This document shows positions 1 to 51,544 of a stretch of 51,544 nt of DNA, in pieces. The DNA comes from an uncultured Flavobacteriales bacterium (GTDB taxonomy: Bacteria; Bacteroidota; Bacteroidia; Flavobacteriales_D; Crocinitomicaceae), in NCBI GenBank assembly GCA_913056215.1, contig CAJXMN010000009.1, forward strand, positions 1-51,544, read 5' to 3'. Position 1 is the stretch's first letter. Every line of letters starts with the position of its first letter. Made by a program: the position numbers and the translations under genes. The notes below the pieces were generated by a model. It did no database searches. It was not told the DNA's origin and was given only the letters and a program-made list of their open reading frames with translations.

Positions 1-253
1 TTGCTGTAAGGAACAAAATCGGTACTTTTTGATCGATACCACGTATTTCTTTTGCCACGGTGAAACCGTCCATTTCCGGCATCATTACATCCAAAATAAC
101 AAATTGGAAATTTCCTTTATTAAACTTTTCCAAGGCTATTTTTCCGTTCCTGGCCAATTCTACTTGATAACCTTTAGCTTTAATAAACGAATTCAACAAT
201 AACCCCAGGTTGTTATCATCTTCTGCTAGCAAAATATTTATTTTCTCACTCAT
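1..253 (-). CDS. Response regulator, receiver domain (partial, C-terminus beyond window)
   Basis: Reading leftward from the ATG at 253, 84 codons are visible before the window edge. They form a CheY-like receiver domain with an acidic pair near the N-terminus (LLAEDDNN), the phospho-acceptor Asp in VILDVMMPEMDG and the beginning of beta-4 (PILFLTA). The output domain lies outside the window, so its DNA-binding type cannot be told; an OmpR-type winged helix would be usual for this kinase class. The start codon overlaps the stop of the upstream histidine kinase by 8 nt, so the two are translationally coupled and are very likely cognate partners. Confidence 0.9.
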   Translation of the reverse strand, partial: MSEKINILLAEDDNNLGLLLNSFIKAKGYQVELARNGKIALEKFNKGNFQFVILDVMMPEMDGFTVAKEIRGIDQKVPILFLTA

Positions 254-1880
254 CTTTTTTGGTTTTAGGGATAACGAGGGTAAAAGTAGAGCCCTCACCA
301 TATTTACTTTTTACATCAATTTTCCAGTTTTCTATATCGGCAATAGCCTTTACGTAACTCAATCCGAGTCCAAAGCCTTTCACATTGTGAATGTTACCAG
401 TAGGAACACGGTATAATTTGTCAAATATTTTGTCAATGTGCTCATTTTTTATACCAATACCTTTATCTTGAACTTTCAAGGCGAAATCCCCATTGGACTT
501 TTTAACGGTCACTACATGTATATCAATGTGCTCGTTACTGTATTTGATCGCGTTGTCGATGAGGTTAGAAACAACATTCGTAGTGTGCACCGGATCTCCC
601 GTAAAATGAAGTAGGCCGGTAGCTTGCTCTAGAACAATTCCACCTTTCCCTTCCGGAATCCGTATTTTGGACTTTTTAACTGCTTGAGCAACAATCTCAT
701 TTAGTTCTAGCTGTTCCTGTTTTAACTGTAATTCACCCTTGTCGATGACGGCGCTCTTCAAAATTTGCTCAACCAACAATCCCAAGCGTTTATTTTCCTC
801 TTCAATCATTGATATATAGGGCGAAACAGCCTTGACATCGTCGCTCGTCATGTCTTGGTCATTCATGGCTTCACAAGCTAAAGAAATAGTGCTGATCGGT
901 GTTTTGAATTCGTGGGTCATGTTACTGATAAAATCGTTCTTAACTTCTGCTAAGCGGCGCTGACTTAAGATAGTTCGAAACATCACATAGAAGGAAATGA
1001 CCACGAGCACTACGAGTAAAACACTTACGGTGAGCGTTAACCACATTTCACGAAACAACACGGTGTTTCGTTTGGGGAACGAAACATGCAATAAGAGCGG
1101 TTCATCGAATATGTTACCCGGGAAGAGACGCACCTGTTTGGTATTAGAAGTATCGATAGTGCGCTTGTATTTGTCTGTGTACGAAGGGAACTCGATGATT
1201 TTATTGTTTTGATCGGTAATGCTGTAATTATAAGTTGTTTTTAATGATTCAGTTTCGAATGTTTTGGCAATCATAGAATCTAAAAATGCCAGATTAATGC
1301 GTTGGGAAGGATTGAGAAAGTTGGTACTACGAAAAGTATTAACCATCAGCTCATTGATATATTTCGACTTTTTAAAAAGACTGGTCAGAACGCGTTTATC
1401 CAATTGATATGCAAGATCTGTTGAATCTTCGTTTTTACGTTTCTTCTGACCGGTTTTGATAAGTGTTCCTATTTCACTGATATCGCGAGCCAATACGCTA
1501 TGCTTGGCCGAAACTTCTGTGAGCGAATCGTAAGATTCTCCAGTAATGTGTAGGTACTTTCGTGCTTCCCCGTCTTCATATATCGTGGTATCTGTGATCG
1601 ACACTGATTCGCGTACCGGGACTAAATTTTGGAACTCTTGTTTGAGTGCTTTTTTATATTGTCCGCCAAAATCTTTATTAAAAAAAGAGGTGTAGCGCTG
1701 TAGATCAGAGGCTTTTTCGTGACGAATGGCAACCTTGGAAAGCACATTGTCAATATGAGTGTTAAATTCTTCAGACTTTTGTTCATAAAGTTGTCCCGCA
1801 TGGTAAAGCTGCAACCCAACCAACACAAGCAATGCCGTACTTGTCAAATAGATAATATTAGTAATGCTAATTTTACGCAT
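246..1880 (-). CDS. Transmembrane sensor histidine kinase
   Basis: A 544-residue kinase of classical layout. It has an N-terminal membrane segment (about residues 8-27), a roughly 250-residue periplasmic sensor region without a motif I recognise, and a second membrane segment (about 280-300). A HisKA domain follows with the phospho-acceptor His323 in NMTHEFKTP. The C-terminal HATPase domain shows the N box (NLIDNAIKYS), G1 (DKGIGI) and G2 (GFGLGLSYV). It should autophosphorylate and pass phosphate to the overlapping response regulator. The signal is unknown. Upstream there is an imperfect -7 box (TAATTTCG) only 6 nt before the ATG. RprX-type Bacteroidota kinases have a similar layout, but orthology cannot be shown here. 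Confidence 0.92.
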   Translation of the reverse strand: MRKISITNIIYLTSTALLVLVGLQLYHAGQLYEQKSEEFNTHIDNVLSKVAIRHEKASDLQRYTSFFNKDFGGQYKKALKQEFQNLVPVRESVSITDTTIYEDGEARKYLHITGESYDSLTEVSAKHSVLARDISEIGTLIKTGQKKRKNEDSTDLAYQLDKRVLTSLFKKSKYINELMVNTFRSTNFLNPSQRINLAFLDSMIAKTFETESLKTTYNYSITDQNNKIIEFPSYTDKYKRTIDTSNTKQVRLFPGNIFDEPLLLHVSFPKRNTVLFREMWLTLTVSVLLVVLVVISFYVMFRTILSQRRLAEVKNDFISNMTHEFKTPISTISLACEAMNDQDMTSDDVKAVSPYISMIEEENKRLGLLVEQILKSAVIDKGELQLKQEQLELNEIVAQAVKKSKIRIPEGKGGIVLEQATGLLHFTGDPVHTTNVVSNLIDNAIKYSNEHIDIHVVTVKKSNGDFALKVQDKGIGIKNEHIDKIFDKLYRVPTGNIHNVKGFGLGLSYVKAIADIENWKIDVKSKYGEGSTFTLVIPKTKKDE

Positions 1881-1966
1881 GCTTTTCGAAATTAGCAGGA
1901 TATAATTTAATACGGGTTGTGCTTAACCTTTTTTAACAGGCTAAGCGAGCGCTCAGGTCAAAGCAC

Positions 1967-2452
1967 TCAGAGCTTCATCGTCATCCAAAGATCGCATGAA
2001 AAATGACCTGATTCACCTAGTCGGTGATTGATCACCGTAAAACCCATCTTTTCGTAAAGATAAACCGCTTGATTTAATGCCGGTATCGACTCCAGATACA
2101 AGTGGGTATAATTCATTGCTTTGGCAGTTGCAATACATTTTTCCATCAAGCGCTTCCCTAATCCATAACCTCTATAATCGCTGTCTAGATATAATTTCAC
2201 CAGTTCACCATATCCATCGGGTAACCCTTTCGTTGGAAAAATCCCACATCCTCCAATTATTTTTTGGTCAGCTTCAGCAATGAAGTAACAACTTCCTTCC
2301 CTTTGGAATAATGCGAACAACTCGTCAGTAGTGGGGTCTGTATAGACTGTCCCTGGCTTGTTTTCGCCGTATTCTTCCAGTGCTTTTCGGATGACACTGG
2401 CAATGTTTGAATTATCCGATTCTTGTATAGGACGAATGGTGAAATTTTGCAT
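1967..2452 (-). CDS. GNAT family N-acetyltransferase
   Basis: A 161-residue single-domain GNAT protein. The acetyl-CoA pyrophosphate-binding loop is visible as RGYGLGKRL (motif A), preceded by the beta-4 strand ELVKLYLD and followed by LYEKMGF, the usual motif-B end. The family transfers an acetyl group from acetyl-CoA to an amine; the substrate cannot be read from the sequence. It is monocistronic: a TATTTTTG promoter box lies 20 nt upstream, and the next gene on this strand starts 87 bp downstream. Confidence 0.85.
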   Translation of the reverse strand: MQNFTIRPIQESDNSNIASVIRKALEEYGENKPGTVYTDPTTDELFALFQREGSCYFIAEADQKIIGGCGIFPTKGLPDGYGELVKLYLDSDYRGYGLGKRLMEKCIATAKAMNYTHLYLESIPALNQAVYLYEKMGFTVINHRLGESGHFSCDLWMTMKL

Positions 2453-2472
2453 GTTGGCACTTTTTAATGGTA

Positions 2473-2505
2473 CAAAAATAGAGGAATGTCGCTAACCCAT
2501 GCAAA
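2473..2505 (-). promoter_or_regulatory. Promoter of the GNAT gene
   Basis: Reverse strand: -33 TTTG (2502-2505) and -7 TATTTTTG (2473-2480), spacing 21 nt, in the Bacteroidota TTTG/TAnnTTTG form. The start codon is 20 nt downstream. Confidence 0.6.
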
Positions 2506-2612
2506 TTTTATGGTGATCTACACGAGTTCTTACTATCTGAGTGAGGAACGCTCTTTTAAAAGTGAAGGTCTAGTAATAAAAATTTCGTAACTTTCATTGT
2601 ATAGGTTTCAAA

Positions 2613-2640
2613 TTGAGACATTCATGCTGATGTAAGTTTG
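2613..2640 (+). promoter_or_regulatory. Promoter of the hydrolase-OsmC gene
   Basis: TTG at 2613-2615, 17 nt spacer, TAAGTTTG at 2633-2640, matching the Bacteroidota sigma consensus. The coding start is 38 nt downstream. Confidence 0.6.
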
Positions 2641-2678
2641 AGCTATATTAAACGACTAAAAAAATATAAACGATACAG

Positions 2679-3899
2679 ATGAAGTTAACCAAGATAGATT
2701 TTAAAAATAAACAAGGAGATACGATCAGTGGAAGGCTGGATTTCCCGAGAGATCAAAAACCACTAGCATACGTGCTTTTTGCCCATTGTTTTACGTGTAA
2801 TAAAAATCTTGTTCCTGTCAAAAATATATCACGGCAACTCACCGAACAAGGGTTTGCTGTGTTGCGTTTTGACTTTACTGGTTTAGGAGCCAGTGAGGGG
2901 GATTTTGAAAACACCAATTTTTCTTCCAATATTGAAGATTTGCTTTGTGCAGCAGAGTACTTAGAAAAAGAGTACGAGTCTCCCGCCCTTTTAATTGGCC
3001 ACTCTTTAGGAGGAGCGGCGGTCATCTACGCGGCAAGTAAGCTCAACAGTGTTCAGGCTGTGGCAACTGTAGCTGCACCTTCATCACCAGGACATGTCAA
3101 GAACTTGTTCGGATCGGATATTGATCGAATTAAAGAGCTCGGTAAAGCAGAAGTAAATATCGGCGGAAGGTCTTTTCACATAAAAGATCAATTTCTGGAA
3201 GATATTTCGGAAAAAAACATGACCCACGCTCTGAAACATTTGCGTAAGCCTATCTTAGTGATGCACTCTCCCCAGGATACAACAGTTAGTGTAGAAAACG
3301 CTGCGGAGATCTATCAGCATGCCATGCATCCGAAGAGTTTTATTTCTTTGGATGGTGCGGATCATCTGTTGAGCAAGAAAAGAGATTCTGCTTATGTGGG
3401 GAACGTAATTGCCAGTTGGTCACGACGATATTTGGATTTGCCTAAACGAAATACATTGCCCAATAAAAGCCAGGTGACTGCCCAAATTGGTTCTGAAGGA
3501 TTTACTACTGAGCTTCGAGCGGGACACCACACTTTTCGCGCAGATGAACCCGAGGATGTCGGTGGTAATGATTTTGGACCTTCACCATACGATTTAGTCC
3601 TGTCTGGATTGGGTGCCTGCACAGCTATGACGCTCCGTATGTATGCCGATCGTAAAAAATGGGGCCTAGACGAAGTAGACGTGTACCTCGATCATAGTAA
3701 GGATTACGCTGAAGACTGCGATCATCCTGAAGAAAAGCAATCAAAAATTGATGTGATGGAACGTAAAATCAAGCTCAAAGGTGATTTGGATGAAAAACAG
3801 CGCCAGCGCTTGTTGGAAATTGCGAATAAATGTCCGGTACATAAAACGTTGCATGAAAGGGTAGAGGTACGTACTTCACTAGAAGGTAACAATTCTTAG
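2679..3899 (+). CDS. Bifunctional alpha/beta hydrolase - OsmC family protein
   Basis: A 406-residue fusion. Residues 1 to about 245 form an alpha/beta hydrolase with the nucleophile elbow GHSLGG (Ser109) and a late catalytic His in DGADHLL. From about 260 to the end is an OsmC/Ohr-type domain with the first redox Cys in LGACTAMTL and the second in NKCPVHKTL. OsmC-type proteins reduce organic peroxides through this Cys pair. The hydrolase half probably cleaves an ester or thioester, but its substrate is unknown. The same fusion is widespread in Bacteria, so it is not an assembly artefact. The gene has its own promoter and stands alone. A role in oxidative stress is inferred. Confidence 0.9.
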   Translation: MKLTKIDFKNKQGDTISGRLDFPRDQKPLAYVLFAHCFTCNKNLVPVKNISRQLTEQGFAVLRFDFTGLGASEGDFENTNFSSNIEDLLCAAEYLEKEYESPALLIGHSLGGAAVIYAASKLNSVQAVATVAAPSSPGHVKNLFGSDIDRIKELGKAEVNIGGRSFHIKDQFLEDISEKNMTHALKHLRKPILVMHSPQDTTVSVENAAEIYQHAMHPKSFISLDGADHLLSKKRDSAYVGNVIASWSRRYLDLPKRNTLPNKSQVTAQIGSEGFTTELRAGHHTFRADEPEDVGGNDFGPSPYDLVLSGLGACTAMTLRMYADRKKWGLDEVDVYLDHSKDYAEDCDHPEEKQSKIDVMERKIKLKGDLDEKQRQRLLEIANKCPVHKTLHERVEVRTSLEGNNS

Positions 3900-3950
3900 G
3901 TTGTGCGGTTGAACGTGAGAAGTAGCCGATAATTAATCCCTTATTTCCAT

Positions 3951-3958
3951 TATATTTG
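3951..3958 (+). promoter_or_regulatory. -7 promoter box of the serine hydrolase gene
   Basis: TATATTTG, a perfect TAnnTTTG match, 25 nt before the ATG at 3984. No convincing -33 element is seen. Confidence 0.5.
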
Positions 3959-3983
3959 TATCAATCACTATAAACTATGTAAA

Positions 3984-5042
3984 ATGCACATTCAGGGAAA
4001 GGTTTTCACAGTTGTAATCCTAATGCTGATCTCTTCTGGAGCGTTGACTCAAGAAGAACACTTAGCTACTTTTACCCAATCAAGGCTTTCAGAAAAGTCA
4101 TTTCCCGAGAACGTTCAGTTTGCTGTAGGCATCATCGATGGCGATGAAAAGTTAACCTTTGGATTTGAAAAGGATAAAAAGTGGAATGAACTGGACAATG
4201 CATCATCCATATTTGAAATAGGATCGATTAGTAAGGTTTTTACATCATTATTAATGACCAATGCAATTTCTGAAGGCTACATTAATCTAACAGATACGAT
4301 TCAAAATGATTTCGAAATTGATTGGAAGGTGGAGAAACCCATTACGTATAAAATGCTTGCGAATCATACATCAGGATTGCCTCGAATTCCTTCGAATTTA
4401 TTGAAGGATGCAATTCTGAACAAAGAAAATCCTTATGCTAAATATGATGAAGAGGCTTTAATCAAATATCTCGAAAAGAAGATGTCCTTAAAATCAGAAC
4501 CGGGTGAAAAATACGCTTATTCTAACCTTGGTGTAGGATTACTCGGTTATTTGGTTTGTGAAAAACTCAATTTAACGTACGAAGAGGCTCTACAGAGATA
4601 CATTTTAGAACCTTGGTCAATGAACAATACATCGACAAATAGAGTTAATATTCAAGGTGATATGGTTACGGGTCTTAACAAAAAAGGAAAAGCAACGAGT
4701 AACTGGGATTTTGATGTATTTGCTGGTGCAGGAGCAATTAAGTCTAATGTAGTTGATATGCTCAAATTCATAGAAGCACAGATCGCCGATACATCTGAGG
4801 CTGTTCAATTAATGCAGCAAAAAACATTTGAAGGAGACCAGTTTCATTTAGCGTTGGGCTGGCATATAATTCCAAGTGAAAATTGGTTATGGCATAATGG
4901 GGGAACAGGTGGTTTCAAATCCTCATTAGCAATAGATCCTAAAACGAATAATGGCGTCGTTATTTTAACCAATATTTCATCAGGTCATGAAAATGCACGG
5001 TTTGTTGATGATCTCGTATTCATGTTATTGAAAAGATTATAG
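3984..5042 (+). CDS. Serine hydrolase, class C beta-lactamase / penicillin-binding-like
   Basis: A 352-residue protein with an N-terminal signal peptide (hydrophobic residues about 6-20, cleavage near SSGALTQ). The three family motifs are in order: SxxK as SISK (81-84), YSN (179-181) and HNGGTGG (about 304-310, taking the place of KTG). The class contains AmpC beta-lactamases, D-Ala-D-Ala peptidases and esterases. The sequence does not decide between them, and HxG instead of KTG is common in non-lactamase members. It is exported, so it acts in the periplasm or at the outer membrane. The gene is monocistronic. Confidence 0.85.
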   Translation: MHIQGKVFTVVILMLISSGALTQEEHLATFTQSRLSEKSFPENVQFAVGIIDGDEKLTFGFEKDKKWNELDNASSIFEIGSISKVFTSLLMTNAISEGYINLTDTIQNDFEIDWKVEKPITYKMLANHTSGLPRIPSNLLKDAILNKENPYAKYDEEALIKYLEKKMSLKSEPGEKYAYSNLGVGLLGYLVCEKLNLTYEEALQRYILEPWSMNNTSTNRVNIQGDMVTGLNKKGKATSNWDFDVFAGAGAIKSNVVDMLKFIEAQIADTSEAVQLMQQKTFEGDQFHLALGWHIIPSENWLWHNGGTGGFKSSLAIDPKTNNGVVILTNISSGHENARFVDDLVFMLLKRL

Positions 5043-5309
5043 TGTGGAGTTGTGGTAGTATGTTTTGGTTGTGATTATATTTTAATTGAGCTTTATTTGC
5101 TTCCGCTCTATGAGCCTCGTCAAGGGTGTACATTGAGTGTCCGTTTAAGAAATTCGATGAATTTGGAATAAATAGAAAAATCATTTAAGTTCATCGGTTA
5201 TCTTTTTGTCGAATAAATCAAAGACCGAGCAGAGAATACTTATCCCCACTCGATCTGTTTTCATATTGATAAATTCGCGATTTTGAAAATTATACAATGC
5301 ACAGGCGGA

Positions 5310-7259
5310 TTAGTCAGAAATAATTAATTTTTTCGTGTATTGCTTATCATTTACTATATAATTTAGAAAGTATACCCCATTCTCAAAAGAGCTCATGTCA
5401 ATCTTAAAGTTATGATTATGAATTTTTCTTTCCATGATTTCTCTACCTGACATGTCGTGAATTACCATGTTTATGTTTTTTTGATTTTGGCTCAACTCAC
5501 CATAAAATAAACCACTAGAGGGATTTGGATATATTGTTACGGGGTTAACTATTTGACTTGTAAGACCTGCGGTATTATTAGACTCTCCTTTAATCATTAG
5601 TGCGATGTCGAGTTCAAAATTTGGAGCAGCAATGGAAGTGTCACCCATATTTACTTGAAAAGAGTCAATAATACTTCCATCAGAAGTATTGTACCAATAT
5701 GCCATACCGTCTTGAGGAACTGAAATATTAGCAGTAATATCATTCGTTACTGGAGGTAATGTTTGATTGGTAGGGCAGAAAATATATAGATATAGATCAC
5801 TATTAGTTGTTAGCTCGTAAAATCGGTTACCCTGAACTCCACCACTCACAACAGATGTAGAGGAGATGTTAACGTCAGCACTCACTTGTTTTGCGTAAGT
5901 CTGATGGGCTCCAAAATATTGTCTAACTTGAGGTCCAAAATAAATTCCACCACCGACGAGATGGTTCCAGTTTTGTTCCCAAAATAATGAATGTGCCTCC
6001 AGGAAGAATCCAACCCACGCTTTAACGCGATTCGTATAGGGGCGTTGTGGGTCTTCACTTAGTGCTCCAAAATTTTCTCCCGCTTCACCGAATATGAGTG
6101 GTTTCGGATAATCAAGCTTTGGTAAACCTCCTTCAACAGACCAACCATTGTCGACTACATCTTGAACACTGAGATCGGCATTCATGAGATCTGTCGAGTA
6201 ATAAACATGGGGGCAATTGACGTCAATATCGGCATGATCAGCTCGTGACCAGCTGACTGAAACCATTCTTCCATAAGGATCGACGTTATTAATGTGAGTA
6301 GCCATTTCATTCATCCAGTTATTCGAAGCAACCTGTTCATTAAAAAACTCATAAATATCTACATAGGCGCCCCAACGAGCAATGACATAGCTGTAATAGC
6401 GCTTTACTGCATCTCTGTCTTGTAAGTTAATCGGTTGATAGGTGAACCCAGGGTGGTTTTGCCAACCAAAACCGATAGGATCAAATAAAATCCTTACACC
6501 CCGATTCCGAAGTGCTTTAACATAATCATCACCCCATTTTCCTTTAGTTACATTGTAGGTGTTTCCACTTGGTGCAACAATGTCCCAGGCAGCCCATCCG
6601 CCGTTAGCTACAGACCACCGAAAAAAATTGAGTTGACCAACACCGACCATAGAATCTAAGTATTCCTGTAAGCTGTATCCGCCTACTTCGGCAATGAAAT
6701 AACTGATATCAGTAGTGTCTGTTTCACTACTCCACCAACCCATTACACTGCTGTCACCAATCATTTCATCGGGATCGAGCGGATTAGGTCCAACACCATT
6801 TCCCCATCCCAATCCAGTAAATAATGAACTATCTTGTTCGTAAATTAATCGGTAAGGATTATCCGGGTGTTGTCTGATAAATCCTTTCTCATTGGATGGT
6901 GTACAATTGAAGGAGCCGTTTTCTGTATAGGTGTCAATTGTTAGATTCCATGTGTATGAACCTGTTTCCCAAGGTGCAAATCTAACTTTCCAAGTATCAA
7001 CGTCATAATAAAAACCTTCTACCGTAATATTTTGACCAGATGGTGATTGAAAATTGACTTGTGGAATGACATCTTCCCAAACATTCGAATAGGGGGTTTG
7101 ATCATGAGTGATGGTGATTTCAAATACCTCATACTTCCCAATAGTACTCGGTGAGCTGGTACTTGTTTGAGCATTTGCAAAGGAGTAAACGAGAAAAGAT
7201 AAAATCAGCGTTGCCCGCAACAGATTATTGCTAACGACTTTTAGTTTGTTAGTTATCAT
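5310..7259 (-). CDS. Secreted clan GH-A glycoside hydrolase with DUF5060 and T9SS sorting domain
   Basis: The chosen start at 7259 begins a normal signal peptide (MITNKLKVV, hydrophobic core LILSFLVYS, cleavage after FANAQ). A longer in-frame start at 7340 would put 27 polar residues in front of it. The mature protein (649 residues in all) has an N-terminal beta-sandwich resembling DUF5060 and a TIM-barrel hydrolase domain. The barrel has a probable acid/base Glu in EFFNEQ and a probable nucleophile Glu in IFGEAGEN. The last 75 or so residues form a type A T9SS sorting domain (YPNPSSG, SGREI, NGVYFL, KKLIISD). Export by the type IX system to the cell surface or medium is expected. The polysaccharide substrate is unknown. 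No PUL genes (susC/susD) are nearby. Confidence 0.85.
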   Translation of the reverse strand: MITNKLKVVSNNLLRATLILSFLVYSFANAQTSTSSPSTIGKYEVFEITITHDQTPYSNVWEDVIPQVNFQSPSGQNITVEGFYYDVDTWKVRFAPWETGSYTWNLTIDTYTENGSFNCTPSNEKGFIRQHPDNPYRLIYEQDSSLFTGLGWGNGVGPNPLDPDEMIGDSSVMGWWSSETDTTDISYFIAEVGGYSLQEYLDSMVGVGQLNFFRWSVANGGWAAWDIVAPSGNTYNVTKGKWGDDYVKALRNRGVRILFDPIGFGWQNHPGFTYQPINLQDRDAVKRYYSYVIARWGAYVDIYEFFNEQVASNNWMNEMATHINNVDPYGRMVSVSWSRADHADIDVNCPHVYYSTDLMNADLSVQDVVDNGWSVEGGLPKLDYPKPLIFGEAGENFGALSEDPQRPYTNRVKAWVGFFLEAHSLFWEQNWNHLVGGGIYFGPQVRQYFGAHQTYAKQVSADVNISSTSVVSGGVQGNRFYELTTNSDLYLYIFCPTNQTLPPVTNDITANISVPQDGMAYWYNTSDGSIIDSFQVNMGDTSIAAPNFELDIALMIKGESNNTAGLTSQIVNPVTIYPNPSSGLFYGELSQNQKNINMVIHDMSGREIMERKIHNHNFKIDMSSFENGVYFLNYIVNDKQYTKKLIISD

Positions 7260-7527
7260 AGTGTTATGATTTGTGTTGTTGATTAAACGAAATAAAATTT
7301 GTTGTGGTTGGTTTTTAGTGTTTATTTTTATTTGGAACAATTAAGGTTAAAAAATCCGAAATAGAAAAACTTCTAATTTTTGGCACTCAAACAAAAGAAG
7401 TATGTTTTGAAAAGCTTGCCAATACGGAATAATAGCAATGCTACTTAATAAGTGTATCAATATCTTAACTTCTCAAAGAATTGTAAGTGTTCCATTATGT
7501 TCGTGATATAATCGCTTTATCAATTGT

Positions 7528-7551
7528 ATTTCGGATATAACTATCCGAAAT
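7528..7551. promoter_or_regulatory. Perfect 10-bp inverted repeat, probable Rrf2 operator
   Basis: The arms are ATTTCGGATA (7528-7537) and TATCCGAAAT (7542-7551) with spacer TAAC. All ten base pairs match. It sits 12 nt before the -7 box, so it covers the -33 region of the Rrf2 promoter, as expected for an autorepressor. That the Rrf2 protein binds it is inference from position and symmetry. Confidence 0.75.
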
Positions 7552-7563
7552 AAGAAAATTTTG

Positions 7564-7571
7564 TATATTTG
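7564..7571 (+). promoter_or_regulatory. -7 promoter box of the Rrf2-globin-TDO operon
   Basis: TATATTTG, a perfect TAnnTTTG match, 21 nt before the ATG at 7593. The -33 region falls inside the palindrome. Confidence 0.65.
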
Positions 7572-7592
7572 TCAGCAAAGAAATAGTAAAAT

Positions 7593-8027
7593 ATGTTTTC
7601 AAAAGCGTGTCAATATGCAATACGGGCTACATTATTTATAGCCCAACGATCTCTGGAAGGAGAGCGAGTGCGTCTTAAGACGATTGCTAAAGCGATTGAT
7701 TCACCTGAAGCCTTCACAGCTAAAATTTTACAACAATTGGCACGGAATAAGATCATCCATTCCATTAAGGGACCTTCTGGTGGTTTTGAGATCGCTGATC
7801 ATGATTTAGACACGATCAGACTGATCAAGATCGTAGAAGCTATGGATGGTGATCAGGTTTTTGATGGTTGTGGTCTTGGACTAAAACAATGTAATGCTGC
7901 AAAACCGTGCCCTGTACATAATAAGTTTAAGATTATCCGTGAAGAACTCAAAAATATGTTGGTGACAACTAACATTCGTGAACTGGCAACGGATCTATCC
8001 GTGGGAAGTACTGTTCTTAGGATGTAA
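7593..8027 (+). CDS. Rrf2 family transcriptional regulator, probable Fe-S sensor
   Basis: A 144-residue Rrf2 protein. The N-terminal winged helix-turn-helix is recognisable (FSKACQYAIRATLFIA, then PEAFTAKILQQL and KGPSGGFEI). A three-Cys cluster motif follows in the dimerisation region, with spacing C-x6-C-x5-C (CGLGLKQCNAAKPC). In the family this ligates a [2Fe-2S] or [4Fe-4S] cluster that senses NO, redox or iron (NsrR, IscR, RsrR). Next to a truncated globin, an NsrR-like role in NO sensing is the best guess. IscR is less likely because no isc or suf genes are near. A perfect palindrome over its promoter suggests autoregulation. Confidence 0.88.
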   Translation: MFSKACQYAIRATLFIAQRSLEGERVRLKTIAKAIDSPEAFTAKILQQLARNKIIHSIKGPSGGFEIADHDLDTIRLIKIVEAMDGDQVFDGCGLGLKQCNAAKPCPVHNKFKIIREELKNMLVTTNIRELATDLSVGSTVLRM

Positions 8028-8080
8028 AAAAATTTGAAACTAAAAAGGATAAAAAGGTCTTAATATCAAAATAAGAAATT

Positions 8081-8356
8081 ATGGATTGGATAAAAAAACA
8101 AGAAGAATGGTTCGAACACTCAAGGTTTGGTGCAATGACGCTGATGATTACATTTCAAAGCTGTTTAGGTTCAGTTGCTGCTATGTATGCGTTAAAATTG
8201 GATAATGTAGTGATATTGGCAACCGTAGCAGCTTTAACAATGGCTTCAAATGCTATGTTTATCGCTCAGGCAGGAGCAAGGTATTGTTTGATCACTTTTT
8301 ATGCTAGCATCATCATTAATTCATTATTACTAGTCTTAACCTTGGTTTTATTATGA
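8081..8356 (+). CDS. Small membrane protein of the Rrf2-globin operon
   Basis: 91 residues with an amphipathic N-terminus (MDWIKKQEEWFEHSRFG) followed by three probable hydrophobic segments (about 19-37, 43-61 and 70-91). I do not recognise the family. It lies 53 nt after the Rrf2 gene and overlaps the globin start by 4 nt (ATGA), so it is translated with the globin. It could be a membrane partner or redox or gas-related component. No cofactor-binding motif is visible apart from single His, Cys and Met residues. Confidence 0.75.
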   Translation: MDWIKKQEEWFEHSRFGAMTLMITFQSCLGSVAAMYALKLDNVVILATVAALTMASNAMFIAQAGARYCLITFYASIIINSLLLVLTLVLL

Positions 8357-8745
8357 GCATTAAAAAAGATATAGAATCGATTAATGAAATCGTAATTCTA
8401 GTCAATGAGTTTTACGATAAAGTAGAAAAAGATGATTTGTTGGGTCCTGTTTTTGAAAGGGTAATTAATGGAAAATGGGAACCACATCTAGAAAAAATGT
8501 ATCGCTTTTGGGAAACAATTTTACTAGATAATCACTCCTACTTTGGAAGCCCTTTTCCACCTCATACAAAGTTGGATATAGAAGCGAAACATTTTGATCG
8601 ATGGTTGCTTTTATTTAAGAAGACCATTGATGAAAACTTCGAAGGTGAAAAAGCAAAAGAAGCGAAATGGCGGGCGGATAAGATGGCTCAAATCTTTCAG
8701 CACAAATTGGATTATCTTCAACAGTCAAATACATCATCGTCATGA
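8353..8745 (+). CDS. Group III truncated hemoglobin
   Basis: A 130-residue protein of the 2-over-2 globin fold, group III. Helix B/E features are seen in VNEFYDKVEKDDLLGPVF, the RFWETILL segment and the His-rich PHTKLDIEAKHFDRWL, which carries the probable proximal heme His. The C-terminus (WRADKMAQIFQHKLDYL) is typical. These globins bind O2 or NO; group III members have been linked to NO and nitrosative stress and to peroxide handling. It overlaps both neighbours by 4 nt within the Rrf2 operon, which supports an NO or oxygen response. Confidence 0.88.
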   Translation: MSIKKDIESINEIVILVNEFYDKVEKDDLLGPVFERVINGKWEPHLEKMYRFWETILLDNHSYFGSPFPPHTKLDIEAKHFDRWLLLFKKTIDENFEGEKAKEAKWRADKMAQIFQHKLDYLQQSNTSSS

Positions 8746-9182
8746 ATTCAAATCACGCGATAATGTTGGCTGTTATCTTTCTCTGGCTCGGGTTTGTTGG
8801 GGCGATTAGCTTTATGGAGGCATGGCTTAAATTTCGTGCCCCTGGAATTACGCTTCCAATGGGGTTGGGAATCGGAAGACTGGTATTTCATGCATTGAAC
8901 ATTATGGAATGGTTGTTTTTAGTTGTTATTCTCATCAACCTTTATTTTAACCAAGGACTGTCGTTTCGGACCATGGACGTTTGGTTAGCTATTCCTGCAT
9001 TAATACTTATTTTACAAACAGTATGGGTATTACCAGTTTTAGATTCCAGAGCTGAATTGCATATTCAAGGTATGGAAGTCCCACCTTCTAAAATTCACTT
9101 CATCTATGTGTTATTCGAAATAATAAAAGTAGGGTGCTTATTTACATTCGGTATTCAACTATTTAAAAAATCTACAATATGA
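8742..9182 (+). CDS. Four-segment membrane protein of the Rrf2-globin operon
   Basis: 146 residues with about four transmembrane segments (roughly 6-25, 52-75, 88-105 and 120-140). It has conserved-looking charged residues in or near the membrane (FMEAWLKFRAPG, HALNIMEW, HFIYVLFEIIK). The His and Glu residues inside membrane segments could bind heme or metal, but this is a guess and I cannot name the family. The gene overlaps the globin by 4 nt at its start and the tryptophan dioxygenase by 4 nt at its end. Confidence 0.75.
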   Translation: MNSNHAIMLAVIFLWLGFVGAISFMEAWLKFRAPGITLPMGLGIGRLVFHALNIMEWLFLVVILINLYFNQGLSFRTMDVWLAIPALILILQTVWVLPVLDSRAELHIQGMEVPPSKIHFIYVLFEIIKVGCLFTFGIQLFKKSTI

Positions 9183-10078
9183 CAAAACAAGAACTAATTG
9201 ATCAGATCGACAAAAAATATGATGATCTTGGCGAGAATAGCTTAAACTACCTAGCTGGTTTATTACAGGCAAAACCCATAAATTACTGGGATTATATTGA
9301 GGTTGACACTTTGCTTTCATTGCAGAAACCGCGTACAGATTTTAAAGATGAAAAGATCTTCATCATGTACCATCAAGTTACGGAATTAGTACTTGGAATG
9401 ATGAAGCACGAATTAGATCAACTCGTTTATGAGGAGTTAAGTGATAAGACTTGGGTCGATAAGATCAATCGGTTAAATCGTTATACATCTATGCTGATCA
9501 CTTCTTTCGATGTGATGAAATACGGAATGAACTATAATGATTACAACACGTTCCGTGCTACATTAACTCCGGCTAGTGGGTTTCAAAGTGTACAGTTTCG
9601 TCATATAGAAACGATGTGTACTCCCTTAGAGAACCTAGTTAATACAATGGGAAAGAAGCGTTTACCTGAAAACCCAACAACTCAAGATTACTTTGAACAC
9701 GTTTACTGGAAAGACGCAGGATATAATAGAGAAACTGAAGAGAAAACATTAACGTTACGTCAGTTTGAAGAAAAATATCAGGATGAATTGATCGAACTTG
9801 CGAATGATGTAAAAGGTAAAACGCTTGCCGAGAAAGTGGCAAAAATGAGTAATCCTTCAGATGAATTGATTGAAAAATTCAAAGCCTTTGACCGTTTATA
9901 CAATATTGATTGGCCTATAGTCCATTTAGAAACGGCACAACATTATCTCGATCAAAAAGGAGAATCGAAAGAAGCTACTGGTGGAAGTGAATGGAAAAAA
10001 TATTTGCATCCAAAGTATCAACAGCGTAGATTCTTCCCTGAAATCTGGTCAGCTGAAGAGATAAATAACTGGGGTTAA
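9179..10078 (+). CDS. kynA: Tryptophan 2,3-dioxygenase
   Basis: A 299-residue protein, the usual bacterial TDO length. Family features are NYWDYIEVDTLLSLQ near the N-terminus, the active-site segment KIFIMYHQVTELVL (catalytic His in YHQVTE), FRATLTPASGFQSVQFR and the heme-ligand region VHLETAQHYL near the C-terminus. It is a heme enzyme that opens the indole ring of tryptophan to N-formylkynurenine, the first step of the kynurenine pathway. The next enzyme gene in this window is kynurenine monooxygenase at 24.5 kb. It is the last gene of the Rrf2 operon, starting by ATGA overlap, so transcription should respond to the Rrf2 signal. A weak hairpin and T-run follow. Confidence 0.93.
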   Translation: MTKQELIDQIDKKYDDLGENSLNYLAGLLQAKPINYWDYIEVDTLLSLQKPRTDFKDEKIFIMYHQVTELVLGMMKHELDQLVYEELSDKTWVDKINRLNRYTSMLITSFDVMKYGMNYNDYNTFRATLTPASGFQSVQFRHIETMCTPLENLVNTMGKKRLPENPTTQDYFEHVYWKDAGYNRETEEKTLTLRQFEEKYQDELIELANDVKGKTLAEKVAKMSNPSDELIEKFKAFDRLYNIDWPIVHLETAQHYLDQKGESKEATGGSEWKKYLHPKYQQRRFFPEIWSAEEINNWG

Positions 10079-10108
10079 GCTTAAGAGCTTTGCTTATCGT
10101 CTTTTTTA
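10076..10108 (+). terminator. Weak terminator after the TDO gene
   Basis: Short stem TAAGC (10076-10080) with GCTTA (10092-10096), then a T-rich tract. The stem is short and overlaps the stop codon. Confidence 0.35.
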
Positions 10109-10111
10109 TTA

Positions 10112-10143
10112 TTTGGAAATATCATATATAGGTCATATCTTTG
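10112..10143 (+). promoter_or_regulatory. Promoter of the tetR-RND efflux operon
   Basis: TTTG at 10112-10115, 20 nt spacer, TATCTTTG at 10136-10143. It sets the transcription start a few bases downstream, which argues against the GTG at 10147 and for the ATG at 10165 as the tetR start. Confidence 0.7.
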
Positions 10144-10161
10144 TGAGTGAGTATTCACATA
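10144..10161. promoter_or_regulatory. Candidate TetR operator
   Basis: The sequence TGAGTGA, then GTAT, then TCACATA, contains the imperfect dyad GTGAgtatTCAC (10147-10158). It resembles the TGAnTGA...TCAnTCA operators of many TetR regulators. It lies directly after the -7 box, at the transcription start. Binding is inferred. Confidence 0.45.
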
Positions 10162-10164
10162 CAT

Positions 10165-10749
10165 ATGGAAAATAGAACAGAAAGACAATTAGAGATCATT
10201 GAGACTGCGGGTAAGATACTCACGGAGGATGGTGTTCAAGGCTTGACAACTAAAAAACTGGCAAACAGGGTCGGGTTTTCAGAAAGCGCGATTTATAGAC
10301 ATTTTAAAAGTAAAGAAGACATTATTGTATCGCTTCTAACGCATTTATCGGAGTCTATGGATGAACGACTTTCAAATTTGGAGCTTTCAGAAGATGATCC
10401 TGAATCCAATTTTAATAATTTGTTTGCGAGTCAGATGAAATTCTTTTCTGAACATCCTCATTATGTGGTTGCAGTGTTCAGTGATGGTCTACTACAGGAA
10501 AGTGATCGAGTCAATGAAGCAATCGAAAGCATTATGCAGACAAAGATGAAACATTTGATGCCGATAATTACCAGTGGTAAACAAAAGCAAGTGTTTACAA
10601 GTTCAATATCAACCCAAGACCTGATGAGTATTGTGATGGGTACTTTCCGTTTACAGATGTATAAGTGGAGACTCTCGGGATTTGAATACGACATTGTCTT
10701 ACGAGGTAACAATACGATACAATCATTATTAAAATTGATAAAACAATAA
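10165..10749 (+). CDS. TetR family transcriptional regulator
   Basis: 194 residues from the ATG at 10165. The N-terminal helix-turn-helix is typical (GVQGLTTKKLANRVGFSESAIYRHF, shown in DNA at about 10230-10300), followed by KSKEDIIVSLL. The C-terminal ligand-binding helices have no recognised specificity. It leads an operon of lipoprotein, TolC, adaptor, RND pump and DUF2141 genes, so it most likely represses them until an efflux substrate binds. A GTG start 18 nt upstream would sit inside the promoter's start region and was rejected. Confidence 0.88.
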   Translation: MENRTERQLEIIETAGKILTEDGVQGLTTKKLANRVGFSESAIYRHFKSKEDIIVSLLTHLSESMDERLSNLELSEDDPESNFNNLFASQMKFFSEHPHYVVAVFSDGLLQESDRVNEAIESIMQTKMKHLMPIITSGKQKQVFTSSISTQDLMSIVMGTFRLQMYKWRLSGFEYDIVLRGNNTIQSLLKLIKQ

Positions 10750-10752
10750 GCT

Positions 10753-11220
10753 ATGAATAGATCATATATATTAATTGGAATTATTACAGTTGCCGTTTTA
10801 ATGAGCTGTAAAAATGAAACTGATCAGCGTCAGGAGGAAAATCATTCGGATCAACATGTAGAACAGGAGGTCGATAAAAAATCAAATAAAAGTGAAGCAG
10901 AGTTGATTTCACTGAACGAAGGAGAGAAATGGAAAGTGAATGAAGAAATGATTCCTCATATTCAAAAGAGTGAGCGCGTTTTTAATGAATTCGAAGGAAA
11001 TGATTATTCGCAACTTTCTGAAGACATGATGAAGCACACGAATAAACTGATCCAGAGTTGTACGATGGATGGTAAATCACACGATGAACTGCATAAATGG
11101 CTTCACCCACATATTGAATTAATAAAAAAACTTGGTTCAGTGGAAGATGATGATAAGGCTGAAAAGCTCTTAAAAGAGGTCGAGGCTTCTTTTGAAGTAT
11201 ATCACAAATATTTTAAATGA
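10753..11220 (+). CDS. Small lipoprotein of the efflux operon
   Basis: 155 residues with a lipoprotein signal (VAVLMSC, lipidation Cys at about residue 19). A charged Glu/Lys/Asp-rich linker follows, and then a helical domain. That domain contains SCTMDGKSHDELHKWLHPH, rich in His, Cys and Met and therefore a possible metal- or heme-binding site. I cannot name the family. The gene lies 3 nt after tetR and 45 nt before tolC. It may be an accessory periplasmic protein of the pump; a metal-related function is only suggested by the residues. Confidence 0.75.
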   Translation: MNRSYILIGIITVAVLMSCKNETDQRQEENHSDQHVEQEVDKKSNKSEAELISLNEGEKWKVNEEMIPHIQKSERVFNEFEGNDYSQLSEDMMKHTNKLIQSCTMDGKSHDELHKWLHPHIELIKKLGSVEDDDKAEKLLKEVEASFEVYHKYFK

Positions 11221-11265
11221 TTTAGATACTAATACCTGCGTTTTGACTAGAATGTAGGCTATTGT

Positions 11266-12609
11266 ATGAAAAAAATTTACCCTATGAAGTTAGTAAGTAT
11301 TCACAAACGTATGTTAGGTTTTTTAGTATTACTCTTCTTTGCAAATACAGGATTCTCTCAAGATATCTGGACGTTGCAGGAGTGTTTAGACTCTGCTCGA
11401 CAGCACAATAAACAGTTGTTGATCAGTGAACGCAACATTGACGCAGCTGCAAAAAATGTCTCAGCCTCTAAGGCGCGGCTTATTCCGAAATTAAGCATCA
11501 ATGCAGAATACAAGTACTTCACTGATCTTCCTTATCAGTTAATGCCCATGAGCGTTTTTGGTGGACCAGAAGGTCAGTTTAAGGAAGCTCAGTTTGGTGT
11601 ACCTCATAACATTTCTGGTAATCTTTTTTTAAGCGTACCCCTTTACAATGCAAAAATATATGGAGGAATAGAGGCGGCTGAGAAAGGTGTGGAACTGCGT
11701 CAACTTGTTCATGAAAAAACCTTGGAAGAAGTTTTATACGAAGTATCTGTCGTTTACTATAATGCTCAGATCATTGTGAATAGGCTAAACATGATCGATT
11801 CTAACATTGTAAATGTAGAGCGGGTGTTAAGAAATACAGAGGCGTTAGGAACCCACGAATTAGTGATGCAATCCGATATATCTAAAGTAAAGCTAAAGCT
11901 CAATCAACTAAAAACGCAAAAGGATCAAGTTACAAGTCAGTATCAACAGGTCACGAATAGCCTCAAGTTTATGATGGGAATTGAATTAGATCGCAAAATC
12001 AACATTACCAATGAAATTCAGAATAAATCAACAACATCCAACATCGAAAAACAAACACTTGATGTGAGTATAGCACAGACTAAGGCTTCAATAGCTGAGA
12101 CAGAACTAAAACTAGTAAAAGGTTCTCGCTTGCCTTCAGTTTCACTTTTTGGGAGTTACGGGACCACTGGGTTTGGATACGATCAGGAACCAAATCGGTT
12201 TTTGAACTTTTATCCTCTTGGATTCGGAGGAGTGAAACTTACTTATCCATTATTCAATGGGACAGTTACACAAAGAATTATTGATCAAAAATCTATCGCT
12301 GTCGAAAACGCAAGAACATCTTTAGCGCTTGAACAGGATCGGTCGGATTTGGAACTTATAAATGCTCAGTTAAGATGGAGTAATGCCAAAAAGAATATGA
12401 GTTTGACAAATGAACAAATGCTGTTTGCAAAAGAGATACTTGGACAAACATTAGAGGAGTATAAAAACGAATTGGCAGGTCTTACAGAAGTTTTATTAGC
12501 AGAAAATGAGCTTCAGCAAGCTCAGCAAAACTATTTGACATCGATAGTCGAGTTTTTAAAAGCTGATCTCGCCTTAAGAAAACATAGTGGAAACTTTGAA
12601 TTGAATTAA
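11266..12609 (+). CDS. TolC family outer membrane efflux protein
   Basis: 447 residues: a signal peptide (LGFLVLLFFANTGFSQ), then two outer membrane efflux repeats. Typical starts are WTLQECLDSARQHNKQL and the second-half SRLPSVSLFGSYG followed by LTYPLFNGTVTQRI. It forms the trimeric outer membrane channel of the tripartite pump with the adaptor (2 nt downstream) and the RND transporter. Confidence 0.92.
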   Translation: MKKIYPMKLVSIHKRMLGFLVLLFFANTGFSQDIWTLQECLDSARQHNKQLLISERNIDAAAKNVSASKARLIPKLSINAEYKYFTDLPYQLMPMSVFGGPEGQFKEAQFGVPHNISGNLFLSVPLYNAKIYGGIEAAEKGVELRQLVHEKTLEEVLYEVSVVYYNAQIIVNRLNMIDSNIVNVERVLRNTEALGTHELVMQSDISKVKLKLNQLKTQKDQVTSQYQQVTNSLKFMMGIELDRKINITNEIQNKSTTSNIEKQTLDVSIAQTKASIAETELKLVKGSRLPSVSLFGSYGTTGFGYDQEPNRFLNFYPLGFGGVKLTYPLFNGTVTQRIIDQKSIAVENARTSLALEQDRSDLELINAQLRWSNAKKNMSLTNEQMLFAKEILGQTLEEYKNELAGLTEVLLAENELQQAQQNYLTSIVEFLKADLALRKHSGNFELN

Positions 12610-12611
12610 TT

Positions 12612-13676
12612 ATGAAACAGGTAAAAATGAAAAAGTTGATTGGCTTTTTAGCCTTGGCAGGTTTAATAATTGTTACGGTAGTCACCTTAATGAATAATAA
12701 GAAAGTAGCTGCTGATAAGATTTACAATTATGATAAATCTGACACTTTAAATGTGGTTACTCAAACGTTAAAAGAGAGCACTACTATTCGTAAAAAGGAT
12801 TTCTCTGGAATATTTCGTCCTAACAAAGAGGTCCGATTGAGTGCTGAAGCCAAGGGAGAAATTACCAAAGTAATGGTAGAGAATGGTGAATTTGTTAAAA
12901 AGGGGGAAGCTTTGCTAGAAATAGACCATTCATTATTAACGCTTAACGTTAAATCGATTGATACTAAACTAAAAGGCATTGAAAATGACATCAAACGTTA
13001 TCGGTCTCTTGTAGAGTCTTCTTCTATTCAAGGTATAAAACTTGAAAAGGCACTTCTTGCTCGTGATGCCGCGGAAATAGAGAAAGCTACAATTAACGAA
13101 CAGATTGATAAATCTATTGTACGCGCACCTTTTAATGGAGTGGTAACGGGTAAACTTACAGAAGAAGGAGCGTTTGCAGCACCAGGTGTTCCCCTTTTTC
13201 AATTATCGGATATCTCGAGATTAAAGTTTACCATTTTAACGTCTGAAAATTCAGTAAGTAGATTCCATATCAATGATCAGGTTAAGTTGACCGTAGATGC
13301 ATTTCCCGACACCACATTTTTAGGTAAAATCACCATGATTGGAAGTAAAACTAATAAGGCAAATCGCTTTCCAGTTGAAATTCAAATCAATAATGCTGCT
13401 CAACAAATAAAAGCCGGAATGTATGGAAATGCGATTGTACAAGACGCTTTAACCGAAGAAAAAAACCTGATGATTCCGCTGTCAGCGGTGATTGGCGAAA
13501 CATCTGCTCCCAAAGTATATGTGGTTCGAAAGGGGAAAGCAATGCTTCAAGCAATCGAATTGGGTAGAATTCAAGAGAACCAAGTTGCTGTAATTGCAGG
13601 GTTGAATATTGGTGATGTACTTGTTGTTGAGGGAATCACGAAACTATTTGACGGAGCTAATGTAGCTACAAATTAA
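12612..13676 (+). CDS. RND efflux periplasmic adaptor (membrane fusion protein)
   Basis: 354 residues with an N-terminal membrane anchor (LIGFLALAGLIIVTVV). The biotinyl-lipoyl-like domain halves are VRLSAEAKGEITKVMVENGEFVKKGEALLEID and, after the alpha-hairpin, IVRAPFNGVVTGKL (positions about 12830-12930 and 13110-13160 in DNA). Beta-barrel and membrane-proximal domains follow. The protein bridges the RND pump and the TolC channel. It is translationally close to both neighbours (2 nt and 12 nt gaps). Confidence 0.93.
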   Translation: MKQVKMKKLIGFLALAGLIIVTVVTLMNNKKVAADKIYNYDKSDTLNVVTQTLKESTTIRKKDFSGIFRPNKEVRLSAEAKGEITKVMVENGEFVKKGEALLEIDHSLLTLNVKSIDTKLKGIENDIKRYRSLVESSSIQGIKLEKALLARDAAEIEKATINEQIDKSIVRAPFNGVVTGKLTEEGAFAAPGVPLFQLSDISRLKFTILTSENSVSRFHINDQVKLTVDAFPDTTFLGKITMIGSKTNKANRFPVEIQINNAAQQIKAGMYGNAIVQDALTEEKNLMIPLSAVIGETSAPKVYVVRKGKAMLQAIELGRIQENQVAVIAGLNIGDVLVVEGITKLFDGANVATN

Positions 13677-13688
13677 AAACGTAGATCT

Positions 13689-16600
13689 ATGAACATTACT
13701 GAAATATCTATTAAGCGGCCGTCTCTGATCATCGTACTGTTCAGTGTTTTAACATTGTTAGGTATCATAGGGTACAAAAACCTGAACTATGAATTAATGC
13801 CTGATTTTAATCAACCTGTGGTTGTAATAAAAACGGGATATCCAGGAGCCGATCCATCTGAAGTTGAGACTTCCGTATCTCGGAAGATAGAAGATGCTTT
13901 ATCCAATTTAGAAGGTGTTGATTACCTGGTTACGAAATCTTTGCCAAATGCTTCTGTGATTATAGCCAATTTGAATTATGGAATTGATTTGAACAAAACC
14001 ATGCAAGATGCTCAGCGCTATATTGATAATATTAAAAAAGATTTACCCAGTGACGTGCTGAGTCCTGAAATGAGTAAAGTGTCTCCTAACGATCTTCCCA
14101 TTATGTCGGTAAGTGCCACAAGTGACTTAGAAGCCAAGCGGTTTTATCAAAAAATGAGTGATGATTATCTCCCTGCTATACAGCAAATCAAAGGAGTTGC
14201 AGAAATAACATTATTAGGAGGAAAAGAACGTGAGATCCAAGTAGATATAGATCAGGAAAAATTGCGACAACATGGAGTGGCAATCACTGATGTTGTAAGA
14301 GCAATTAATACATCTGGGATTGATATTCCCGCGGGTTCTATTGAAAACCGAAAGGATAAAAATGCGGTACGGATAGTAGGAAAATTTGAAAACCTGGAAG
14401 ATATTATGAATGTTCAGGTGGCTATGCCTATACCTGGAAGTCCTGTTTACGTTAACGACCTCGCAGATGTTGTCGATGGCACCAAAGATGCTACTTCAAT
14501 AAGTCGTTACAACGGTAAGAACGGAATAGGTTTACTCATTAAAAAGCAAGGAGATGCAAATGCCGTAGATGTCTCAGAAAATGTCAAAAAAGCCTTTGAT
14601 AGGATCGAGAACAGCGAAAGGGAAAATAATGTTGAATTCATAATCGCTGACGACAGTACAGACAATACAATTGCAGCTGTAAACGCTGTTGTATTTGACC
14701 TGATTCTGGCGGTTGTACTAGTTTCTTTGGTCATGCTCTTATTTCTAAGAAGCTTTAGAAACGCTATCATTGTTTTGATCGCTATACCAACCTCTTTGGT
14801 CACTGCTTTTGCGATGATGTGGATACTTGGTTATACGTTAAATCTCATGACATTATTGGCCATGTCACTGATCATCGGAATTCTTGTTGATGATGCAACA
14901 GTTGTACTCGAAAATATCCAGCGACATCTTGATATGGGTAAAGAAAAGCGTGCGGCATCCATGGAAGGACGAATGGAAATCGGTTTTTCGGCTGTATCAA
15001 TCACTCTAGTTGATGTTGTTGTCTTTTTACCGATACTATTTCTGCAAGTGTTTGTAGCTGATATGTTGAAACAATTTTCTGTCGTAGTGATCACTTCAAC
15101 ACTCACCAGTTTACTCGTTGGTTTTACATTAACACCATGGATTGCGTCCAGGATTGGTAAAAAGGAAGATTTGAAACCAACGAATTTTTTCAATAGTTTT
15201 TTGCTTTGGTTCGAAAAGCAACTTGATAAGTTCACCGATTGGTACGGGCGTATTCTTTCATGGGTTTTGAGTCATAAATTGATTTTTATGGGCATTGTTA
15301 TTGCTCTCTTTGTTCTTACGGGAGTAATGATGCGCCAAAATATCATTGGAAAAGAGTTGATCGCGACTGGAGATCAAGGGAAATTCAGCATACAATTAGA
15401 ATTCGATAAAACAACGGCACTCGCGTACAATGATTCTATTACTTATAAAGTTGAAGAATATATCCTGGGTCTGCCAGAGGTTGAGACTGTCTTTAGTAAT
15501 ATTGGTGGTCCAAGTACAGGTATTGGAAGTTTGGGTGTAGGTGAAGCATATCGTTCTGAATTGACGATTCAACTCAAGTCTAAAGAGGAACGAGATGGTA
15601 TATCTACTGAAGCATATATGCGGAAACTGAGAAGCACGCTGCGTAAAAACTATAAGGGTGTTAATTACTCTATTACAGCTCTTGGTCTTATACCTAGAAC
15701 GGCTCCAATCGAAATCACATTAAGTGGGAGTAATCAGAGAAAAGTTTTTGCGACTGGAAACAACTTGAAAGGAGTAATAGAATCTATGCCTGGTGCAGAT
15801 AATGTTCAACTATCAGTTCAAGAAGGTAGTCCTGAATTTAAAGTCATTCCAGATCAGGATAAAATGCAGCGTTTAGGACTCAACGCTGCTTATGTAGGAA
15901 TGCAATTGCGAACTGCGTTGACGGGAGATGACAATGCTGTAATAACACAACATGGAGTTGAATATCCAGTCAGGGTTTGGATGACTGATATCGACCGGCA
16001 AAACATTAGTGATATTCAGGATCTCACGTTGATTAATCCAAAAGGGATGCCGATCGAAGTTGATCAATTTGCAAAAGTAGTTCAATCAAAATCACCTTCA
16101 CTACTTGAACGGAAAGATCGTCAATCGGCTATAACATTAACCGCAAATGCACTTGGAAGACCATCGGGTTCCGTTGCAGATGATGTGGTGGCCTATTTAG
16201 CAGAACATCCATTACCACAAGGAATTGAAATGACCTGGGGAAGTGATATTAAACGTCAGCATGATAGCTTTGGAGCTCTCGGTTCTGTACTAGCTATATC
16301 ATTTTTATTGATCTACCTGATTATGGTCGCTTTATACGATGATTTCATTTATCCACTCGTCGTTTTGTTCTCTATTCCTGTTGCAATTATCGGAGCCTTT
16401 TTAGCGTTGAATCTTTCCATGAGTAATTTGAGTCTTTTTGCGCTACTCGGATTGATAATGCTGATGGGGCTTGTGACCAAAAATGCAATTTTAATTGTCG
16501 ATTTTACTAATCAATTAAAAGCAGAAGGTAAACATTTCAAAGAAGCATTAATTATTGCTGGTAAAGGACGTCTAAGACCTATACTAATGACGACGCTCTC

Positions 16601-16775
16601 CATGGTGTTTGGTATGTTGCCCATTGCACTCGCAACAGGTTCAGCTTCAGAGTGGAAGAATGGACTGGCATGGGTTATTATCGGAGGCTTGATGTCATCA
16701 CTGATACTAACAGTCTTTTTAGTACCTGTAGTGTATTACGCTGTTGATTCTTTAAAAGCAAAAATCAAATCTTAG
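13689..16775 (+). CDS. RND family efflux transporter permease (AcrB/HAE1 type)
   Basis: 1028 residues, the standard RND pump length, with two tandem halves. Each has an initial membrane helix, a large periplasmic porter domain and a six-helix bundle. Recognisable segments are SIKRPSLIIVLFSVL and GYPGADPSEVETSVSRKIEDAL. The TM4 acidic pair for proton relay is IIGILVDDATVVLENI, and the second-half signature includes MGLVTKNAILIVDF and GRLRPILMT. It exports drugs or other amphiphiles with proton motive force; the HAE1 form, not the heavy-metal form, is the better match. The TetR gene in the same operon likely senses a substrate. Confidence 0.94.
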   Translation: MNITEISIKRPSLIIVLFSVLTLLGIIGYKNLNYELMPDFNQPVVVIKTGYPGADPSEVETSVSRKIEDALSNLEGVDYLVTKSLPNASVIIANLNYGIDLNKTMQDAQRYIDNIKKDLPSDVLSPEMSKVSPNDLPIMSVSATSDLEAKRFYQKMSDDYLPAIQQIKGVAEITLLGGKEREIQVDIDQEKLRQHGVAITDVVRAINTSGIDIPAGSIENRKDKNAVRIVGKFENLEDIMNVQVAMPIPGSPVYVNDLADVVDGTKDATSISRYNGKNGIGLLIKKQGDANAVDVSENVKKAFDRIENSERENNVEFIIADDSTDNTIAAVNAVVFDLILAVVLVSLVMLLFLRSFRNAIIVLIAIPTSLVTAFAMMWILGYTLNLMTLLAMSLIIGILVDDATVVLENIQRHLDMGKEKRAASMEGRMEIGFSAVSITLVDVVVFLPILFLQVFVADMLKQFSVVVITSTLTSLLVGFTLTPWIASRIGKKEDLKPTNFFNSFLLWFEKQLDKFTDWYGRILSWVLSHKLIFMGIVIALFVLTGVMMRQNIIGKELIATGDQGKFSIQLEFDKTTALAYNDSITYKVEEYILGLPEVETVFSNIGGPSTGIGSLGVGEAYRSELTIQLKSKEERDGISTEAYMRKLRSTLRKNYKGVNYSITALGLIPRTAPIEITLSGSNQRKVFATGNNLKGVIESMPGADNVQLSVQEGSPEFKVIPDQDKMQRLGLNAAYVGMQLRTALTGDDNAVITQHGVEYPVRVWMTDIDRQNISDIQDLTLINPKGMPIEVDQFAKVVQSKSPSLLERKDRQSAITLTANALGRPSGSVADDVVAYLAEHPLPQGIEMTWGSDIKRQHDSFGALGSVLAISFLLIYLIMVALYDDFIYPLVVLFSIPVAIIGAFLALNLSMSNLSLFALLGLIMLMGLVTKNAILIVDFTNQLKAEGKHFKEALIIAGKGRLRPILMTTLSMVFGMLPIALATGSASEWKNGLAWVIIGGLMSSLILTVFLVPVVYYAVDSLKAKIKS

Positions 16776-16776
16776 C

Positions 16777-17229
16777 ATGAGAAAATATTTAAAATTTCTA
16801 TTCTTAACTATAAGTATCGTAACTATTTACGGCTTTGTTAATGAACCTGAAAACAATGCTGTTTCTTTGAAGGTTAAAGTGAGTGGTTTAAGAAATGACA
16901 ATGGTGTGGTTCAGTTTTCACTGTATAACAAAAATGGTTCTATCCCTGATGAGGATTATGAGAAGTTCTATAGAATGAAGACCAGTAAGATTGAAAACGG
17001 TTCTACTTCAGTGTTATTCAGCAATCTAAAACAAGGTGTTTATGCCGTTAATATTTTACATGACGAGAATAAGAATGGAAAAATTGATAAGGGATGGGTT
17101 TTACCTGTAGAAGGTATAGGCTTTTCCAATTATGAATCGATTGGCTTAACAAATAGACCGAATTTTTCCAAGGCTAGTTTTGAAATAAAGAAAAACTCCA
17201 CGCAAAGCATTCAGATAATTTACATGTAG
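16777..17229 (+). CDS. DUF2141 domain protein
   Basis: 150 residues with a short signal peptide. The DUF2141 beta-sandwich is recognisable in LKVKVSGLRNDNGVVQFSLY, the GVYAVNILHDENKNGKID segment (a calcium-loop-like DxNxNGxxD) and a glycine-rich GIGFSN. The function is unknown; it is periplasmic or secreted. It starts 1 nt after the RND gene stop, so it belongs to the efflux operon. Confidence 0.82.
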   Translation: MRKYLKFLFLTISIVTIYGFVNEPENNAVSLKVKVSGLRNDNGVVQFSLYNKNGSIPDEDYEKFYRMKTSKIENGSTSVLFSNLKQGVYAVNILHDENKNGKIDKGWVLPVEGIGFSNYESIGLTNRPNFSKASFEIKKNSTQSIQIIYM

Positions 17230-17279
17230 AAGAATCATTATAAAAATAAATGGCTATTTTAATCTAAAAACAAATCAAT

Positions 17280-17567
17280 ATGAATTTAACAACATTCCAT
17301 AATTCCGAAAAACCACTCTCAGCAAAACAATTGTTTAGTTGCACAGAGGGTAAAGTCGTAGCGATTAACTTAAAAAAGGATGGAGAGCTCAAAGAACATA
17401 CGACTAAAGTTCCTGCACTGCTTCTCTGCGTGAAGGGAACTGTTATTTATGAAGATGAAAAAGCGGTTAAAGTTACCTTAAATCCAGGCGATTTTGTAGA
17501 AATAGAAACTGACGTAAAGCACTGGCTAGTCGCTCAAGAGAATAGTGAAGCAATTTTAATGAAGTAA
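17280..17567 (+). CDS. Small cupin-domain protein
   Basis: 95 residues fitting a single cupin beta-barrel: KEHTTKVPALLLCVKGTVIYED for motif 1 and LNPGDFVEIETDVKHWL for motif 2. The metal-binding His and Glu are only partly present (one His in each motif), so metal binding is uncertain. Such small cupins often bind sugars or other small ligands or act as sensors. No clear promoter is seen in the 50 nt gap after the efflux operon. Confidence 0.75.
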   Translation: MNLTTFHNSEKPLSAKQLFSCTEGKVVAINLKKDGELKEHTTKVPALLLCVKGTVIYEDEKAVKVTLNPGDFVEIETDVKHWLVAQENSEAILMK

Positions 17568-17629
17568 GTGACGAAAGTCATTTACAAAAAATTATAATTC
17601 CAGTATTTTTACTCCAGAAAACATACATC

Positions 17630-18334
17630 ATGAGTAAATCGTTAGAGGAATATCTTGAAGATCATTATGTACACCGCAGTAATTGGCTACGAGCGGCTGT
17701 ACTTGGAGCGAATGATGGTATTCTGTCTATGGCTAGTTTAACCGCTGGTGTTGCTGCAGCAAGTGTTTCTCGTGAAACGATCGTATTAGCTTCATTGGCA
17801 GGACTTGTCGCAGGAGCGTTGTCTATGGCTGCGGGAGAATATGTTTCTGTAAGCTCTCAAACAGATATTGAAGCAGCAGACATTAAAAGAGAAAAACAAG
17901 AACTTAAGGACAGTCCTGAAGAAGAACTTGATCTACTTACTCAGATCTATGAAAGTCGAGGGTTGAAACCTGAGACAGCACGTCAGGCAGCCATTGAAAT
18001 GACAGAGAAAGATCCTTTAGAGGCACATGTAAGAGATGAATTGGGGATCAATGCACAGAACAGCGCTAATCCAATTCAAGCTGCCCTGGCTTCATTTTTA
18101 GCTTTTGCTGTAGGTGGATTGCTGCCATTGTTAGTCGCTTTATTTGCACCTTTGGTTAATATGGAATATGTTATTTATGGATCATCCTTACTATTTCTGA
18201 TCATATTAGGTTATGTATCTGCAAAAGCAGGTGGAGCTAAGCCATTGAGGCCTATTCTCAGGCTTGTATTTTGGGGAACTGTAGCCATGGGTATTACTAT
18301 ACTTGTTGGTCACTTCTTTGGGGTGGAGGTTTAA
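17630..18334 (+). CDS. VIT1/CCC1 family transporter
   Basis: 234 residues, five membrane helices. Signature sequences of the family are RAAVLGANDGILSMASL and GALSMAAGEYVSVSSQ. The cytosolic Glu-rich helices between TM2 and TM3 (KREKQELKDSPEEELDLL, DPLEAHVRDELG) correspond to the metal-binding domain of VIT1. The family exports or stores Fe(II) or Mn(II) by proton antiport. Given the window's iron enzymes, iron or manganese balance is a reasonable role, but the metal is not determinable. Confidence 0.88.
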   Translation: MSKSLEEYLEDHYVHRSNWLRAAVLGANDGILSMASLTAGVAAASVSRETIVLASLAGLVAGALSMAAGEYVSVSSQTDIEAADIKREKQELKDSPEEELDLLTQIYESRGLKPETARQAAIEMTEKDPLEAHVRDELGINAQNSANPIQAALASFLAFAVGGLLPLLVALFAPLVNMEYVIYGSSLLFLIILGYVSAKAGGAKPLRPILRLVFWGTVAMGITILVGHFFGVEV

Positions 18335-18408
18335 AAAACCAGAATCATTTCGAAAGTTCTGGCAGGAAAAGGAGTGAACAATTTCCCCAATAACCTCGTT
18401 TTTATAAT

Positions 18409-19158
18409 ATGAGACAAGTATTTTTTATTTTCACTCTGCTTATTAGTCAGTCAATTCTATCCCAGCTGACTATAGACCTGGAAGGCTTCTATGCCTTTCA
18501 AGACTACAATGAAGTTCGGGTTCCAAATAAGACAGGAACAACCTTTGATCTAAATAGGGAATTCGAACTACAGCAACCCGCAATTGCTCCACGGTTAAGA
18601 GTAACGTATAAATTTGGAAAGAATAATCTAAGCGCACTTTTTGCACCACTGACAACTACCTATGAAGGTCTTGCTCCTCGTGATATTTTTTTCGAAGGTG
18701 TACAGTTTTACGAGGGAGAGTATATCTATGGTAAATACACCTTCAATAGTTACCGTTTGACATACAGGCGCGATCTTATTGATAATGAGAATTGGCTTTT
18801 CGGGATCGGTTTTACAGCAAAGATCAGAGATGCGGAAATAGCATTGGATACGGAAGGTGCTTACTCCTCAAAGTTGAATGTCGGATTTGTGCCTTTAATA
18901 CGATTGGTAGGGGCTTATAAACTTGATAAATGGCGTTTCTTTATTGAGGGAGATGGATTATTTGGAGGACCCGGAAGAGCCTTTGATGCTTTTGGTGGAG
19001 TCAGTTATGAAACAAAGGTTGGGAAAGATCAACCGTTGCAATTTAAAGCAGGTTATAGAATTGTTGAAGGCGGTGCAGATGTAGGGGAGGTGTATAACTT
19101 TACGGCATTTCATTTACTATCAGTAGGGGTTATATTGCCATTGGATTGGAGTAAATGA
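18409..19158 (+). CDS. Predicted outer membrane beta-barrel protein
   Basis: 249 residues with a signal peptide (FFIFTLLISQSILSQ) and alternating amphipathic strands ending in an aromatic-rich C-terminus. Examples are RLRVTYKFGKNNLSALFAP, YRLTYRRDLIDNENWLFGIGFTAKI and FHLLSVGVILPLDW. I do not recognise a named family. It lies 74 nt after the VIT transporter gene on the same strand and may or may not be co-transcribed. Confidence 0.7.
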   Translation: MRQVFFIFTLLISQSILSQLTIDLEGFYAFQDYNEVRVPNKTGTTFDLNREFELQQPAIAPRLRVTYKFGKNNLSALFAPLTTTYEGLAPRDIFFEGVQFYEGEYIYGKYTFNSYRLTYRRDLIDNENWLFGIGFTAKIRDAEIALDTEGAYSSKLNVGFVPLIRLVGAYKLDKWRFFIEGDGLFGGPGRAFDAFGGVSYETKVGKDQPLQFKAGYRIVEGGADVGEVYNFTAFHLLSVGVILPLDWSK

Positions 19159-19185
19159 TTAATATTGTTCCAATAATTGAGTAAA

Positions 19186-19464
19186 ATGAGCGAGCAACAA
19201 CCCAATAATCCACTTCATGGAGTAAAGTTAAAAGATGTCCTTGAGTATTTAGTCAAAGAGGTTGGATGGGAAGATATGGCCGATGAGGTTCCTGTTCGAT
19301 GTTTTCAATATGATCCATCCATTAAATCGAGTTTGGTTTTTTTGCGTAAAACTCCCTGGGCACGCCAAAGAACGGAAGCGTTATATTTGGAGGCGATTGA
19401 AAAAAGTCAAAGTGAACCAATCAATAAAGAAACTCATGGTAAATACAACAGGAGGAACAAATAA
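19186..19464 (+). CDS. VF530 family (DUF2132) DNA-binding protein
   Basis: 92 residues from the ATG at 19186; an in-frame TTG at 19177 would add three residues and is less likely. The family core is clear: NPLHGVKLKDVLEYLV, GWEDMADEVPVRCF and RKTPWARQRTEALYL. The fold is an HTH-like DNA-binding domain found widely in proteobacteria and Bacteroidota. The biological role is unknown. Confidence 0.85.
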   Translation: MSEQQPNNPLHGVKLKDVLEYLVKEVGWEDMADEVPVRCFQYDPSIKSSLVFLRKTPWARQRTEALYLEAIEKSQSEPINKETHGKYNRRNK

Positions 19465-19629
19465 GTCAGATTTTAATCCAAAAAAATTTATTGAACTCAG
19501 CAGGTTCGCTGTATCGCGTTAAGCTCGCAAGATCGATTCATGAATTTTCAGTGATGTAGGCAATACCAACAAATTCGCTATTTGACAATGATCTAGTAAT
19601 TTTCCATCTGTGAAAACTGTTTGCAAAAA

Positions 19630-19695
19630 GTCAGGGACTGATTTATATGCTACAGGCCAATCAGGATAACAAACAGCTTATATGCTCGGCCTGTT
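19630..19695. repeat. Short repeats in the 19465-19697 gap
   Basis: The convergent gap between the VF530 gene and the following barrel gene holds two copies of TTATATGCT and an inverted pair ACAGGCC / GGCCTGT with a loop of about 31 nt. The stem could act as a terminator between converging genes, but no T-run follows it. Confidence 0.35.
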
Positions 19696-19697
19696 CA

Positions 19698-20441
19698 CTA
19701 AAACAAGGATATACTTACTCCCATTGTAAGAGGAGTCAGTTGTGCACTATCACTATTCATAAATAGCGGGGAGAAAAAGTACGCTCCGTAAAAAGCCCAG
19801 TTCCGGATACCAATACGAATTGTAGCTCCATATCGCAAGGGATTGCTATCTGGGAATCCAAAAGTTTTGAGTACTTCCCGCTGACCATTTACAGTACGCG
19901 TGGCTTTTGTGAGCGCGTTTAACCGATATCCAATTTTACCACCGACCATTACTTTGAAGTGCTTGTAACCTTTCGTGCGAAAGCGCATTTCCAGCGGCAC
20001 CTCGACGTAGTTAGCAGCAAATTTAATACGTTCAGGTTCAGCGCCTGGCTCAAATGAGTTGATACTCGTCAAATCATTAGTGTAGTCGGACTGTAAATCG
20101 ATCTGAGATTTATTGCTGTAGTGACTGAACCCTACTCCCCAACCGAACGCTACGGTGTTTTTTTCAGTGATAATAACATCGAACATAAGTGCTGTATTGA
20201 ATCCGATGGAGTTCCAGGGACTTTGAAAATAATCACGATCACCATGCCAGTCGCAATAGGTGACATCAAAAATAACGCGATCATATTTTCTTAATTTTTC
20301 CTCTTCGTAGGGTTTTGCACCATTAAAATACCACCCGATCCCCGGTTTGTAACGCGAATAGAGTCCTTCTTCTTCCTCAAAATACTGGGAAAAAGACGAC
20401 TGAGTTATAAAAGGCAAGAACAAGATCAGTAAATAACGCAT
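19698..20441 (-). CDS. Outer membrane beta-barrel (PorT-like) protein
   Basis: 247 residues with a signal peptide (YLLILFLPFITQSSFSQ). Barrel strands are seen in FNTALMFDVIITEKNTVAFGWGVGFSHYSN, AANYVEVPLEMRFRTKG and MVGGKIGYRLN, with a C-terminal aromatic end (GVSISLF). The layout resembles PorT/outer-membrane-protein-beta-barrel families, including those linked to T9SS, but the assignment is by shape only. It follows galE by 6 nt and is co-transcribed. Confidence 0.72.
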   Translation of the reverse strand: MRYLLILFLPFITQSSFSQYFEEEEGLYSRYKPGIGWYFNGAKPYEEEKLRKYDRVIFDVTYCDWHGDRDYFQSPWNSIGFNTALMFDVIITEKNTVAFGWGVGFSHYSNKSQIDLQSDYTNDLTSINSFEPGAEPERIKFAANYVEVPLEMRFRTKGYKHFKVMVGGKIGYRLNALTKATRTVNGQREVLKTFGFPDSNPLRYGATIRIGIRNWAFYGAYFFSPLFMNSDSAQLTPLTMGVSISLF

Positions 20442-20447
20442 GAAGTT

Positions 20448-21473
20448 TTATTTTCGGTAATCGCTTATAAATTCTTGAAATTTCCACGAGGAACGGATGG
20501 CATCTTGAACGGTTAATTTAGTTTTCCATCCAAGCAAATCATTGGCCTTATTGGTATCAGCATAAATTTTTGGAATATCTCCATCTCTACGATCTCCGAT
20601 GTGATATTTTAAGTGTTTACCAGTGACCTCCTGGAAAAAATGTACCATCTCCATTACACTTGTACCTTTTCCTGTACCTACATTAAAGGTACTCATGTGT
20701 TCTTTAGATTTTGGTAAATATTTTAACGCAGCAACATGTGCTTCGGCCAAATCTACAACGTGAATATAGTCGCGTATACAAGTTCCGTCTTCAGTGTTGT
20801 AGTCGTCACCGTAAACCGTGAGTTCTTCGCGAAGTCCAATTGCTGTTTGTGTGATATAGGGTAATAAGTTGTTCGGTATGCCTTCCGGTTCTTCACCAAT
20901 TGTGCCTGAAGCATGAGCGCCAATTGGATTAAAATAGCGTAGCGCAACAGCTTTCGTATCAGGAACACTCGAAATGAATTGCTCAATCATTTCTTCGTTT
21001 ACCTTTTTAGTGAATCCGTAAGGTGAATTGTAAGAAACAGGACTATCTTCAGTGACCGGAATTTCATCAGGATCTCCATAAACAGTGCAACTCGAAGAAA
21101 AGACGAAATGTTTCACCTCATATTCTCGGACGAGCTCTAACATCGTAATCAAACTACTAAAATTATTGTCGAAATATTTTAAAGGATTTTTTACGGATTC
21201 ACCTACTGCTTTATAAGCCGCAAAATGGATTACACCATAAATGGGAAACTGGCTAAATATACCACTGAGCCGAGATTTTTCTTGACAGGAAATAGAGAAA
21301 TGGATTACTTCTTCTTTTAAAGTCTCTTCAAGCCGCTGGATGATATCACGGTTGGCATTGCGAAAGTCATCGATGATAATGGGATAAAATCCATTCTCCC
21401 TCAATGCAACTACCGTATGAGAACCGATGTAGCCCGCTCCGCCTGTAACGATAATATATTTTTTATCATCCAT
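20448..21473 (-). CDS. galE: UDP-glucose 4-epimerase
   Basis: 341 residues, the normal GalE length. The NAD-binding GxxGxxG is GGAGYIGSHT at the N-terminus. The catalytic triad is visible as SSSCTVYGDP (Ser region) and YGFTKK (Tyr-x3-Lys). It has ALRYFNPIGAH and the substrate segment KANDLLGWK near the C-terminus. It interconverts UDP-glucose and UDP-galactose for surface polysaccharides. A perfect -7 box lies 4 nt before the ATG, predicting a leaderless mRNA. Confidence 0.93.
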   Translation of the reverse strand: MDDKKYIIVTGGAGYIGSHTVVALRENGFYPIIIDDFRNANRDIIQRLEETLKEEVIHFSISCQEKSRLSGIFSQFPIYGVIHFAAYKAVGESVKNPLKYFDNNFSSLITMLELVREYEVKHFVFSSSCTVYGDPDEIPVTEDSPVSYNSPYGFTKKVNEEMIEQFISSVPDTKAVALRYFNPIGAHASGTIGEEPEGIPNNLLPYITQTAIGLREELTVYGDDYNTEDGTCIRDYIHVVDLAEAHVAALKYLPKSKEHMSTFNVGTGKGTSVMEMVHFFQEVTGKHLKYHIGDRRDGDIPKIYADTNKANDLLGWKTKLTVQDAIRSSWKFQEFISDYRK

Positions 21474-21477
21474 ACCT

Positions 21478-21485
21478 CAAAAATA
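21478..21485 (-). promoter_or_regulatory. -7 box 4 nt before galE
   Basis: Reverse strand TATTTTTG, then 4 nt (AGGT), then ATG. If transcription starts at the usual distance, the transcript begins at or next to the start codon. Confidence 0.6.
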
Positions 21486-21651
21486 GGGAATCCGACGCTA
21501 TTAGCTGTACGAATCGACAATTAATCAGTTCGTTGGTTGATTTAGAATTGTATATATTAGATGGACTAAGAAAATTCAAGAGCGTAGAAGGCAGAATCAA
21601 TAAACGTGATCGATAATCTGAGGTAACAGCATGCTCAGACTTAATTTTTCA

Positions 21652-21659
21652 TATATTTG
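21652..21659 (+). promoter_or_regulatory. -7 box abutting a small membrane protein gene
   Basis: TATATTTG directly followed by ATG at 21660. If active, transcription would start inside the first codons, which favours the in-frame ATG at 21717 as the true start. Confidence 0.45.
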
Positions 21660-21863
21660 ATGGTCTTGGAGAACTTTGATTTCAAAAGATACCAGTCTTT
21701 CAGAAAAAGCAGGAAGATGATTGTTCGATTCATCATCTATGGAGTCGTTATTTTGCTGTTGTTATATCTGATGATGTACAAAGGAGAGGAAAAACAACAA
21801 AACAAAAAGCTTGAACAAATCGAACTGGATGTCAAAAACATCAATGATGGAGGCGATAGTTGA
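21660..21863 (+). CDS. Small single-pass membrane protein
   Basis: 67 residues from the first ATG, or 48 from the ATG at 21717. The latter is preceded by AGGAAG and fits better with the overlapping -7 box. It has one hydrophobic helix (FIIYGVVILLLLYLMM) followed by a Lys/Glu-rich tail that may form a short coiled coil (EEKQQNKKLEQIELDVKNI). I cannot name it. It precedes tadA by 60 nt. Confidence 0.6.
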   Translation: MVLENFDFKRYQSFRKSRKMIVRFIIYGVVILLLLYLMMYKGEEKQQNKKLEQIELDVKNINDGGDS

Positions 21864-21911
21864 TCCTTTACAGAGAAGGTTTTTGCTGGCTAGGGAATCG
21901 GATAGAATTCA

Positions 21912-21919
21912 TAACTTTG
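21912..21919 (+). promoter_or_regulatory. -7 box 4 nt before tadA
   Basis: TAACTTTG followed by GAAC and the ATG at 21924, the same 4 nt spacing as at galE, hemW and the PKD gene. Confidence 0.6.
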
Positions 21920-21923
21920 GAAC

Positions 21924-22364
21924 ATGATTAAACCTTTTGATGATGCTTATTTCATGCGACAAGCGCTTAAAGAAGCACAGATTGCTTATGAGAAAGATGA
22001 AGTGCCTGTAGGGGCTGTTGTGGTTGCTAATGATCAGATTATTGCACGCGGGCACAATCTTACTGAGCAGTTAAACGATGTTACCGCACATGCAGAAATG
22101 TTGAGTATTACGGCTGCAGCAGAACATCTAGGAGGTAAGTACTTGAAAGATTGTGCACTTTATGTGACGTTGGAACCGTGTGTGATGTGTGCGGGTGCCC
22201 TTAATTGGTCGCAAATTTCAAAGTTGGTCTACGGCGCAAGGGATGAGAAGCGTGGAGCGCTGCAGTACGAAAACTTGTTTCACAGAAAAACAGCTATTGT
22301 AGGTGGTGTTTTGGCTGAAGAGAGTGCAGCTCTTGTAAAAACATTCTTCCAACGCAAAAGGTGA
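21924..22364 (+). CDS. tadA: tRNA-specific adenosine deaminase
   Basis: 146 residues of the cytidine/deoxycytidylate deaminase fold. The zinc site is complete: HAEM (zinc His and catalytic Glu) and PCVMCAGA (two zinc Cys). The N-terminus EVPVGAVVV and the C-terminal GARDEKRGA loop fit TadA, which deaminates A34 to inosine in tRNA-Arg(ACG). It has a leaderless-type promoter. Confidence 0.9.
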   Translation: MIKPFDDAYFMRQALKEAQIAYEKDEVPVGAVVVANDQIIARGHNLTEQLNDVTAHAEMLSITAAAEHLGGKYLKDCALYVTLEPCVMCAGALNWSQISKLVYGARDEKRGALQYENLFHRKTAIVGGVLAEESAALVKTFFQRKR

Positions 22365-22399
22365 GTACTTTACAATCTTATTTGGTAGTAACCACTTCG

Positions 22400-23623
22400 C
22401 TAACTGTGGTGCAATGACGCTTCATCTAAGTTTTCTACAATTATTTTGACTTGATTTCCTTTAGAATGCTTACTAGCATTTAGATGTACAATTATTCTTG
22501 GAAATAGCAGTTGCATCATCTCAACAGCTTTGTTTAGCCTTTGGTCGCTTTTCGTGTGCCCTTCGGAATGCTCTAAATAAGTCATGGCAATTGCATGACC
22601 TTCAAGAGCGTATCTAATGGCTATATTTCTTAAGTGATCACTGCTTTGAGCCGTGTTTTCTAGGAGAATAAGCAAGGTCATTCCAATTTGGAGAATAGAT
22701 GCTGTCGGTATAAAATCAACACTGTAGTCAACGGAATAGTCAATGGATGATTGAAGGTTTTTTGATGCTAAGTAGCGTTGGGTTGTTTCATGAAGGAAAA
22801 ATCCAGCGTCCACGTCTTCTATCGGTGATTGTATGGAAATAACGGCTGATAGAATTGCGAAGTAATGATTGAATTGTTCATATTGCTCTTCCCTGTTAAA
22901 GTGGTGAGTATTTTTTTGCAATCGAATGAAAAAGTGATGTTGTTCCTCAAAATATTGTTGTAATTGGCTGCGCTGTCTTTTCTCCTCCCGATTTGATTTA
23001 GATTCATTTAGCTTGAGTTGTTTTGCTTTTAAAGCAAACATTTTTTCGTTTCCTGTGACTGCTTCGTGATAGATAAGCGCCATTGCGACGAGCAAAGTAA
23101 AAGCCATGCTTATTTCCAGCACTAATAAAGGTACCATTTCCACTATTTGTGGTGCGACGCGTTGTGCTTCTTCCTCGAGCAGGTAAACAATCCAGTAGAT
23201 ATACCCTAAAAAACTAATGGCCGATACAATTATTCCCCAAACGCGCCCCAGATTATAAAAAGCATATAAAACAACAATTAGCAACCAGAGAGGGGCGCCT
23301 ATATGAAGTACTTCTGTATTCAAGAATAAATTTCCAAATGCTACGCCCCAACCAAAAACCACAAATACTAATGCCGTGGTGGTGATCGTTTTTCCAAATT
23401 TAAGGGAGATCAACATGAGGCCACTAAAAGCCAGTCCTGAGAAAACAGGGATCCGCAAAATAGCTGAATTTGATGTTAGTAAAGTGGGGAAGAGCGCAAT
23501 CAAAAAACCGATAGAAGTGAGCAGGGCAAAGTAAAAGTTTGCGTTAATTTTAACGCGATCGTGATAATTCTTTGTATTACCCAGCTGTTTTCCAATAAAA
23601 AAGGACTTTAACCGTTCCCACAT
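22400..23623 (-). CDS. Multi-pass membrane protein with degenerate kinase-like C-terminal half
   Basis: 407 residues. The N-terminal half has about six hydrophobic helices (roughly 30-200). A charged coiled coil follows (KAKQLKLNESKSNREEKRQRSQLQQYFEE in DNA near 22960-23050). The C-terminal region ends in a segment resembling an HATPase N-box region (IGMTLLILLENTAQSSDHLR), which compares with LLxxLLENAxxHs. The G1 and G2 ATP-lid motifs (DxGxG, GxGxG) are not seen. It resembles a histidine kinase that has lost nucleotide binding, but the match is weak. It sits 14 nt after a barrel gene in the kmo operon. Confidence 0.6.
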   Translation of the reverse strand: MWERLKSFFIGKQLGNTKNYHDRVKINANFYFALLTSIGFLIALFPTLLTSNSAILRIPVFSGLAFSGLMLISLKFGKTITTTALVFVVFGWGVAFGNLFLNTEVLHIGAPLWLLIVVLYAFYNLGRVWGIIVSAISFLGYIYWIVYLLEEEAQRVAPQIVEMVPLLVLEISMAFTLLVAMALIYHEAVTGNEKMFALKAKQLKLNESKSNREEKRQRSQLQQYFEEQHHFFIRLQKNTHHFNREEQYEQFNHYFAILSAVISIQSPIEDVDAGFFLHETTQRYLASKNLQSSIDYSVDYSVDFIPTASILQIGMTLLILLENTAQSSDHLRNIAIRYALEGHAIAMTYLEHSEGHTKSDQRLNKAVEMMQLLFPRIIVHLNASKHSKGNQVKIIVENLDEASLHHS

Positions 23624-23637
23624 GTCAATTGAGGTGC

Positions 23638-24531
23638 TTATTGGTTTTGATATTGTTTGGAGCGTTCACGATCTTTTTCGTTGACTTCTACAGGAGGGCA
23701 ATCATTGGGATCTTTTTTGAATAACCAAACAAATTTTAACTTGAATAACGCGGGAAAATACTTTCCAGAAAACCAGTGTATGGCAGGGGTTCCTCCTCTC
23801 CATTCATGAGCACCCAATACAGGAACGCGCACACCAGGGATAAAGAAAAAACCTTTATCGACGCGCGGTTTGATTCCAAAACCGAAATCATAGTGAAGTT
23901 GAACGAGCAAATCGCCCTGAAATTGTTGCTCCATGGGTGAAGGATACCCGTCATAGCTTTTGTTTTTCCCAACGAGTCCGTAGTCGCCATTAACTCCTAT
24001 TGCGTTATCTAAAAAGAGGTGTGGATTCATTTGAAAAACGCTGTGCACACTGAAACGTCCATATAGATAACCATTGTAAAACTTTCCTTCTCCTTCGACA
24101 TTTCCCACAAGTGAGTCACGGCTATCGTAAACATCGGCAGAGAATAAATCTCTACCTCCCAGGTGCTTATATCCAATCCCCCAATCGTAATAATGAATAA
24201 GTTTACGCGGTTTTCGGGTGATGTGTGTCATTCCTATTTCAGCGAAAACACCTATTCTCCCTCGAGTTTCGTGGGTATAGTGCAGCGACGAATCTCCAGC
24301 GGTAGACAAAACGCCTTCGTTGGTTGATGGTGAAGTAAATGTATAAGTGGGCCCGAATGAAAATTGCAGACCATGTTTGGAATAATCCCCCGTTACCCAA
24401 CGGTAAAGTGGTTTGTGAATGCGTTGGTTGCCGTAAAACTGCTTCTTAGAATTTTTAGGTTCATATTGCCCTGATAAATCAGGAGTCAGTAAGCAGAAAA
24501 AAGCAAAAAGTAGGATTATATGGCGTATCAT
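23638..24531 (-). CDS. Predicted outer membrane protein of the kmo operon
   Basis: 297 residues with a signal peptide (IILLFAFFCLLTPDLSGQ) and barrel-like strands (GLQFSFGPTYTF, GRIGVFAEIGMTH, YDWGIGYKHLGG, LLVQLHYDFGFGIKP). The C-terminus is short and charged (NEKDRERSKQYQNQ). I do not recognise the family. It starts 4 nt after kmo and is followed after 14 nt by the kinase-like membrane protein, so all three genes should share a transcript. Confidence 0.65.
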   Translation of the reverse strand: MIRHIILLFAFFCLLTPDLSGQYEPKNSKKQFYGNQRIHKPLYRWVTGDYSKHGLQFSFGPTYTFTSPSTNEGVLSTAGDSSLHYTHETRGRIGVFAEIGMTHITRKPRKLIHYYDWGIGYKHLGGRDLFSADVYDSRDSLVGNVEGEGKFYNGYLYGRFSVHSVFQMNPHLFLDNAIGVNGDYGLVGKNKSYDGYPSPMEQQFQGDLLVQLHYDFGFGIKPRVDKGFFFIPGVRVPVLGAHEWRGGTPAIHWFSGKYFPALFKLKFVWLFKKDPNDCPPVEVNEKDRERSKQYQNQ

Positions 24532-24535
24532 ACTA

Positions 24536-25876
24536 CTAAACTAATGATTTTATTTTTTCCATCACAACTTCATCATCCCACCGCTCGTAAATGTTTTTCA
24601 TTTCCATGACCTGATCCATAATTTTGGCTTGTCGCTTTCCAGCCTCAAGCGCTTTGGAATACCGAATATGGCTAAATGTTACCTGAGAATACATGGGCAT
24701 CCATAGGTCTGGGTGTAAGTCACTAAACTTGCGTTCAATCTTTTTGCGCAGCAAGAAATCTTCATCCCCTGCAAGATCGCGCATCTCAATGTAGTTGTAA
24801 AGTGCTAAATCCGCAATGGCGTTGGCATCGGGAACACGCTTATTACTGTAATCTTCAAATAATTTGAGCATGTCTTCGGATTGCTCGTCATACATTTCAG
24901 AAAACACTGCGGTATCCTCAAAGCCTGAATTCATACCTTGTCCGTAAAACGGAACGATAGCATGAGCTGCATCACCTAAGAGCAATACCTTGTCTTCATA
25001 GTTCCATGGATTGCAGCGAATCGTGACAAGCGAAGACGTCGGATTTTCAAAATAATCAGTTTCTAAAGTAGGCATATGGGGAACAGCATCAGGGAAGGTC
25101 TCGTTAAAAAATTGCTTCACATCAGCTTTTGTTTTGATGCTTTCAAAAGAAGTAGCTCCTTTCATGGGGAAGAACAGCGTAACTGTAAAACTACCGTCTA
25201 GATTCGGAAGTGCGATTAACATAAATTTCCCCCGGGGCCAGATATGTAAGCAGTTTTTGTCAATACGGTGTGAACCATCTTTATTTGGAGGAATGACCAA
25301 TTCTTTATAGCCGTGCGACAAATAATCTTGTGAATAATTGAACATTGATGTTTTTTGTAGTCGACCGCGAACGGCAGAAAAGGCACCATCAGTTCCAAAA
25401 ATATGATCGTAACTGTAATTAAGTTCTTTATTAATTTGGGTATCTTCAAAGAAGATTGTGTTTTCTTCGAGATTAATATCCAAGCATTTATGGTTGAATC
25501 GATAGTGAATATCTTCATAATCATCAGCCAGGTTCATCAATTGTTGGTTCAATCCTCCGCGTGAAACCGAATAAATGGCTTCGTCATCTTTACCGTAAGG
25601 TTGATAAGTAAGATTTCCCTCCTTGTCGTGCATCTTTCGTCCGTACATCGGGATGGAAATAGAGCGAATATCGTCCGCAATACCTGCTTTCTCCAAGGCA
25701 TTAAAACCACGATGAGAAAGTGCCAAATTAATCGAACGACCACCGATTACTTCGGCTTTGCGCAAGTCTGGGCGACGCTCAAAAACATCGACATGCATTC
25801 CTTTTTTGGCCAGTAAAATAGCGTGAAGACTTCCTACGAGTCCCGCTCCAACAACAGCTACATTTTTTTTCTCCAT
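24536..25876 (-). CDS. kmo: Kynurenine 3-monooxygenase
   Basis: 446 residues from the ATG at 25876; an in-frame TTG at 25900 would add eight residues and was rejected. It is an FAD-dependent aromatic hydroxylase with the N-terminal Rossmann motif VAVVGAGLVGSLHAILLAKKG, a middle INLALSHRGFNALEKAG segment and the second FAD motif LLGDAAHAIVPFYGQGMN. These fit the KMO family (hydroxylation of L-kynurenine to 3-hydroxykynurenine with NADPH). It acts after the tryptophan dioxygenase encoded 15 kb away. Kynureninase and formamidase are not in the window. Confidence 0.92.
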   Translation of the reverse strand: MEKKNVAVVGAGLVGSLHAILLAKKGMHVDVFERRPDLRKAEVIGGRSINLALSHRGFNALEKAGIADDIRSISIPMYGRKMHDKEGNLTYQPYGKDDEAIYSVSRGGLNQQLMNLADDYEDIHYRFNHKCLDINLEENTIFFEDTQINKELNYSYDHIFGTDGAFSAVRGRLQKTSMFNYSQDYLSHGYKELVIPPNKDGSHRIDKNCLHIWPRGKFMLIALPNLDGSFTVTLFFPMKGATSFESIKTKADVKQFFNETFPDAVPHMPTLETDYFENPTSSLVTIRCNPWNYEDKVLLLGDAAHAIVPFYGQGMNSGFEDTAVFSEMYDEQSEDMLKLFEDYSNKRVPDANAIADLALYNYIEMRDLAGDEDFLLRKKIERKFSDLHPDLWMPMYSQVTFSHIRYSKALEAGKRQAKIMDQVMEMKNIYERWDDEVVMEKIKSLV

Positions 25877-26061
25877 GATTTTAATTTGATACTTCAACAA
25901 CAGATAATACCTGATGTTTCAAAACATTCAAAAATAATGAAAGTTCGACACATATACGATGATCAATTACTGCGTATTGAAAAACCTGACTTTTATCATT
26001 GCGACCGTCGAAGTAACCCTTTTATTTCTCGAAAACGCACAGTCCATGCCACGTGTTCACT

Positions 26062-26271
26062 TCACTTCCGCCAATTGCGTCGAAATTCAGTATCAAAATA
26101 GGTGTTGTGCTTTCGTTTGGCTTTCTTTTTTTTATGAAAAATGGCCATCATTCGCCACAATACGAGCCCGAGGATGAGCACACCAAAAACTTGAACGAGC
26201 AATTCAATGTACTCCGCTTCATTATTGAGAATACCTGAAAATCTCCGTTGTATGAGGTGCTGTACTTTCAT
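26062..26271 (-). CDS. Small single-pass membrane protein (hypothetical)
   Basis: 69 residues with one hydrophobic helix (ELLVQVFGVLILGLVLWRMM) and a very basic tail (FHKKKKAKRKH). It has a perfect -7 box (TAACTTTG) 7 nt before the ATG. The opposite strand at this site also has open frames, but those proteins look random. The gene is the left half of a divergent pair with the potassium channel. Its function is unknown. Confidence 0.55.
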   Translation of the reverse strand: MKVQHLIQRRFSGILNNEAEYIELLVQVFGVLILGLVLWRMMAIFHKKKKAKRKHNTYFDTEFRRNWRK

Positions 26272-26278
26272 CCTAACG

Positions 26279-26286
26279 CAAAGTTA
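26279..26286 (-). promoter_or_regulatory. -7 box for the small membrane protein gene
   Basis: Reverse strand TAACTTTG, 7 nt before the ATG at 26271. Confidence 0.45.
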
Positions 26287-26324
26287 AGACATATTTCTGT
26301 ATTTCCATATTCGATAAAAAACAA

Positions 26325-26332
26325 TACATTTG
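26325..26332 (+). promoter_or_regulatory. -7 box for the potassium channel gene
   Basis: TACATTTG, 17 nt before the ATG at 26350. This supports that ATG over an upstream in-frame start at 26248. Confidence 0.55.
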
Positions 26333-26349
26333 AAACACCTAGAAGTACA

Positions 26350-27204
26350 ATGAAAGATAAAATTGACAAAACGTTAAAGTTCCGGGAAAAAGATTTTCGA
26401 TTGCGCCCTTGGCAGTTGAAAGTGCAAGAGGTGATTTATGGCACAGATACGCGTACGGGTCGTGTTTTTGACATTGTTCTGCTAATTGTTATACTCCTTT
26501 CGATTGTTGTGGTAATGCTCGAAAGCATTCGAATGCTGAACGCAGAATACAGCTATACTTTCTGGTCTATTGAATGGGGCGTCACCATACTTTTTACCAT
26601 AGAGTATTTTTTGCGCGTTGTGAGTTTAAAAAAGCCGTTGACCTATGTGTTTTCCTTCATGGGGGTGGTAGACTTGTTTTCGTTGCTTCCTACCTACGTA
26701 GGTATATTTGTTGAGGGTACAGAAGCGCTGATGGTTATACGGTCGGTTCGATTTTTAAGGATTTTCCGTATTCTCAAACTCTCGCGTTATATGTTGGGTG
26801 CTGATATTCTCGGGGAAGCTTTATCGAATAGTCGCCATAAAATTATTGTGTTCTTGATTTCCATCCTTACGATTGTCATTATTATGGGGGGGTTGATGTT
26901 TGTCATTGAGCCGGATGAGGCTGGTTTCACAAGTATTCCACGAAGTATTTACTGGGCCATTATTACAATTACCACGGTGGGGTATGGAGATATCGCACCA
27001 ATAACACCTTTAGGTCAAGCATTGGCCTCGTTCATCATGCTATTTGGTTATGCTATCATCGCGGTACCTACTGGGATTGTATCTTCGGAAATGACAGCGA
27101 TCAAAAAAGATAACATCAAACCGTTTGAATGTCCAAATTGTGGTGAAAAGGGACATGAACGCGAAGCCAAGTATTGTAAAAATTGTGGTGAATCCTTTAA
27201 ATAG
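26350..27204 (+). CDS. Voltage-gated-type potassium channel with C-terminal zinc ribbon
   Basis: 284 residues with six membrane segments. S4 carries regularly spaced arginines (RSVRFLRIFRILKLSR). The pore helix and selectivity filter read ITITTVGYGDIAP, the K+ signature. The cytoplasmic tail has two CxxC pairs (CPNCGEKGHEREAKYCKNCGE), a zinc-ribbon-like module placed where other channels carry RCK or cyclic-nucleotide domains. The role is K+ permeation; gating by voltage is inferred from S4. Confidence 0.9.
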   Translation: MKDKIDKTLKFREKDFRLRPWQLKVQEVIYGTDTRTGRVFDIVLLIVILLSIVVVMLESIRMLNAEYSYTFWSIEWGVTILFTIEYFLRVVSLKKPLTYVFSFMGVVDLFSLLPTYVGIFVEGTEALMVIRSVRFLRIFRILKLSRYMLGADILGEALSNSRHKIIVFLISILTIVIIMGGLMFVIEPDEAGFTSIPRSIYWAIITITTVGYGDIAPITPLGQALASFIMLFGYAIIAVPTGIVSSEMTAIKKDNIKPFECPNCGEKGHEREAKYCKNCGESFK

Positions 27205-27590
27205 ATGCAGAGGAGGGACTAAAGGAGGTTCCAGAACAGTAAGTCAATTGCCGTAAATTATAGTATTCATTGTTAGATTGCTTCCATCAAGAATATCGAA
27301 ATGCAAAAATCGTAACAAAATAGGTTTCTGGTAAACTTTTTAAGATTGAGAATGAATTACGCATCAATGGTCAGTTTATAAATGACGTGAGTCACGCAAA
27401 CCTATTTGTTTTTTGAAGTAATGAGGAATAACCATTAGCAATAATATGTAATCGGGTGAACTTTGTGGGGTCGCGCTACGTCATCTTCTATTATTTTTTA
27501 GAAAGTTTATATTATTGAAAATGGAAACCCTATATTAGATGCAAATTATTATTTAATTAAAGTTGCATCTGTGACTTAAACCCTGAGTTT
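27205..27590. other. Long intergenic region with nested inverted repeats
   Basis: 386 bp without a credible gene. It contains AAATAGGTTT (27318-27327) and its complement AAACCTATTT (27398-27407), the inner palindrome CGTGAGTCACG (27386-27396), and the hairpin AGATGCAA / TTGCATCT (27537-27570) just before the DUF1566 lipoprotein gene. No known RNA family was recognised. Confidence 0.5.
27537..27570. repeat. 8-bp inverted repeat upstream of the DUF1566 lipoprotein gene
   Basis: AGATGCAA and TTGCATCT separated by an 18-nt A/T-rich loop, ending 20 nt before the start codon. It could be an operator or a 5' UTR hairpin. Confidence 0.5.
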
Positions 27591-28472
27591 ATGAAAAAGG
27601 CTACTCTACTATTTTTCGTTTTTTTGATCTTTTTGGCGTGTAAAAAAGAGGAAGAACCCACACCTGAAAATGATACGCAACAAGACTTGATAATTGTAAA
27701 TACAACAGCGGTGACTCAAATTACTGCTGAAAGTGCAAATACGGGAGGTGAGATAACTTATCCTGGAGGTTATGAGGAGGTTGATATTCATTCAAAAGGT
27801 GTTTGCTGGAGTCTTTCAGACAATCCAGACACCACTGACTTTAAAACAAATGATGCTGGTGGGACAATTTATTACAGCGTTTTGAATGATCTGGATCCAT
27901 CTACAAGTTATTATGTCCGTGCGTATGTAGCTTATGATACGGAAATTGCCTATGGGGAAGTCATTAGTTTTACTACTGAGGCGCCTGCATTATCTGCAGG
28001 AGATGATTATAAAGGGGGTATTATTGCCTATATATTTCAACCTGGTGACGATGGTTATGTAGAAAACGAGACACATGGAATAATTGCTGCTGAAAATGAT
28101 TTTAACACCAATTTCCCTTGGGGTTGCGAAGGAACGGAACTTTCAAATGCGAATGGAGAGGCGATAGGAACAGGTATGCAAAATACGTTAGATATAGTCG
28201 CCGGCTGTGGTGATACTTCATTTGCTGCAAAAGCTTGCGCTGATCTTAATGAAAATGGATACAGTGACTGGTACTTACCAAGTGAGCTTGAATTGGCTCA
28301 AGTATATCAGAATAAAAATGCTATCGGGGGCTTTTCCAATACGTTTTATTGGACTTCTACACAAGCCAATGCTACAAATGCTGTGAACATAGATTTTACT
28401 AATGGCTATCAGTACACTGTTCCAGGTTCAAAAAGTGATTTAAAGAAAGTGCGTGCCGTTCGTAATTTTTAA
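27591..28472 (+). CDS. DUF1566 (Lcl-like) lipoprotein with fibronectin-III-like domain
   Basis: 293 residues with a lipoprotein signal (FLIFLACKK, lipidation Cys about 17). An acidic linker leads to a beta-sandwich of the Fn3 type (residues about 38-130; GVCWSLSDNPDTTD, STSYYVRAYVAY). Bacteroidota surface lipoproteins often carry this type. The C-terminal DUF1566 domain has the typical YSDWYLPSELELAQVYQNK and YWTSTQ. The domain is thought to bind extracellular ligands or cell surfaces. It is monocistronic, with no close same-strand neighbour. Confidence 0.82.
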   Translation: MKKATLLFFVFLIFLACKKEEEPTPENDTQQDLIIVNTTAVTQITAESANTGGEITYPGGYEEVDIHSKGVCWSLSDNPDTTDFKTNDAGGTIYYSVLNDLDPSTSYYVRAYVAYDTEIAYGEVISFTTEAPALSAGDDYKGGIIAYIFQPGDDGYVENETHGIIAAENDFNTNFPWGCEGTELSNANGEAIGTGMQNTLDIVAGCGDTSFAAKACADLNENGYSDWYLPSELELAQVYQNKNAIGGFSNTFYWTSTQANATNAVNIDFTNGYQYTVPGSKSDLKKVRAVRNF

Positions 28473-28581
28473 AAAAGCATGAGTCGGTCTTACTTCGGTG
28501 TTTGAATAGAAAGTAGTAGTATTTTAAGGATGCTCCATTTTCCTTTTGAAACTAGCGTACTCGAACTGATGCCTTTATAAA

Positions 28582-28610
28582 CAAAAAAAGGTTGCTCTTT
28601 CGAACAACCT
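28582..28610 (-). terminator. Rho-independent terminator of the tRNA-fMet gene
   Basis: On the reverse strand the 9-bp stem AGGTTGTTC / GAGCAACCT closes a GAAA loop, followed by a run of seven T. It lies 7 nt beyond the CCA end of the tRNA. Confidence 0.85.
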
Positions 28611-28617
28611 TCTTTAA

Positions 28618-28693
<76 letters not shown>

Positions 28694-28724
28694 ATATATC
28701 TTTAATATGTAATGTCTTTTTTCG

Positions 28725-28742
28725 TTCTGATCGTTATCAGAA
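28725..28742. repeat. 7-bp inverted repeat in the tRNA-fMet leader
   Basis: TTCTGAT / ATCAGAA with a 4-nt loop, between the promoter and the tRNA. It has no T-run, so it is not an obvious terminator. Confidence 0.4.
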
Positions 28743-28759
28743 ATCCCTAAAGGGGAGTG

Positions 28760-28789
28760 CAAATATAACGAGTTTATTTTAAACGACAA
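28760..28789 (-). promoter_or_regulatory. Promoter of the tRNA-fMet gene
   Basis: Reverse strand: TTG (28787-28789), 19 nt spacer, TATATTTG (28760-28767), an excellent consensus match. It is 66 nt upstream of the mature tRNA. The rest of the gap to 28951 shows nothing else. Confidence 0.7.
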
Positions 28790-28951
28790 TATTATTTAAA
28801 ATAAGAATACAATATGGTAGTTAATGAATAATGAAATAAGAGCTGTTAGAGTGCTAATCACAAGCAATTGTAGGGTGCATTATTTGCTGACTATTAAGCA
28901 TATAAGTGCTTGAATTAGGTGCATGTAATAGAGGTTAACAGAATAACGAAT

Positions 28952-30394
28952 TCAGTTTATTATTTTTTTTAACTGTTCTTGAAGCATCGCGATAGCCTGA
29001 TCAATTGTAGCTTTATGCGTTCGGAATGATAAAATTGCTATTCGAATTACAAATTTTCCGTCTACACGTGTTGAGGAAAGAAATATGCGTCCATCCTGAT
29101 GACAATTTTTCAATAATTGCTGGTTGAAAGCGTCTTGTTTTTGTGCCCTTGGGTACCAAAAGTAACTCACAGAAAGGTCGGGACGAGGACCGAGCTGAAA
29201 ACCGAGATTCTTCAGCTGCTCACGGAAATAATGGGTCAACAAGATTTTTTCTTTCAAGGCAGCTTGAAAAGGAGCAATACCGTGTAGTTTTAAAGGCAGC
29301 CACATGCGAAGCGCTCTAAAATGTTTGGTTAATTCTGGTGAAACATCTGCTGGACTCACGGGAACATCTCCCGACGTGGCATCTTGCATGTAATTTGCCG
29401 TATAGTGATGTGATTTGAAAACAGCGTTACGATCTTTCACCAACACAGCTCCAATACCATAGGGTAAAAACAGCCCCTTATGTGGATCAATGACCAAAGA
29501 GTCAGCCTGTTCAATTCCACTAAATGCACCTTGGTATTCGGGAAGTAATTTAAAGAATCCACCATATGCGGCATCTACGTGAAACCACATGTCGTGTTTT
29601 TTGGCAATTGTAGCTAACTTTTTAAGGGGATCGATCGCACCCATATCTGTCGTGCCAGCGGAAGCAATTACTAAAAACGGATTTTTACCATTTCTTTCGT
29701 CATTTGTGATAAGTGACCTTAATTGAGGAAGATCCATCATTCCCCGATCATTCATATCAACAATTCGAATGATTACATTTTCCAGTCCGATGATGCGCAA
29801 GGCCTTATGAATACAATGATGCACTTGTTCGGTCATATAGAGTGCAGCTTCAGAAACAGGCCGCTCCATTACTCTTTTGGCGTCCCGGGCCGCAGTTAGC
29901 GCAATCAAATTAGCGATTGATCCACCAGAGGTGAGGTTCCCAATGCTGTTCTCGGGAAATTCGAAACATTCTTTCAACCAATTCAGGCAGGCTTCTTCTA
30001 TTTCCACAGCTCCAGGGGAAGCGTAATACATACCTGCGTATACATTGCTCACGGATGCCAGATAATCAGCTATTGCTGATGCGTAGAGTCCACCGCCTGG
30101 TATATACCCCAGATGACCCCCAGAAGCCGCATTAATTCCGTGTGGGAAAACATGGTTTGATACCGTATCTAAGATTTTTTGGATCGACATTTGTTCATCT
30201 GAAATTCGAAAAACAGCTTTGTCTGGACGCGAGGAGCGATAAGCTTTGGTGGTAGATAATTGATCTAAAAATTGATTGGCCACTTGCTCCATTTCACCGT
30301 TCATGTCTTGACGTTGTTCTGGGGTGATTTCTAATGCATTCGCTGATTCTTCAAGCGCTAGTATTTCTTTTACATCCGTTGGGTTTTGATTCAT
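28952..30394 (-). CDS. PLP-dependent group II decarboxylase (aromatic-L-amino-acid or glutamate type)
   Basis: 480 residues. The pyridoxal-binding segment is clear: the Asp-Ala motif (HVDAAYGGFF) and the Schiff-base Lys in SLVIDPHKGLFLPYG. The earlier segment NLTSGGSIANLIALTAARD is the cofactor-phosphate region. The group decarboxylates aromatic amino acids, glutamate, aspartate or diaminobutyrate; the substrate cannot be read. It starts 2 nt after the anti-sigma factor gene, so it is in the sigma-factor operon, which is unusual for such an enzyme. Confidence 0.88.
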   Translation of the reverse strand: MNQNPTDVKEILALEESANALEITPEQRQDMNGEMEQVANQFLDQLSTTKAYRSSRPDKAVFRISDEQMSIQKILDTVSNHVFPHGINAASGGHLGYIPGGGLYASAIADYLASVSNVYAGMYYASPGAVEIEEACLNWLKECFEFPENSIGNLTSGGSIANLIALTAARDAKRVMERPVSEAALYMTEQVHHCIHKALRIIGLENVIIRIVDMNDRGMMDLPQLRSLITNDERNGKNPFLVIASAGTTDMGAIDPLKKLATIAKKHDMWFHVDAAYGGFFKLLPEYQGAFSGIEQADSLVIDPHKGLFLPYGIGAVLVKDRNAVFKSHHYTANYMQDATSGDVPVSPADVSPELTKHFRALRMWLPLKLHGIAPFQAALKEKILLTHYFREQLKNLGFQLGPRPDLSVSYFWYPRAQKQDAFNQQLLKNCHQDGRIFLSSTRVDGKFVIRIAILSFRTHKATIDQAIAMLQEQLKKIIN

Positions 30395-30396
30395 TG

Positions 30397-31245
30397 TTAC
30401 ACATTTCCTACTACATACATCTGATCAAGATTAGGAGCTGGTCGCCCACCCTCATCTTCTAGCGTAATAGCGAATGCTGCAGCCGATTTCGTCTTTTTCG
30501 ATACCTCAATGAAAGCCGTTTTCTGTTTTTTGGGCAGTACACCCATATTTTTGGGTTTACCGTCAATGATCGCCCACAGTTGGTATTGTTTTTTAGCTGG
30601 TGCGCTGGGCAATTGGTCGACTTGAAGGACAACGCGGCTATTGACTTTATTCCAGAAAACATTCACCAACGAAGTGTTACTCAGATCAGTCCCCTTAAGT
30701 ACCACTCTCCGCGTATTCGTATCAGAAAGGAATTGGAGTAACTCATTTTTCTTTTGAAGCTGCGCTGAATAATCTGTTGAAACAACCTGGATTTTTTGAC
30801 GCTTCGACTGGATATCACTTTTGAGTTCAGCGACTCTTTCTTCCAGAACCTTGTTATCACTTCTCGTATTTATAAACACTACTGTTGCAATTAAGAAGAG
30901 CGCAAAAAACGCTGCAGCCATTAATTTCCAGGTATTCTTTTGATCTTTATTATTAGAAGCTGGTTTTTTTTCAGCTGTAAAGTCGTGTTCGATGATCTCA
31001 TCTTTTTGATCCTGATCGATCTTTTCGTAAACCTTAGAAAGTACTTTTTCCTTGAGTCCTTCGGGAGGAGTGACAGCATTTTGGTCCGCTACTTTTTCCA
31101 AAGAAATTTGAAAGTCTTGTAGGGCTTCATCAATAGCTGGATAGATAGAGGACAAACACTCAACCTCTTGTTTTTCTTGAGGAGAAACTTGACCGAGGAC
31201 GTAGGCCTCTAAAATACCTGATGCTATGTATTCTTTTAAATCCAA
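30397..31245 (-). CDS. Anti-sigma factor, RskA-like
   Basis: 282 residues. The N-terminal cytosolic helices (YIASGILEAYVLGQVSPQEKQEVE) are the RskA-type sigma-binding region, without a zinc Cys motif. There is one membrane helix (about 107-124: LMAAAFFALFLIATVVF). The periplasmic part has a coiled coil and a C-terminal beta-rich RskA domain (KKQYQLWAIIDGKPKNMGVL). It should hold the ECF sigma inactive at the membrane until a signal cleaves or rearranges it. It overlaps the sigma gene by 10 nt. Confidence 0.88.
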   Translation of the reverse strand: MDLKEYIASGILEAYVLGQVSPQEKQEVECLSSIYPAIDEALQDFQISLEKVADQNAVTPPEGLKEKVLSKVYEKIDQDQKDEIIEHDFTAEKKPASNNKDQKNTWKLMAAAFFALFLIATVVFINTRSDNKVLEERVAELKSDIQSKRQKIQVVSTDYSAQLQKKNELLQFLSDTNTRRVVLKGTDLSNTSLVNVFWNKVNSRVVLQVDQLPSAPAKKQYQLWAIIDGKPKNMGVLPKKQKTAFIEVSKKTKSAAAFAITLEDEGGRPAPNLDQMYVVGNV

Positions 31246-31796
31246 AATATAAAGTTTGTCATCATTTTTCTCAGTTTTTTCAATCCATTTCTCGCTCGGG
31301 TTTTTACCGTACCGAGCGGGATTCCCAGTTCATCGGAAATTTCTTTCTGTGTGTAACCACCGAAGTATAAATATTCGATGATTAGCTTATGGTCTTCATC
31401 CAACTTACCAACTGTTTCTTTTAAACCAAGATGATCAACATTCATGGAAGTTTTGTGAAGATTACTTGTATTTACGAATGTTTCGAATGATTGGATTTGC
31501 ACTTTCCCTTCCCGCTTTATTTTTCGTACTTTATCGATAGCCGTATTTCTCGCGATGTTCAACATCCACGTATAAAGCCTTCCTTTAGATGAATCAAAAG
31601 CGTGAATTTTTTTCCAGATTTTAACGAATGTTTCTTGCATTGCGTCTATGGCCTCATCTTCTTTTCGTACTATGCGGAAGATTACACCGTAGAGTGCACT
31701 GGAATAATTGTCGTAGAGCTTTTCAAAGGCAGCGTGTTTTCCTTTCCTGAGCTCATCAACAAGGCGTTGATATTCTATTTCTTCTTTTTCTAACAA
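31236..31796 (-). CDS. ECF sigma factor (TTG start)
   Basis: 186 residues. Region 2 is present (FEKLYDNYSSALYGVIFRIV, EAIDAMQETFVKIWK) and region 4 has an HTH (YTQKEISDELGIPLGTVKTRARNGLKKL). The start is a TTG at 31796: no ATG lies in frame before conserved region 2, and a stop is found shortly upstream. It directs RNA polymerase to specific promoters and is controlled by the adjacent anti-sigma. Confidence 0.88.
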   Translation of the reverse strand: MLEKEEIEYQRLVDELRKGKHAAFEKLYDNYSSALYGVIFRIVRKEDEAIDAMQETFVKIWKKIHAFDSSKGRLYTWMLNIARNTAIDKVRKIKREGKVQIQSFETFVNTSNLHKTSMNVDHLGLKETVGKLDEDHKLIIEYLYFGGYTQKEISDELGIPLGTVKTRARNGLKKLRKMMTNFIFWI

Positions 31797-31916
31797 AATT
31801 CTGAACTAAAATAGATAAAATACCTTAGAGGAAGGCTACTTTTCTCAACAAGTACCTCCAATTGACTCTATTACTTCCACTCTATTGAATTCGCAAAATG
31901 TATTCGCTGGTTTTTA

Positions 31917-32387
31917 TTAAGACAGCAGTTTCTGCCTTAACATAAATTCAAGTTGATCATTAGCTTCCGAAAGACGCTCTGTAATTTCCTGATTTTCCCG
32001 GTGCAATTGATATACTTCGTAGGACTTTTCTATGATCTCTTTTAATTTTTCGTTGTCCCATGGTTTAGCGATATACTTAAAAATATGCCCTTTATTGACA
32101 GCGTCCACGAGTGCTTCCATGTCGGTATAACCGGTCACTAAAATCCGAATTGTATGCGGAAAATCTTCAATTATCGATGACAAAAACTCAACGCCAGTTT
32201 TTTCAGGCATGCGTTGATCAGTGAGGAGCACATGAATTTCGTTGTTTTTCATGATATCAAAACCGTTGTCCGCGCTTTCCGCTAAAAAAATATTGAAATC
32301 TCTTCGAAATGCCGCCTTGAAAGTAGTAAGGTTACTCTTTTCGTCGTCAATATACAACACGTTTATTTGCTTATTTTTTTGTGCCAT
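31917..32387 (-). CDS. Stand-alone receiver-domain response regulator with coiled-coil tail
   Basis: 156 residues from the ATG at 32387; longer in-frame starts reach 32486 but add no receiver sequence. The receiver is of the RpfG-like type: VLYIDDEKSNL, phospho-acceptor Asp57 in LLTDQRMPEKTG, VTGYTD (Thr) and YIAKPWDN (Lys). After it come only about 30 residues of predicted coiled coil (YQLHRENQEITERLSEAND), with no DNA-binding or enzyme output. It is divergent, by 75 bp, from the E1-GNAT-kinase operon and probably accepts phosphate from that kinase. Confidence 0.88.
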   Translation of the reverse strand: MAQKNKQINVLYIDDEKSNLTTFKAAFRRDFNIFLAESADNGFDIMKNNEIHVLLTDQRMPEKTGVEFLSSIIEDFPHTIRILVTGYTDMEALVDAVNKGHIFKYIAKPWDNEKLKEIIEKSYEVYQLHRENQEITERLSEANDQLEFMLRQKLLS

Positions 32388-32462
32388 AGTCCAAAACCTG
32401 ACCTTTTTTATATTAAAAAATATTTCCATAAATTTAAGAAAAATCAAAGTCCTATCTAAGTT

Positions 32463-33551
32463 ATGGAGGAAAAAAGAATTCAGCATCCCATTGTTTTCCG
32501 GATGAATATCACCCCTGAAAGAGAACGATTGAAGGAATTAATTCAGTCTCAATCTTCACTGGTTCAGTTAAATATGATTGAAAGTCAGATTGCGGATTGG
32601 GTCAAATTAAATTACCCAAAAGAATACAGTGAAAATAGAGATATCACTAAGTTTATTCAAGGGTTTAAACGAGACTATCCGATGGAAACTTACGGTTGTT
32701 GGGTTTACTATCCCTGGAAGAATACAGTCGTACGCACACTTTCAGCAAAACATTTCGCCGATGTGCGCACAGCGAGGAATAAACACAAAATTACGGCTGA
32801 GGACCAGGAAGAACTCTCGCAAAAGTGTATTGGTGTTGTAGGACTATCAGTAGGTAATTCTATTGCGCAAACGCTGGCTTTAGAGCGACTGTTTGGAACA
32901 TTGCGTATTGCTGATTTTGATGATTTAGAATTGACCAACATGAACCGAATATTTTCAGGTATTGATCAGCTGGGAATGCCAAAGACAACGATAGTTAGCC
33001 GTGCGATTGCTGAGCTCGATCCTTTTTTAACGGTTAAACCTTATAATGAGGGGATAAACACCGATAATATCGCTTCATTTTTTGAAGATGAACAGCAAAA
33101 TCAATTGGATGTGATCATTGACGAATGTGATAGTATCGCGGTAAAGATTGCGTTGCGAGAAGAAGCTAGAAAAAGAAGGATACCGCTCATCATGCAAACC
33201 AGCGATAGAGGATTAATAGACATAGAACGTTACGATCTCAATCCTCAAGCACCTCTGTTTCACGGGTTATTAACTACTCACGAAATTGATATGATCAAAG
33301 AGGGAACCGAAGGAAAAGCGTTGATCGCCGCAGTTCAAAAGATCATTGATCCGAGAACGATGTCCAGAGGTCTCAAAAATTCACTCTCTGAAATTGGAAA
33401 AACGATTACTACCTGGCCACAACTCGGTTCGGATGTTACTTTCGGAGGAGCAGTTACTGCCCAAATAACACGAGATATCCTATTGGGTAAAAGTGAAATC
33501 TCTGGACGTCACTTTTTAGAAATCGATATGTCTAAATATGACCGACTTTAA
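32463..33551 (+). CDS. E1/ThiF family adenylyltransferase, Rv1355c-like
   Basis: 362 residues. An N-terminal extension (1 to about 120) ends with RTARNKHKITAEDQEELSQ. The Rossmann ATP-binding domain follows: IGVVGLSVGNSIAQTLALE, then the acidic-Arg motif RIADFDDLELTNMNR, then the turn with DECDS (Cys222) as a possible thiol. No zinc CxxC pairs are present. This type (GLSVG, ADFDxLELxNxNR) resembles Rv1355c-like E1 proteins, which adenylate a carboxylate. The target is unknown. Its stop overlaps the GNAT gene by 14 nt. Confidence 0.82.
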   Translation: MEEKRIQHPIVFRMNITPERERLKELIQSQSSLVQLNMIESQIADWVKLNYPKEYSENRDITKFIQGFKRDYPMETYGCWVYYPWKNTVVRTLSAKHFADVRTARNKHKITAEDQEELSQKCIGVVGLSVGNSIAQTLALERLFGTLRIADFDDLELTNMNRIFSGIDQLGMPKTTIVSRAIAELDPFLTVKPYNEGINTDNIASFFEDEQQNQLDVIIDECDSIAVKIALREEARKRRIPLIMQTSDRGLIDIERYDLNPQAPLFHGLLTTHEIDMIKEGTEGKALIAAVQKIIDPRTMSRGLKNSLSEIGKTITTWPQLGSDVTFGGAVTAQITRDILLGKSEISGRHFLEIDMSKYDRL

Positions 33552-34239
33552 AGTCGAAATATATAGAGCTGCTGATCATCCTGAGCGCAATGCGGTCTTT
33601 ATTCGAGGCCATTCTAGTGTACTCAAAGATTATGGAGTAACGATGATTACTTCCTTCAAGGAGCAAAAGTGGGTGCATCAACCTTCTGTCTATTGCCTTG
33701 TGGCTTCTACACCTTCTGGAGAAATGATTGGCGGCATCCGAATTCATATTGCTGATTTTATTACGCCTTTGCCACTAGAAACTGCACTCCATAAAATGGA
33801 TACAGGGATTCATGATCTCGTTAAAAGTTACGCGGGCGAAGGCGTTGGTGAACTCTGTGGGTTATGGAATGCCAAAAAAGTAGCAAGAGTAGGTATTAGT
33901 TTTGTTCTCACCCGTGCTGCTGTGGCCGTAATGCCTTATTTGCAGTTTCGTGTATTAATGGGTATTTGTGCGGAATATAGTTTAAATATGTTCAAAAATG
34001 TTGGGTTTGAAATTGATGTTTCCCTTGGTGATAATGGAGAGTTCCCTTATCCAACAACAGCTTATATCACTCGAGTTGTAGGGATTTTAAAGTCAAGTTC
34101 ACTTGCGACGGCTCATCCAGTTGATCGAAAAAAAATATTAGATTTGCGTAATTCCCCAGTCCAAGAAAGAATTGAACAGGGTAAGAAAGGTGAATTTACT
34201 GTAAATTACAATCTACGGGTATCGCCTAACGTGCCTTAG
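33538..34239 (+). CDS. GNAT-like / FeeM-type N-acyltransferase
   Basis: 233 residues with a GNAT-like core: YCLVASTPSGEMIGGIRIHI (beta hairpin), VGELCGLWNAKKVARVGIS, and VLMGICAEYSLNMFKNVGFEI. The order is that of LuxI/FeeM/PEP-CTERM-type acyltransferases, which transfer acyl groups from acyl-ACP or acyl-CoA to amines. The substrate is unknown. It overlaps the E1 gene, so the two proteins are probably made in equal amounts, and is followed after 18 nt by the sensor kinase. The fit to GNAT is moderate. Confidence 0.72.
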   Translation: MTDFKVEIYRAADHPERNAVFIRGHSSVLKDYGVTMITSFKEQKWVHQPSVYCLVASTPSGEMIGGIRIHIADFITPLPLETALHKMDTGIHDLVKSYAGEGVGELCGLWNAKKVARVGISFVLTRAAVAVMPYLQFRVLMGICAEYSLNMFKNVGFEIDVSLGDNGEFPYPTTAYITRVVGILKSSSLATAHPVDRKKILDLRNSPVQERIEQGKKGEFTVNYNLRVSPNVP

Positions 34240-34257
34240 AAAAGAAAGCAACGTAAT

Positions 34258-36375
34258 ATGAGTAATTACTTCATTTATCTTTTTATATTTTTTTCATTCA
34301 TTTGCCAGGCGCAAACTATCACCATCGAAAATGACGTTGATCGCAAATCGATTGGAAATGAAATTTCATTTTTTATCGATACTGAAAACGATTGGAAATA
34401 TTCGAGTGTTGTCGATTCAGCTGATTTCAAAGTCAGTCAAAATGAAGTTCCGAATTTTGGCATTTTTGAGGGTGCCGTATGGTTGAAAATTCGTGTTCAC
34501 AATAAGTTGGATAAGTCCTTGTTTCTCGAAGTTGGAAGCCCGATAATTGATAGTATCTTTTTCTATTCGTCCCAAACTGAAAAAGTTGTGGTTCAAGGTG
34601 ATGCTTTGCCTTTTCAAGAGCGGTTCCGGGATTTCAACCATTTTGTTTTTAAACTACCGGATGACCAGGATTCAGTACAGACGTTTTACTTAAAGATGAA
34701 TAGTTCTGGACAGCTTCAAGTACCTCTGTATCTCGGTTCATTATCGGCCATAGAACATGTTGATCATTTGATTAATAATGCTTTGTTTTTCTTTTTTGGT
34801 TTAATGGGTGTCATGATTCTGTATAATCTGCTGTTGTATTTTGTGGTACGCGATAGAAGCTATCTATTTTACGTATTGTATATAGCGATACTTATGATCA
34901 CACAGCTTATACCACAAGGTTTTGCTTATCAGTATTTTTGGCCAGAATCCCCTCAATTTGCTCAATACGCTATGTTGATATTCCCGATTGCTGTCGGTAT
35001 TAGCGGAATATTTTTCTTTAATAGTTTTCTTCAAACCTGGAAATATTTGCCTCGACTGCTCTACGTTTTTAGGACATTATTTCTTTTCTATGGTGCAGCC
35101 ACAGTAGTATTGATTTTTGGCGCACTACAAATAGCATATGCACTTGTTGATCTTACGGCTATGCTCGTATCATTTTCTATGCTTATAGGGGCGATACTCA
35201 TCTATCGAAAAGGAAATCGGGCTGCTTTATTTTTTCTGATCGCTTGGTCTATTTTTCTCACTGGAATTATTTTATGGGTATTAAAAGATGCCGGTATCGT
35301 TCCACATAACAATTTTACAAATTATCTGATGATTATAGGTGCTGGCTTAGAGACGATATTGCTCTCTATTGGTCTTGCTGATCGTATAAACACATTGAGA
35401 AAAGAAAAGGAAATCGCCCGAAAAAATGAAATTCAAGCACTCCAGGAAAATGAGGATATTATTTCAAGGCAAAATATCCTATTGGAGGAAAAAGTACAAG
35501 CGCGAACAGAAGAATTAGCCCAGGTAAATACTGAACTTCAATCTACGATGAATTCAATGATTGAAACGCAACAGAAATTAATAGAATCTGAAAAGATGGC
35601 TTCATTGGGACAATTAACTGCTGGTGTTGCACACGAAATTAATAACCCGATCAACTTCGTGACTGCGAATATAGCCCCTTTGCGTCAAGATATTGCGGAT
35701 ATTGTTGTGTTACTGGAAAAGTACAATACCTTATCGCCTGAGAATATAGAAGATAAACTGGAAGAAATCCGTCAATTCGAATCGGAGATTGAATTTTCGT
35801 ATCTTAAAAATGAGCTAGACAGCATCATTTCCAATATTAGTGAAGGTGCTCAGCGTACGAGCGAAATAGTGAAGGGGTTAAAACTATTTGCACGTGATCA
35901 TAAAGGAGAAAAATCATCCACAGCTATCAATGAAGGTATTGAATCGACGATAACCATACTTCAAAATAAATTAGATGGTATTGAGGTTATTCGAAATTAT
36001 GGTGCGCTTCCCACCGGCGAGTTCTATGGAGGAAAACTGAACCAGGTGTTCCTGAATTTACTGAGTAACTCGATTGATGCTATTCACGAGAGACACGAGG
36101 GAATAAAGGGAGGAGAAATAGAGATAACGACAGCTTATGATGAACAGGGAAATCGCATATTGATTACTTTTAAAGACAATGGAACAGGGATTTCGGAAGA
36201 AGTGCGTCAGAAGGTTTACGACCCCTTTTTTACTACAAAACCCGTTGGGAAAGGCACGGGGTTAGGTCTGTCAATTGTTTACCAAATCATTGATTTACAC
36301 CAGGGGGCAATATACTGCGAAAACAATGAAAATGGTGGCACTAAATTTACTATTCAGCTTCCGCTCGATCAATAA
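34258..36375 (+). CDS. 7TMR-DISM sensor histidine kinase
   Basis: 705 residues: a signal peptide, an extracytoplasmic DISMED2-type beta domain (about 25-165), and a seven-helix membrane region (about 180-375). A coiled coil (about 380-445) connects to an atypical HisKA with His459 in GVAHEINNPINF. The HATPase has the N box NLLSNSIDAI, G1 DNGTGI and G2 GKGTGLGLSIVYQI. 7TMR-DISM proteins sense small ligands, often sugars or other metabolites. This one lies with an E1-like enzyme, an acyltransferase and a divergent receiver protein, and is probably the sensor for them. Confidence 0.93.
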   Translation: MSNYFIYLFIFFSFICQAQTITIENDVDRKSIGNEISFFIDTENDWKYSSVVDSADFKVSQNEVPNFGIFEGAVWLKIRVHNKLDKSLFLEVGSPIIDSIFFYSSQTEKVVVQGDALPFQERFRDFNHFVFKLPDDQDSVQTFYLKMNSSGQLQVPLYLGSLSAIEHVDHLINNALFFFFGLMGVMILYNLLLYFVVRDRSYLFYVLYIAILMITQLIPQGFAYQYFWPESPQFAQYAMLIFPIAVGISGIFFFNSFLQTWKYLPRLLYVFRTLFLFYGAATVVLIFGALQIAYALVDLTAMLVSFSMLIGAILIYRKGNRAALFFLIAWSIFLTGIILWVLKDAGIVPHNNFTNYLMIIGAGLETILLSIGLADRINTLRKEKEIARKNEIQALQENEDIISRQNILLEEKVQARTEELAQVNTELQSTMNSMIETQQKLIESEKMASLGQLTAGVAHEINNPINFVTANIAPLRQDIADIVVLLEKYNTLSPENIEDKLEEIRQFESEIEFSYLKNELDSIISNISEGAQRTSEIVKGLKLFARDHKGEKSSTAINEGIESTITILQNKLDGIEVIRNYGALPTGEFYGGKLNQVFLNLLSNSIDAIHERHEGIKGGEIEITTAYDEQGNRILITFKDNGTGISEEVRQKVYDPFFTTKPVGKGTGLGLSIVYQIIDLHQGAIYCENNENGGTKFTIQLPLDQ

Positions 36376-36405
36376 TTGCCATGTAATAAAAAAAGCAATT
36401 TAGTT
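36374..36405. terminator. Weak bidirectional terminator between kinase and cysS genes
   Basis: AATTGC / GCAATT (36374-36397) with a long A-rich loop and a T-run near 36402-36407. The stem is only 6 bp and overlaps the kinase stop and cysS stop regions. Confidence 0.35.
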
Positions 36406-37872
36406 TTTTGACCATGTCGCTCCATCAGAGCCATCCTTCACTTTAATATTGGCTTCTTGTAGTTTGTCTCGTATGGAATCAGCAGTATCCCAATCTTGAT
36501 TATTCCTTGCTTTTTGACGCATGCTGAGCACTAGCTCCATCACTGTTCCGAGGCTGTCATCCTCATCTTGATCAATTTTTTGAAGACCTAGTACATCAAA
36601 GAAAAATGCGTTCATTTTTGCTTTAAGCGATTTGAAATCTTCTAAGCCAAGTTGCGCTTTCCCTGCCTTTACGTTTTGGATAAATTTGCTAGCGTCAAAT
36701 AAACGTGCAATAAGCACCGGTGTATTGAAATCATCATCCATAGCCGCGTAAAAGGAATCAATCAATTTTTGTACATCGATAGATGATGATTGCTGGACTG
36801 AAAGGTCCTCCAACATTTCAATGGCTTCACTTAAACGGTGAAAGCCTTTTTCTGCTGCGTCCAATGCTTCTGCACTAAAGTCAAGTGTGCTCGTGTAGTG
36901 TGCTTGCATCATGAAGAATCGCACTACTATGGGATGAAACGCTTTTCCAATTGCTTGATTATTTCCAGAAAACAAGGCTTCGGGGAGGAGCGTATTTCCC
37001 GTAGATTTACTCATTTTTTTACCGTTGAGTGTGAGCATATTGGCATGCATCCAATAACGAACCGGTTTTTTACCAGTGGCAGCAGTACCCTGTGCAATTT
37101 CACATTCGTGATGGGGGAATTTCAAATCCATTCCACCACCGTGAATATCAAATTGTTCACCTAGATATTTTGTACTCATAACAGAACACTCAAGGTGCCA
37201 CCCAGGAAATCCAACGCCCCATGGTGAGGGCCATTTCATGATATGTTGGGGAGCTGCATTTTTCCAAAGCGCAAAGTCTAATGGGGATTTTTTCTCATCT
37301 TGACCGTCGAGTTCTCTGGTACCAGAAACAAGGTCTTCAATTTTCCGTTTAGATAGGATACCGTAATTATCCGTTTCATTGTACTTTTCTACATCGAAAT
37401 AAACAGAGCCATTGGCTTCATACGCGAGCCCTTCTTGCATGATTTTTTTCACCATTTCAATTTGTTCAATGATGTGACCAGTTGCAGTGGGCTCGATATT
37501 GGGAGGGAGGTTGTTGAAACGACCCAAAACTTCATGGAAATTAATCGTATATTGTTGAACCACCTCCATCGGCTCTATTTGTTCAAGTCGTGCTTTTTTA
37601 GCGATTTTATCTTCACCTTCTTCAGCATCATTTTCTAAATGACCCGCATCAGTAATATTACGCACATAACGAATTTTGTAACCCAGATGTTTGAGATAAC
37701 GATATACCATGTCAAAGGAAATGAAAGTTCGACAATTCCCGAGGTGTACATGGCTGTAGACGGTTGGTCCGCAGACATAAAGCCCTACAAAACCATTGAT
37801 GAGAGGTTCAAACTTTTCTTTCTTTCCTGTGAGACTATTATAAATCGTTAAATTACCTTTCCGCGTGCTCAT
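36400..37872 (-). CDS. cysS: Cysteinyl-tRNA synthetase
   Basis: 490 residues. The class I signature HIGH appears as VHLGN, as is common in Bacteroidota; KMSKS is intact (KKMSKSTGN). The zinc site includes YVCGPTVY and LECSVMS plus HHECEIAQ. It charges tRNA-Cys. A promoter-like TATTTTCG lies 21 nt upstream of the ATG. Confidence 0.95.
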
Positions 37873-37893
37873 GAAATTCTTTGTTTTAGGCTA

Positions 37894-37901
37894 CGAAAAT
37901 A
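37894..37901 (-). promoter_or_regulatory. Promoter-like box upstream of cysS
   Basis: Reverse strand TATTTTCG, one mismatch to TAnnTTTG, 21 nt before the cysS ATG. No clear -33 element. Confidence 0.3.
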
Positions 37902-37915
37902 CAATATTTCGCGCA

Positions 37916-37944
37916 TAAAAAAAGGGAACCACCAAGGGTTCCCT
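37916..37944 (-). terminator. Rho-independent terminator of the MORN-repeat gene
   Basis: Reverse strand AGGGAACC / GGTTCCCT stem with a 6-nt loop, followed by seven T. It lies 18 nt after the stop codon of the MORN gene. Confidence 0.9.
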
Positions 37945-37962
37945 ACTAAAATTAAAATCTAT

Positions 37963-38853
37963 TTAGAGTTGTCCATCGGAATGATAAGCACCTTCTTTAT
38001 ACACTTCTACTTTTAACAGTAATCCGTCATCGTCATAAATATAAAGACGTCCATCCCATAATCTACCATCTTTAAACTCACCTTCCATCCACAATTCTTT
38101 GTCGTCATTGTAGACTTTGTTGTAAGCGTTCGGTTCAAACTCTTCAACACCCTCAGGCTTCGGACCTTGCTTTACGTCCTCCGGTTTCGGAGTTTCTGTC
38201 TCCAGTGGTGGATTAACGCGTTCTATTTCGCCCGTCGTTTCTTTTACTGTTCCATCTTCAGCATAAACAATTTCTTCCTTTACGTCACCGTTGGGCCAGT
38301 ATCGCGTTGCTTTACCAGTTGGAATACCATTTTTAGCATTATATACAAATTCAGGGTTTCCATTATCGTGGAAATACTTAACAGGACCAGACTCTTTACC
38401 CGTCTCATTATATGAACTTTCATAAATAACAACCCCTTCAGAATTGAAACGCATCAACGAATCTACATAACGTCTTTTGTTGAAAGTTCCTTTTTCTTTC
38501 ACCTCACCGTTCGGGTGGTAACGGACAAAAGGACCATTGGGCCGATTGTTTACAAATTCACCTTCAGTCTTAGGTGTCTCTCCATCTTTGTAGTACATGA
38601 TCCAATGACCGTCCTTACGATCATTTTTGTAGGTACCTTCAGAGATCTTACCTTCCATGGGGTAACCCTTCTCTGGTTTGTCCTTACCAAAGAAAATCCA
38701 TTTTCCCTGTTTACGACCTTTCTCGTCCTTCTGATTGATTTTGGGGTCATCCTGCTCATCATTCACTTCGAGTATGCCCGAAGAGAAGGAGTAATTCCCT
38801 AACCCTAAAGCGATTAATAATGTCCAAAGTAATTTCTTCATCATCCAATTCAT
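37963..38853 (-). CDS. MORN-repeat (YwqK-type) secreted protein
   Basis: 296 residues with an N-terminal signal (LLWTLLIALGLGNYSFSSG). About seven tandem MORN_2-like units of the form G(x)W..Y..dG.....eG.f follow (EGTYKNDRKDGHWIMYYKDG, NGPFVRYHPNGEVKEKG, SGPVKYFHDNGNPEFV, TGKATRYWPNGDVKEE). A linker rich in Pro and Glu precedes a last repeat. The family is named for a YwqK antitoxin but most Bacteroidota members are exported and of unknown role. It has a strong terminator and is monocistronic. Confidence 0.8.
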   Translation of the reverse strand: MNWMMKKLLWTLLIALGLGNYSFSSGILEVNDEQDDPKINQKDEKGRKQGKWIFFGKDKPEKGYPMEGKISEGTYKNDRKDGHWIMYYKDGETPKTEGEFVNNRPNGPFVRYHPNGEVKEKGTFNKRRYVDSLMRFNSEGVVIYESSYNETGKESGPVKYFHDNGNPEFVYNAKNGIPTGKATRYWPNGDVKEEIVYAEDGTVKETTGEIERVNPPLETETPKPEDVKQGPKPEGVEEFEPNAYNKVYNDDKELWMEGEFKDGRLWDGRLYIYDDDGLLLKVEVYKEGAYHSDGQL

Positions 38854-38963
38854 TAAATTCCTAAATAGCGCAACAACAATATATGCAAAGTTTCAGCAAT
38901 TTCAAAGTTTTAGACAAATATTTTAGACAAAAACGGCTTTTTTATAGACGAATGTTCTTTTTG

Positions 38964-39920
38964 CTATTTTTTAAATAACCGTTCGGGTTGAACGTTTTCT
39001 AACATCGTTGTGACCATCTTGTCTAAGTCGTATTTCATTTTCCATTGCCATTCTTTTTGCGCGACCTCATCATTAATCGATGCTGGCCAAGTTGCTGCAA
39101 TTGCTTGCCGATAATCAGGAGCATAATCTATGCCAAAGTCTGGAATGTGCTTTCGAATAGCATCTGCTAAGTCCTTCGGAGTAAAACTAATACCCGCTAG
39201 ATTGTATGATGTGCGTGTTTGAATGTTTTCACCTGGAGCTTCCATCAATTCAATGGTTGCTCGAATGGCATCTTCCATATACATCATTGGAAGAGCGGTC
39301 TGTTCACCCAAAAAAGAGGTGTATTCGCCGTGTTCTTTCGCATGATAAAAAATGTCTACGGCATAATCGGTTGTTCCACCCCCGGGTAGAGACGCGTGCG
39401 AGATCAAGCCAGGATAACGTATGCTTCTGACATCTACCCCGTATTTCTCGTGATAATAAGCGCACCATTGCTCCCCAGCCTGCTTCGAAATGCCATAAAC
39501 TGTTGTGGGTTCCATGATCGTCTGCTGAGGTGTGTTGTTTTTCGGTGTGGAGGGACCAAAAACAGCGATAGAACTCGGCCAAAAGATTTTTTTGATGATA
39601 CCTTCCTTTGCGAGGTCAAGTACGTTAAATAGACCGTCCATGTTGAGTTGCCAAGCAAATTTTGGTTGTTGCTCAGCAGTAGCAGACAAAAGCGCAGCCA
39701 ACAGGTAAACTTCTGTAACTCCTTCCTGTTGAACACAATTTCTCAATTTTTTATTATCGAGTACGTCAATTTGTGTGTACTTAAAATCTTTCAACGCCTC
39801 CGGGCATTCATCTTTCACATCTGATGCGATAACTGCATCATCTCCGAATCGACGTCCTAATTCTAAAACTAATTCGCTACCAATTTGACCCGCTGCGCCA
39901 ATGACTAATATTTTCCTCAT
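38964..39920 (-). CDS. L-threonine 3-dehydrogenase, short-chain type
   Basis: 318 residues. The NAD-binding glycine motif is VIGAAGQIGSELVLELG, the active-site Tyr-x3-Lys is YGISKQ, and the Ser region is FWPSSIAVFGPS. The overall sequence fits the extended-SDR threonine dehydrogenases known from Flavobacterium and other Bacteroidota: threonine to 2-amino-3-ketobutyrate with NAD+. It is divergent from the tyrosine-degradation genes. Confidence 0.87.
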   Translation of the reverse strand: MRKILVIGAAGQIGSELVLELGRRFGDDAVIASDVKDECPEALKDFKYTQIDVLDNKKLRNCVQQEGVTEVYLLAALLSATAEQQPKFAWQLNMDGLFNVLDLAKEGIIKKIFWPSSIAVFGPSTPKNNTPQQTIMEPTTVYGISKQAGEQWCAYYHEKYGVDVRSIRYPGLISHASLPGGGTTDYAVDIFYHAKEHGEYTSFLGEQTALPMMYMEDAIRATIELMEAPGENIQTRTSYNLAGISFTPKDLADAIRKHIPDFGIDYAPDYRQAIAATWPASINDEVAQKEWQWKMKYDLDKMVTTMLENVQPERLFKK

Positions 39921-40117
39921 AATTCACTGATTCTTCTTCGCCACGAAGATAATGACTTCGCTTTACTAGTTGTTATACATTACATAAAAATCAGCAATTA
40001 CTGAATGGGCGACACTTCTCTATCCGCTTTAACGGACAACCTGTTCAACGAGGAATGACTTTCATCAGGATTCCATAATCTGTATTCAAAATCTTAGGGC
40101 TACCCCACCAATTTTTC

Positions 40118-40125
40118 TATATTTG
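40118..40125 (+). promoter_or_regulatory. -7 promoter box of the hmgA-hppD operon
   Basis: TATATTTG, 142 nt before hmgA and 20 nt before the first micro-frame. The 5' leader of hmgA would therefore be long. Confidence 0.55.
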
Positions 40126-40145
40126 TAATAGAAGTAACGATAATT

Positions 40146-40255
40146 ATGAATACATTTAGTTCGATCAATAAAAAATCGAAGCGCTTACTGAAACGCAACC
40201 CGGAATGATGTTTCAGATTATCAAGAATGCTGATCACCAACAATTTTTTCATTAA
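40146..40255 (+). other. Two overlapping micro-frames in the hmgA leader
   Basis: A 20-codon frame (ATG 40146, stop 40206-40208; basic, KKSKRLLKRNPE) overlaps, at ATGA, a 16-codon frame (40205-40255; FQIIKNADHQQFFH). They could be leader peptides of the hmgA operon or the remains of one decayed, frameshifted gene. No homology is claimed. Confidence 0.35.
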
Positions 40256-40267
40256 AACTTATAATCT

Positions 40268-41425
40268 ATGCCATTTTATACAAAACGGGGTAACATTCCG
40301 CATAAACGCCACACAACCTTTAAAAAAGAGGGTGGTGGTTATTATTATGAACAGCTGTTCGGTACAGAAGGATTTAGTGGTATGGCATCCTTAATGTATC
40401 ATGTTCATCGACCTACAATGGTCAAAAATATTGGGCCAACGAAAGATTTATCACCAGAAGCTGCTGTCGATAAAAACATTACGAGTCGTATGCTTAATGG
40501 CTTTCAGGTTCCGCCCGAAAAAGACTTTTTGGATAGTCGCAAAATCGTACTTTTTAACAACGATTTAAATATAGCACTGAGTTCGCCTCAAACCTCTCTT
40601 CAGGATTATTTTTATAAAAACGCTGACGCCGACGAGATGATTTTTATTCATGAAGGTTCGGGAACCCTGCGGACTATGCTCGGAAACATACGGTTTAATG
40701 TTGGTGATTATTTGATTGTACCGCGCGGCATTATCTACCAAATGGAATTTGATAGTGCTGACAACAGACACTTCATCGTTGAATCATTTTCGCCGTTGTA
40801 TACTCCGAAACGATATCGTAATCATTTTGGTCAGCTCATGGAGCATTCGCCTTTTTGTGAACGCGACTTTCGAGCTCCAGATGAATTAGAAACACACGAT
40901 GAAAAGGGTGAGTTTTTGGTTAAAATCAAGAAAGAGAATACCTTGCACGAGGTCACATATGCGTCGCATCCATTTGATGTCGTAGGGTGGGATGGTTATA
41001 ATTTCCCTTACGCCTTTAATATTGAGGATTTCGAACCGATCACTGGTCGCGTCCATCTTCCACCTCCGATACACCAGACATTTGAGGCGCAAAACTTCGT
41101 TGTATGTTCTTTTTGTCCAAGACTTTACGATTATCACCCAGAGTCGATACCGGCCCCTTATAATCACAGTAATATTGATTCAGATGAGGTGTTGTACTAC
41201 GTCGATGGCGACTTTATGTCTAGAAATCACGTAGAAAAAGGGTTTATATCATTGCATCCTGCCGGAATTCCTCACGGACCGCATCCAGGAGCTATGGAAA
41301 AGAGTATCGGAAAGAAGGAGACAAAGGAAACGGCTGTAATGGTCGACACATTCAAACCGTTACAACTTACTCAAACGGCATTGAATATTGCTGATGAAGA
41401 CTATGTTCACAGTTGGTTAGAATAA
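40268..41425 (+). CDS. hmgA: Homogentisate 1,2-dioxygenase
   Basis: 385 residues. The cupin-like iron site is visible in HLPPPIHQTFEAQNFVVCSFCPR and the later HPAGIPHGPHPGAMEKSIG. The enzyme opens homogentisate to maleylacetoacetate with Fe(II) and O2. It is followed after 33 nt by the gene for the preceding enzyme of tyrosine catabolism. Confidence 0.95.
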   Translation: MPFYTKRGNIPHKRHTTFKKEGGGYYYEQLFGTEGFSGMASLMYHVHRPTMVKNIGPTKDLSPEAAVDKNITSRMLNGFQVPPEKDFLDSRKIVLFNNDLNIALSSPQTSLQDYFYKNADADEMIFIHEGSGTLRTMLGNIRFNVGDYLIVPRGIIYQMEFDSADNRHFIVESFSPLYTPKRYRNHFGQLMEHSPFCERDFRAPDELETHDEKGEFLVKIKKENTLHEVTYASHPFDVVGWDGYNFPYAFNIEDFEPITGRVHLPPPIHQTFEAQNFVVCSFCPRLYDYHPESIPAPYNHSNIDSDEVLYYVDGDFMSRNHVEKGFISLHPAGIPHGPHPGAMEKSIGKKETKETAVMVDTFKPLQLTQTALNIADEDYVHSWLE

Positions 41426-41458
41426 GCACGATTTTTAATTTATCAAGAAATACAAATT

Positions 41459-42619
41459 ATGGGAAAAGAAGTAAAAAATGTAGAATACGGATTGGAAAAG
41501 ATTTTTGAAGGAGCTCAAGATTTTCTTCCGTTATTAGGAACTGATTACGTAGAGTTTTATGTGGGTAATGCCAAACAAGCAGCCCACTTTTATAAGACGG
41601 CATTTGGTTTTCAATCGCATGCATACGCAGGTTTGGAAACGGGCATAAAGGACCGCGCGTCGTACGTGCTCAAACAAAATAAAATTCGCCTCGTCCTCAC
41701 TACCGCGATGAACAGCGAATCTCCGATTGGAGAACACGTGAAAAAGCACGGCGATGGCGTAAAAGTTATTGCCCTATGGGTAGAAGATGCACGATTAGCG
41801 TATAATGAGACGACAAAGCGCGGTGCCAAATCTTTTATGGAACCTACTGTAGAAAAAGACGACGACGGAGAAGTTGTGCGCTCAGGAATCTACACGTATG
41901 GCGAGACAGTGCATATTTTTGTAGAGCGTAAAAATTATAATGGTGCATTTTTGCCAGGATATAAAAAGTGGGATTCGGATTATAACCCAACTCCTACAGG
42001 ACTCAAATTTATTGACCACATGGTCGGTAATGTAGGTTGGAACGAGATGAACACTTGGGTAAAATGGTACGAGGAAGTAATGGGCTTTGAAAACTTCCTT
42101 TCTTTCGATGATAAACAAATCCATACGGATTATTCAGCACTTATGTCCAAGGTGATGTCTAATGGAAATGGCCGTATTAAATTTCCAATTAATGAACCAG
42201 CGGAAGGGAAAAAGAAATCTCAAATTGAGGAATACCTCGATTATTATGAAAGTTCAGGTGTTCAACACATCGCAGTTGCCACTGACGACATCCTGACCAC
42301 TGTAGCTGATTTGCGGAGCAGAGGAGTGGAGTTTTTGAGTGTTCCTCCTCAAACTTATTATGATGAGGTTCCCGAACGACTTGGTGCTCATGATCATGAA
42401 TTACAAGAAGACATCAAAAAGATTCAAGAACTTGGAATTATGGTCGATGCGGATGAAGAAGGATATTTGCTTCAGATTTTCACTAAGCCCGTGGAGGATC
42501 GACCGACACTATTCTTCGAAATTATTCAGCGTATGGGGGCTCGTGGTTTTGGCGCTGGTAATTTTAAGGCACTTTTCGAATCCATTGAACGCGAACAAGA
42601 GTTACGAGGTACACTTTAG
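41459..42619 (+). CDS. hppD: 4-Hydroxyphenylpyruvate dioxygenase
   Basis: 386 residues with two vicinal-oxygen-chelate domains. The Fe(II) ligands fit the family: FIDHMVGNV (first His), SGVQHIAVATDDI (second His) and LFFEIIQRMG (Glu). The N-terminal domain is recognised by VEFYVGNAKQAAHFYKTAFGF. It converts 4-hydroxyphenylpyruvate to homogentisate, the substrate of hmgA upstream. It ends 21 nt before a terminator. Confidence 0.95.
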   Translation: MGKEVKNVEYGLEKIFEGAQDFLPLLGTDYVEFYVGNAKQAAHFYKTAFGFQSHAYAGLETGIKDRASYVLKQNKIRLVLTTAMNSESPIGEHVKKHGDGVKVIALWVEDARLAYNETTKRGAKSFMEPTVEKDDDGEVVRSGIYTYGETVHIFVERKNYNGAFLPGYKKWDSDYNPTPTGLKFIDHMVGNVGWNEMNTWVKWYEEVMGFENFLSFDDKQIHTDYSALMSKVMSNGNGRIKFPINEPAEGKKKSQIEEYLDYYESSGVQHIAVATDDILTTVADLRSRGVEFLSVPPQTYYDEVPERLGAHDHELQEDIKKIQELGIMVDADEEGYLLQIFTKPVEDRPTLFFEIIQRMGARGFGAGNFKALFESIEREQELRGTL

Positions 42620-42640
42620 TAATTTACGCTTTAAGAGTGC

Positions 42641-42678
42641 AAACACCTTCTTTCATATTTGAGAGGAGGTGTTTTCAT
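42641..42678 (+). terminator. Rho-independent terminator after hppD
   Basis: Stem AAACACCTTC (42641-42650) with GGAGGTGTTT (42665-42674) followed by a T-rich tract. The loop is about 14 nt and one pair is a wobble. Confidence 0.75.
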
Positions 42679-42685
42679 TTTTGCT

Positions 42686-42693
42686 TACCTTTG
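42686..42693 (+). promoter_or_regulatory. -7 box for the coiled-coil protein gene
   Basis: TACCTTTG, 23 nt before the ATG at 42717. This favours that start over an upstream in-frame one at 42669, which lies inside the hppD terminator. Confidence 0.5.
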
Positions 42694-42716
42694 AATTCTC
42701 ACAACGGGAAAACATT

Positions 42717-43517
42717 ATGGGCACATTCAATACACATCAAACAATCACAAAACATTTAAAAGAATTGAGTGAAAAACTCGACGAGGATCATCTGACCGCT
42801 CAAGAGCTTCAGGAATTCGAAAACTTATCGCGAAAACTCTACGAACGTGCTGTTATTTTGCACTATAAAGCAAAAGAGGAAAATGTTTACAACAAAAAAG
42901 ACCAATCAGCGTCAACTCCTGAGCAGCCTATAGCAGAAAAGTTAGATAACGAAACTGATTCAGGAGAGATTAAATTTGATTTTACTAGCGATGAGCAATT
43001 TGACGAACCGCCTTCTACGGTAACTGAATCGTCTGGTAAAAATCCAGCTCAACAGGATAGTACTCCCGCTGGAGGCAGCTTCAAGGAAGGTCAGGATCCA
43101 GCAGTTTCAGCCAAAAATACGGATGAAAATAAAGAAAATACAACTGAGCAGTCGAATTTAGAAACTTCAACATCAACAAATGATCTTCCCAAGTTGCATC
43201 AGGAAGAAACTAAATCGTTTTATGAACATTTCATGGGATTGCATAAAAGTACTCTTTCAGATCAACTGGGGGCTTCAAAAATAAACTCTCTGAAAGGCGC
43301 TATTGGACTGAACGATAAACTACAATTTATATCAGAATTGTTTGATGGAAACCATGAGGCTTTTAATGAATACCTCTCTACTCTCGATCAGCTCTCATCC
43401 AATGAGGAGGCACATCAGCTGTTAAGTCAGATCGCCACTAAATATGAATGGGACGAGGAAAATAGCTCGGTGGAAGAGTTTGTAAAAATAATAAGCAGAA
43501 GATATGCCGATTCGTAA
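42717..43517 (+). CDS. Hydrophilic acidic protein with coiled-coil N-terminus (hypothetical)
   Basis: 266 residues from the ATG at 42717. The N-terminus is helical (HLKELSEKLDEDHLTAQELQEFENLSRKL). A low-complexity acidic, Ser/Thr/Gln-rich linker follows (about 65-155). The C-terminal domain has a helical core (QLGASKINSLKGAIGLNDKLQFISELFDGN, EEFVKIISRRYADS). I do not recognise it. It overlaps the M28 peptidase by 14 nt and likely shares its transcript. There is no signal peptide, so it is probably cytosolic. Confidence 0.75.
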   Translation: MGTFNTHQTITKHLKELSEKLDEDHLTAQELQEFENLSRKLYERAVILHYKAKEENVYNKKDQSASTPEQPIAEKLDNETDSGEIKFDFTSDEQFDEPPSTVTESSGKNPAQQDSTPAGGSFKEGQDPAVSAKNTDENKENTTEQSNLETSTSTNDLPKLHQEETKSFYEHFMGLHKSTLSDQLGASKINSLKGAIGLNDKLQFISELFDGNHEAFNEYLSTLDQLSSNEEAHQLLSQIATKYEWDEENSSVEEFVKIISRRYADS

Positions 43518-44787
43518 TCTATTTTTGGGAATAATTTCAGTATTACTTTTTTGGGGAGCATCAGCCCAAACTCAGAAAGCGCGAAGTGTGACAAAGGTAT
43601 TATGTAGCGATACCCTTTACGGGCGAGGTTACGTTAAAGACGGTGTCAATAAAGCAGCTCGTTTTTTAGCGCATCAATTTAAAGCGAGCGGTCTACACCC
43701 TTTCTTAGAAGATTCTTCTTATTTACAGCCTTTTACCCATAGTGTCAATACGTTTCCCGATACCGTTGCATTAACGGTGAATAATCGTGCGCTTAAGACC
43801 GGAGAAGATTTCATTGTCGCGAGTACATCAGGCGCTGGAGTAGCTGAGACCAAAGCAGTCTACCTTGACACTTCTGTAGTTACAGATAAGGAGCGTTTGC
43901 GAAGAGCCATTCAGGAGGTTCGTTCAGATCGCGCTAACACTTTCTTTGTTGATTTGAATGGGGCAGATCCCAAAACCGAGAATAGATTGATACGTGAACT
44001 TCAAGGGTTGGCTAAAGTTGGTCATGTGATTTTCACTACCAATCAAAAGTTTACGTGGTCTGTCGGTCGGTACCAATATGACCATGCGATCATGATTGTT
44101 AAAGCATCCAAAGTGGAATTTGAAGACGCGATTGAATTTCACATTGACGCCGAGTTTAAAGAAGATTTTACCAGTCAGAATGTGATTGGTTATCTACCCG
44201 CCGCAGAAAATGATGCTAACACTATTGTTTTTACTGCACATTATGATCATTTGGGAGGAATGGGTACCAATGAAAGCACCTATTTTCCAGGAGCTAATGA
44301 TAATGCTAGCGGAACAGCTATGTTGATTTCTTTGGCTGACCATTTTGTGAAAAACCCATGTGATTATAACCTATTATTCATTGCTTTTGCTGGTGAGGAG
44401 GCGGGATTGCTAGGATCCAAGTATTTTGTTGAAAATACCTCAATGGATTTCGAAGACATTCACTTTTTATTGAATCTGGATATTATGGGAAGTGGGGAAA
44501 ATGGTATTACTGCCGTGAACGGTAAAGTGCACACAGATGCATTTGATAAGTTAAAATCGCTCAATGATGACCATTTAACAACCATCAAAGCACGGGGAGA
44601 AACGGCCAACAGTGATCATTATTATTTTCATAAAAAAGGTGTTCCTAGCTTTTTCATCTATACCATGGGAGAAAACAAGCATTATCATGATGTACACGAC
44701 ACTTACGATGAGCTCACTTTTTCCGCTTACGAAGATATTATTACGCTCCTATCAAAATTTGTAAAGCATATTAATGAACTAAATTAA
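43504..44787 (+). CDS. Secreted M28 family zinc peptidase
   Basis: 427 residues with a signal peptide (IISVLLFWGASAQ). The two-zinc site of M28 is complete: FTAHYDHLGG (His, Asp), GANDNASGTAML (bridging Asp), FAGEEAGLLG (catalytic and zinc Glu), NLDIMG (Asp) and HYHDVHDTYD (C-terminal His). It is probably an aminopeptidase acting in the periplasm or outside. Its end overlaps the converging helicase gene by 9 nt. Confidence 0.9.
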   Translation: MPIRNLFLGIISVLLFWGASAQTQKARSVTKVLCSDTLYGRGYVKDGVNKAARFLAHQFKASGLHPFLEDSSYLQPFTHSVNTFPDTVALTVNNRALKTGEDFIVASTSGAGVAETKAVYLDTSVVTDKERLRRAIQEVRSDRANTFFVDLNGADPKTENRLIRELQGLAKVGHVIFTTNQKFTWSVGRYQYDHAIMIVKASKVEFEDAIEFHIDAEFKEDFTSQNVIGYLPAAENDANTIVFTAHYDHLGGMGTNESTYFPGANDNASGTAMLISLADHFVKNPCDYNLLFIAFAGEEAGLLGSKYFVENTSMDFEDIHFLLNLDIMGSGENGITAVNGKVHTDAFDKLKSLNDDHLTTIKARGETANSDHYYFHKKGVPSFFIYTMGENKHYHDVHDTYDELTFSAYEDIITLLSKFVKHINELN

Positions 44788-47058
44788 GGTGCTGGCGTGA
44801 TATAAATGCAAATCTTCCCATGAAACATCACCTTTGAGTTTTTCCTTTGCTTCACTGAGGCTCCCTTCCATTTCGGACCCTAATTGTTCTCTGAGGTACT
44901 GTAATTTTTTTTCGTCCAGTACATCCCCAACTGCTACTCGTTCATCTTTGATGAGTTTGGAAAAATGGCGGTTTACTGTGCTGGTGGTCAAGCTCCTTTG
45001 GTTTGCAATTTCCTCAATATTCCAGCCTTTTTGAAATAACTCGAAGGTCTTTTCATAGGTGGATTTTTTCGATTTCTTTTTTGTTTTTGCCTTTTTTTTA
45101 TCGACCACAGTGTTATTTAATTGCCTTACATCGGGGTTTTCACGGCGAATTTCATCTTTAACCACTTGTATTTTTGCTACTTTGAAATTTCTGACTTGTT
45201 CATTCCAAACAGTTTCTTTCGTGAGATCATTGCCACGTGCCATTTGGTCACAAAGAGCTCTGGCTTTTTTCAAATCCAAGATTACTGTCGTGATTTGCTC
45301 ATCAAGTTCACCTAGTTCTTCAACATATTGTTTGGTTCCTGTTTTTGTTCCGAGTAGGAGTAATTGTTTTAAATTTTCCCGAAAGACAGGCTCCAAATAT
45401 TTTATAAAATACTGATAGGCTGCCTCGACTCGTTCATATACGGCATCAATATCAAAGGTTGTTGGTTGACACATACGAAACAGTTGATTGCGAAATTTTC
45501 GCGCAGGCTCGAGTGTTTGGAGTAATAACTGAACTTGTTCACTAAACCATTCAGCATTTTTACCCATTTCCGAGCGTTCACTGGCATTTTTATGAGCGTG
45601 TTCGAGCGCTAACCACTTACTTACGGTTTGATCCCAGTTAAAAGCTTCAGCTAATTTGTCATTTAAAAATAAGATTGTGCTCGTTTCCAGCTGCTCGGCA
45701 AGGTCATTCGCCGAAGCCTTATTTTGAGCATAGTTCTCAACGTGCTGGTCATTACTTAAACCGTTTAAACGAATGGGATTGAGCAAAACCAACCCTTTCA
45801 ATGAACGGAGTCGAGAAAGAGCGACATACGCTTGACCAGGGGCAAATACTTTATTCAAATCGAGAACTGCTTTTTCAAAGGTTAATCCCTGACTTTTATG
45901 CACAGTTATTGCCCATGCCAATTTCAATGGAAAATGAACGAACGTTCCTTTCACTTCTTCTTGTATTTCACCAGATTTTTCATCGAGTGAATACTTTACA
46001 TTTTCCCATTCGTATTTTTCTACTTCAATGGTCAAATTTTCTTCGGGGAAATGAACGTGAATACCATCCTCACTCAGTTTTGATACACGTCCAATTTTTC
46101 CATTGTAAAATTGTTTTTCATAAGACAAATCATTTTTGACAAACATGACCTGAGCACCCACTTTCAGGTGTAGTGTGTCAGCGAGCGGAAACATATGAGA
46201 GGGAAAATCTCCTGTTACTTCAGCGTTATATTTATATTCTTTGTCCTTCAATGCGGACAGTGAGTTGGCGTTCATTTCTTCTGCCTTCCTGTTGTGTGTC
46301 GTTAAGGTGATAAACCCTTCATGTTCTGTGGAGTCAAATTTAGGTCTCACATATTGATTTAAAACTTCAACATCACTGTCAGATACATAATTATTGCGCA
46401 AATGGTTCAAAATTTCAATAAAGCTCTTATCGTCCTGACGATGGATTTTATCCAATTCAATGTAGAGTGGGGGACGTTCCTTTACGGCTTTTGCATGGAA
46501 GAAAAAATGACCTTGATAAAATTTTTTAAGAACTTCTTTTTCTTCGCGTTTCACGATAGGCGGAAGTTGCAGTAAATCTCCAATATAGAGGAGTTGAACT
46601 CCACCAAAAGGAGTATTATTTCTTCTGACTTTTCTCAATACATGGTCCATGGCATCCAGAATATCTGCTCGGAGCATGCTGACTTCGTCAATAATAAGTA
46701 ATTCGAGATTTCTAATGATTGCTTTTCGCTGTTGATTCATCCGAAAGTTACGCATGAGGGTTGCCTTGGTGTGCACTTGTATGCGGTCAGAGATAAAAGG
46801 AGGTTGCTCATCAGTAGGTAAAAAACTTCCAAAAGGTAGTTGGAAGAACGAATGGATCGTAACACCACCAGCGTTGAGAGCTGCTATTCCGGTCGGAGCG
46901 ACAACCACCGTATTCTTATGTGTAGCGTCAATTATTTTTTTGAGTAATGTTGTTTTACCCGTTCCAGCTTTTCCAGTCAGAAAAACTGAACGATTGGTTT
47001 CATTGATGAATTTCTCTGTAAATTCTGCAGGTGATTGGGTTGTGGTTGTTTCGTTCAT
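44779..47058 (-). CDS. Pif1/RecD-like DNA helicase with C-terminal HTH
   Basis: 759 residues. The Walker A motif is TGKAGTGKTTLL (29-36 core) and Walker B is LLIIDEVSML; APTGIAALNAGG is typical of Pif1-type superfamily 1 helicases. The UvrD-like C-terminal box is AITVHKSQGLTFEKAVLDL and YVALSRLRSL. The last 100 or so residues form a helix-turn-helix module (NIEEIANQRSLTTSTVNRHF) as in RecQ/HTH_40-type proteins. It unwinds DNA, probably in replication or recombination; the precise role is unknown. It is divergent from hemW. Confidence 0.9.
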   Translation of the reverse strand: MNETTTTQSPAEFTEKFINETNRSVFLTGKAGTGKTTLLKKIIDATHKNTVVVAPTGIAALNAGGVTIHSFFQLPFGSFLPTDEQPPFISDRIQVHTKATLMRNFRMNQQRKAIIRNLELLIIDEVSMLRADILDAMDHVLRKVRRNNTPFGGVQLLYIGDLLQLPPIVKREEKEVLKKFYQGHFFFHAKAVKERPPLYIELDKIHRQDDKSFIEILNHLRNNYVSDSDVEVLNQYVRPKFDSTEHEGFITLTTHNRKAEEMNANSLSALKDKEYKYNAEVTGDFPSHMFPLADTLHLKVGAQVMFVKNDLSYEKQFYNGKIGRVSKLSEDGIHVHFPEENLTIEVEKYEWENVKYSLDEKSGEIQEEVKGTFVHFPLKLAWAITVHKSQGLTFEKAVLDLNKVFAPGQAYVALSRLRSLKGLVLLNPIRLNGLSNDQHVENYAQNKASANDLAEQLETSTILFLNDKLAEAFNWDQTVSKWLALEHAHKNASERSEMGKNAEWFSEQVQLLLQTLEPARKFRNQLFRMCQPTTFDIDAVYERVEAAYQYFIKYLEPVFRENLKQLLLLGTKTGTKQYVEELGELDEQITTVILDLKKARALCDQMARGNDLTKETVWNEQVRNFKVAKIQVVKDEIRRENPDVRQLNNTVVDKKKAKTKKKSKKSTYEKTFELFQKGWNIEEIANQRSLTTSTVNRHFSKLIKDERVAVGDVLDEKKLQYLREQLGSEMEGSLSEAKEKLKGDVSWEDLHLYHASTLI

Positions 47059-47182
47059 AATTCTTACAATTTAAATTTCGTGAATTTATATTTAAGTTAT
47101 AAAAATACTTTCGATTCAACCCTGTGTTCTCAAAAAAAATTCGACTCGAATGAAAACAGTTATAAATTTAGGAAACAAATCG

Positions 47183-47190
47183 TAGTTTTG
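47183..47190 (+). promoter_or_regulatory. -7 box 4 nt before hemW
   Basis: TAGTTTTG, then TCCT, then the ATG at 47195. Confidence 0.55.
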
Positions 47191-47194
47191 TCCT

Positions 47195-48331
47195 ATGGCG
47201 GGTATTTACATTCATGTTCCTTTTTGTAAGCAGGCTTGTTCCTATTGTGACTTTCACTTTAGCACTACTTTTTCATCTTATCGAAAATCCTTAATTCAGG
47301 CTATGTGCAAGGAACTCGAAAATGAAAGGGAATATTTTAAAGAACAATCCATTGAAACGGTGTATTTTGGTGGTGGTACGCCTTCTTTGTTGGAGGAAGA
47401 AGAGCTGACAAGCATTTTACAAACGGTAGACTCATTTTATCCAACTCAACATGTCAAAGAATTTACTTTTGAAGTGAATCCCGATGACGTTACGCATGAG
47501 TTGCTAAATACGTTAAAAAACGTCGGAGTGTCGCGACTTAGTTTAGGTGTACAGTCGTTTCGCTCTGAAGATCTTGAATGGATGAATCGTGCTCATTCAG
47601 CTCAGGAATCAACAGCAGCCATCCAACTCGCTCAACATTACGGATTTGATCTAACTGTAGATCTTATGTATGGATTGCCGAATAGCACGAATGACGATTG
47701 GCGCGCAAATATTGAACAACTATTAAAACTCGCACCAGAACATATTTCAGCTTATTGTCTTACGATTGAGGATAAGACAGCGCTTGCAAATTGGATTAAA
47801 AAAGGACAAGTTTCTGCCACGTCTGAGGAAGCTCAATCTCGTCAATTCGAACTACTTTTAAAAGAGTTATCTTCATCTGGTTATGAGCAGTATGAAATTT
47901 CAAATTTTGCTCGAAAATCCAATTATTCCATTCATAATTCCAATTATTGGTGTGGCAAGCATTATTTGGGGATTGGACCCTCAGCACACTCTTTCAACGG
48001 CACATCGCGCAGATGGAATGTCGCCAATAACCGTGATTACATTAAAAAGGTTTCCAGCGATACGTGTGCTTATTCTTTTGAGGAGTTGACGTCAGTAGAT
48101 CAATTTAACGAGTTGATCATGACTGGGATAAGAACAAAATGGGGGGTTTCTTTAGAAATGTTGAAGCATATACATGATATTCCTTCGTCATTTATGCGAG
48201 AACTCAAGACATTTGAGGATTACTCACTTTTAGAGCGCAAAGGAAATACCATTTACCTGACCGACACAGGTAAGTTACAAGCTGATCACATTGCCGCAAC
48301 ACTTTTTTTGAGCGATTCATTTAGCGTATGA
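47195..48331 (+). CDS. hemW: HemW, radical SAM heme chaperone family protein
   Basis: 378 residues. The radical SAM Cys motif is CKQACSYC (Cys11, Cys15, Cys18) preceded by YIHVPF, as in HemW/HemN. VYFGGGTPS is the SAM-binding GGGTP and RLSLGVQSF follows. The length and lack of the HemN-specific N-terminal extension favour HemW, a heme-delivery protein, over the oxygen-independent coproporphyrinogen oxidase. Heme supply would suit the window's globin and dioxygenase. The stop overlaps the PKD gene end by 11 nt. Confidence 0.9.
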   Translation: MAGIYIHVPFCKQACSYCDFHFSTTFSSYRKSLIQAMCKELENEREYFKEQSIETVYFGGGTPSLLEEEELTSILQTVDSFYPTQHVKEFTFEVNPDDVTHELLNTLKNVGVSRLSLGVQSFRSEDLEWMNRAHSAQESTAAIQLAQHYGFDLTVDLMYGLPNSTNDDWRANIEQLLKLAPEHISAYCLTIEDKTALANWIKKGQVSATSEEAQSRQFELLLKELSSSGYEQYEISNFARKSNYSIHNSNYWCGKHYLGIGPSAHSFNGTSRRWNVANNRDYIKKVSSDTCAYSFEELTSVDQFNELIMTGIRTKWGVSLEMLKHIHDIPSSFMRELKTFEDYSLLERKGNTIYLTDTGKLQADHIAATLFLSDSFSV

Positions 48332-50492
48332 GGGTAAAATGTCCAGTATGCTTTTCATAGATGGATCGGTGGTTCCTGAATTTCAATCGCCAGATATAAA
48401 CACCGTCCGGGGCGAAATTGCCATCAATGGTTCCATTCCATCCCACGTTGGGGTTGGTGGAATAAAAAATTTGTTCGCCCCAACGGTTAAAAATCCTAAA
48501 TTCATATTCTGAAACATCAAAAATGACGGGTAGAAACCTTTCATTGGAGCCATCGCGATTCGGTGTGAAGGCGTTGGGGATATAAAAGGTGGTCTGTGGT
48601 TCAACATAGATCTCTCGCACTGCCGTATCTACACATCCGTATTGATTCTTTACCACTTGATAGGGATAGTGATACCCACCCGATAAAAAGTGATATGTCA
48701 AATTACGCTGTGTTGTATCCACTGAATCATTTAATTGGTAAATAAAAGATCCTTGACTGTCGATACTTTCATCGGTTATAGTAATCTCTGTATTAAAGGC
48801 ATCCGTTTCTTCAGGAGAGACTGAGAATCCAGCCACTGGAGCTGGAAAAACCTCGATGAGGCCAGGCTTGTTGAGCGTGAGGTCTGCGATACAACCTTCC
48901 GTAACTTGAATATTGAGGCTCACATCGTAAAGACCAGGTGTGTCATAAATATGTACGGGATCTGATGCAGTGGATGTTGCGCCATCACCAAAATCCCAAA
49001 AATAGTCAATAGGGGCATCAGCTGCACTACTGTCAATAAACTCGGCTTGAAATGGTGCACAGTATAAGCCCGGCTCTATCCCAAAATTAATGGAGGGTTC
49101 GCGATAGACCAGTACTGAATCCGTATGGCTTTCATTGCAAACATTCCAATCCACTTCGTAGGTTACGTCGCGATAGCCTGAAGAATCAAATACAACCCCA
49201 GAAACATCTTCTGTCGTTGCATTCGGAGGGTTTGCATAGGGTCCGAAATCCCAGGAAAAAGTGGCTCCTGTTCCATAATCGCCTTCACCTTCAAAATTAA
49301 AACTATTTGATGTTATACATTGTCCATCGGGCGCATCGAAGAACACATTTAATGGTTCGTAAACTTCGAAAGTTTGAAAAGCAGTATCCGTGCAAGACCA
49401 GCCGGGATTCACGACTAACATAACATCATATATGCCTTCTCCGGGATAGGTATAGCTTGGTTCGTAAGCTGTACTGTTGGGGCCTGGATTTGATGGATCT
49501 CCAAAGTGCCACTCGTAATTTGTTCCTCCGTAACTCGTGTTCTCGAAGTCAATGGTTAATCCGTCACAATAACTATTGAAGCTCGATAATTCTTCTTGTG
49601 GAACAATTTCAGCATCGGTGGAAATGTCACAATTAAAAACAGTAAACAAAAAGTCGCGGCGAGTTACGCTGATGAGGTTACCATTGCGGTATTCTTTAGC
49701 ACACACACCAACAACGAATTTACCAATCATTGAGGGAGAAGCTGTGAGTAAACCAGTATTGGCATCCAAATTAATAGGTCCATTGTTTCCGAAGGGCTGT
49801 GTAGCCGAGAATCCATTTTCCCAATTGATATTATTGTAAGGTGGATTATTCGGCGGGCTTGGCATGGGAGTAGCCTGCGAACCTCCATGAAAAGGTGTGC
49901 AAAGTTCATATTCGATAACATCACCGTCGGGGTCAGTAGCTGCGTGGTCGAAAATCAACTCCTCATTGTTACACAATAAGAGTGGTGGATAGTTGTCAAA
50001 TCGTGGACTACTATTGCAACTGATACCAGAGTTGGTCCCTGGGATAGTTGCAGATAGGGTCAAACCTTGAGCGTCGGGGTTTGTCAAATTTACGATCCCT
50101 GGACCTCGACAGCAGCGTTCATAGACCAATTTGTACCCTTCAGGATTGTCAGGAAGCGTGATCACTTTAGCATAAATAGCTTCTTGAACACAAATGTCAC
50201 CGGGAGGCGTTACACAAGGATTGTTGAACGTAACGGGTAACACTTCGCTCCCTGGATAGGCAACTGAAAAGTTTTTATAAAGCGAATTGTCGGAGTTGAG
50301 GAAAACACCTAGATTCAATGGAGAGTCATAGTCGGCGCCGGTGCTATTGCAATCGCGATAAACTTTAATAATTACGCGATACTGATTGTTGCCCAAGCAG
50401 TCGTAAAAAATCTCGCCACCAACAATGTGTTCTGCTCTTGAGGTGAAAGCCAGAAAAATAATTGAGATGTAAATCAATTTTTTCAAGAACAT
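48321..50492 (-). CDS. Large PKD-domain surface protein with type B T9SS sorting domain
   Basis: 723 residues with a signal peptide (LIYISIIFLAFTSRA). The N-terminal segment (AEHIVGGEIFYDCLGNNQYRV) is of a type common in Bacteroidota surface proteins. At least two PKD-like domains follow (YEWHFGDPSNPG, YFWDFGDGATSTASDP). The last 85 or so residues are the gliding-motility-associated C-terminal domain (IPNAFTPNRDGSNERFLPV, FRIFNRWGEQIF, GWNGT, DGVYIWRL), a type B T9SS signal. It should be exported to the surface and could be an adhesin; the ligand is unknown. The -7 box is 4 nt from the ATG. Confidence 0.9.
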   Translation of the reverse strand: MFLKKLIYISIIFLAFTSRAEHIVGGEIFYDCLGNNQYRVIIKVYRDCNSTGADYDSPLNLGVFLNSDNSLYKNFSVAYPGSEVLPVTFNNPCVTPPGDICVQEAIYAKVITLPDNPEGYKLVYERCCRGPGIVNLTNPDAQGLTLSATIPGTNSGISCNSSPRFDNYPPLLLCNNEELIFDHAATDPDGDVIEYELCTPFHGGSQATPMPSPPNNPPYNNINWENGFSATQPFGNNGPINLDANTGLLTASPSMIGKFVVGVCAKEYRNGNLISVTRRDFLFTVFNCDISTDAEIVPQEELSSFNSYCDGLTIDFENTSYGGTNYEWHFGDPSNPGPNSTAYEPSYTYPGEGIYDVMLVVNPGWSCTDTAFQTFEVYEPLNVFFDAPDGQCITSNSFNFEGEGDYGTGATFSWDFGPYANPPNATTEDVSGVVFDSSGYRDVTYEVDWNVCNESHTDSVLVYREPSINFGIEPGLYCAPFQAEFIDSSAADAPIDYFWDFGDGATSTASDPVHIYDTPGLYDVSLNIQVTEGCIADLTLNKPGLIEVFPAPVAGFSVSPEETDAFNTEITITDESIDSQGSFIYQLNDSVDTTQRNLTYHFLSGGYHYPYQVVKNQYGCVDTAVREIYVEPQTTFYIPNAFTPNRDGSNERFLPVIFDVSEYEFRIFNRWGEQIFYSTNPNVGWNGTIDGNFAPDGVYIWRLKFRNHRSIYEKHTGHFTLIR

Positions 50493-50496
50493 ATTT

Positions 50497-50504
50497 CAAA
50501 TTTA
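50497..50504 (-). promoter_or_regulatory. -7 box 4 nt before the PKD gene
   Basis: Reverse strand TAAATTTG, then 4 nt, then ATG. Confidence 0.55.
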
Positions 50505-50528
50505 ACGATAATCACTTCTTCTACCATA

Positions 50529-51317
50529 TTATATCGGAAAATCAAACGGTGAATCATATTTGTATTCCATGTCTAGTAAAGATTTGGAGTGCTGATTACT
50601 AACGATCTTGTAAGACTGAGGAGAAGTATTGAAGCTTATTGTGTCGAGATTCAGTGATTCAGCTACGTGCTTATAATATACTTTTTTTTGGGGATGATCA
50701 GATGCGCAAATGTTAACTGTTTCGCCCCAGCAATCTTTTTGTTGAACGGCATTTATGGCCGTTATACAATCTGATTGATGAACGAGGTTGACAGGATTGT
50801 TAGCACCTCCGATGTCTTTGCCTTGCATGTATTTTGCAGGATGGCGGTCGCCCCCGACAAGGCCTGCTAAACGCAGAATGGTAATTTGATCGGTTTTAAT
50901 ATTACGCAGTGCTTGTTCTGCTTGCGCCACATATTGGCCATTTCGACCCGTACCTGTCGCAGGTGATTTTTCATCAACGGTCGTATCGTTATTCGGATAA
51001 ACAGAAGTTGAACTGATAAATATCACTTTACAGCGATGATTCAATTGTTTGACGATGTTCGACATAGCTTCTGCGTAGGATGTTTTAAATTGACTCGGAG
51101 GAATATTGAGAAGGACATAATCTAACGTTGATAAAGCGTCCCATTCCTTATAGAAGTCAGATTGTCTCAGAAGTTTTGGTTGAATCTGATTGGATTCGAG
51201 CAAGGCTATTTTATCGCTAGAAGTTGTTGTACCAATTACGTACGCTCCCTGCGAAACAAGTTTTTTCGCAAATGGCATTCCGAGCCAACCACACCCTATT
51301 ACTCCCCATTTATTCAT
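50529..51317 (-). CDS. SDR / NAD-dependent epimerase family protein (YeeZ-like)
   Basis: 262 residues. The N-terminal dinucleotide motif is VIGCGWLGMPFAKKLVSQG (GxGxxG form), followed by YVIGTTTSSDK and the Ser-Tyr region VIFISSTSVYPNN. The typical Tyr-x3-Lys is not obvious: after GRNGQYVAQAEQAL the second active-site residue is missing or shifted, as in the atypical SDR YeeZ group. The substrate is unknown. It precedes the PKD gene by 36 nt. Downstream in the window (51318-51544), nothing is recognised. Confidence 0.78.
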   Translation of the reverse strand: MNKWGVIGCGWLGMPFAKKLVSQGAYVIGTTTSSDKIALLESNQIQPKLLRQSDFYKEWDALSTLDYVLLNIPPSQFKTSYAEAMSNIVKQLNHRCKVIFISSTSVYPNNDTTVDEKSPATGTGRNGQYVAQAEQALRNIKTDQITILRLAGLVGGDRHPAKYMQGKDIGGANNPVNLVHQSDCITAINAVQQKDCWGETVNICASDHPQKKVYYKHVAESLNLDTISFNTSPQSYKIVSNQHSKSLLDMEYKYDSPFDFPI

Positions 51318-51544
51318 ACTAGTTTAGATAGAACGTTTGGACAATCAAATTGTTGCCTGTTCTGATGAAATCCTCAGCAATGAATAGAATCTTTCTGCGG
51401 TATGTCGATCAACAAGTGATGTAGCAAAAACAATTCTTAGCTATAGAGTTATACAGTTGTATATGCTGCTAAGTTCAATTAGTAAATGCAACAAAAAGCT
51501 TAAAAAAACGGATGTTGTGGAAAGTTATTCTGAAGTTTTTCTGA

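Follow-up and report, generated by a model that had tools for sequence, protein, structure and literature searches.

The biosynthesis of N-acyl oxazolones is said to have been reported by de Rond et al. in 2021. According to the sections of the literature available, the enzyme pair of the oxz, tyz and trz pathways, a FeeM/LuxI-fold acyltransferase encoded next to a ThiF-family cyclase, N-acylates an amino acid and cyclises the product to an oxazolone, and trzAS adjoins c-di-GMP genes (PMC12856293, PMC10404671); the discussion of one of these papers describes what N-acyl oxazolones do physiologically as a major unresolved question (PMC12856293). The stieleriacine/N-acyl dehydrotyrosine clusters likewise unite genes for an N-acyl amino acid synthase, a ThiF protein and a nitroreductase but have a separate oxidase gene, and the terms “histidine kinase” and “two-component” are absent from the text available (PMC12479983). 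Two further systems are relevant by layout, again as described in the available sections: PhcBSRQ, in which one operon holds a synthase, a sensor kinase, a receiver-kinase and a single receiver, PhcR and PhcQ being receivers without a DNA-binding site (PMC8578825), and ComQXPA of Bacillus, in which variation affects the signal genes and the 5' half of the kinase gene, the kinase half being conserved (PMC6334282, PMC4008528).

The locus described here shares with TrzAS, OxzAB and TyzACB the adjacent acyltransferase and same-family cyclase, often with a fused oxidase in related loci, but lacks the oxidase itself, and in Bacteroidota the pair is tied to a 7TMR-DISM kinase and receivers, partners that go unmentioned for the known clusters in the available sections. 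The initial annotation knew of no description of such a four-part set; this does not hold for the enzyme pair, already known as oxzAB, tyzACB and trzAS, while no published link between the pair and a 7TMR-DISM kinase was found in the open-licence PMC literature.

The locus and its conservation across Bacteroidota

The window (the whole analysed stretch of 51,544 nucleotides) carries at 31917-36375 four intact reading frames for a receiver, an E1-like enzyme, an acyltransferase and a kinase (Table 1). The four genes and their coordinates are as initially annotated, and the spacings given there (75 bp between the divergent genes, a 14-nt overlap and 18 nt before the kinase) are exact. Pfam matches were obtained for the receiver (Response_reg, 3.8e-18), the E1 (ThiF, 7.4e-21) and the kinase (7TMR-DISMED2, 1.4e-24; 7TMR-DISM_7TM, 2.5e-47; HATPase_c, 3.8e-25).

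Table 1. Coordinates of the locus features within the window.
Feature	Coordinates	Strand	Remarks
Stand-alone receiver	31917..32387	-	156 aa from internal ATG (MAQ...); divergent from operon
Divergent intergenic region, 75 bp	32388..32462	.	Presumably promoter site for both directions
ThiF/E1-like cyclase, oxidase-less (short) form, Rv1355c/TrzS family	32463..33551	+	362 aa
Putative N-acyl amino acid synthase-like acyltransferase, OxzA/TyzA/TrzA position	33538..34239	+	233 aa; predicted FeeM/LuxI fold
7TMR-DISM sensor histidine kinase	34258..36375	+	705 aa
Periplasmic 7TMR-DISMED2 sensor domain, RetS-like jelly roll	34354..34737	+	
Seven-transmembrane (7TM) domain	34783..35385	+	Pfam residues 176-376
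Equivalent of relatives' exchange boundary	35296..35536	+	Kinase residues about 347-426; projected from relatives
Kinase-cysS junction, 24 bp	36376..36399	.	Receiver-kinase gene without a copy here

As the initial annotation had proposed, the neighbourhood was scored over many Bacteroidota genomes. Of 59 genomes, nine, the window's included, encode the E1 (E<=2e-85), and exactly these nine also encode the acyltransferase, always next to it; the only extra E1 match was a weak, generic ThiF in genome G050 (6e-14). A scan of genome contigs confirmed at least 554 relatives, the best 80 of which were kept, so that the sample is skewed towards the window's kin. Neighbourhood counts cover 79 of these 80 named loci and eight others, restricted to loci with enough flank and omitting the window, L036 (which shares a genome with L020) and the short-flanked L028-L035. 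In this sample the acyltransferase adjoins the E1 in 80 of 82 loci, a 7TMR-DISM kinase belongs to the cassette in 75 of 76, and a receiver-kinase gene follows the kinase in 73 of 75. The gene that comes next is from one group of small receivers in 36 of 76 loci, and 61 of 70 relatives have a small receiver somewhere in the region fetched. These associations go beyond chance; DISMED2 proteins number just 2-3 per genome in each of eight genomes searched. When 41 of the 78 cassette kinases were placed in a tree together with ten other DISMED2 proteins, they grouped in a single clade (99*) that one outsider also entered. The four genes are one copy of a cassette conserved across Bacteroidota. Conservation limited to this genome, or an unrelated fold for the GNAT protein, had been named as grounds for abandoning the original reading; the neighbourhood is conserved far beyond the window genome and the predicted fold is of the FeeM/LuxI type (see below). 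As a point against the signalling reading proposed below, no exporter was found as a fixed cassette member; a family resembling ABC ATPases by eye occurs in 13 of 96 loci at a distance of up to 11 kb.

The acyltransferase and the oxidase-less cyclase

The window acyltransferase gave no Pfam or NCBIfam match at E<=0.1, and sequence searches against the PDB returned no usable match. Its AlphaFold2 model (pLDDT 93.2) had FeeM as top structural match (Z 17.7, rmsd 2.5, 175 aligned), with the LuxI-type enzymes LasI (Z 16.2) and BjaI (Z 15.0) also matching, which supports the GNAT/FeeM-like call made initially and suggests a function similar to N-acyl amino acid synthases. The predicted fold is shared with LuxI-type acyl-homoserine lactone synthases, but neither the window protein nor any of the 34 members of family A2 matched the LuxI Pfam family at E<=0.1 (FeeM matched one of the 34, at 0.047), and the ring here would need a separate ThiF enzyme. 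A neighbour of a Rhodococcus Rv1355c-family protein matched the acyltransferase profile weakly (25 bits); the ThiF genes of Mycolicibacterium (L122) and Streptomyces (L121) had no neighbour matching that profile, and L043 and L066 gave no match either.

The E1 matched NF005901 at 4.1e-120 over profile positions 7-336 of 722 only; its 402 bits fall short of the 476 required for the whole protein. Rv1355c-family ThiF domains from Rhodococcus and Mycolicibacterium scored 336 and 323 bits against the E1 profile, and ThiF/Rv1355c-family proteins on 13 actinobacterial plasmids showed 37-45% identity to the window E1. Among 96 of the 97 E1 rows, which underlie all counts of form and tree changes, the tested ATP-site residues (G127 to K228) are invariant in 35/35 short and 61/61 long forms, as is Asp223 in 96/96, which aligns with an Asp of TcdA and may correspond to the catalytic, ATP-related Asp217 of TrzS. 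By its profile match the window E1 is the ThiF (cyclase) half of the Rv1355c/TrzS family, so the expected substrate is an N-acyl amino acid, not a carrier or ubiquitin-like protein; the substrate, initially left open, is thus predictable in kind. A true E1 that activates and conjugates a small protein or peptide, in ubiquitin-like or CBASS Cap2 style, would fit the E1-like fold family and the weak PADLOC E1-E2 matches (best 1.3e-12, ThiF part only), but is extremely improbable given the family assignment and an acyltransferase as partner. Pfam revealed no E2, JAB or ubiquitin-like partner among the seven proteins of 28955-36372 (four of the locus and three from upstream genes), and the ubiquitin-like/CBASS reading was discarded on family and absent partners.

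A fused oxidase (long form) is present in 61/96 loci (60 Bacteroidota and one Bacillota), the other 35 being of the short form, with 10 changes of form on the E1 tree, at least 5 of them forced. No oxidase was found at the window locus, and a search with the oxidase half of L021 detected no homologue in the window's genome (G000); it gave matches in 8/8 long-form and 0/9 short-form genomes. Generic nitroreductases are present in 16/17 genomes, so this search rules out only homologues of the L021 half, and the three in the window genome make oxidation in trans possible. No family of replacement oxidases was prominent near short forms among the 22 largest neighbour families, judged by eye from first residues. 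The window also lacks the receiver-kinase gene: cysS follows the kinase directly, while in L020, from the same genus, a receiver-kinase gene and a small receiver lie between the two. That the window copy is a decaying remnant, its oxidase and receiver-kinase lost and its signalling dead, would account for the absence of a gene that nearly all relatives keep, but seems decidedly unlikely, as all four frames are intact, the ATP-site residues are retained, and the short form is common and has changed repeatedly on the E1 tree; a receiver-PAS-kinase on contig C67 might also substitute.

Co-segregation of receptor and pathway genes in related loci

Among Algoriphagus-type loci (51 of 53 fetched, L198 and L183 being cut by contig ends), three acyltransferase types pair one-to-one with three 7TM types (25, 19 and 7 loci) with no mismatch. 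These types require 12 changes on the tree of the kinase and receiver-kinase vs 2 on that of the sensor+7TM half, and rho was 0.83 between acyltransferase and 7TM vs 0.14 between the 7TM and kinase parts of one protein. The sensor+7TM half in these 51 loci goes with the acyltransferase encoded upstream rather than with the kinase half of the same protein, and has been exchanged repeatedly. Specifically, L086 and L090 share 88-99% identity in 200-bp DNA windows over the cassette except for a single block of 49-56%, which comprises the acyltransferase and sensor+7TM; between near relatives of different type (seven pairs) the stretch of low identity stops at kinase residues 347-381. The boundary entered in Table 1 was observed in relatives, not in the window's own lineage. 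A control 7TMR-DISM kinase outside the cassette, from the same genus as the 51 loci, gave no decoupled pairs and a 7TM-kinase rho of 0.79 over 16 homologues and 0.41 over the nine closest.

The Sphingobacterium-type set comprises 60 loci fetched from 66 places; 59 of them were analysed (L279 being cut) and 27 entered the close-pair comparison. A methyltransferase takes the place of the cyclase in 31 of the 59 loci (31 of the 60 fetched), a likeness to the Phc set in the sections available (PMC8578825), and the receptor type follows the tailoring enzyme (cyclase or methyltransferase) in 59/59. Tailoring type changes seven times on the kinase tree (at least six forced) vs once on the receptor tree. 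L294 and L266 are nearly identical in acyltransferase (98%) and kinase half (99%), but their tailoring enzymes differ and so do their receptors, with 32% identity in the 7TM. Counting against a link of product and receptor, 6/23 close pairs among the 27 loci combine a similar acyltransferase (>=65%) with a different 7TM (<60%). Two further genomes carry a gene of the carboxyl-methyltransferase (ICMT) family in the cyclase place.

Since each exchanged block is contiguous DNA, with inner similarity too low to recombine, linkage alone could keep enzyme and receptor together. A recombination hot spot might accordingly swap the block under selection on one member, for instance the periplasmic domain, with the enzyme carried along; the gene that co-segregates is indeed the kinase's neighbour in either genus. 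We consider such hitchhiking not very probable. The two genera differ in which gene co-segregates, but each time it is a pathway gene; mismatches are zero in either set; and in 44 long Algoriphagus-type loci the acyltransferase hardly tracks the adjacent upstream oxidase end (partial 0.07, p 0.028), whereas it does track the 7TM beyond the sensor (partial 0.80, p 0.001).

In wider samples the partial association of 7TM and acyltransferase was weak or absent, which counts against the link: 0.26 in other long loci (n=37, p 0.0015), falling to 0.12 (p 0.07) when conditioned on the oxidase end, and 0.07 in acyltransferase-first loci (n=9). In short loci, the form to which the window belongs, it was not visible (-0.09, n=24). 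With all parts conditioned, the 38 closest pairs gave a mixed picture, the sensor-acyltransferase value of 0.35 (p 0.012) being equalled by kinase-acyltransferase (0.35, p 0.008); the clear signal comes from close relatives. When identities across all loci were binned by oxidase status, no clear effect on the receptor emerged, and oxidase status was set aside as a cause of receptor divergence on this comparison.

The predicted first 185 residues of the kinase (pLDDT 92.6) match the RetS sensor domain (3jyb; Z 16.4, rmsd 2.2, 134 aligned), and the sensor is the fastest-diverging of the cassette parts compared (mean pairwise identity 20% vs 53% for the kinase part). The kinase could therefore sense something else, such as a glycan or envelope stress, and only regulate the synthesis of an oxazolone or N-acyl amino acid that serves another purpose; defence, a membrane lipid and oxidative stress are among those conceivable. 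The RetS likeness and fast divergence are in line with this, as are the sensors of L039 and L042, which differ (82% identity) despite identical acyltransferases, and the available text of the oxazolone authors, who call the role unresolved and mention stress (PMC12856293). It is nevertheless unlikely, as it would not predict a receptor that follows the acyltransferase (51/51) or the tailoring enzyme (59/59) through repeated exchanges.

A candidate signalling pathway and its output

The locus is likely to be a signal-synthesis-and-sensing operon. Judging from its fold and family, the acyltransferase would N-acylate an amino acid, with a thioester as acyl donor; the ThiF enzyme, by extension from the biochemistry of TrzS, TyzB and OxzB, would adenylate the carboxylate of the N-acyl amino acid and close the ring, giving an N-acyl oxazolone that would be saturated because the usual oxidase domain is missing. 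The co-segregation in relatives suggests that the product may leave the cell and bind the kinase sensor and/or the 7TM half. At related loci the step after acylation could instead be carried out by ThiF with oxidase, a SAM methyltransferase or an ICMT-family carboxyl methyltransferase, and the shared aim of these enzymes may be to cap the carboxylate, yielding a neutral, diffusible ligand.

The 51 and 59 relatives' loci present a putative pherotype-like pattern, in which the synthesis gene and receptor half vary and the kinase half is conserved. Because this resembles ComQXP pherotypes, and the layout that of PhcBSRQ, the kinase probably has the product of this pathway as its ligand. The likeness has limits: the ComQXPA signal in the available sections is a prenylated peptide (PMC6334282, PMC4008528), whereas a small-molecule acyltransferase and cyclase are found here, with specificity groups drawn from sequence only; the Phc comparison (PMC8578825, in part) is one of layout only, an acyltransferase being in the set here, the receptor a 7TMR-DISM protein and the window without a receiver-kinase. 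The small acylated-molecule pathway coupled to a kinase that was first proposed is supported, while for the ligand thought to regulate it the comparative data suggest the product itself.

On balance we lean towards a broader reading, a phylum-wide small-molecule quorum sensing of Bacteroidota. In it a FeeM/LuxI-fold acyltransferase would supply an N-acyl amino acid, to be completed at its carboxylate by one of at least three unrelated enzymes (the ThiF cyclase with or without oxidase, the SAM methyltransferase or the ICMT-type methyltransferase), and a dedicated 7TMR-DISM kinase would read the product through a sensor+7TM half that is swapped along with the enzyme in pherotype-like fashion. 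On this view oxazolones would act as signals, and the window, lacking the oxidase, would employ a saturated one. If true, Bacteroidota would gain small-molecule communication of a recognisable, quorum-sensing-like type, and a ligand class would be suggested for some 7TMR-DISM receptors. With the synthase genetically bound to a dedicated receptor kinase, and with evolutionary hints of a receptor half that follows the enzyme, a role of oxazolones as intercellular signals becomes directly testable, and natural swap partners, for example A. marincola and A. formosus, would be available for work on ligand specificity.

Downstream, the kinase would pass phosphate to single receivers and, in most relatives, also to the receiver-kinase. 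In the window only the divergent receiver would be left at the locus as acceptor, and without a receiver-kinase the output line may be reduced. The C67 receiver-PAS-kinase is unlikely to be the cassette gene moved elsewhere, with 30% identity to the L020 receiver-kinase and a receiver that fits the cassette receiver far worse. The window receiver is PhcQ-like in architecture only. Output through a protein without a DNA-binding domain, as initially envisaged, agrees with most nearby receivers, but L021 has one of LuxR type. The likely phosphoacceptor of the window receiver, Asp90 (189-aa ORF numbering), is kept in 80/82 aligned receivers.

Cassette organization, distribution and genomic setting

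The four reading frames of the window locus (a receiver on the minus strand, then E1, acyltransferase and 7TMR-DISM kinase on the plus strand) have the positions and spacing reported in the initial annotation, and their domains were confirmed. The set is more than the accident of one genome. Cassettes were counted in 79 loci from the best 80 of at least 554 relatives and in eight others, enough flank being required for each count; in this sample the acyltransferase gene adjoined that of the E1 (a ThiF-domain cyclase) in 80/82 loci and the 7TMR-DISM kinase came next in 75/76, with a receiver-kinase protein in 73/75 and a small receiver in 61/70. Exceptions to this layout include the sole Bacillota locus, L043. 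One linked group of small receivers supplies the gene after the receiver-kinase in 36/76 loci, one of the 12 members inspected lying on the opposite strand. In two loci the usual place of the divergent receiver is taken by a protein without a Pfam receiver domain. A family that resembles ABC transporter ATPases by eye lies upstream of the cassette in 13/96 loci and could conceivably have a part in product export.

The distribution in the phylum sample was patchy, with the E1 in 10 and the acyltransferase in 13 of 395 genomes; of the three genomes with the acyltransferase only, one had its E1 cut by the contig start and two had another enzyme. The set was found in 3/10 genomes of the window's genus, and the cassette kinase in 54/72 Algoriphagus-type genomes (49/50 good ones) and 65/93 Sphingobacterium-type genomes. 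A quick tree combined 41 of the 78 cassette kinases and ten further DISMED2 proteins, the latter from eight genomes; the 41 formed one clade (support 99) with a single intruder, from genome G053. This kinase is followed by a small receiver, no ORF of its 16-kb stretch matched the E1 or the acyltransferase, and it is possibly an orphan receptor of the cassette kinase family. On the E1 tree the window and L020, a locus of the same genus, fell within a clade of 12 short forms, which do not carry the fused oxidase half (support 95), whereas their kinases grouped with those of L021 (long form) and L097 (short form), both placed elsewhere on the E1 tree (support 97). This conflict between quick trees suggests that the E1 was exchanged in the window's lineage.

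The cassette site is common to the two genomes of this genus, since sigma factor, anti-sigma factor, decarboxylase and cysS flank both the window and L020 loci. A receiver-kinase gene is present in L020 and absent from the window; a protein encoded on another contig of the window's genome, 30% identical to the L020 receiver-kinase, might replace it.

Coordinates of the window cassette and of features observed around cassettes and related genes
Feature	Location	Coordinates (strand)
Cassette	Window	31917–36375
ECF sigma factor and RskA-type anti-sigma pair, adjoining the receiver gene	Window	30397–31245 and 31236–31796 (−)
PLP decarboxylase	Window	28952–30394
Apparent operon of TetR regulator, outer-membrane efflux protein and RND (AcrB-family) pump	Window	10147–16775 (+)
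Receiver-PAS-HisKA_3-HATPase protein, at contig end	L142, contig C67 of the window's genome (G000)	4903–6213
Kinase nested in the cassette kinase clade	L141, genome G053	6053–8397
161–163 aa protein at divergent-receiver position	L022; L023	10912–11403; 8058–8543
ABC transporter ATPase-like protein (by eye)	L037 (12 further loci)	5179–5808
ICMT-family gene between acyltransferase and kinase	L326; L327	2765–3400; 4206–4844
Short E1 (388 aa) and GNAT-family gene, 4-nt overlap	L121, Streptomyces plasmid	5914–7712

Enzymes and expected product

The window E1 covers positions 7–336 of the 722 in NCBIfam NF005901, the Rv1355c family (4.1e-120), so that its substrate, left open in the initial annotation, is expected by family to be an N-acyl amino acid. 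PMC12856293 describes how TrzS and the acyltransferase TrzA produce N-acyl tryptazolones from L-tryptophan and acyl-CoA: the ring is closed first, and the cyclised, non-oxidised intermediate accumulates under limited oxygen or with an impaired oxidase. According to the same paper, oxazolones are opened by acid and by methanol. Similar products are described in PMC10404671 for TyzABC and, as cited there, for OxzAB. PMC12856293 also states that most nodes of the ThiF subclusters have an oxidase gene and/or an acyltransferase gene as neighbour; the pairing of acyltransferase and ThiF enzyme is already known. A published link of this pair to a 7TMR-DISM kinase was not found among the open-licence PMC papers searched.

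The oxidase half is absent from the window's E1 gene, and a genome-wide search with that half found no homologue in any of nine short-form genomes, the window's included, and was positive in 8/8 long-form genomes; the window's genome encodes generic nitroreductases. The ATP-site residues tested were invariant in 35/35 short and 61/61 long forms, and the E1 tree implies at least five switches between forms, most simply ten. The acyltransferase had no family match of its own. The best structural match of its AlphaFold2 model (pLDDT 93.2) was FeeM (Z 17.7; rmsd 2.5 for 175 aligned residues), which bears out the FeeM-like GNAT fold first proposed, followed by general GNATs (Z 16.4) and LasI (Z 16.2), with BjaI and FeeM as Foldseek top ranks. 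From the E1 family, the missing oxidase and this fold, the window product would be expected to be an N-acyl amino acid that is cyclised and not desaturated.

Among actinobacterial relatives, the gene adjoining a Rhodococcus Rv1355c-family protein gave a weak match to the acyltransferase profile (25 bits), and none was found beside one Mycolicibacterium and one Streptomyces ThiF relative. The GNAT of the Streptomyces plasmid pair belongs to another family, with no cassette-profile match and no kinase alongside.

Covariation of receptor and enzymes

The periplasmic part of the kinase has a RetS fold and the lowest conservation among the parts compared. When the cassettes of two Algoriphagus loci, L086 of A. 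marincola and L090 of A. formosus, were compared in 200-bp windows, DNA identity was 88–99% everywhere but in one block of 49–56%, which runs from the acyltransferase to about the end of the 7TM region within the kinase gene. The control pair L039/L042 showed no such block, its minimum window inside the cassette (0.79) lying in the sensor; this sensor was 82% identical although the acyltransferase was 100% and the kinase half 99% identical, so the periplasmic domain evolves rapidly even where the enzyme type stays constant. Seven cross-type pairs had a low-identity block whose end fell at kinase residues 347–381. In five of them the block started near the acyltransferase start, two of these five also diverging in further upstream stretches; in both pairs involving the short type it started at the E1.

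Across 51 Algoriphagus-type loci, three acyltransferase types matched three 7TM types (25/19/7) with zero exceptions, all seven short E1s falling in one type, and type changes numbered 12 on the kinase and receiver-kinase tree versus 2 on the sensor and 7TM tree. Among 90 non-independent pairs with kinase identity ≥0.80, the acyltransferase and the 7TM were alike in being similar in 40 and in being dissimilar in 44, and disagreed in 6. A control 7TMR-DISM kinase of the same genus gave no decoupled pairs, with just 4 pairs at ≥0.80 and a 7TM–kinase rho of 0.79 over 16 homologues and 0.41 over the nine closest. Linkage alone could keep enzyme and receptor together, and could suffice, since the exchanged blocks are contiguous; over 44 long loci the association with the acyltransferase was 0.80 for the 7TM, given kinase and E1 (p 0.001), and only 0.07 for the oxidase end, which adjoins the acyltransferase (p 0.028).

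Sphingobacterium-type loci have the order acyltransferase, tailoring enzyme, kinase, receiver-kinase. Of 60 loci, 28 held a short E1 in the tailoring slot, 31 held another gene of 254–273 aa and one was cut; the 31 aligned as one family, and the three scanned were SAM methyltransferases. Receptor type matched tailoring enzyme in 59/59 loci, with 7 type changes on the kinase tree (at least 6 forced), 5 on the acyltransferase tree and 1 on the receptor tree. L294 and L266, for example, are 98% identical in the acyltransferase and 99% in the kinase half and differ in tailoring enzyme, with a 7TM identity of 32%; over kinase residues 360–430 their DNA identity rises from roughly 0.56 to 0.96. In the 27 E1-type loci, acyltransferase, E1 and 7TM correlated mutually (rho 0.91–0.94) and the kinase half less (0.44–0.49). 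An ICMT-family (isoprenylcysteine carboxyl methyltransferase) gene occupies the same position in genomes G439 and G182, of another family, so that three unrelated enzymes share one slot; two of them (ThiF, ICMT) act by family name on carboxylates. Judging from these families, the tailoring enzyme would cap an N-acyl amino acid.

The simplest account of these sequence comparisons is that the kinase ligand would be the product of the cassette enzymes, a reading that would extend to the window itself by homology. Against it, the 7TM–acyltransferase association fades in wider samples and is absent over short forms, and 6/23 close pairs keep the acyltransferase with a different receptor. A signal-synthesis-and-sensing operon is the best overall explanation and is considered fairly probable, confidence being lowered slightly by the control kinase's rho over its nine closest homologues and by the two actinobacterial relatives lacking a matching acyltransferase. 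The gene set of the relatives resembles the phc operon, for which PMC8578825 describes a synthase, sensor kinase, receiver-kinase and receiver, and its variation among the relatives resembles the comQXP pherotypes, in which, according to PMC6334282 and PMC4008528, synthesis genes and the 5' half of the kinase gene covary.
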